IMG/VR virus record: IMGVR_UViG_3300020416_000617
Coordinates: 1-28,519 of that record
Direction: 5' to 3' (one strand)
From: a virus
Length of the DNA stretch: 28,519 nt
In this document: piece after piece, positions 1-28,519 of the stretch
Position numbering within the stretch: position 1 is the first letter of the stretch
How the letters are laid out: each line of letters starts with the position of its first letter
Program-made: the position numbers and the translations under genes
The notes under the pieces: model-generated
Told to the model about the DNA's origin: nothing
Database searches by the model: none
What the model saw: the letters and a program-made list of their open reading frames with translations, nothing else

Positions 1-287
1 GTACCAGTAGAAGTCTGTGTAATTTCAACATCATACACATATCTTTCTGCGTCTAAAGCTGCGGTCTGAGCCGCTGTCATTGCTAATGCAACAACTCCAG
101 AAGTTGCGTCTGTAGCAATCGTTGAAGTTATTGATGTTCTTGTTCGTGTTGACGCATAACCTTTTGCCATTTTGGCTTCAGTTGTATATCCAGTCAGATT
201 AAATGCGTTTCCGTTTGCGTCTTTTACGGTTACATCTGAACTAAAATTAGCGCCTTGATCTATTATTAAATTAGCTACTGCTGCCAT
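1..287 (-). CDS. Phage structural-type protein, 3' part off the left edge
   Basis: The reading frame opens at ATG 285-287 and stays open to base 1, giving about 95 residues that begin MAAVANLIIDQGANFSSDVT and continue with a short Thr/Ala-rich, beta-strand-like sequence. The start MAAVANL..DQGA.F followed by a NLTGYT element recalls a conserved small structural protein of T4-like marine phages; I recognise it only by resemblance and cannot name its place in the virion. The ATG lies inside the end of the upstream gene (17-bp overlap), which suggests translational coupling. The C-terminus is missing because the window ends. Confidence 0.75.
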   Translation of the reverse strand, partial: MAAVANLIIDQGANFSSDVTVKDANGNAFNLTGYTTEAKMAKGYASTRTRTSITSTIATDATSGVVALAMTAAQTAALDAERYVYDVEITQTSTG

Positions 288-495
288 TTGTGTCTTCTAT
301 TGGTTGTACCTTTTCTTCTTTCATCATTTCAATAATTTTTTTGTTATAAAATTCTGTAAGAACTGCAATTTTTTCCAACTCAATATCGTGTCTGACTCTA
401 CTTGCCTCAATTTCCTGTCTAGCAGTGATACGATTTCTCAATCCTATACTAAATTTCGTTTCGTCATACACTTTTCCATCTATGTTTATTGACAT
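271..495 (-). CDS. Small conserved phage protein (DUF6447-like), 74 aa
   Basis: This 74-residue protein has a short N-terminal strand (INIDGKVYDETKFS) followed by a long charged helix (about residues 24-62, EIEASRVRHDIELEKIAVL). That arrangement is like the small DUF6447-type proteins common in marine phages, which carry an IDG.xY start and then a helical tail. The assignment is by pattern only and the function is unknown. The start is well supported: AGGAG lies 6 bases before the ATG, and a TATAAATA late-promoter box lies 31 bp upstream. The gene overlaps the next structural gene by 17 bp, so it is probably a late, virion-associated or chaperone-like protein. Confidence 0.7.
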   Translation of the reverse strand: MSINIDGKVYDETKFSIGLRNRITARQEIEASRVRHDIELEKIAVLTEFYNKKIIEMMKEEKVQPIEDTNGSSS

Positions 496-525
496 TATAT
501 ACTCCTTTGTTTATAATATATGTTA

Positions 526-533
526 TATTTATA
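526..533 (-). promoter_or_regulatory. T4-type late promoter box TATAAATA
   Basis: The minus strand reads TATAAATA, the consensus of T4-type late promoters used by the sigma-like gp55 with gp33 and the sliding clamp. It lies 31 bp before the start of the 74-aa gene and overlaps the stop codon of the last island gene. It would restart late transcription for the structural genes at the left edge. Confidence 0.7.
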
Positions 534-1050
534 CAAGTTTTTCAAACTCAATATCGTGTATTCCCATATGGAATACTATTCTTTCCTTAGTTGGAGACTT
601 GACACCGTGTGGTTTTTTAGTATTTAAAACGACCATTGATTCGTATAGAATACTATCAGTTTCTTTACCATCGTCAAAGTACAATTCTCCTGTATTTTCT
701 GTTATAGGTATTACAAAAGAACATTTACTTTTTACATCTGAATGTAAAGGTAATTCACCACCCTCTTTTACTTTGAAGAAATTACATCTAAATTCTTTGG
801 GTCTAATATTAAATTCATTCCAAATACTTTTAATTAATCTTAATAACTTACGGTCAAAGTTATGTATCTCTTGTACATAAAACTTGTTCATATCTTCACC
901 ACCAGTTGCGTCTTTTACATATTCTGAATATAACTGGTTACTATCTTCCCACTTATCATTAAAGTAATCATTCCAGAAATCTTTATCTACTTTAAAGTCT
1001 GTTTCAATAAAAAAGTTTTTATGCCATTTTTTATAAATCATCTTGTCCAT
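529..1050 (-). CDS. Fe(II)/2-oxoglutarate oxygenase-like protein (copy 1)
   Basis: The protein is 173 aa from ATG 1048-1050. Its C-terminal half has the double-stranded beta-helix signature of non-haem Fe(II)/2-oxoglutarate oxygenases: H103-S-D105 in ELPLHSDVK, the distal iron ligand H148 in NTKKPHGV, and a likely 2-oxoglutarate-binding R157. Such enzymes hydroxylate proteins, nucleic acids or small molecules; the substrate here is unknown. A longer frame reaches a GTG at 1101 but would add a hydrophobic stretch encoded inside the upstream gene, so I reject it. ATG 1039-1041 is an equally possible start. It is the last gene of the island and overlaps the preceding oxygenase gene. Confidence 0.75.
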   Translation of the reverse strand: MDKMIYKKWHKNFFIETDFKVDKDFWNDYFNDKWEDSNQLYSEYVKDATGGEDMNKFYVQEIHNFDRKLLRLIKSIWNEFNIRPKEFRCNFFKVKEGGELPLHSDVKSKCSFVIPITENTGELYFDDGKETDSILYESMVVLNTKKPHGVKSPTKERIVFHMGIHDIEFEKLV

Positions 1051-1831
1051 CAACTGATACAATAATATGAGAGCGAGCAGTAGTGCCTTTATTCCAAGCA
1101 CTATGTCTTAATCCTTGATTTAGAAACCAACAAGAACCTGGTTCCATAGTTTGATATACTTTCTCACCGTTTACTAAACAATAAAAACCACAATCTTTGT
1201 TTGTTGTTATTGGTATGTGAAATCTGATTGAGTAATCTGTATTGTAGTCTATATGTTCAGCAACAAAAGCACCTGGATCCATAATTGCTATTCTTGCTCT
1301 TGTAGTTTCTGATTTAAAAGAAGTTATGACTTCTTCTAAATATGTTCCCTTAACCCAATCTTTAATTTTATTATAATGTCTTTCATCTAATCTACTTTTA
1401 GGTATCTTCTTATCATAAACTCTATCTTCCATATCAGGATTGTATTGAGTTAATGCTACTTGTTTATATGGAGAACCATTTACTTCGTATCTTCCAGTAT
1501 CATCTTTGACAATATAATTTTCAAAAGGTTTAACATAGTTTCTAAAATCCCACGCCATTCTTTTATTGTTTAAACCTTTTCTAAATTCTGATTCTTCTAC
1601 ATCATTATCTTGTAAAAATTTATATGCGTCTTCTATTGTGTCAAACTTTAGTCCAAATGCTTTTTGTAGTTTAGCAGTTTTGCCTCCTACTAAATCACCG
1701 TATCCATCTTTTTCTTTTAGATCATCTACTTCAACAGGCATTTGTTGAACTACTTTAATAATCTTCTCTACATCAAAAGTTTTATCTAACTTTTTAAATG
1801 GTGGTAGGTCGTGTCGTTTCTTCAAACTCAT
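1031..1831 (-). CDS. Aspartyl/asparaginyl hydroxylase-like 2OG oxygenase (copy 2)
   Basis: This 266-aa protein has an N-terminal charged helical part (about 1-170) and a C-terminal oxygenase core. The core shows H193-I-D195 in VAEHIDYN, R203-F-H205 (RFHIPI), H243 in LRHSAWNKG and R253-S-H255. The run H.D, R.HIP, RH..WN and R.H follows the aspartyl/asparaginyl beta-hydroxylase pattern, here with a full His-Asp-His triad. The start at 1831 is preferred over an upstream ATG at 1891 because AAGGA lies about 6 bases before it; the upstream choice would overlap the GNAT-like gene by 98 bp. The target may be a protein side chain, which is inference. Confidence 0.8.
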   Translation of the reverse strand: MSLKKRHDLPPFKKLDKTFDVEKIIKVVQQMPVEVDDLKEKDGYGDLVGGKTAKLQKAFGLKFDTIEDAYKFLQDNDVEESEFRKGLNNKRMAWDFRNYVKPFENYIVKDDTGRYEVNGSPYKQVALTQYNPDMEDRVYDKKIPKSRLDERHYNKIKDWVKGTYLEEVITSFKSETTRARIAIMDPGAFVAEHIDYNTDYSIRFHIPITTNKDCGFYCLVNGEKVYQTMEPGSCWFLNQGLRHSAWNKGTTARSHIIVSVDGQDDL

Positions 1832-2360
1832 ATGTTCCTTTATATTGCCAACAACTTGGATTTTCTTTACGACATACAGCAACTTTTTCATTACTGAAAT
1901 GCCATTTTGTATTTGTCTTTTTTTCTATTTCTAAAAACAAATTTTTCATATACAATCTGTTTCTACATCTACTTATAAATGCTTTTTTAAAACCTAATTC
2001 TTTTACTATCTCTAATTGTTGTTGTATTGTTTTTAATAAGTGATCTTTAACAATATCTCTACCTGGTCTTCTAACAATAGAGTGTTCCCAATATCTATTC
2101 AATATTCTTACTTCACCTTTTTCGTAAAATTCAGGTCTATGCCATACTGAACTAAATCCATATATATTGTCATCTTGTAATAAAACGGTAATACATTCAA
2201 AATCAAACCAATTGATAGATGTATAATCTTCTTTTTTAAAATGACCCTCGTCTAAATCATCAAAAGAAATTTCTTTAAGTTTTTTTAATAAATCTGGTCT
2301 ATCTTCAGGTTTAAATGTAATTACATCTAAATCATTATTTCGCAAAGTTGACAACATCAT
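1794..2360 (-). CDS. GNAT-like protein, acetyltransferase uncertain
   Basis: The protein has 188 residues from ATG 2358-2360. I do not recognise it firmly. The middle part has a strand-strand-helix order (ITVLLQDDNIYGFSSVW, then VRILNRYW, then a long helix with KDHLLKTIQQQLEIVKELGF, then AFISRCRN) that resembles the GNAT N-acyltransferase core, including a possible acyl-CoA loop around residues 97-104 (VRRPGRDI). No signal peptide or membrane segment is present. It sits between two AspH-like oxygenases and overlaps both, so it probably acts on the same product. A GTG at 2372 is a possible but weaker start. Confidence 0.5.
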   Translation of the reverse strand: MMLSTLRNNDLDVITFKPEDRPDLLKKLKEISFDDLDEGHFKKEDYTSINWFDFECITVLLQDDNIYGFSSVWHRPEFYEKGEVRILNRYWEHSIVRRPGRDIVKDHLLKTIQQQLEIVKELGFKKAFISRCRNRLYMKNLFLEIEKKTNTKWHFSNEKVAVCRKENPSCWQYKGTYEFEETTRPTTI

Positions 2361-2913
2361 TCCAAAACTCACTATTCTTTTTACCGTGTACTAATAAATG
2401 TATTCTTTCTTCATCTGAATTATTTTCAACATAGTGTTCATAATGAATATTTAACACAACACTCATACCAGGTTTATATTTTAACTCTTTATTATTTAAC
2501 ATAAACTTATTACCTTCAGGATATGTAAGACTTATGTTTAATGGTTCTAACCAATTTCTTTCAGGTATATCAATGTGTTTAGTAATATATCCTTTTGGTT
2601 TTATTACTAAAAATCTTATATCATCTATACGAGAATAAGGTAAAGACTTAACCCAATTAATAGTACCTCTACACTTTTGACCAATATCAGTTATAAAAGG
2701 TTTTTCACCTTTTTTTCTATACTCCCAATGACTATTAGTTTTATCTGAACCAAATCCGTATAAGGTAACTGCGTACCAATCTTTGTGTCCGTCTTCAGGT
2801 CTATGTTCTATTAGACTATTTTTTATCTCTTTATATTCTCTTAATATGGCATTGACAGGTACATTAAAACCCATTTCAACCCACTCTACGCTACTATTTC
2901 TATCAAACTTCAT
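2335..2913 (-). CDS. Aspartyl/asparaginyl hydroxylase-like 2OG oxygenase (copy 3)
   Basis: This 192-aa protein carries H113-I-D115 in YITKHIDIPE, a second iron ligand H160 in NIHYEHYVEN, and R170-I-H172 that fits the 2-oxoglutarate carboxylate. The spacing (HxD, about 45 residues, H, ten residues, R) follows the aspartyl/asparaginyl hydroxylase type. It differs greatly from copy 2 outside the motifs. The start overlaps the desaturase stop by one base (TAATG), a classic coupling arrangement. It is likely cytoplasmic and soluble. The substrate is unknown; a role near the desaturase product or in protein hydroxylation are both possible. Confidence 0.8.
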   Translation of the reverse strand: MKFDRNSSVEWVEMGFNVPVNAILREYKEIKNSLIEHRPEDGHKDWYAVTLYGFGSDKTNSHWEYRKKGEKPFITDIGQKCRGTINWVKSLPYSRIDDIRFLVIKPKGYITKHIDIPERNWLEPLNISLTYPEGNKFMLNNKELKYKPGMSVVLNIHYEHYVENNSDEERIHLLVHGKKNSEFWNDVVNFAK

Positions 2914-3542
2914 TATATAAAATATTTTTCAACTATGTATCCTGAAATATCTCCTTTACTTAATCTAATTTGTTTAGGGTTGTTGTGGTGTACATTATGA
3001 TGACCTTCTCCAGCAGATAAAAAATTTATAAATTTATTAGATACTGCCTTATTATCTTTATGTCCTAACGCATTAAAGATTCCATAACTTACGAAACCTA
3101 AAACTAAAGGTGAAAGAACAAATATAACAAAGACAGGAACACTTATTAATAAAGTTATAACTGCCGTTGCAATATGTAATTTTAACCAATGATTATGAAA
3201 AAACATTATTCTAGGATTTTTATATAAATCTCTAACATAAGGTCTATCTATTTTTTTAACATTCCAATTATTAAAAAGAACATTCCAAAAACCTTTGTGT
3301 GTAGGTGAGTGTGGATCTTTTTCTGTATCTGAATATCTGTGATGTATTCTATGAGCGCCAATCCAACTTAATGGTGACCTTGAAAATGCTAACATTGCTA
3401 GAAACAAAGAAAACACTTCGTATAGTTTAGAAGTTTTAAATTGATTATGTGCAAAATGTCTATGTAGACCTATTGATAAACCAAACATAGCAATAAACTG
3501 ATACCAAACAAAACCTATTAATAGCATAATAAAAATATCCAT
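2913..3542 (-). CDS. Compact membrane fatty-acid (acyl-CoA/lipid) desaturase
   Basis: This 209-aa membrane protein has all histidine boxes of the stearoyl-CoA/delta-9 desaturase family: H27-R-H29-F-A-H32, H64-R-I-H67-H68, an isolated H161 in NALGH, and H182-N-V-H185-H186 in GEGHHNVHH. These nine family histidines hold a diiron centre that introduces a double bond into acyl chains using O2. Hydrophobic segments lie at about 3-25, 43-62 and 122-160. The length is short compared with the usual 250-330 aa: the N-terminus begins almost at the first box and the C-terminus ends soon after the last. Lipid desaturases are known in cyanophages. It likely raises membrane fluidity of the infected cell, or edits a lipid-linked product. 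Confidence 0.9.
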   Translation of the reverse strand: MDIFIMLLIGFVWYQFIAMFGLSIGLHRHFAHNQFKTSKLYEVFSLFLAMLAFSRSPLSWIGAHRIHHRYSDTEKDPHSPTHKGFWNVLFNNWNVKKIDRPYVRDLYKNPRIMFFHNHWLKLHIATAVITLLISVPVFVIFVLSPLVLGFVSYGIFNALGHKDNKAVSNKFINFLSAGEGHHNVHHNNPKQIRLSKGDISGYIVEKYFI

Positions 3543-3548
3543 TTTATA

Positions 3549-3848
3549 TTACGCTTGTTCTACTGACCAACTAATAGAATTATCTTCGCAATGTTTAACT
3601 CTTTTATCAGTATTTACATTAAGAACATCATCATTCATATATTCTTGGTATGCGTCTTCATTATTAAAAGTTACTGACATAGTTTTTACTAATAAATCTT
3701 CTGAAATTGTTCCAGCAAAATCATAACTGGCAATTTTTCCTGCTGTCTTATATTCTTCGACTCTTGCTATTATATCTGCTTGATCTGTTGACCAAAAATC
3801 AACTTCAGTAGATGGTCTTTGTTGAATTAATTTGTATGTTACTGCCAT
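3549..3848 (-). CDS. Small conserved phage protein, unknown function, 99 aa
   Basis: This 99-aa acidic protein begins MAVTYKLIQQRPSTEVDFWS and has no membrane segment or cysteine-rich motif. Similar small proteins with an MAVTYKLI.QRP start occur in T4-like marine phages; no function is known to me. The start has AGAGGA about 6 bases upstream and a TATAAATA box 18 bp upstream, so this small gene has its own late promoter inside the metabolic island. It therefore begins a transcription unit that continues into the desaturase and the last oxygenases. Confidence 0.7.
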   Translation of the reverse strand: MAVTYKLIQQRPSTEVDFWSTDQADIIARVEEYKTAGKIASYDFAGTISEDLLVKTMSVTFNNEDAYQEYMNDDVLNVNTDKRVKHCEDNSISWSVEQA

Positions 3849-3864
3849 TTTTTATCCTCTACTT

Positions 3865-4485
3865 CTATTTATACATCATATTTTCAAATATTTTTTTGAT
3901 GGATTCATCACAACATTTGATATTCATTACTAGCATTGTGGTATCTTCTCTATAAGAAAATATAGCGTGTCTTTTATTTGTGTTTAAAAAGTATGTATAT
4001 CCTTCATTAAAATTCAATGGTTTATCTTCGTACATAAAATACATATTAGGTGGATTACATTTTCTCAATGGTACTAATAATCTCATAAATCTTTGTTCAC
4101 CAAATCTGTAATTATCTATATGAGGAGGAAAATATCCACCTCTTTTAAAATTTAAAAAATGTGTTCTACACAACCAAGGTTTAAATGGGTCTACTACTTT
4201 TCTTACTTCTTCACTTTTATAGTAAACATCTGTAAGTGTAGTAAATGAATCTTCATCATAATCAATACCTGTTTCTTTAGACAATTCGTACAAACTATCT
4301 AAATCTATTCCATTGACCTTGCCATCTATACTAGTTATGCTAAGACCATATCTAGGTATATTTTTTCTAGGATTATATTGACTAAATTTGAAATCTTTGA
4401 TTTCTTTAAATAATTTATTAACATCACACCTTAAATTTAAAGGTATAAAATCTCCATATGTTAAAAACTCACTATAATTTACCAT
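3865..4485 (-). CDS. Fe(II)/2-oxoglutarate oxygenase-like protein (copy 4)
   Basis: The protein has 206 residues from ATG 4483-4485. The oxygenase signature is H122-I-D124 in YFPPHIDNYR, followed by a strand-rich part and H173 in TNKRHAIFSY; the usual arginine may be R179. The N-terminal 110 residues are helical and charged. An ATG three codons upstream (4494) sits directly against AAGGA, too close for a ribosome site, while the same AAGGA is 9 bases from 4485, which decided the start. It overlaps the next oxygenase gene upstream by 7 bp, forming a tandem pair. The substrate is unknown. Confidence 0.75.
   Translation of the reverse strand: MVNYSEFLTYGDFIPLNLRCDVNKLFKEIKDFKFSQYNPRKNIPRYGLSITSIDGKVNGIDLDSLYELSKETGIDYDEDSFTTLTDVYYKSEEVRKVVDPFKPWLCRTHFLNFKRGGYFPPHIDNYRFGEQRFMRLLVPLRKCNPPNMYFMYEDKPLNFNEGYTYFLNTNKRHAIFSYREDTTMLVMNIKCCDESIKKIFENMMYK
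3866..3873 (-). promoter_or_regulatory. T4-type late promoter box TATAAATA inside the island
   Basis: The minus strand reads TATAAATA 18 bp before the start of the 99-aa gene. The box is embedded in the last codons of the upstream oxygenase gene (Met-Tyr-Lys-stop). The short distance to the AGAGGA ribosome site still leaves room for a leader of about ten bases. It would give the 3849-529 segment its own late expression. Confidence 0.65.
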
Positions 4486-5045
4486 TGTATCCATTCCTTT
4501 TTTAATTTAGGAGGTATCACATTCATTGTAAATACTTCGTTAGAATATTTATCCTCGCCTATCCAAGGTGCTCCTATACATACGGTTAACTTTTCTTCAT
4601 CTGGATCTAATCCGTGAGGATGTCCACCGTTTAAAATATAAGTATTATATGTGGGTGCATAAACTTTATTATTATCTTTATCTAAAAAATATAAACTATC
4701 TAATTTACCTGTTAATGCAAGTCTAAATTTTTGATGAAACTCTGGTATTTCTATTTGACGGCAATCTATATGTGTTGGTATATGATTACCTTTTTTAGTT
4801 TTTAGTATATGTATTTTACCTTTACTAGACATAATAGGTTTAATTTTTTCTTCATAAACTTTTATTAAATGTTTACAAGTCTTACCTTCTTTTGTCCATT
4901 CAAAATTTTTATCATATATACTTAATATTTCACAATTTCTGTACTCGTTAAAATACCAACCACTTGATACAGATTTTATTTCTGTAGCAATTAAGTTTAT
5001 ATCTTCTTTTGTAATATTTAAATCTATTGCTTTGTAGGTAAACAT
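4479..5045 (-). CDS. Fe(II)/2-oxoglutarate oxygenase-like protein (copy 5)
   Basis: The protein has 188 residues from ATG 5043-5045. The signature is H92-I-D94 in HIPTHIDCRQ and a distal ligand in GGHPHGL (H142 or H144), with K152 where a basic residue is expected for 2-oxoglutarate. It is the most divergent of the five oxygenase-like proteins. ATG 5073-5075 would add ten residues encoded within the end of the glycosyltransferase gene and has a purine-rich AAGAAGG directly against it; the start is therefore ambiguous. It lies between a glycosyltransferase and another oxygenase, which suggests hydroxylation coupled to sugar transfer, though this is inference. Confidence 0.7.
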   Translation of the reverse strand: MFTYKAIDLNITKEDINLIATEIKSVSSGWYFNEYRNCEILSIYDKNFEWTKEGKTCKHLIKVYEEKIKPIMSSKGKIHILKTKKGNHIPTHIDCRQIEIPEFHQKFRLALTGKLDSLYFLDKDNNKVYAPTYNTYILNGGHPHGLDPDEEKLTVCIGAPWIGEDKYSNEVFTMNVIPPKLKKEWIQW

Positions 5046-5605
5046 TTTAAATACGGAGTCCACCAACCACTCCATCCTTCTTCTAGTATATGGTGCATTT
5101 GACCTAAAGTTACAATACTATAATCTTTAGGTTTTTCATAGATATAATTTTTTATAGAAGGACAAATCTTATCATATGTTTCATATAATATTTGTTTATA
5201 ATAAAACTCATCACTACCCTTATTATATACTTTTAAATACTCTCTCTCTTGTGATTTAAACTTATCCCATATCCAAGACTTATCTCCAGTCCAAGATACA
5301 ATAGATGAATTAAGAGGTGTATGTGCTGGTTCTCTCCACCAACTATCATCTAATAATGTAAATTCTTTTCTAATTAAGTTAGGTAATTTGTCATAGATAA
5401 TAACATCTAAATCAAAGTATAGGTTTTCACCATCTCTAAACTTATCATACATTTGAAGTTTATTATACCAATTACCATAGATGTCATTTTCAATAACTTC
5501 AAAACTATCATAAGATAAACCTGAATAGTTATCTATCATATGTTTAAGATTGCTCACGTGCCAATCTGTAAACTTTGTGCCAAATCTACAACAAATTATT
5601 CTCAT
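5024..5605 (-). CDS. Small GT-A type glycosyltransferase (third of three)
   Basis: This 193-aa soluble protein begins with a Rossmann-like strand (MRIICCRFG) and carries D65-L-D67 in NLYFDLDVIIYDKLPNL, the DxD motif that binds the metal and nucleotide sugar in GT-A enzymes, with the typical 'colour of a border' hydrophobic residues before it. The region EPAHTPLNSSIVSW may form the acceptor side. It is short for the fold (usually 230-300 aa) but not visibly broken. It starts with ATGA, overlapping the nitroreductase stop by 4 bp. There is no membrane anchor, so it probably acts in the cytoplasm. Donor and acceptor are unknown. Confidence 0.75.
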   Translation of the reverse strand: MRIICCRFGTKFTDWHVSNLKHMIDNYSGLSYDSFEVIENDIYGNWYNKLQMYDKFRDGENLYFDLDVIIYDKLPNLIRKEFTLLDDSWWREPAHTPLNSSIVSWTGDKSWIWDKFKSQEREYLKVYNKGSDEFYYKQILYETYDKICPSIKNYIYEKPKDYSIVTLGQMHHILEEGWSGWWTPYLKCLPTKQ

Positions 5606-6456
5606 TTAATTTCTGTAATTTTAATATTACGATTTCTCATACTATTAATTTTTATTTCTGCTTTATCAGGTATCAAGTGTGGTTTTCCATTTGGATCTAA
5701 TATCCATTTACCAGCATCATTTTTAATATCTACGATTTTTGCTTTTCTCATTTTTTTACCTGTTCTAGGATGTGTTTCTTGGTTTGTTGTTGTAATCTTA
5801 CTGCCGTTGGCTGCACCTATCATTAATTCTGTATCATCTGATTCCCAACGAGGTCTATCTTTTTGTGGATAACCTATACCTATACCATAACATATTTCTT
5901 TCTCAAACGATTTTACTTCATCAAGTATACCTAATTTTTTTGGCCAATAATCATCACCATTCATATCATTATGACTCTTATTACATCCTGTTGCAAAACC
6001 TAATTTAGCAGCCGCTCGCATTGTAAGACCCATTGATATACCAATACTAACATAAGCATTATGCCAACGGTTTATATCTGAATTAGGTTTTGGTGTTCCA
6101 TCTGCATTACAATTTAATTGTGTATCTGGTTCTTTACCAACCCATAAAATATACAAATTAGCATTCATTTGTGAGTTACGATAGTTAGAAGGAGGATTAC
6201 GAGTATGTGTTGTACCCCAGGTGTATTTTGATAATTCTTCTAAAACTTTTCTATCTGCTGACCAATACAAATCATAATATCCTTCGTGTTGTTTAGAAGG
6301 AGTATTTTGGGCAGTCCATAAAAGATAATCTATAATTTCCTGATGAATAGTTTTACTATAATCCCAATTTCTTTGACATTTTTGCAATTCACGGATTATT
6401 TCTTTTTCTTCATCCCAACCATAATACATTCTTTTAATTCGTTCTTCTCTATTCAT
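5602..6456 (-). CDS. Nitroreductase-family flavoprotein (copy A)
   Basis: This 284-aa protein has nitroreductase-fold features: C27-Q-R-N-W-D32 near the FMN phosphate site, LLWTAQNTPSKQ (45-56), a central helix with YVSIGISMGLTMRAAAKLGF (135-154), and GIGIGYPQ (191-198). The family transfers electrons from NAD(P)H through FMN to nitro groups, quinones, enones or iodinated or azoline substrates. About 60 extra C-terminal residues (225-284) are basic and unlike the family core. AAGGA lies about 9 bases before the ATG, and the gene overlaps its neighbour by 8 bp. The substrate cannot be read from the sequence; a tailoring redox step in the island product is plausible. Confidence 0.75.
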   Translation of the reverse strand: MNREERIKRMYYGWDEEKEIIRELQKCQRNWDYSKTIHQEIIDYLLWTAQNTPSKQHEGYYDLYWSADRKVLEELSKYTWGTTHTRNPPSNYRNSQMNANLYILWVGKEPDTQLNCNADGTPKPNSDINRWHNAYVSIGISMGLTMRAAAKLGFATGCNKSHNDMNGDDYWPKKLGILDEVKSFEKEICYGIGIGYPQKDRPRWESDDTELMIGAANGSKITTTNQETHPRTGKKMRKAKIVDIKNDAGKWILDPNGKPHLIPDKAEIKINSMRNRNIKITEIK

Positions 6457-7189
6457 TCCAATAATCCTTTATAAATTTTGCATTTGATTCGTGTATAGTT
6501 TTACCAACACCTGTAAAATGTACTACTTTAATATATTTATGTACATCATCCATAATCATATATTCGGTATTAAACTTCTTACTATAAGTTTTATTTAAAT
6601 GTAAATTCTGTTTAAAGTCATCTGTATATTTACATAACCATTGTTGTGGTGTTGTTGTTAGTTTTATATTATGTTCTTGTACTTTCCAATTAACATAGTT
6701 TTGTTCTCCATAATATTTTGCGTGTACATCACCATTGTTATAATAATGCAATTGCCAATATTCAGGATTAAGAGCAAAGTCGTCCCATATACTTTTTAAA
6801 CTACCTGATTTAAACTTATAGAAACCACCATTAATCTTTAGTTTACTATCCCACCATTGACCATAAGTTATAATCTCATTATCTGATACAGGATGCCCAA
6901 TTAATTCATCTACATTGCCCGTAATCACTTGGTCAATATCCATAACTATAATTTCATCTCCAGGTTTTTGATAAGCAAATTGAGGACTAAAGTATTTTAA
7001 TTTATGCCAATGTTTCTTAATATCACTTTGATGATTATAAGGCAACACGACATCTGCTTCAACATCTGTATCACTTATACAAACAAACTCAAATGGTATA
7101 GTAGAGTTTCTTTTTAAACTTTTATAAAGTTTTGAAACATACTCTGGCGTATAGAAACCATCAAAATATACGGTACATATTTTAAGCAT
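6449..7189 (-). CDS. GT-A type glycosyltransferase (second of three)
   Basis: The protein is 246 aa from ATG 7187-7189. It opens with a Rossmann-like strand (MLKICTVYFDGFYTPEYVSK) and has D84-I-D86 in IIVMDIDQVITGNVDELI, the DxD site of a GT8-like or related GT-A enzyme. Further features are GQWWDS and INGGFYKFKSG, expected on the donor-sugar side, and VVHFTGVGKTIHES near the C-terminus, similar to the final His-containing metal/UDP loop of GT8 enzymes. The start was chosen because GGAGAAG lies 6-7 bases upstream; a longer frame up to 7273 would overlap the preceding gene by 92 bp and lacks such a site. It is soluble and probably adds a hexose or similar sugar. Confidence 0.82.
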   Translation of the reverse strand: MLKICTVYFDGFYTPEYVSKLYKSLKRNSTIPFEFVCISDTDVEADVVLPYNHQSDIKKHWHKLKYFSPQFAYQKPGDEIIVMDIDQVITGNVDELIGHPVSDNEIITYGQWWDSKLKINGGFYKFKSGSLKSIWDDFALNPEYWQLHYYNNGDVHAKYYGEQNYVNWKVQEHNIKLTTTPQQWLCKYTDDFKQNLHLNKTYSKKFNTEYMIMDDVHKYIKVVHFTGVGKTIHESNAKFIKDYWNE

Positions 7190-8045
7190 AATATCTTCTC
7201 CAACAACAATCAAAGTCTTTATTAATTGCGTGTACAAATTTAACATCTTTAGGTATGAAACCTTGTCTATCAAAGAAATAATGCCATTGATTATCTAACC
7301 ATTGTACAGGTACATTGTGTTCATTTAATTTAACACTAAACAAAGTTTCGTTATCATAACCAAAAAAATCTACAATCTTTTTAGGAAATACATCATAGTT
7401 TGTTGTTAAATTTTTCATTGTTTTAATGTCATTATCAAAGTTGTCAAAGTATTTTAGTTTATCTATGTGTTCTTTATTTGCACCAATTATACCTGTATTG
7501 ATTACTTTGTTTATAGGACTTAAATTCTTTTCCATTAACATTGCCTGAGCATTGTAATACTTTGCTGTAGGACTTCTAATTGTTTGTGTCTGTTTAGTAA
7601 TAGTTTCCATAGTATTAACTTTGTAAGTATTATCAAATACTGCAATACCCTTATCTAAATTCCAAGTATCAAAAAAATTATCTTTAGTTAAACATACAAC
7701 ATCAAAATCTAAATAAAGTATTTCATCATAAGTTTTTGATAACTCATAAAGTAAATTTAGTTTATAAAAGTTGACTACATTATAAGTTGTAATAAATGGA
7801 TAATGTTTTTTAATTTCTTTTTCAAATTTTTGATACCGAAGATCATACTCAAACATCATAAAAGGCACACCTATTGATTCAGCATACCACTTTTTGTTTG
7901 CTAATAACTTAAAGTAATTATCTTTAAATTGATTTTTAGTAATAATATTTCTAGGAACTTCGTCTTTTTTTAAAACATCTCTATCAAATATATCTAATTC
8001 TTCTTCAGGTATATCAATGTAAAAACTATATATTACTCTTGTCAT
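7182..8045 (-). CDS. GT-A type glycosyltransferase (first of three)
   Basis: The protein is 287 aa from ATG 8043-8045; a TTG at 8052-8054 is a possible but weaker start. D113-F-D115 in EILYLDFDVVCLTKDNFF is the DxD motif, preceded by VVNFYKLNLLYEL, the helix that packs against the nucleotide in GT8-like enzymes. KVINTGIIGANKEH resembles the N.G.....K stretch on the donor side, and VKFVHAINKDFDCCWR closes the fold with a likely metal-binding histidine. There is no membrane helix. It overlaps the next GT gene by 8 bp. The two enzymes probably add successive sugars to one acceptor, which is inference from context. Confidence 0.82.
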   Translation of the reverse strand: MTRVIYSFYIDIPEEELDIFDRDVLKKDEVPRNIITKNQFKDNYFKLLANKKWYAESIGVPFMMFEYDLRYQKFEKEIKKHYPFITTYNVVNFYKLNLLYELSKTYDEILYLDFDVVCLTKDNFFDTWNLDKGIAVFDNTYKVNTMETITKQTQTIRSPTAKYYNAQAMLMEKNLSPINKVINTGIIGANKEHIDKLKYFDNFDNDIKTMKNLTTNYDVFPKKIVDFFGYDNETLFSVKLNEHNVPVQWLDNQWHYFFDRQGFIPKDVKFVHAINKDFDCCWRRYYA

Positions 8046-8625
8046 ATTTACCAATCAATAGGAATCTTGTTCCTCTATCATCTTTTATTTCATCTTCTAT
8101 TAAAACTTTTGCATTATTAGGTAGTTGTTTTTTAAAATCATTTAAATCATACACACAATTAATATGACCTTCTATACTTAACATATTATTAGATTGATAA
8201 GCAAAATAAGCATTTGAATCTAACTCTAATTCTTTCATAGGTGGCATATGTTCGCAAGAAGTATTAATAATTAAATCAGCATTTTGTATTCTACCTTTTC
8301 TATCATTATGAAATACATCACTTGTTATAAAATCTACATTTTTATAATGATTAAACAATCTATTTTTAGCAATACCAATTACTTTTTCATCTTTGTCAAT
8401 TAATGTAATTCTTTTTACTTCTTTAAATGCTGGTATTAATATACTGCCGTACCAACCACCTAAAATAACTATTTCTGAATTAGTCTTTAATATCAATTGA
8501 TCTCTAATGTGTTTTATTAATCTTTCTTTAGATTTAAACTGATTAGGACTAAATGAATCTAAAAGATCACTATTGTGCCTAGACTCTGCCATTATATTTT
8601 TAAATAATTGTAAATCTATATCCAT
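8026..8625 (-). CDS. Class I SAM-dependent methyltransferase
   Basis: This 199-aa protein shows the Rossmann-type methyltransferase core: motif I VILGGWYGSILIP (G56, G57, G60), the acidic residue ending strand 2 in ITLIDKDE (D77), FITSDVF (D103) for the adenine side, and motif IV DLIINTSCEHMPPM (118-130), with a cysteine and histidine near the active site. The typical length and the absence of a target-recognition domain argue against a DNA methylase and for a small-molecule, sugar or protein O/N-methyltransferase. It overlaps the nitroreductase gene by 10 bp and the first GT-A gene by 20 bp. Confidence 0.75.
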   Translation of the reverse strand: MDIDLQLFKNIMAESRHNSDLLDSFSPNQFKSKERLIKHIRDQLILKTNSEIVILGGWYGSILIPAFKEVKRITLIDKDEKVIGIAKNRLFNHYKNVDFITSDVFHNDRKGRIQNADLIINTSCEHMPPMKELELDSNAYFAYQSNNMLSIEGHINCVYDLNDFKKQLPNNAKVLIEDEIKDDRGTRFLLIGKYDKSNI

Positions 8626-9332
8626 TTTATTATTTCTTTCATCTCAGGTTTTACATCCCATTTATGTTTACCCCAAGCTTTCATATCTTGCTCTCTATAT
8701 CTTTTTGCATACCCACAACTTATCATTGTTATTGGTCTTGTAGTTACCATATCTAAACCTACTTTGTGCCATTCTTCAGGTCGTCTTCTAAAACAAGAAT
8801 TGTAAGATATATCTAAACCTTCTTCTAGTAAATAATATCCTAAATTACCTGCAAATAATCCTACTTCAACTGATACTGAATCTATTATATGTTCAAACAA
8901 ATGTTCATAACCTTGATCGTATTGATGTCCTTGTTTTATTTTTTCTCTATACCATTTGTTCGGTGTAGATACTCTACTATGTATTGTAAACAGATATGGA
9001 TTAAATGCTATGTGTTCGTAAAATGGATTAGGAAAGTTACCATCTTCAGGATGATCTGATTGTGTTGTAGAGTTAGGTAATCTCTTATCTAAAACTGCTT
9101 CTTTCTCTACACTCTTATGTGATTTAACAACTAAACTATGTATTGCTTCTTTGTGTATCTCTTTATCAGGTCCCCATACTAATACTTGATAAGGTATTGC
9201 ATTATTTTTTCCTGGTGTTGTTTTCCACGCCTTATATAATGCTCTTTCAATACACTCTTTAGGAGGTATCTTATCCATATCATATTTCTTAACGTGTTTT
9301 CTTTTATTTTCTAATGTGTCAAAATAATTCAT
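8616..9332 (-). CDS. Nitroreductase-family-like protein (copy B)
   Basis: This 238-aa protein has weaker nitroreductase features: NKRKHVKKYD (9-18) where the family has its R.S.R FMN-phosphate region, a helix and loop with AWKTTPGKNNAIPYQVLVWG (about 35-54), and SVEVGLFAGNLGYYLLEEGL (154-173), which corresponds to the conserved helix at the dimer and flavin interface. It differs strongly from copy A. It starts with an ATGA overlap after the carbamoyltransferase gene, so the two are probably made together. The function is likely NAD(P)H/FMN-dependent reduction or oxidation of a tailored intermediate; the substrate is unknown. Confidence 0.65.
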   Translation of the reverse strand: MNYFDTLENKRKHVKKYDMDKIPPKECIERALYKAWKTTPGKNNAIPYQVLVWGPDKEIHKEAIHSLVVKSHKSVEKEAVLDKRLPNSTTQSDHPEDGNFPNPFYEHIAFNPYLFTIHSRVSTPNKWYREKIKQGHQYDQGYEHLFEHIIDSVSVEVGLFAGNLGYYLLEEGLDISYNSCFRRRPEEWHKVGLDMVTTRPITMISCGYAKRYREQDMKAWGKHKWDVKPEMKEIIKWI

Positions 9333-10819
9333 TTTCTAATTATCCAATCATTAATAATTAATATATCTAATGCTGTTCTTTCAAATGTTCTTATTGCGTC
9401 ACCAGGTGTTTCTACAATAGGTTCGTGTCTATTAAAACTTGTATTTAACAACATAGGTATGCCTGTTATAGTATCAAACTCTCTTATTAATTCATATAGT
9501 TTATTATTCTGTTCTTTATTAATTGTTTGTATTCTAGCAGTATTATCTATATGAGTTACACCAGGCACTTTGTCAGTTTTAACTTTACATATTCTACTCA
9601 TATAAGGACTAGGACTATTTGTATCAAAGTATTCTTTATATCTATCTTCTAATACAACAGGTGCAAATGGTCTAAAGTCTTCTCTCATTTTTATAGTATG
9701 ATTAATAACATCTTTAATATCTTTTCTTCTTGGATCTGCTAATATACTTCTATTACCTAATGCACGGTTACCACTTTCTGATTTACCTTGAAACCAACCT
9801 ACTATCTTACCATCTGCTATTGCTTGTGCAATTGGTTTGTAAGATGTTAATTTTTCATTACCTATAAATTCATACTCTTTACCAGAAAATGTTTCTGATT
9901 TATGTAAATTATTATTCATAACACAATCAGCGTGTTGATAAACACCTATTGCTTGACCTTCATCTCCTACAGCAGGTGGAACAAAAACATTTTTATAATG
10001 TTTAGTAAATTCTTCGTTCATATAACCATTGTAGGCAACACCACCTGCAATACATAAATTATCACAAGTTTTTAATGGATAGATATGTTCTTTTATTTTA
10101 TCTATTGTAAATTTTTGTAAAGTAAATGCTAAGTCTTCTTTTCCATAATCTAAATTAATTAGATTGTGAACTTTATAATTCTTTTCTTTTATTTCTCCTG
10201 CTATCATAGTTTCAAATACATCATAATAATATTGATTAAATTTACCATAACCTACTAAACCCATAAGTTTACTTGCACCTAATGAACCAAATCCTGTTAC
10301 CTTTGATAGTTGATTCCATAACCACCCTAAAGGTAATTCTTTTGATAAGTCTATTATATTTTCATCTTTGTCAACAAATATACATCTAAATTTATATCCT
10401 ATACCGTCTATGGCAAGTATATCTGATTTATCAAAACCTGAATTAACAAAAGCATATGTGGCGTGTGATTGATGATGGTCTATAAAATACATATCATCTA
10501 CCATACAATAGTCCCATAATTTTTTAGGTTTATAATCTAATACTTCTTTTGGTAATATATCCTTACACATTCTAATACCACCAGCAGTCATAGAAAATGC
10601 TAATGTTTCACCATCTCTTTTTTTAAAATATTCTTTTACATATTCATTATTTAATCTATAATCACCTGTGTTTAACTTATCTGATTGATGAGCATATGCG
10701 TCAGCGTGATAAGGAAGATTATGTTTAAATCTAGTAAATCTTTCTCTTTGATTATGCCACACACCATCATATGTATTATGGTCGTGTAAATTTAAAGCAA
10801 TAGCAAATATCTTACGCAT
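9329..10819 (-). CDS. NodU/CmcH-family O-carbamoyltransferase
   Basis: This 496-aa protein transfers a carbamoyl group from carbamoyl phosphate, through a carbamoyl-adenylate, to a hydroxyl on a sugar or natural product. The Kae1-like N-terminal domain has RERFTRFKH (25-33), H115-H-Q-S-H119 (iron-binding pair), DGIG (138-141), AGGVAYNG (258-265) and D286 in GDEGQAIG. The YrdC-like C-terminal domain has ESGNRALGNRSILADPR (348-364), REDFRPFAP (379-387), TARIQT, and LLNTSFN with EPIVETP (457-472). All key motifs are intact; the length is slightly short of the usual 550-600. GAGGT lies 7 bases before the ATG. This family is known in T4-like marine phages. Its target is probably a sugar hydroxyl made or attached by neighbouring enzymes. 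Confidence 0.93.
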   Translation of the reverse strand: MRKIFAIALNLHDHNTYDGVWHNQRERFTRFKHNLPYHADAYAHQSDKLNTGDYRLNNEYVKEYFKKRDGETLAFSMTAGGIRMCKDILPKEVLDYKPKKLWDYCMVDDMYFIDHHQSHATYAFVNSGFDKSDILAIDGIGYKFRCIFVDKDENIIDLSKELPLGWLWNQLSKVTGFGSLGASKLMGLVGYGKFNQYYYDVFETMIAGEIKEKNYKVHNLINLDYGKEDLAFTLQKFTIDKIKEHIYPLKTCDNLCIAGGVAYNGYMNEEFTKHYKNVFVPPAVGDEGQAIGVYQHADCVMNNNLHKSETFSGKEYEFIGNEKLTSYKPIAQAIADGKIVGWFQGKSESGNRALGNRSILADPRRKDIKDVINHTIKMREDFRPFAPVVLEDRYKEYFDTNSPSPYMSRICKVKTDKVPGVTHIDNTARIQTINKEQNNKLYELIREFDTITGIPMLLNTSFNRHEPIVETPGDAIRTFERTALDILIINDWIIRK

Positions 10820-11636
10820 TTAACAACCTCGCATATTTTCTCATTGGAAAATGACCTTTAGGTTGTACCCATTCAGTACAAGTCTTACAATAATTTTCAT
10901 ATTTAAATAATTTAAAATTCATCATCTTATCTATATTTTCTTTTGTCAACTCAAACATTCTGGACAATTCAGTATTGTTAGCAAACTTTTTACTACAATG
11001 TATAATCATTTTCTTTTCAAAATCAATAACAGGTACCATAGGAAAAGCGGCACACATTTTTCTATCTATTTCAGTTGCCTGTAAAACATCTGTAAACTCT
11101 TTTGATCTACCATTAAATTCTTTCCACATAGTATTCTTATGTTCTAATTTTTTTACAACATCTGGATACTTATGATTAAATGCAAAATAATTAGGTGTTT
11201 TTACTACAACATTATAATTGTTAAAATTATTTTCTGGTATGTAATCAAAGTTACCTAGTTTTTTTACTTCATTCTCGTACCAATCTAATATATTATGTTC
11301 AACATATAATATATCCTTATCTTCTAGTATGTGTGGGTATCTTTTTCTTATAAACGAATTAGATAAAACTGAACAAACAAAATTAGGATACTTTTTAATT
11401 TCATTGATAACTTCATCTAAATTTTTTATAAGACCTGGTTCTCCACCTAGTAAATTAATTCTTACTTTGTAATCTTTTAAATAGTCTAAACATTTTCTTA
11501 AAAAATCCATATCTACGGTCAAGTTTCTCATCTCTAAAGTATAACTTGTACAATAGTGGCAGTCTTTATTACAAGACATTGATAGAAAAAAATCTATTGC
11601 TAAATAATTATCTTGTATCTCTTGTAAGGTTTTCAT
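10812..11636 (-). CDS. Radical SAM enzyme with C-terminal cysteines
   Basis: This 274-aa protein has the radical SAM cluster motif C22-N-K-D-C26-H-Y-C29 (CxxxCxxC) and G64-G-E-P67 for SAM binding, so it makes a 5'-deoxyadenosyl radical. C195, C214 and the pair C250-K-T-C253 near the C-terminus could bind a second iron-sulphur cluster, as in SPASM/twitch-type enzymes that modify peptides or sugars; the spacing does not exactly match a full seven-cysteine SPASM domain. It lies between the aminotransferase and carbamoyltransferase genes, overlapping them by 29 and 8 bp. No precursor peptide gene is obvious next to it, which favours a sugar or small-molecule substrate. Confidence 0.85.
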   Translation of the reverse strand: MKTLQEIQDNYLAIDFFLSMSCNKDCHYCTSYTLEMRNLTVDMDFLRKCLDYLKDYKVRINLLGGEPGLIKNLDEVINEIKKYPNFVCSVLSNSFIRKRYPHILEDKDILYVEHNILDWYENEVKKLGNFDYIPENNFNNYNVVVKTPNYFAFNHKYPDVVKKLEHKNTMWKEFNGRSKEFTDVLQATEIDRKMCAAFPMVPVIDFEKKMIIHCSKKFANNTELSRMFELTKENIDKMMNFKLFKYENYCKTCTEWVQPKGHFPMRKYARLLNA

Positions 11637-12876
11637 AAAATTTATTAAATGCTATTTTCAATTTTCTTTTGTCTTTAAATTCAACTTCTTCAATATATTC
11701 TGGTGTTTGATAAGTCTTCTCTATAATATAATCGTAAACATCTTCCGTAGTTTCATTGATTAAACTTTTGTCAAATATATCATCACCTATCAATTGTTTC
11801 ATACTATCTAAAAACTTATTTTCTTCTTGGTCTAAAAAAATAAGAATAGTGTTAATTATATTATCTACTTCTTGTGGACTCATATATGCGTGTATAGGTA
11901 ATGTCAATATACTATCACATACTATCTTACTAATAAATGTACTATCTTTTTTATGTTTTATATTTTCGTACATCTTGTTTTCTGATAAAGGTTTGTCATA
12001 GTGTACTTTTGCACCTAGTTTTTCTTTTAGTCTATCTCTTACTTCTTTGTTTTGTAATCTAATAACATATTTGTGATAATTGTGGTCAGCATTTGTCTGT
12101 TGTATAGTTACATATTCTTGTAATTGTTCATCATATCGTTTTGCTATTGCTTGTCTTTTTGATTGCCACTCTTTCATTCTTTGTAATCTATAATCTATAA
12201 ACTTAGCATTGAGTAATAACATCTTTGAGTTATAACCTAATACTTCATTATTGCCGTGTCTTCTTAACTTCTTAAATAATTCTGCTTTATCTTTGTCATC
12301 TGTTAAGATTGCCCCACCACCTGCTATACCAGCGACTACTTTATTTGCATTGAAACTTAATGTACTGACATCTCCTATTGATCCTGCTTTAATTCCGTTC
12401 AAACTGGCGCCTAGCGCTTGACAAGCATCCTCAATAAATGCAATATTTTTTTCTTTACAAAAATCTATTATCTCTTTTGTATCAGACATATTGCCAAATA
12501 GATGAGGATAAACAATTGCCTTTGTTTTATCCGAGTACATTCTTTTAATACTATCTAATGACATATGATAGTTTAATATATTAATATCACAGAATACAGG
12601 TGTTGCACCTACCATTGATATACAAGACGCAGTTGATATCCAAGAGAAGTTAGTTGTTAATACTTCATCATCTGGTTTAAGATTTAAACTAATTAATGCA
12701 AAATGTAAAGCGTCTGTACCATTACTACACGCAACAGCATATTTTCTTCCTGTTATTCTTGTAAGAGATTTTTCTAAAAACTCTACATTCTGTTCCTGAT
12801 CTTGTTGCATAACATCATCAAAGAGTTTTAGATATTCTTGTTTGTTAAATAGATATTCTTTTTTATAACCGTTCAT
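11608..12876 (-). CDS. DegT/DnrJ/EryC1 sugar aminotransferase with C-terminal extension
   Basis: This 422-aa PLP enzyme probably converts a nucleotide keto-sugar to an amino-sugar with glutamate as donor. Visible are the cofactor phosphate loop SNGTDALHFA (51-60), D150 in IEDACQALGA that holds the pyridine nitrogen, the Schiff-base lysine K179 in SFNANKVVAGIAGGGA, and LPIHAYMSPQEVDNI (326-340), which normally ends the family fold. About 70 further acidic, helical residues (352-422) are extra compared with the usual 360-390 aa. GGAG lies about 8 bases before the ATG, and the gene overlaps the SGNH gene by 14 bp. The keto-sugar could come from the epimerase-like gene upstream or from the host. 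Confidence 0.92.
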   Translation of the reverse strand: MNGYKKEYLFNKQEYLKLFDDVMQQDQEQNVEFLEKSLTRITGRKYAVACSNGTDALHFALISLNLKPDDEVLTTNFSWISTASCISMVGATPVFCDINILNYHMSLDSIKRMYSDKTKAIVYPHLFGNMSDTKEIIDFCKEKNIAFIEDACQALGASLNGIKAGSIGDVSTLSFNANKVVAGIAGGGAILTDDKDKAELFKKLRRHGNNEVLGYNSKMLLLNAKFIDYRLQRMKEWQSKRQAIAKRYDEQLQEYVTIQQTNADHNYHKYVIRLQNKEVRDRLKEKLGAKVHYDKPLSENKMYENIKHKKDSTFISKIVCDSILTLPIHAYMSPQEVDNIINTILIFLDQEENKFLDSMKQLIGDDIFDKSLINETTEDVYDYIIEKTYQTPEYIEEVEFKDKRKLKIAFNKFYENLTRDTR

Positions 12877-13618
12877 ATATAAACTCCGCTATTGTTTCGT
12901 GTCCTTTTGCATTTGGATGATGATCTAAATTAGAAATCATTGTATCTAAATTAACATTTTTATTAACTCCTGTTTTCTTTGATCTTATACCTATTAGTCT
13001 TTTTTGAAGACTATAACCTCCGTATTCGTGTGATAACGGCCAACCTAAAAACTTTTTCTGATTTATTAAATCATCATAATTAGCAATTATCTCAATTAAT
13101 CTTTTATTATCTTTTATTTTATTACCAGGATATGTGTGTCTAAAATCTTTAGAAAACCTTTTATCACCATCTGCTGGCATTAAACCATTTAACCAATCTA
13201 TATAAGGAGATAACATTTGTACTTGCATATAAGGTAAATTATATCTCTCACATAATATTTGAAAACTTAAATAGTAATCTAATGTTTTTCTCATCCAACT
13301 GAATACATCACCATTTGGATCAATTCTTACATTATGCCAAAAACCTTTAGTTTGATAATCTTTTCTTTGATTTTGTGTCCACGCAGGTATAACTAAACCA
13401 ATTTTATTTCTATCAGTTGTTGTAATATATTTTAATAAAGTTGTGTAAATATATTCATTACCCATTCCAGATTTAGCAAGATTAACAACTTCCATATCTA
13501 ATTTTTTTGCTAATATATCTGGCCATTTTGGCCAATCGCATTTCATCATAGGATGAACATCACTAAAAAAGTTTTTTTCTGTATTACTACAACCACTAAC
13601 TAATAATATTTTTTTCAT
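12863..13618 (-). CDS. SGNH/GDSL-like hydrolase
   Basis: This 251-aa protein has a block I variant G9-C-S-N12 (SGCSNTEKNF, with S11 as likely nucleophile instead of the usual GDS), a block II-like SGMGNEYIY with the oxyanion Gly/Asn, and block V D232-H-H-P-N-A-K-G (catalytic Asp and His). These features are typical of the SGNH fold, whose members are esterases, lipases or carbohydrate O-acetyl transfer or removal enzymes. There is no signal peptide, so it is cytoplasmic. It abuts the GT/ParB gene directly. In this setting, editing an acyl group on a glycan is the most natural role, but the substrate is not shown. Confidence 0.75.
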   Translation of the reverse strand: MKKILLVSGCSNTEKNFFSDVHPMMKCDWPKWPDILAKKLDMEVVNLAKSGMGNEYIYTTLLKYITTTDRNKIGLVIPAWTQNQRKDYQTKGFWHNVRIDPNGDVFSWMRKTLDYYLSFQILCERYNLPYMQVQMLSPYIDWLNGLMPADGDKRFSKDFRHTYPGNKIKDNKRLIEIIANYDDLINQKKFLGWPLSHEYGGYSLQKRLIGIRSKKTGVNKNVNLDTMISNLDHHPNAKGHETIAEFIYERL

Positions 13619-14824
13619 CTAATAATTCCAATGTGTCTTCCAATCTTTATCAACTAAAATAGGATCATTTGACATATATGTGTCTTCAATAATTGCTTCT
13701 TTTCTAACTTTGATTTTTACTTCCATACCTGTCTTATCCATACCTAATAATTTCATTGCTATGACTCTATGTTTTCCATCTACAATATAATATCTATCTT
13801 CATTTAAAGATTTTATACATTCTATTGGACCACATAAATTAATATCAAAATTGTTTTTTATTTCTTCTACTTTATCCCAATCTGTATCTTTTTGTATAGA
13901 CTTATCAATCCATAAATTATCTATTATATTTTCTTTTATTCTTTTACGCAAAATAGGTCTTATCTCATTGTTTATAAGATTAATTAAAACTTGTATATTA
14001 TCTTTATATATTTCTTTTGTAGGTACAGGTCTGTTCCAATATACCATACCACCATCTTTTATATTCTTATCTCTTACATAATCTACATTTTTACCTAACC
14101 ATCTGAACTCTACAAAGAGTCTAGGTGCAGGATCAAAATTAGGTTTTGTATATACATATGTTTCAAACTTACCTAGTATGTTTTCAATAGGTGCAAATAA
14201 ATTATTTAATTTAGGATTAATCCATTTTGCATTATAAGTTACAATACCGTGATCTGGATATTTGTGTATATGCTTTTCAATTTCTTTATAATATATTTCA
14301 TTTGTGCCTAAAAACAAATACTTGTGTTGTATATCATTTTTTATAGGTTTATATACATCAAAATTAATTATCTTTTCATAGTGTATACCAACACCGTTCG
14401 GATATACATCATAGTCGCATAAGTCATAAACTTTTTTAGGTTTAAAGTATTCTAGTGCTAAAGGATATTCTTTAGGATGATTTTCTGAATACAATGCTAT
14501 TACTTTATTACTGAATAGTAAATGTAAAGTTAATAATTGATCTTTACTATATTTGTGTTTATCTAGGTAAGGTAAAGTTATCATACTTCTACCTAACACT
14601 AAAGTTATTTCAGTTGAACTTGGTGTATAATCATTAAAGACTATATTCTCACAAGTCTTGTATTGATCTGTTATTGATTTTATGTAATCTTCTTTAGTAT
14701 GATTAGGATTGGGTATTATAACACATTGACTTTTAATATCAACAGAATTTAAATAACAACAATGCTCATAACTATAACGCAGTAAACCATCGCCAGGTTT
14801 ACCTGTACATACTATATTAATCAT
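13619..14824 (-). CDS. GT-B-like glycosyltransferase fused to a ParB/sulfiredoxin-like domain
   Basis: This 401-aa protein appears to have two domains. Residues 1 to about 285 look like a reduced GT-B glycosyltransferase: an N-terminal MINIVCTGKPGDG strand-loop, and a C-terminal YVYTKPNFDPAPRLFVEFRW (donor-side-like E/F helix) followed by GGMVYW. Residues about 290-375 have the ParB/sulfiredoxin-like motif in YYIVDGKHRVIAMKLLG (D349-G-K-H-R353) preceded by helices, as in ParB-type nucleotide-binding proteins and some small-molecule kinases of this fold. It directly abuts its neighbours (1-2 bp). Either domain call alone is moderate; the fusion is real in frame, with no stop or frameshift. Confidence 0.68.
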   Translation of the reverse strand: MINIVCTGKPGDGLLRYSYEHCCYLNSVDIKSQCVIIPNPNHTKEDYIKSITDQYKTCENIVFNDYTPSSTEITLVLGRSMITLPYLDKHKYSKDQLLTLHLLFSNKVIALYSENHPKEYPLALEYFKPKKVYDLCDYDVYPNGVGIHYEKIINFDVYKPIKNDIQHKYLFLGTNEIYYKEIEKHIHKYPDHGIVTYNAKWINPKLNNLFAPIENILGKFETYVYTKPNFDPAPRLFVEFRWLGKNVDYVRDKNIKDGGMVYWNRPVPTKEIYKDNIQVLINLINNEIRPILRKRIKENIIDNLWIDKSIQKDTDWDKVEEIKNNFDINLCGPIECIKSLNEDRYYIVDGKHRVIAMKLLGMDKTGMEVKIKVRKEAIIEDTYMSNDPILVDKDWKTHWNY

Positions 14825-14825
14825 A

Positions 14826-15302
14826 TTAACCTACAATATCAAAAGCAATTTTAAGTGTATCAATTTTATTTTTAGTTTGTCTTAATTTCTTTTTTAATTC
14901 ATCATTTTTTGAATCTCTAATACCAGGTAATTCAAATAATGCTATCTTTAATGCAAACAATTGATCTTCATTTTCACCTTGTTCAAAGATTGCCTTGACT
15001 AATTTATTATATGATTTACTATCTATTTTAGTATCATCAACTAATAATCCATCTTTTTTTGCTATCTCTATAACTTTTGTTTCAAAGATTTTTTGTTCAT
15101 CTTTCTTTTTTTGATATGTGTTCTCGTGTAGATCATCAACGGTTATTATACTTGTTAATTCTTTAAATGAAATATTGTTTTCATCAAAAGGTAATATAAA
15201 AGGTATAATTTGTTTTTTATCTTCACTTGTAGTTAATACTTCTATATTTTTTCTATCGTCATCTATAAAATAAGCACCAATTAAGTTTTCTTTAGTTATC
15301 AT
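14826..15302 (-). CDS. Conserved phage protein of unknown function, 158 aa
   Basis: I do not recognise this 158-aa protein. It is soluble and highly charged, with no cysteine and no membrane segment. The first half has a strand pattern (LIGAYFIDDDRKNIEVLTTS, IIPFILPFDENNISF). The second half is helical, ending in a Lys-rich helix (KKKLRQTKNKIDTLKIAFDI) that could be a coiled coil. AAGGA lies about 6 bases before the ATG. It overlaps the epimerase gene by 11 bp and is followed one base later by the GT/ParB gene. Similar-sized unknown proteins occur in T4-like marine phages. Confidence 0.65.
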   Translation of the reverse strand: MITKENLIGAYFIDDDRKNIEVLTTSEDKKQIIPFILPFDENNISFKELTSIITVDDLHENTYQKKKDEQKIFETKVIEIAKKDGLLVDDTKIDSKSYNKLVKAIFEQGENEDQLFALKIALFELPGIRDSKNDELKKKLRQTKNKIDTLKIAFDIVG

Positions 15303-16029
15303 AATTTTCCTTTAAATAATCTAATAAGTTTGTTTGAGGTATCCAACCCATATTAGATAGTGTTCCAATTTTAGCAACATTATCTTTTCTTTCGTATACC
15401 GTTCCCATTCTTTTATCTTTAATAGTTATATTTAGATGGTCAAAAATATCTATTAATTTATTTGAAATACCTGTACCTACATCTACGACTTTTAATTTTT
15501 TAACTTTATTTGTAATTAAGAAACCTATTGCTGATAAAATATCATCTATATGAATAAAATCTCTACTATGATCTATGTTAATATAATCTACATCATCTCT
15601 TAATATTTTAGGTATTAGCATATTTTCTCTGGCACCTGGTCCATAAACGGTTGTAAATCTCATACCCAAAGCATTATGAGGTGCAATTTGTTCCATATAA
15701 AATTTACTCATTGCATATGGATTACGCCAAGGTTCTTTTGCAGTAGATGAACTAGCATATAAAATTTTAGGACCGTTTTTAAACTGATTAAATACTCTAT
15801 AAGTTGCTACAACATTATTAGTCCAATACTCTACAGGATTATCTAAACTATCTCTTACGCCTGATAGACCTGCTAAATGTATTACTAAATCTACATCATA
15901 GTCTAAATCACAATTAAGTAAATCATTACCTGTTTTTTTATCTAAACAGATTAGTTGATGTTTGTCTTTTAAAAATGATTGTAGATGTTGACCTATGAAG
16001 CCTTCACTGCCTGTTAATAATATTTTCAT
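15292..16029 (-). CDS. NAD-dependent nucleotide-sugar epimerase/dehydratase (short)
   Basis: This 245-aa extended short-chain dehydrogenase has the NAD loop G7-S-E-G10-F-I-G13, HLAG (51-54), YASSST (91-96) with the catalytic Ser, Y105-A-M-S-K109 (YxxxK), and RDFIHIDDI (156-164), which is typical of UDP-glucose 4-epimerase and dTDP-glucose 4,6-dehydratase relatives. It is about 70 residues shorter than usual, mainly in the substrate-binding C-terminal part, yet the catalytic set is complete. It is the first gene after the structural block and would supply an altered nucleotide sugar for the aminotransferase and glycosyltransferases downstream. The exact sugar cannot be told. Confidence 0.88.
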   Translation of the reverse strand: MKILLTGSEGFIGQHLQSFLKDKHQLICLDKKTGNDLLNCDLDYDVDLVIHLAGLSGVRDSLDNPVEYWTNNVVATYRVFNQFKNGPKILYASSSTAKEPWRNPYAMSKFYMEQIAPHNALGMRFTTVYGPGARENMLIPKILRDDVDYINIDHSRDFIHIDDILSAIGFLITNKVKKLKVVDVGTGISNKLIDIFDHLNITIKDKRMGTVYERKDNVAKIGTLSNMGWIPQTNLLDYLKENYDN

Positions 16030-16038
16030 TTTGTTTCA

Positions 16039-16971
16039 TTACGATTTTCTTATTCTCAAATAATATGTGTTAATTGTTGTTGGTGTTCCGTCTGGAAATT
16101 CTTGTGCTCTGTAATCATCACTTACTTGTACCGTTTGATAATTACCTGATCCGTTTAATCTAGTATCACCCATACCTGAACCTCTTATTTCACCTGTACC
16201 ACTTGTACCTAAATTATAATCTAATTTAAATCCATCATTAGAAGAAGACGCTGTTTTTCTTATCCATTCTTGTAATAAAGATTCAAATGTTCCACCAGCA
16301 AATTCTTGTAAGTGATTTTGAGCATTTACGAAAAAAGGTTTTATATATGAGTTATTTGTTCCATCAATTCTATGTAAATAATAATTTGTAATTGTTGTAG
16401 GTTGGTCTAAAGTTTCAGGAATAGAACCTGCTGTATATGCTGAAGTGTCTGCTCTTGTATCTAAAAATACTGGTGTTCCACTTACTAAAGTTGAACCTGA
16501 AACACTAGAAGTTGTACTAATATGATATGTACCTGCTTGTTGAGTACCTGTTGAAGCACTTGTTAATAAATTTATAGCAGGATGTAAAAAAGTATCTTTA
16601 ACATCTTGTAAATCCATTGCCTGAATATGTCCACTTGCGTTATAAAATGCAGGCCAAGTTTTACCTGTATCAGTAGTTGGACTTACACTTGCAATTGTTT
16701 GACTAATTTTTTCATATGAAACCGTAACTACTGAAGGTTCGTCTGTTGATGATTCAGGTGGGAAAGAACTATTTGTTTGACTCATAGCACCTGCCTGTAA
16801 TCTTGTATCAGTAATAGCACCTAAATTACCACCTGAACTAACAACTGATAATGTTACACTAGGATTTTGTGAGTATTGATAAACGATTTGATCTACAATT
16901 TGATTCACCTCTGCTGAGGTCATCTCTTTGACATTTCCACTATCGTTTTTTAAAGGTGATCTTACTGCCAT
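16039..16971 (-). CDS. T4-like marine phage virion structural protein, 310 aa
   Basis: The 310-aa protein begins MAVRSPLKNDSGNVKEMTSA, a start shared with a conserved structural protein of T4-like cyanophages and pelagiphages. It is rich in Thr, Ser and Gly and appears mostly beta, with an N-terminal helix (SAEVNQIVDQIVYQYSQ) that could anchor it to another virion protein. Near the end, GTPTTINTYYLRIRK is preceded by a Gly-rich stretch. I see no enzymatic motif. It is the last structural gene before the metabolic island, with only 9 bp to the epimerase start and no terminator visible between them. Confidence 0.75.
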   Translation of the reverse strand: MAVRSPLKNDSGNVKEMTSAEVNQIVDQIVYQYSQNPSVTLSVVSSGGNLGAITDTRLQAGAMSQTNSSFPPESSTDEPSVVTVSYEKISQTIASVSPTTDTGKTWPAFYNASGHIQAMDLQDVKDTFLHPAINLLTSASTGTQQAGTYHISTTSSVSGSTLVSGTPVFLDTRADTSAYTAGSIPETLDQPTTITNYYLHRIDGTNNSYIKPFFVNAQNHLQEFAGGTFESLLQEWIRKTASSSNDGFKLDYNLGTSGTGEIRGSGMGDTRLNGSGNYQTVQVSDDYRAQEFPDGTPTTINTYYLRIRKS

Positions 16972-16989
16972 AATATATTCTTTCTCATA

Positions 16990-16997
16990 TACTTATA
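16990..16997 (-). promoter_or_regulatory. Possible late promoter box TATAAGTA
   Basis: The minus strand reads TATAAGTA, one base away from the T4-type late consensus TATAAATA. It lies 19 bp before the 310-aa structural gene, in a 36-bp gap. Its position matches the four exact boxes elsewhere in the window. If active, it would be the nearest promoter upstream of the metabolic island. Confidence 0.5.
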
Positions 16998-17007
16998 CGA
17001 CTTCTAA

Positions 17008-17877
17008 TTATGCACCAGCGCCATATAATGATTTTAAAACTCCTCCAGATGAGTTTAATATTTGTAAATTTACAACTGATTTAAGTTGATCTTGTCCTAT
17101 AGCGTCATCAGCAATTTTTGCCTCGCCTATTGAATCGTCTGCAATAGAACCACCAGTTACGGCGTCAGAAGCAAGCATAGTGCTTGTAATTGAACCTGTA
17201 TCTCCTGTTGTAATTATTGTACCAGCAACATCTGGTAATGTTATTGTTCTATCAGCAGTTGGATCAGTTACGGTTAATGTAGTTTTAAATGTGCCAGCAG
17301 TAGTACCATCAAACTCTATTGAACTATTGAATAAAGGTACAGCGTCAAAAGTTAATGCCTTGCCAGCTGCTGAAGAAGTAAATCTTGGTATACTAGAATT
17401 TTCATCTACACTTAATAATCCACTACCTGTTTCTAATTCACTAACTCTTAATGTATCTAAAACAGAAAGTGTATTAGTATCAACTGATCTAATATTATTA
17501 CCATTAATTTCTACTGAACCAAAAGTATGTGTAGTACCTAAAGCAGTTAAATTATTAGGTATGGTTACATTGTTAGGAAAAGAAAAAGTAATTGTATCTA
17601 TTGGAGATACGGCTGTTTGTATTTGATTAGCAGTACCTAAAACGGTTAAAGTATTACCACCACCAATAATCTGTGTAGTAGATGTTTCATCAGCAATAGT
17701 CCACCCAGCAGTTGATGTTGCAATACTAATTGTTTCGTTCATAGCGTCAACTAAATTAGACGCACTAATAGAACCTGATAGGTTTGCAATATCACCAAAT
17801 TGATTAGCTGATAAGTCGTTAAACTCCAGTCTAAACTGCTCTAGTGTATCTGTTTCTGCTATAAATTTTACAGCCAT
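17008..17877 (-). CDS. Tail-fibre-like structural protein, 289 aa
   Basis: The protein is low in charge and rich in Thr/Ser/Ala/Gly. The N-terminus ETDTLEQFRLEFNDLSANQF resembles the conserved attachment segment of marine phage fibre proteins. The middle has short beta repeats. DPTADRTITLPDVAG (205-219) followed by TIITTGDTGSITSTMLASDAV is a motif widespread in phage tail fibres and often precedes a trimeric tip. The C-terminal 40 residues (SIADDSIGEAKIADDAIGQD) form a short pseudo-repeat of I.DD.IG. It overlaps its upstream neighbour by one base (TAATG). It is probably a short fibre or fibre connector on the baseplate. Confidence 0.8.
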   Translation of the reverse strand: MAVKFIAETDTLEQFRLEFNDLSANQFGDIANLSGSISASNLVDAMNETISIATSTAGWTIADETSTTQIIGGGNTLTVLGTANQIQTAVSPIDTITFSFPNNVTIPNNLTALGTTHTFGSVEINGNNIRSVDTNTLSVLDTLRVSELETGSGLLSVDENSSIPRFTSSAAGKALTFDAVPLFNSSIEFDGTTAGTFKTTLTVTDPTADRTITLPDVAGTIITTGDTGSITSTMLASDAVTGGSIADDSIGEAKIADDAIGQDQLKSVVNLQILNSSGGVLKSLYGAGA

Positions 17878-18101
17878 TATTTTTTAATAACCTCTTTTAA
17901 TAATTCTTTTATTTCTCTAAACTCTTTCTTTAAAGTATTTATCTCTTTACATACATTTCTTAATTTATCACTATTGTTTTCTCTTTGTCTAACTCTTTTT
18001 ATGTAAAGTTGATAATCAGCAACATTTGTATTTACAATAGCATTAGAACTTGTATCTCTCACTAAACTAGTATGTCCTTCAACTTTTAAAATTTTACTCA
18101 T
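17877..18101 (-). CDS. Small conserved phage protein with coiled-coil tail, 74 aa
   Basis: The 74-aa protein begins MSKILKVEGHTSLVRDTSSN and ends with a heptad-patterned helix (about 45-74; NTLKKEFREIKELLKEVIKK), a likely coiled coil for oligomerisation. Proteins with this N-terminus are common next to DUF4815 genes in T4-like marine phages. It is joined to both neighbours by one-base TAATG overlaps, so its amount is probably tied to theirs. It may be a small structural or assembly factor. No enzymatic motif is seen. Confidence 0.75.
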   Translation of the reverse strand: MSKILKVEGHTSLVRDTSSNAIVNTNVADYQLYIKRVRQRENNSDKLRNVCKEINTLKKEFREIKELLKEVIKK

Positions 18102-21100
18102 TATACTGCCAATGCAATTCCTCTCATATCTCTTATTACAGGTGGATAAGATGAGTTAGTACCTTTCATACAAATTTTAATTTGAAAAGCAGTAAACTCG
18201 TTTAAACCTGATACTGAATATTTGTATTCGTTAAATGTTTCGTTATCTTCAGCAGGTGCAACACTTGAATCTGAAGTACCTGTTCCGTTAAATGGAATCC
18301 AACTTAAATCATCTATATTTCTTGCCTCATCGGAAGATGTTGTTCTATAATAAACTTCTACACTTGAAGTTGATCTTATATTAGAAGTTAATCTTACATC
18401 TATAGCAGTAGATAAATTTTCTAGTACAACTGGTTTAGTTAAATAAACGGCAGCACTAGATGTTCCTACATTTTGCGTATCTGCAACATAATTTACATCA
18501 CCTGATTGTGGTTGATTTAATCTGTTTTGTACAACGAAAGCACTTGTTCTTTGCAAATCAATTACAGGAGAAACTTTTGTATTTGTAGTTGTCATAGAAC
18601 AATTTACAAATAGAGATTTATTACCACCCATTTCATTTGTTTCATTTATTGAACTTGCAATCATTTGAGGTGCTGTAAAGTAAATGTTATCATTTGCAAT
18701 AACATTTTCAGCACTAGCAGTTGAAGTTAAATTAAATTCTGATTCACCGCCACTAATAGATTTACCAGTTGTAGGTCTCATACTATAAGTTATATTTGTA
18801 CCTGAAACGGTCATAGTTTGTAAACTTAAATTTAATACATCATATAATCTATTTTGTGTTGCTGTTACAGCATTTGAACCAATATCTCCAGAAGTATTTG
18901 GATTTACTATTGATCCTGAATAACTAGAATTGTGAGTTGGATTAATATCATAACTATCTAAAGTTACATTTGAAATTTGAGTATATGTTCCGTTAATTTG
19001 ATCGGCACTTAATCCGTTTAAAGTACCACCTGTAGGAACTCCTGCGATAGTTACATTATTACTTGTTCCGTGCATACCGTGGTTAGGATGTGATACTCTT
19101 AATATTGGTGAACTATCTGATAATGTTCTAATAGGATTATTCTTTAATGTTTTAGAAGGTACTGCCTCATTAACAAGTGTAGCAACACCAGTTACATTAC
19201 TAAATTCTGCTCTTCTAATTTTAAATTTAACATCTTCGTTTTGTTCAGCAGTCCAAGTTGAACCGTTTTGTGATTTGAACATAACACCAGCATAAGGTTG
19301 TTGAGATATTGTTCTATCAGAACCTAATACTTTTTCACCTAGTCTTCCAACATAAGCAGTATAGTTATTTGAGTTTGCTAATAATACAAAACAATATTCT
19401 GTATTTTCTTGTATGTAAACTGGACTATCAAAAGTAAATTTAGTTGCAACCGTTCCATCTGTACTTGTATTTACAGCATTTGGATTAATAGTTTTTTCTG
19501 AAAAAGGTAATATTACTGATCCAGGATAACCATTTACAACTTCTCTAATTTGTAAAGTTATAGGAATATTTGCGTCTTTACTTCCAAAGAACATATCCAT
19601 AGAAGTTAAGAATACACCACCAACATCATCAATTAAGAATGTTTGTGCTAATGGGTCAGTCCAACCAATCGTTCTAGTAGAACTTCTTGTAGAGTTTCTA
19701 TTAATTGTTCTTGTTTCAGATGTATCTGTTCTAACAAGTTGTGGTTCTCTTGTAGAAATTACGGTGTTTTGTACCGTTTCTAAAATACCTCTAGCAACAT
19801 AATCTGATTCTGCTGAAGTTTCTACATCCGTTCTTCCATCATTTTGAGAACTTGTTAATCTGAATACTCTTGTACCTGTTCTCCATCTAGGATTTGCGTT
19901 ATTAGTTGGATCAGGTATAGTAAATGTTCCTGATACTGAACCATTATTGTCTGTATCTAAATTTGAACCAGATGAAGGAGTTATATATGCTGAAATATCT
20001 ATATTATCAAAGAAAGCATAAACTCTAGTGTTTGGTTTCATTCTTGTAGCAGTAAAGTTAATTGTTCTACTTCTAATAAACGGAACAAATGCAACATTAA
20101 CTATTCTGTCGCCAATATTATTTCTAACCGTTTGAGGAACTAGTCTTTGTCTAACACCTGTTCTAGTTTGACTTACTTGTTGAGTTGTAGTAACTTCCGT
20201 TCTTCTAAAAATTCTTCTACCACTTCTTTGATTACCTGAAACATCTCTACTTGAAACATCTCTTGGAGTACCTGTCCAGAAATCTTGCCAATCATTCCAT
20301 ATTGATCCTATTTCTATACCTTGATTTTGTTGACTTTGAGGTAAACCTGAAACTAAACTATCAAACGCACCTGTATTATTAATAACTAATTGCGGTGCTC
20401 TATTTGTTTCTTTCCATTCGTCTGATGGTGGTGTTAATTCAATAGAACCTGACCAATTGAATACATCAAATGGATTAACATTAACCGTTTTACTTGCAAA
20501 AGGTTGATCTATTAAAGTTGTTTCTGTATATGGTAAAGTTAAACAATCTCCAGTCTTTTGATAACTTGCAGCCGTTCTATCTGCTGATAATATAGCAGTA
20601 CCATCTTCGTCTGCCTCAATTAATTTAACAGCGTCTTCATTAAAAGTAGGTCTTAACTCACCTCTTGCCATATCCATAGCAGCTCTGTAATCTCTATTTT
20701 TAGGATCACCTATATTATGACCAGTAAAGTTATCTACAATAAATCCATTTTTAAATCTATCAAAACCATCTGCGTCTTGTATTTGTAAATTTTGTGCCTG
20801 TGTTTCTAACAAAGATAATTGAGTATAGTATTCTACATTTTCAATTCTACTTTCTAGTTTACCAATATCTCTCATTGTATATCTTCTATTATCAACAACA
20901 TTTATTTTTATATCGTCTGTTGATAATGTGTAAGCAGGAATATCTAAAGTGTATAGGTGCATTGCGCCATCTAAAGATTTAGGAACTTGTGGGTCTAAAG
21001 AACTAGCACCTTTAGCAACTTTAAAATCACCTTCTTTATCTAAAAATATTTTATCTATTCTAGGTAGGTAATATTCAAAGTCAGCAGTAATATCTGTTCC

Positions 21101-24100
21101 AAATTTAACAACATCTACCGTTGAAGAATTAACAGCAGTAATAAAGTTTCTATCAAAATCACCAGAGTTAATAGTTGAAATATCTCCAACTCTAGGTCTA
21201 AAGTCTAAACAATCTCTTAATTCAAAAGATGTTCCAGTTGTATCTGAATTATAACTAGGTATATCTGCATAGTCAACAACTCCTGTGTAAGAGTCAACAT
21301 CAAAATAATCTCCAGCACCGTGAGTAAAGTAATCAAACATAATTCTTAAAGAACCTGTTGGTTCTAACTCACCAGATTTTAATTTAATTCTACCAACATC
21401 ATAATAGTTATCTCTTTGACCATTATCTAAATCGTATCTATCTGTAATATCTATTTCTCCAGAGGCACTATAAGCACCGAAAGCAGTAGCCATTTTAACA
21501 CTTGATAATCTTAAAATATCTGCCTGACTTAAATTAATACCACCTTGTTTTATACAATCTGCTAATGTAGTTATATCTTTTGTTGCACCTGATACTAAAG
21601 TTTTTGATTTAGAACCAGCAGTTGATCTATTTACGGTTGCAATTATTTGAATTTTTGCATTTGCATAATTAGATCCAAAATCAAATACACTTGTACCATT
21701 ACCTGATGGTTGAGTAAATATAGGATTACCTGCGTGGTTGTTTCCTATTGTAGTTAATATATCTCCTGTAGCACCAGCAGTTGCACTTCCAATATCATCT
21801 ATTGAAATCATATAATCAGAATCACTTGCACTTGAAGGGAATGATTCATTTGTTCCAGCAGTTATCTGACCAGAACCACCTGATAGTGTTACTATAAATT
21901 GTCTTCTAACAGCAAAACTTGTATCTGTAATATTTGAATTACTAGCAGTTTTTAATGTTTTAATATTATCGTATGGTAATTTAAATATAGAAATATTTTT
22001 ATTTGCCTCTTGTATTTTTGCTCTTCGTCTTGTTGCAACGGTTTTAGTTGAAGCGGCAGCAACATTAGAACCTAAAGTTAAACTATTATCTGAAATAATT
22101 GCCTCTACTCTTTTTGTTTCGGTAGTACCACTATCATTTGTAAATGAAATTGAATCACCTACTTTTAATTCTGTTGTAAATTTAGTATTAACACCAGTTA
22201 CAGCATCCGTTCCTGTTGTAATATCTAAAAATCCTGATATAACAAGATTTTCTCCGTTAGTATCTAAAGTTGTATCAGCAGTATAAGGTGCCGTACTTGA
22301 ACCATAAATTTGTTTAACACTAGAAAAGTCATAACTTGTAGCACCTTTAAAACCTACAGCGTCTGATTGAATAGTTGCGTCTAAAGTAGAAACAGCACCT
22401 CTAATAACTTCTCCTGGTTGAAATTCTCCGTTAACACCTGATACTACTACAACACCGTGTAAAGCATTACCTGAAGATGTGTAAGCACCAATGTTTGCAG
22501 GAGTTATACCATCTTCCAGATATAATTCAAAAGTGTTTACATCTGGATTTCTTACCGTAAATACATCGGTAGTTAATATTGGATTACCACCTATTTGACC
22601 AGTAATAGCACTAAATGTTATTTGTTGTCCTTCTTTAAATGAGTGACCTGTTGCTGTTGCAACACCTGGACTTGCAACCGTAATATTTGATACAGCTTCT
22701 GCTTGTACCGTAGAAACATTTTCAAAAGTAGCAGTTGCACCTGAAGTATCTCCTGTTATTTTTTCTCCTTGTGTGAATTGTACATTACTTGTTATGTTCA
22801 AGTGTGTGAACATAGTAATATCAAATAAATAATGTTTGAAAACAGAACTTTGAGAAAATATATTTGAAGCAGCAGTACCAGATTTATATTCAAAACCTTT
22901 TGTTCTAGCACGACCTATTTGATAGATACTTGCACCTGATCCTGCGTTACCTGTACCACGAACAGCAGTTGGTTCATTATATAATAATACACCTTTAAAT
23001 GCTACCGTTTCACCTGATACAAAACCATAGTCAGGTGTATTGTAAACATTAGTTACATTTACAAAATTACCTACATTAAATCTTGTAGGAAAAGCATTTT
23101 GTGTAGCAAAATCTCTTGCCTTATCTATGTCAACAAATCTTGTACCAATAGTTTCTATTTCATAACCTCTAACATATGCTTTACCTGGAGATAGACCAGC
23201 AGCAATTTTACTTTCTGACCCACCATTAGCGGCACTATAAATTCCTCTATTGTTTGCTGATATTAAATGTTCTCTTAAATCTAAATCAAAACCTCTTACA
23301 GCATAATCACCTGATTCGTCAAATGTTCTTCTTGCTAAATTATCTTCTAATACAGCATATTCAGTTGTTCTAACCTGATTTTGTAAAATACCAGCGTTTA
23401 ATCTTAATAATTCTACAAAGTTTGAATCGTCTGTTGCACCAATAGCTTTTTTAGTTAAAGTTAAATCTATTTTAAATCTATGAGCACCTGGAGCGTTAGT
23501 GTTTGAAACACCTTGAGCATTATCATTTAAAGTATTGTCTTGTGTAGGAGTTACAAAAGATTCTGTAACTAATAGACCTACTCTATAACTAGGTGTGTTT
23601 GAATATTTGTCAAGTATAATTGTTTGTTCAGAAACGGTTACTAAAAATCCATTTATATAATATGATCCTGCATTTACCTGAGCAGCAGAACCTGTAGCAC
23701 AAGTATTAACTATAGCAGTTACATTAACTGAATCACTATTTGTTCCTGTAATTGTTTCTCCGTCAGCAAATTTAAATTCATTTTTATTATTTCCACCTGA
23801 CTTACTATATTTTACAAATAATGTATCTGGATCAGTTCCGTCTGTTGCACTTACATTTACAATTGTTGCAACAACACCCGAAGTTGATCCTGTTAGTACC
23901 GTACCGTTTTTAAAATGTGCTAAAGTGTTTGTACTATCAATACTAGAAAGTTTTACGGCATAATATTTTAAATCAAAACCAATCTCACCAGGAATAACCA
24001 TTGCACCTTTTTCAAAGAAATGGTCACCTAATTTTTCAATCTGATCTTGTAAGATTGTTTGTGATTGTGTTAACTCTCTTGCCTGAACAGCAAATGCTGG

Positions 24101-24184
24101 TCTAAAAAGTATTCTATGAAATTTCTTTGATTCTGCAAAGTCATCATAGTAAGGCGAGAGGTTAAAGTCTGTTGGACTTGACAT
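18101..24184 (-). CDS. DUF4815-family giant virion structural protein, 2027 aa
   Basis: This very long protein begins FNLSPYYDDFAESKKFHRIL with RPAFAVQARELTQSQTILQD, the hallmark N-terminus of DUF4815 proteins found in T4-like marine phages and thought to be baseplate or tail structural components. A lg-like insert lies at about residues 498-575 (VATATGHSF ... NTFELYLED). A middle segment near 1345-1400 has QTRTGVRQRLVPQTVRN and KPNTRVYAFFDNIDISAY. DPLAQTFLIDDVGG follows near 1511. The conserved C-terminus has SPVIDLQRTSAFVVQNRLNQ and ends YPPVIRDMRGIALAV. The reading frame is intact. AAAGGGG lies 8 bases before the ATG. It is the largest gene here and probably forms a peripheral baseplate scaffold carrying fibres. 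Confidence 0.92.
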   Translation of the reverse strand: MSSPTDFNLSPYYDDFAESKKFHRILFRPAFAVQARELTQSQTILQDQIEKLGDHFFEKGAMVIPGEIGFDLKYYAVKLSSIDSTNTLAHFKNGTVLTGSTSGVVATIVNVSATDGTDPDTLFVKYSKSGGNNKNEFKFADGETITGTNSDSVNVTAIVNTCATGSAAQVNAGSYYINGFLVTVSEQTIILDKYSNTPSYRVGLLVTESFVTPTQDNTLNDNAQGVSNTNAPGAHRFKIDLTLTKKAIGATDDSNFVELLRLNAGILQNQVRTTEYAVLEDNLARRTFDESGDYAVRGFDLDLREHLISANNRGIYSAANGGSESKIAAGLSPGKAYVRGYEIETIGTRFVDIDKARDFATQNAFPTRFNVGNFVNVTNVYNTPDYGFVSGETVAFKGVLLYNEPTAVRGTGNAGSGASIYQIGRARTKGFEYKSGTAASNIFSQSSVFKHYLFDITMFTHLNITSNVQFTQGEKITGDTSGATATFENVSTVQAEAVSNITVASPGVATATGHSFKEGQQITFSAITGQIGGNPILTTDVFTVRNPDVNTFELYLEDGITPANIGAYTSSGNALHGVVVVSGVNGEFQPGEVIRGAVSTLDATIQSDAVGFKGATSYDFSSVKQIYGSSTAPYTADTTLDTNGENLVISGFLDITTGTDAVTGVNTKFTTELKVGDSISFTNDSGTTETKRVEAIISDNSLTLGSNVAAASTKTVATRRRAKIQEANKNISIFKLPYDNIKTLKTASNSNITDTSFAVRRQFIVTLSGGSGQITAGTNESFPSSASDSDYMISIDDIGSATAGATGDILTTIGNNHAGNPIFTQPSGNGTSVFDFGSNYANAKIQIIATVNRSTAGSKSKTLVSGATKDITTLADCIKQGGINLSQADILRLSSVKMATAFGAYSASGEIDITDRYDLDNGQRDNYYDVGRIKLKSGELEPTGSLRIMFDYFTHGAGDYFDVDSYTGVVDYADIPSYNSDTTGTSFELRDCLDFRPRVGDISTINSGDFDRNFITAVNSSTVDVVKFGTDITADFEYYLPRIDKIFLDKEGDFKVAKGASSLDPQVPKSLDGAMHLYTLDIPAYTLSTDDIKINVVDNRRYTMRDIGKLESRIENVEYYTQLSLLETQAQNLQIQDADGFDRFKNGFIVDNFTGHNIGDPKNRDYRAAMDMARGELRPTFNEDAVKLIEADEDGTAILSADRTAASYQKTGDCLTLPYTETTLIDQPFASKTVNVNPFDVFNWSGSIELTPPSDEWKETNRAPQLVINNTGAFDSLVSGLPQSQQNQGIEIGSIWNDWQDFWTGTPRDVSSRDVSGNQRSGRRIFRRTEVTTTQQVSQTRTGVRQRLVPQTVRNNIGDRIVNVAFVPFIRSRTINFTATRMKPNTRVYAFFDNIDISAYITPSSGSNLDTDNNGSVSGTFTIPDPTNNANPRWRTGTRVFRLTSSQNDGRTDVETSAESDYVARGILETVQNTVISTREPQLVRTDTSETRTINRNSTRSSTRTIGWTDPLAQTFLIDDVGGVFLTSMDMFFGSKDANIPITLQIREVVNGYPGSVILPFSEKTINPNAVNTSTDGTVATKFTFDSPVYIQENTEYCFVLLANSNNYTAYVGRLGEKVLGSDRTISQQPYAGVMFKSQNGSTWTAEQNEDVKFKIRRAEFSNVTGVATLVNEAVPSKTLKNNPIRTLSDSSPILRVSHPNHGMHGTSNNVTIAGVPTGGTLNGLSADQINGTYTQISNVTLDSYDINPTHNSSYSGSIVNPNTSGDIGSNAVTATQNRLYDVLNLSLQTMTVSGTNITYSMRPTTGKSISGGESEFNLTSTASAENVIANDNIYFTAPQMIASSINETNEMGGNKSLFVNCSMTTTNTKVSPVIDLQRTSAFVVQNRLNQPQSGDVNYVADTQNVGTSSAAVYLTKPVVLENLSTAIDVRLTSNIRSTSSVEVYYRTTSSDEARNIDDLSWIPFNGTGTSDSSVAPAEDNETFNEYKYSVSGLNEFTAFQIKICMKGTNSSYPPVIRDMRGIALAV
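22793..22814. repeat. Perfect 8-bp inverted repeat inside the DUF4815 gene
   Basis: The arms TATGTTCA and TGAACATA flank a 6-base spacer. On the coding strand no U-run follows, so it is not a standard terminator. It may be chance in a long AT-rich gene or a small RNA hairpin. Confidence 0.35.
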
Positions 24185-24196
24185 TTAATTACCCCT

Positions 24197-25693
24197 TTAA
24201 AATTCTATGACCAGTTTAATGTTTTCCGTTTGATCTGGTGCCCTTTGTATCGGTGTTCTATTTTCAATATAAAGTACATCGCCAGTATCGTGGTCTATTT
24301 CAGGAACTGAATATCCTGAAGTAAATGAAACATTGTTAACCGTTCCTGTTGATGAAGTGTCAGGTGTTCCTGTAGGAGAACTACCACCTTGACCTGTAAT
24401 AACATTAGCACCTGAAAACGCAGTTAGATTTCCGTTTGCGTCAACACCAGCGTCATTATGCCTTGTTTGTATGTAATATAAAATATTATTTGTTGAGTCC
24501 CATTCTACAACTTTACCAACAGCACCTGTACTCGCCTGATTAATTTCTTCATCTGTTGTAAAAGTACCTGGTGTTGGAGAAGAAGCAATTTTAATTGCCT
24601 TTGTTAATCTAGCAGTATTACTAGTTACAGCAGCAGCTGATTTTGTTGGATCTCTTAATAATGCAATTTTTCTAAAGTCATTAACAGCAGAAAAGTCACC
24701 AGAGTTTGATGATTCTGTTCCTTCTAAACTTGTATTCATCATTACAAAGAAAGCACCTAATTCTGATTGTGCATTTGCACCGTGTCCACCTTTTGGCGGA
24801 ATAATTACATCTAATTCTGCACCTGCAAGACCAGTTGCACCAGCGGCAACTATTTGTGCATTTGAAATTGTACCAAAAGTATATCCTGTACCTGGAGTAG
24901 TTACGGTTACAGCAGATACTAATCCACCAGCAACGGTTACACTTGCGATACCACCAGAACCATCTCCTCTAATAGGAATATTTGTAAATGTTCCGTTAGC
25001 ACCACCTGAACCAGCAGTTTTAATTTTTACTATATCTATTGCACCGTCAACAGCAGCAGAAATAACATTTGATTGATCTGCCCCTGGACTAGAGTTTGGC
25101 GAAACTGCCATAAAATCTGTTGATAAAAAACTTGCTTGTTGAGCAGCAGATAAAGTGTACATAAATTTCCACTTATAAGAATCTGTTGTAGTAATTACTG
25201 AAGTTGATACACCAGTTGGTTCATCTGTTGAAGCAGCACCACCGTTGTTATCTAAACATTTGTAAACATTTCGTGCTGAAGATAATACATAAAAAGTTGC
25301 GTCATATAAAGTAGTTGCACCACTATTTGATGTTTGTTTTACACTTGTTGATCCTGTTGTGTATTCTCCATAGTCGTGTCTGTAAATATCGTAAACCGTA
25401 CCTGCGATCCAGTTTCTTCTTGGAACTACAAAAGAAACATCTGAAGATTGTACTCTTTTAGCAGCAACTAAATCATCATAAGTATAAAATTCTCTACCCA
25501 TACTATCACTAGGTGTATTTGGTAAAGAATCTGTACCTTCGTAATCTGTTCTTCCATCTGATCTTGTTAAAGTACCAAAGGGTTGTGGTCTTCCAATACC
25601 TAGATAATAGACATTATTTGCTGTTTCAGAAAATGACTCTGAAAATTGTTCAGCGTTGTTTAATCTAAATTTATTTGTTATAATTGCTGGCAT
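24197..25693 (-). CDS. T4-like marine phage baseplate/virion structural protein, 498 aa
   Basis: The 498-aa protein begins MPAIITNKFRLNNAEQFSES with the following VYYLGIGRPQPF, a start conserved in T4-like cyanophage and pelagiphage structural proteins. SYKWKFMYTLSAAQQASFLS (about 170-190) is a second conserved block. The second half is rich in Gly/Ser/Thr and beta-like (AGGLVSAVTVTTPGTGYTFG). No enzyme motif is present. The stop lies 12 bp before the DUF4815 start, and a TATAAATA late box stands 20 bp before its own ATG. It is likely a baseplate wedge or tail-associated protein; the exact T4 counterpart is unclear. Confidence 0.82.
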   Translation of the reverse strand: MPAIITNKFRLNNAEQFSESFSETANNVYYLGIGRPQPFGTLTRSDGRTDYEGTDSLPNTPSDSMGREFYTYDDLVAAKRVQSSDVSFVVPRRNWIAGTVYDIYRHDYGEYTTGSTSVKQTSNSGATTLYDATFYVLSSARNVYKCLDNNGGAASTDEPTGVSTSVITTTDSYKWKFMYTLSAAQQASFLSTDFMAVSPNSSPGADQSNVISAAVDGAIDIVKIKTAGSGGANGTFTNIPIRGDGSGGIASVTVAGGLVSAVTVTTPGTGYTFGTISNAQIVAAGATGLAGAELDVIIPPKGGHGANAQSELGAFFVMMNTSLEGTESSNSGDFSAVNDFRKIALLRDPTKSAAAVTSNTARLTKAIKIASSPTPGTFTTDEEINQASTGAVGKVVEWDSTNNILYYIQTRHNDAGVDANGNLTAFSGANVITGQGGSSPTGTPDTSSTGTVNNVSFTSGYSVPEIDHDTGDVLYIENRTPIQRAPDQTENIKLVIEF

Positions 25694-25712
25694 AATTTTT
25701 TATTCTTTCTTA

Positions 25713-25720
25713 TATTTATA
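25713..25720 (-). promoter_or_regulatory. T4-type late promoter box TATAAATA
   Basis: The minus strand reads TATAAATA in the 37-bp gap before the 498-aa structural gene, 20 bp upstream of its ATG. Spacing and sequence match T4 late promoters. It probably drives the long run 25693 to 16039 and, if no terminator intervenes, the metabolic island. Confidence 0.75.
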
Positions 25721-25730
25721 CTACTTTTCA

Positions 25731-27353
25731 TTAAGTTATGTTAATGTTTCCTACCATTGCTGAGTGTGATGTACATTGATAATAAAGTGTTGCTGGAGCG
25801 TCCATAGGTACGTGAAATACAATAACACCACTAGGTCCTGAAGCATTATTATTAGTAACACCAGTATTATACGCAGTACCACCTGTACCTGTTGTTGATT
25901 GTATTCTGAAAGGGTGACCACCACTTGTATTTCTAAAGTAATAAGTTTGACCTTTCTTTATGTGTAAATCAGGATTATCAGCACTTTGACCTGCAGGGAA
26001 TCCTGCACCTTGAAACTCATAACCATTTGCGTCTGAAGCAGTTACTATAAATTGAGATACTGGCGTTGTTGCTTGTACCCAACCAGAACCATCATAGACT
26101 AAAGACATACCTGCTGTAGGCGAACTATTAGTTACATCTGTTAAATCGTCTAATGCAACTGAACCACCTGTAGGAGCAACGGCATTAAATCTACCTTGTG
26201 CTGAATTAAAAGTTAAAACATCACCGTCTGAAACACCTGTTATATTAACATCTGTATGTGCTGAAACGGAAGAGTTTTCATCTAATACTCTAACCCAACC
26301 ACTACCTGAAGAATAATAAGGTCTGTTACCTACACTATCGTAAGCATACATTCCAACATATGTTGCAGCCGCTGGTAAAGAACCAAAACCTGAAAAATCA
26401 AATCTTATTTTAGAACCTGCACCAGTTAAATCAGTTGTACCTGTTCCTGATATTGAAGATGATCCTGTTAAATTTAAATCTGCTGTTGTACTTAATGTGC
26501 CACCTAAAGAAACTGCCGTTCCACCAATAGTAATTGATGAATTAGCAAGTGAAGTATTAGGCACAGAAGAAACACTTAACTCTATTCTATTATTTGTAAT
26601 AGCAGTTGAAACTCCTGAACCACCAATTATTTCAAAACTATCACCTAAATTAACATCAAAGTTTGTAGATGTATCATCACCTATTGTAATTTTTTTATTA
26701 ACAAGTTTGTCGTTTGAAATAGAACCTGCTAATTGAGCATTTGTAATTGTTCCTGATAAAGAACTTGTAGGATAATTTGTTGCGTCTGTTAAATCAAAAG
26801 CAGGAGTAGCGTCAACACCACCTAAATTAAGTTGTACACCACCATATGAAACCGTTGAATTTAATAAAGAAGTATTATCTATACTAGTTAAAGTATTTGT
26901 AGAACCTGAAATTGTTTTATTTGTTAATGTGTCAGTAGATGTTTCTGTTAGAACTACGCCGTCTATATCAATTTTAACTTTGTCTGCTGTTACGGTAGTT
27001 GTAATTCCTGTACCACCTTCAAAAGTAATAGTATCGCCTAAATCTACTGCTGAAGTAGCGGCGCCATCACCTGTAAGTGTAATTTGTGAATTAGTTAATT
27101 TTGCATTTGGTATAGTTGCTAATGCACTACTAGGGATATTTGTAAATGTATTTGTAGCACCATCAAGTGATTTATTTGTTAAAATTTGTGTTGCACCTGT
27201 GGTTACATATGTACCTGAAAGTAAAGTAGTACCATCACCTAATGCGTTATAGATTTCATCAAAGTTTGCGTTAACTTTAGCTGCACCTGCTCTTAAATTA
27301 TCACCTGTTCCATCATTAGCAGCGGTTCCTCTATTAATTGATTGTTTTGTCAT
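25731..27353 (-). CDS. Tail fibre with beta repeats and a C-terminal cupredoxin-like domain
   Basis: The 540-aa protein begins SINRGTAANDGTGDNLRAGA, a common N-terminus of marine phage fibre proteins. Residues about 60-290 hold repeats around L.N..IT.G (86, 163, 217, 269), typical of beta-helical fibre shafts. 332-430 carries YDSVGNRPYYSSGSGWVRV and LDDLTDVTNSSPTAGMSLVY, seen in many fibres. The last 105 residues (435-540) look like a cupredoxin: a strand, FRNTSGGHPFRI with H480, and LYYQCTSHSAMVGNINI with C527, H530 and M533, the four ligands of a type-1 copper site with C-x2-H-x2-M spacing as in amicyanin. Fibre function is confident; copper binding is inferred. Confidence 0.85.
   Translation of the reverse strand: MTKQSINRGTAANDGTGDNLRAGAAKVNANFDEIYNALGDGTTLLSGTYVTTGATQILTNKSLDGATNTFTNIPSSALATIPNAKLTNSQITLTGDGAATSAVDLGDTITFEGGTGITTTVTADKVKIDIDGVVLTETSTDTLTNKTISGSTNTLTSIDNTSLLNSTVSYGGVQLNLGGVDATPAFDLTDATNYPTSSLSGTITNAQLAGSISNDKLVNKKITIGDDTSTNFDVNLGDSFEIIGGSGVSTAITNNRIELSVSSVPNTSLANSSITIGGTAVSLGGTLSTTADLNLTGSSSISGTGTTDLTGAGSKIRFDFSGFGSLPAAATYVGMYAYDSVGNRPYYSSGSGWVRVLDENSSVSAHTDVNITGVSDGDVLTFNSAQGRFNAVAPTGGSVALDDLTDVTNSSPTAGMSLVYDGSGWVQATTPVSQFIVTASDANGYEFQGAGFPAGQSADNPDLHIKKGQTYYFRNTSGGHPFRIQSTTGTGGTAYNTGVTNNNASGPSGVIVFHVPMDAPATLYYQCTSHSAMVGNINIT
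25734..26051 (-). other. Cupredoxin-like domain at fibre C-terminus
   Basis: This segment encodes residues 435-540 of the 540-aa fibre. Candidate copper ligands are H480 (GGHPF), C527, H530 and M533 (CTSHSAM). Strand pattern, the Asn/Thr-Ser-Gly-Gly-His stretch after a KKG turn, and the Y-Y-x-C-x2-H-x2-M-x-G ending all follow small blue copper proteins. Phages may keep the fold for stability or receptor contact even without copper. Confidence 0.6.
25983..27100 (-). repeat. Fibre-shaft protein repeats (diverged)
   Basis: The fibre gene encodes a diverged repeat seen best at residues 86-131 and 217-261: LTNSQITL and LVNKKITI are each followed by VDLGDT/VNLGDS and by GGTGI/GGSGV. Two shorter versions start at about 163 (LLNSTVSYGG) and 269 (LANSSITIGG). 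Only the protein sequence is clearly repeated; the DNA has diverged. The stated limits are approximate and cover the repeat-bearing half onwards. Confidence 0.5.
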
Positions 27354-27376
27354 TTATTTTCCCTAATCTTTTATAC

Positions 27377-27384
27377 TATTTATA
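27377..27384 (-). promoter_or_regulatory. T4-type late promoter box TATAAATA
   Basis: The minus strand reads TATAAATA in the 38-bp gap before the 540-aa fibre gene, 24 bp upstream of its ATG. It is the rightmost late promoter seen and would drive the fibre gene and those after it. Confidence 0.75.
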
Positions 27385-27391
27385 AACATTT

Positions 27392-28519
27392 CTATGGGGT
27401 TGTGTCATCAAAAGATACGGTTGTTTGAGCAAAATTAGTTACCGTATTATCAAAAGAATCCTGAGATAATGCAAATTGTGTAGGCATTGCAAAATTTGTC
27501 TTTATTAATTGACCATCAGGATTTGAAGTTGCTAAAAATATAGCACCTCTTCCGTCTAGTGATGTTCTTGTTCCTTGTATTTTTATATCACTTAATTGTT
27601 TGAATGTTATTTTACTTGAACCTGAATGTACACCAAATATTGTATTTGCGAATCTGTTTAGTGTACCAAATTTAGGTCCTGCATATGCGTACCCTTGTTT
27701 AACTTCTACACCATCTATAACTGCTCTATGCCTACTTGTCATACTAATTTCAATAGGTGCTCTTCTTAAAGTTATATCTCTAGTATTTGAAGTAAACGGA
27801 TCTTCGTAATCATTACCAGCGTGAATTGTTCCTGCTGTTAAACTATTTGGTCTTAAATTTGATCCATCATCTACCGTTCCTAATCTTCTACCAAAAACGG
27901 TTGTAAATAATACATTTAATATATTGAATAATGGAGTATCAATAGCACCTGATATAATACCTGTAACTGGCGCCTTGACTTGCATATTAATTCTACTTTG
28001 TAAATCAACTTGTCCTGTAAAATAAAAACCAGAAGTGTGCATTGTCTTTTTAAATGAATCTCTCCAATCATTAATAGATTGACCTACTTTTAATACATAA
28101 GAAAAATCCTGATAGTATTTACTATCTTGTACTTTCATTGTTGCTTCTGATACATAACCATCTTCATTTAAAAACTTACCATCTGTATCTGCAACTGAAA
28201 CTACATCAATCGTAGCACTAGCAACATCTAATCTTGTTACGGTTGCTGTTCCACTACTTGTTGATGTTATTGTTTCATTTAATTCAAAATTTTTATTTTG
28301 ATCTTTTACTTTTAATAAATTTGTATCTGCATTAAAACTAGCAAGTTTACCACTTGCACCTGAAGTACCACCTGTAATAGTATCATTAGCATTAAAATTA
28401 CCTGACACACCTGTTAGTATCATACAATTTCTAAATTTAATTGTAGGTGTAGGAGAGTTTTGATAACCTTCTCCTAATTCATTTGTTTTTAATCCTATAA
28501 CTCTTCCTATATCTGTACC
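27392..28519 (-). CDS. Virion structural protein (baseplate/fibre), 5' part off the right edge
   Basis: The frame is open through the right edge; an internal ATG at 28421-28423 is not the start, since 32 further codons upstream (ending in GYQNSPTPTIKFRNC) are in frame and look coding. About 375 residues are visible. The N-terminal part has repeated short beta motifs (GNFNANDTITGGTSGASGKL, then FELNETITSTSSGTATVTRL), typical of marine phage structural proteins. The C-terminal part (PITGII-like and FGVHSGSSKITFKQLSDIKI) is mixed. No enzyme motif is seen. It is probably a baseplate-associated structural protein of the T4-like late block. Confidence 0.75.
   Translation of the reverse strand, partial: GTDIGRVIGLKTNELGEGYQNSPTPTIKFRNCMILTGVSGNFNANDTITGGTSGASGKLASFNADTNLLKVKDQNKNFELNETITSTSSGTATVTRLDVASATIDVVSVADTDGKFLNEDGYVSEATMKVQDSKYYQDFSYVLKVGQSINDWRDSFKKTMHTSGFYFTGQVDLQSRINMQVKAPVTGIISGAIDTPLFNILNVLFTTVFGRRLGTVDDGSNLRPNSLTAGTIHAGNDYEDPFTSNTRDITLRRAPIEISMTSRHRAVIDGVEVKQGYAYAGPKFGTLNRFANTIFGVHSGSSKITFKQLSDIKIQGTRTSLDGRGAIFLATSNPDGQLIKTNFAMPTQFALSQDSFDNTVTNFAQTTVSFDDTTP

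Follow-up and report, generated by a model that had tools for sequence, protein, structure and literature searches.

Known cupredoxins serve as electron carriers or as domains of enzymes. The apo-forms of these proteins have a very high affinity for copper, a metal that is scarce in the cytoplasm, and type-1 sites can also hold zinc or stay empty. In phage T4, gp9 trimers sit on six wedges, and the T4 gp9 and gp10 proteins are not known to contain a cupredoxin domain. Besides the cupredoxins themselves, what is already known includes phage-borne petE, the plastocyanin gene that is carried by several cyanophage genomes (PMC3037559), and iron in phage fibres, where the metal is bound by HxH motifs of T4 gp37 and where the Ferrojan horse hypothesis was proposed (PMC11705849). 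The virion of S-SM1 is reported to contain 41 proteins (PMC3037559). A search of the open-access literature found no cupredoxin in a phage fibre, baseplate, or virion, and an earlier mention elsewhere is possible.

The window analysed here is a stretch of 28,519 nucleotides, which contains the whole of a 28.5-kb IMG/VR virus record. It encodes a 540-residue baseplate protein, the last ~108 residues of which very probably form a true cupredoxin fold with a metal-competent site. The explanation that we favour, and hold to be probable as a whole, is that the domain is a cupredoxin with a complete type-1 copper site and acts as a copper-loaded docking or adhesion module on the baseplate. The genes and regions concerned are:

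24197–25693, minus strand: gp8-like baseplate wedge protein (Pfam Phage-Gp8, E 1.9e-14)
25731–27353, minus strand: gp9/gp10-like baseplate protein (baseplate wedge or tail fibre connector) of 540 residues, recognized from its open reading frame, its Pfam and PHROG matches, and its position adjoining the gp8 homologue
26889–27347, minus strand: N-terminal baseplate-attachment region of the T4 gp9/gp10 type, residues 3–155 (Pfam PF07880)
25734–26057, minus strand: C-terminal cupredoxin domain, residues ~433–540 (AF2 model, matches to PDB structures, profile matches)

The N-terminus of the 540-residue protein matches the Pfam family T4_gp9_10_N (PF07880) with an E-value of 5.8e-8 and 33.4 bits, compared to a gathering score of 25. 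In PHROG, the protein falls into family 677 (baseplate wedge tail fibre connector), with an E-value of 7.8e-68. The baseplate-binding region and the position of the gene beside that of gp8 are shared with T4 gp9 and gp10. These matches and the gp8-like neighbour indicate that the carrier of the cupredoxin domain is a connector or pin protein of the baseplate and not a free tail fibre. The earlier note had called the carrier a tail fibre and had put the site at the fibre tip; both assignments give way to the baseplate connector, although fibre proteins of other phages also hold the domain. In isolate cyanophages, the gp9 that bears the domain likewise lies within a baseplate and fibre cluster.

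The gp8-like neighbour is 67.7% identical to its counterpart in Pelagibacter phage Mosig, and another protein of the window matches Mosig alone. Judged from these sequence matches, the source genome is that of a T4-type, pelagiphage-like phage, and the window is a fragment of it. The second protein has 401 residues (13619–14824, minus strand), is without a Pfam match, and has Mosig as its sole phage match; the Mosig region that it matches is annotated with molybdenum cofactor and nitroreductase genes.

An alignment of 32 family sequences (A1) was the basis of the AF2 model of residues 415–540 and of a profile search against the PDB. The model has a mean pLDDT of 90.7 and a pTM of 0.82, and its best matches among solved structures are type-1 copper or other cupredoxin domains. 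The closest solved structure is the type-1 domain of Hyphomicrobium nitrite reductase (NirK, PDB: 2dv6), with a Z-score of 10.9 and an rmsd of 2.0 Å over 94 residues. Rusticyanin (PDB: 2cal) has a Z-score of 10.2, small laccases reach Z-scores of 9–10, and Foldseek matches the model to rusticyanin with an E-value of 2.4e-5. The NirK domain and rusticyanin (PDB: 2cal, 1rcy) are thus the nearest in structure to the phage domain, whereas they are ~22% identical to it in sequence and represent an enzyme domain or a soluble carrier, outside virions. The predicted fold is a Greek-key cupredoxin, as the earlier note had proposed, and the comparison of structures that it had suggested did not lead to a fold of another kind. 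The model of the full-length protein is poor (pLDDT 54, pTM 0.27), as expected for a single chain of a probable trimer. The C-terminal domain is its best-predicted part, with block means mostly between 75 and 87 and one loop at 52–62.

The kinship to cupredoxins is visible with the family profile only. A single-sequence query of the PDB gave nothing useful, and the window protein alone scores 15.1 bits against Pfam Copper-bind, under the cut-off of 21.2. The A1 profile matches amicyanin (E 1.1e-5), plastocyanin (1.9e-5), and NirK (3.0e-5), and a family profile also picks out rusticyanin from sequence. Of the 32 A1 members taken singly, 13 show a weak match to Pfam Copper-bind and 11 to the NCBIfam amicyanin family. 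Assignment to the amicyanin equivalog (TIGR02657) was rejected at 17.8 bits against a cut-off of 110.2; the protein is related to amicyanin and is not an amicyanin. Amicyanin (PDB: 1aac, 1sf3), the best profile match, shares with the phage domain the cupredoxin fold, the C-x2-H-x2-M loop, and an upstream histidine, but is a free periplasmic electron carrier. Plastocyanin, including that encoded by cyanophage petE, has the fold and the ligand set in common with the phage domain; however, petE stands alone as a metabolic gene of photosynthesis, whereas the phage domain is part of a structural protein of the virion.

The ligand set His, Cys, His, and Met occurs in the right order, with three of the four residues in the loop preceding the last strand:

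25914–25916, minus strand: His480, predicted upstream copper ligand in the motif GGHPF (position, conservation, co-loss, plastocyanin histidine in the A4 profile)
25773–25775, minus strand: Cys527, predicted thiolate ligand (position, profile register, conservation)
25764–25766, minus strand: His530, predicted ligand (profile register, position, conservation)
25755–25757, minus strand: Met533, predicted axial ligand (profile register, position, conservation; a natural Met to Leu variant occurs in L040)

In the alignment of the A1 profile to amicyanin and plastocyanin, the cysteine, histidine, and methionine of the ligand loop are in register. The upstream histidine is one residue off that of canonical amicyanin, where it follows a proline (PH), whereas in the phage domain it precedes one (HP). 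A sister subfamily (A4) is identified by profile comparison as kin of the A1 family with 100% probability, and in its profile the phage upstream histidine falls on the histidine of plastocyanin. The numbering of the four residues in the earlier note is correct, and the register with amicyanin bears out the loop type that it had named. The segment that it had flagged (25734–26051) does hold the ligand-bearing C-terminus, and corresponds to residues 435–540, that is, 106 codons instead of the 105 residues given.

The C-x2-H-x2-M motif arose in 7.5e-5 of composition shuffles, and in combination with a histidine 30–60 residues upstream in 5e-6. A chance origin of the motif is irrelevant given the homology, since the four residues are invariant in 15 full-length relatives. 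The 540-residue protein contains five histidines and a single cysteine, Cys527. A role of this residue in an intra-chain disulfide was rejected because it is the only cysteine in the chain, and an inter-chain disulfide in a trimer does not fit the place of Cys527 in the ligand set.

The combination of all four ligands, HCHM, is present in 175 of 182 unique complete domains, and in 106 of 112 domains after clustering at 85% identity; these counts are biased upward, because most loci come from scans with patterns containing the ligand motif. The six clustered exceptions read HCHL, SCHM, YSAM, SSDM, DSTI, and DSSA. The first is a replacement of Met by Leu and the second an alignment shift in a protein that reads GHQ, whereas in the remaining four, three or four ligands are gone at once. 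These represent approximately three independent losses, since two of the loss events are in tandem domains of one protein. Losses in different ligand columns correlate at 0.50–1.00, whereas no pair of other highly conserved columns exceeds 0.33. To reduce the ligand bias, separate counts were made for the domains retrieved with the N-terminus and for those retrieved with a ligand-less domain as the query. The site is kept in all complete domains of the N-terminus set, in two of them after correction of a one-residue shift, and in 28 of the 29 domains found with the ligand-less query. All 19 complete domains in the isolate genomes retrieved have the four ligands. An alignment of homologues had been proposed at the outset; in it the ligands are conserved and lost as a set, and are not freely replaced. 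As far as aligned sequences can tell, this co-loss is the pattern of a metal site that is kept as a unit.

Some natural cupredoxin-like domains (L072, L074, and L179–L181; L049 and L240) are without three or four of the ligands, lost as a group, and bear on the possibility that the domain is a dead relic, a beta-sandwich adhesin only, in which the ligands are kept for folding. The ligand-less domains, such as those of L072 and L049, indicate that the fold survives without the ligands. Nevertheless, a relic is very unlikely, because the ligands rank among the most conserved columns of A1 at 24–30% identity and disappear jointly, not one by one.

The conservation of the ligands also bears on which metal they hold. 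Type-1 ligand sets are established to bind zinc in vitro, and the metal could be structural only, its natural identity being zinc or a mixture rather than copper. A precedent in phage fibres is the iron bound by the HxH motifs of T4 gp37 (PMC11705849). The fibre sites resemble the present one in that a metal is bound by a phage fibre protein, but they hold iron between chains through pairs of histidines, whereas the cupredoxin site predicted here is formed by Cys/His/His/Met of a single chain. We regard the structural-metal alternative as unlikely: the full Cys/His/His/Met set is kept, including the axial methionine, whereas at a zinc site the methionine should be freer to vary. We consider it likely that copper is bound in the virion.

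At E ≤ 1e-5, the domain was identified in 324 records of isolate phages, which almost exclusively represent Synechococcus and Prochlorococcus phages, and at E ≤ 1 in 351; the matches are usually in a gene annotated gp9. Marine viral contigs contributed at least 592 confirmed stretches with the domain. Eleven of the 12 whole phage genomes searched contain one to four matches, and the domain is absent from Pelagibacter phage HTVC008M, which is among these 12. Nearly all marine T4-like phages examined share the same predicted copper site, and it is therefore probable that the particles of such phages carry copper. Since a few natural relatives are without the ligands and HTVC008M is without the domain, the site is not indispensable.

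In other proteins, the domain is found near the N-terminus, internally, or in tandem in fibre-like proteins, for example in the putative proximal tail fibre of P-SSM2. Proteins with an N-terminus 71% identical to that of the window protein can end in a different, cysteine-containing C-terminal domain (L103–L105), which indicates that the cupredoxin domain is an exchangeable terminal part. Such exchangeability would fit a docking or adhesion role. A large protein encoded after gp9 in cyanophages (L082, L083, L090–L093) has degenerate His and C-x2-H-x2-M sites, and these probably mark additional copies of the domain that have diverged.

That the domain occurs on the baseplate connector, and not on fibres alone, argues against a copper Trojan horse, in which a host outer-membrane receptor would mistake the copper-bearing virion for a copper ligand. 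The published analogue, for iron at HxH sites, is the Ferrojan horse hypothesis (PMC11705849), and we consider the copper version highly improbable for the domain described here.

The range of hosts is relevant to the idea of an active redox centre, in which a change in the state of the copper, at the host surface or in connection with light-driven host redox, would trigger or license irreversible adsorption. It is established that type-1 sites are tuned for electron transfer, the closest matches of the phage domain are electron-transfer domains, and cyanobacteria are the hosts of most isolates with the domain. Light-dependent adsorption of cyanophages is a topic of the literature. However, the domain is also present in phages of SAR11 and Methylophilales, hosts without photosystem photosynthesis; neither a redox partner nor a trigger was seen, and ligand conservation cannot separate redox from structural use. 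A working redox centre thus appears doubtful, and it is similarly unlikely that each particle displays ~18 or more redox-active, copper-loaded type-1 centres on its exterior that sense or engage the host surface. The copper may have a redox role, which the evidence does not require.

Cellular relatives were found in bacterial genomes using a consensus query drawn from the phage family. These relatives (L303–L331), from Bacteroidota and Proteobacteria, are 54–63% identical to the family consensus, and the four ligands, HPF, and C-x2-H-x2-M are invariant in eight representatives. Whereas the phage domain belongs to a virion protein, the relatives are C-terminal parts of predicted lipoproteins or CHRD-domain proteins, or small proteins. 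In Flavobacteriaceae, the domain is the C-terminus of a Lipoprotein_15-repeat protein (L304) or of CHRD-domain proteins (L303, L310), and in several Proteobacteria (L329–L331) it constitutes a small protein, the start of which resembles, by eye, a signal sequence. The cellular relatives are predicted to be secreted. No Pfam or NCBIfam cupredoxin family reaches its cut-off over the domain in L304, L303, L310, or L329–L331, and a cellular-only profile gave weak matches in the PDB with immunoglobulin folds mixed in. No experimental function of the cellular relatives was found, and a plasmid search with a cellular member gave no match. In a tree of limited resolution, most phage domains form one large group apart from most cellular ones, and the cellular domains enclose a second group from phages. 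The domain belongs to a lineage that is widespread in the virion proteins of marine T4-like phages and akin to cupredoxin-like domains of secreted bacterial proteins. Two loci filed as bacterial metagenome-assembled genomes, L302 (Gammaproteobacteria MED685) and L318 (Rhodobacteraceae Water_Bin34), carry phage-like fibre genes and look like phage contigs.

If the virion contains six gp9-like trimers, as in T4, the baseplate rim would display ~18 predicted sites. The sites would take up copper, probably after lysis because free copper is scarce in the cytoplasm. The copper-loaded domain would then be a rigid, surface-exposed, metal-stabilised module for docking or adhesion between the baseplate, the fibres, and the host surface. 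The docking or adhesion role is the more tentative part of the explanation, on which our own opinion is nearly evenly divided. With a conserved type-1 site in their baseplate and fibre proteins, the virions of these very abundant marine phages would be carriers of copper, and the site would provide a concrete candidate for a metal site in host attachment in cyanophages and pelagiphages. The idea developed for iron and viruses would also be extended to copper, which in seawater is both scarce and toxic. If the redox reading were true, electron-transfer-type copper chemistry would take part in virus adsorption.

Beside the baseplate genes, the minus strand of the window contains a cluster of likely modification enzymes (1031–12876). 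The cluster encodes two aspartyl/asparaginyl beta-hydroxylase-like proteins, a weakly matched nitroreductase, a carbamoyltransferase, and a DegT-type aminotransferase, which suggests sugar or surface-modification functions in the phage.
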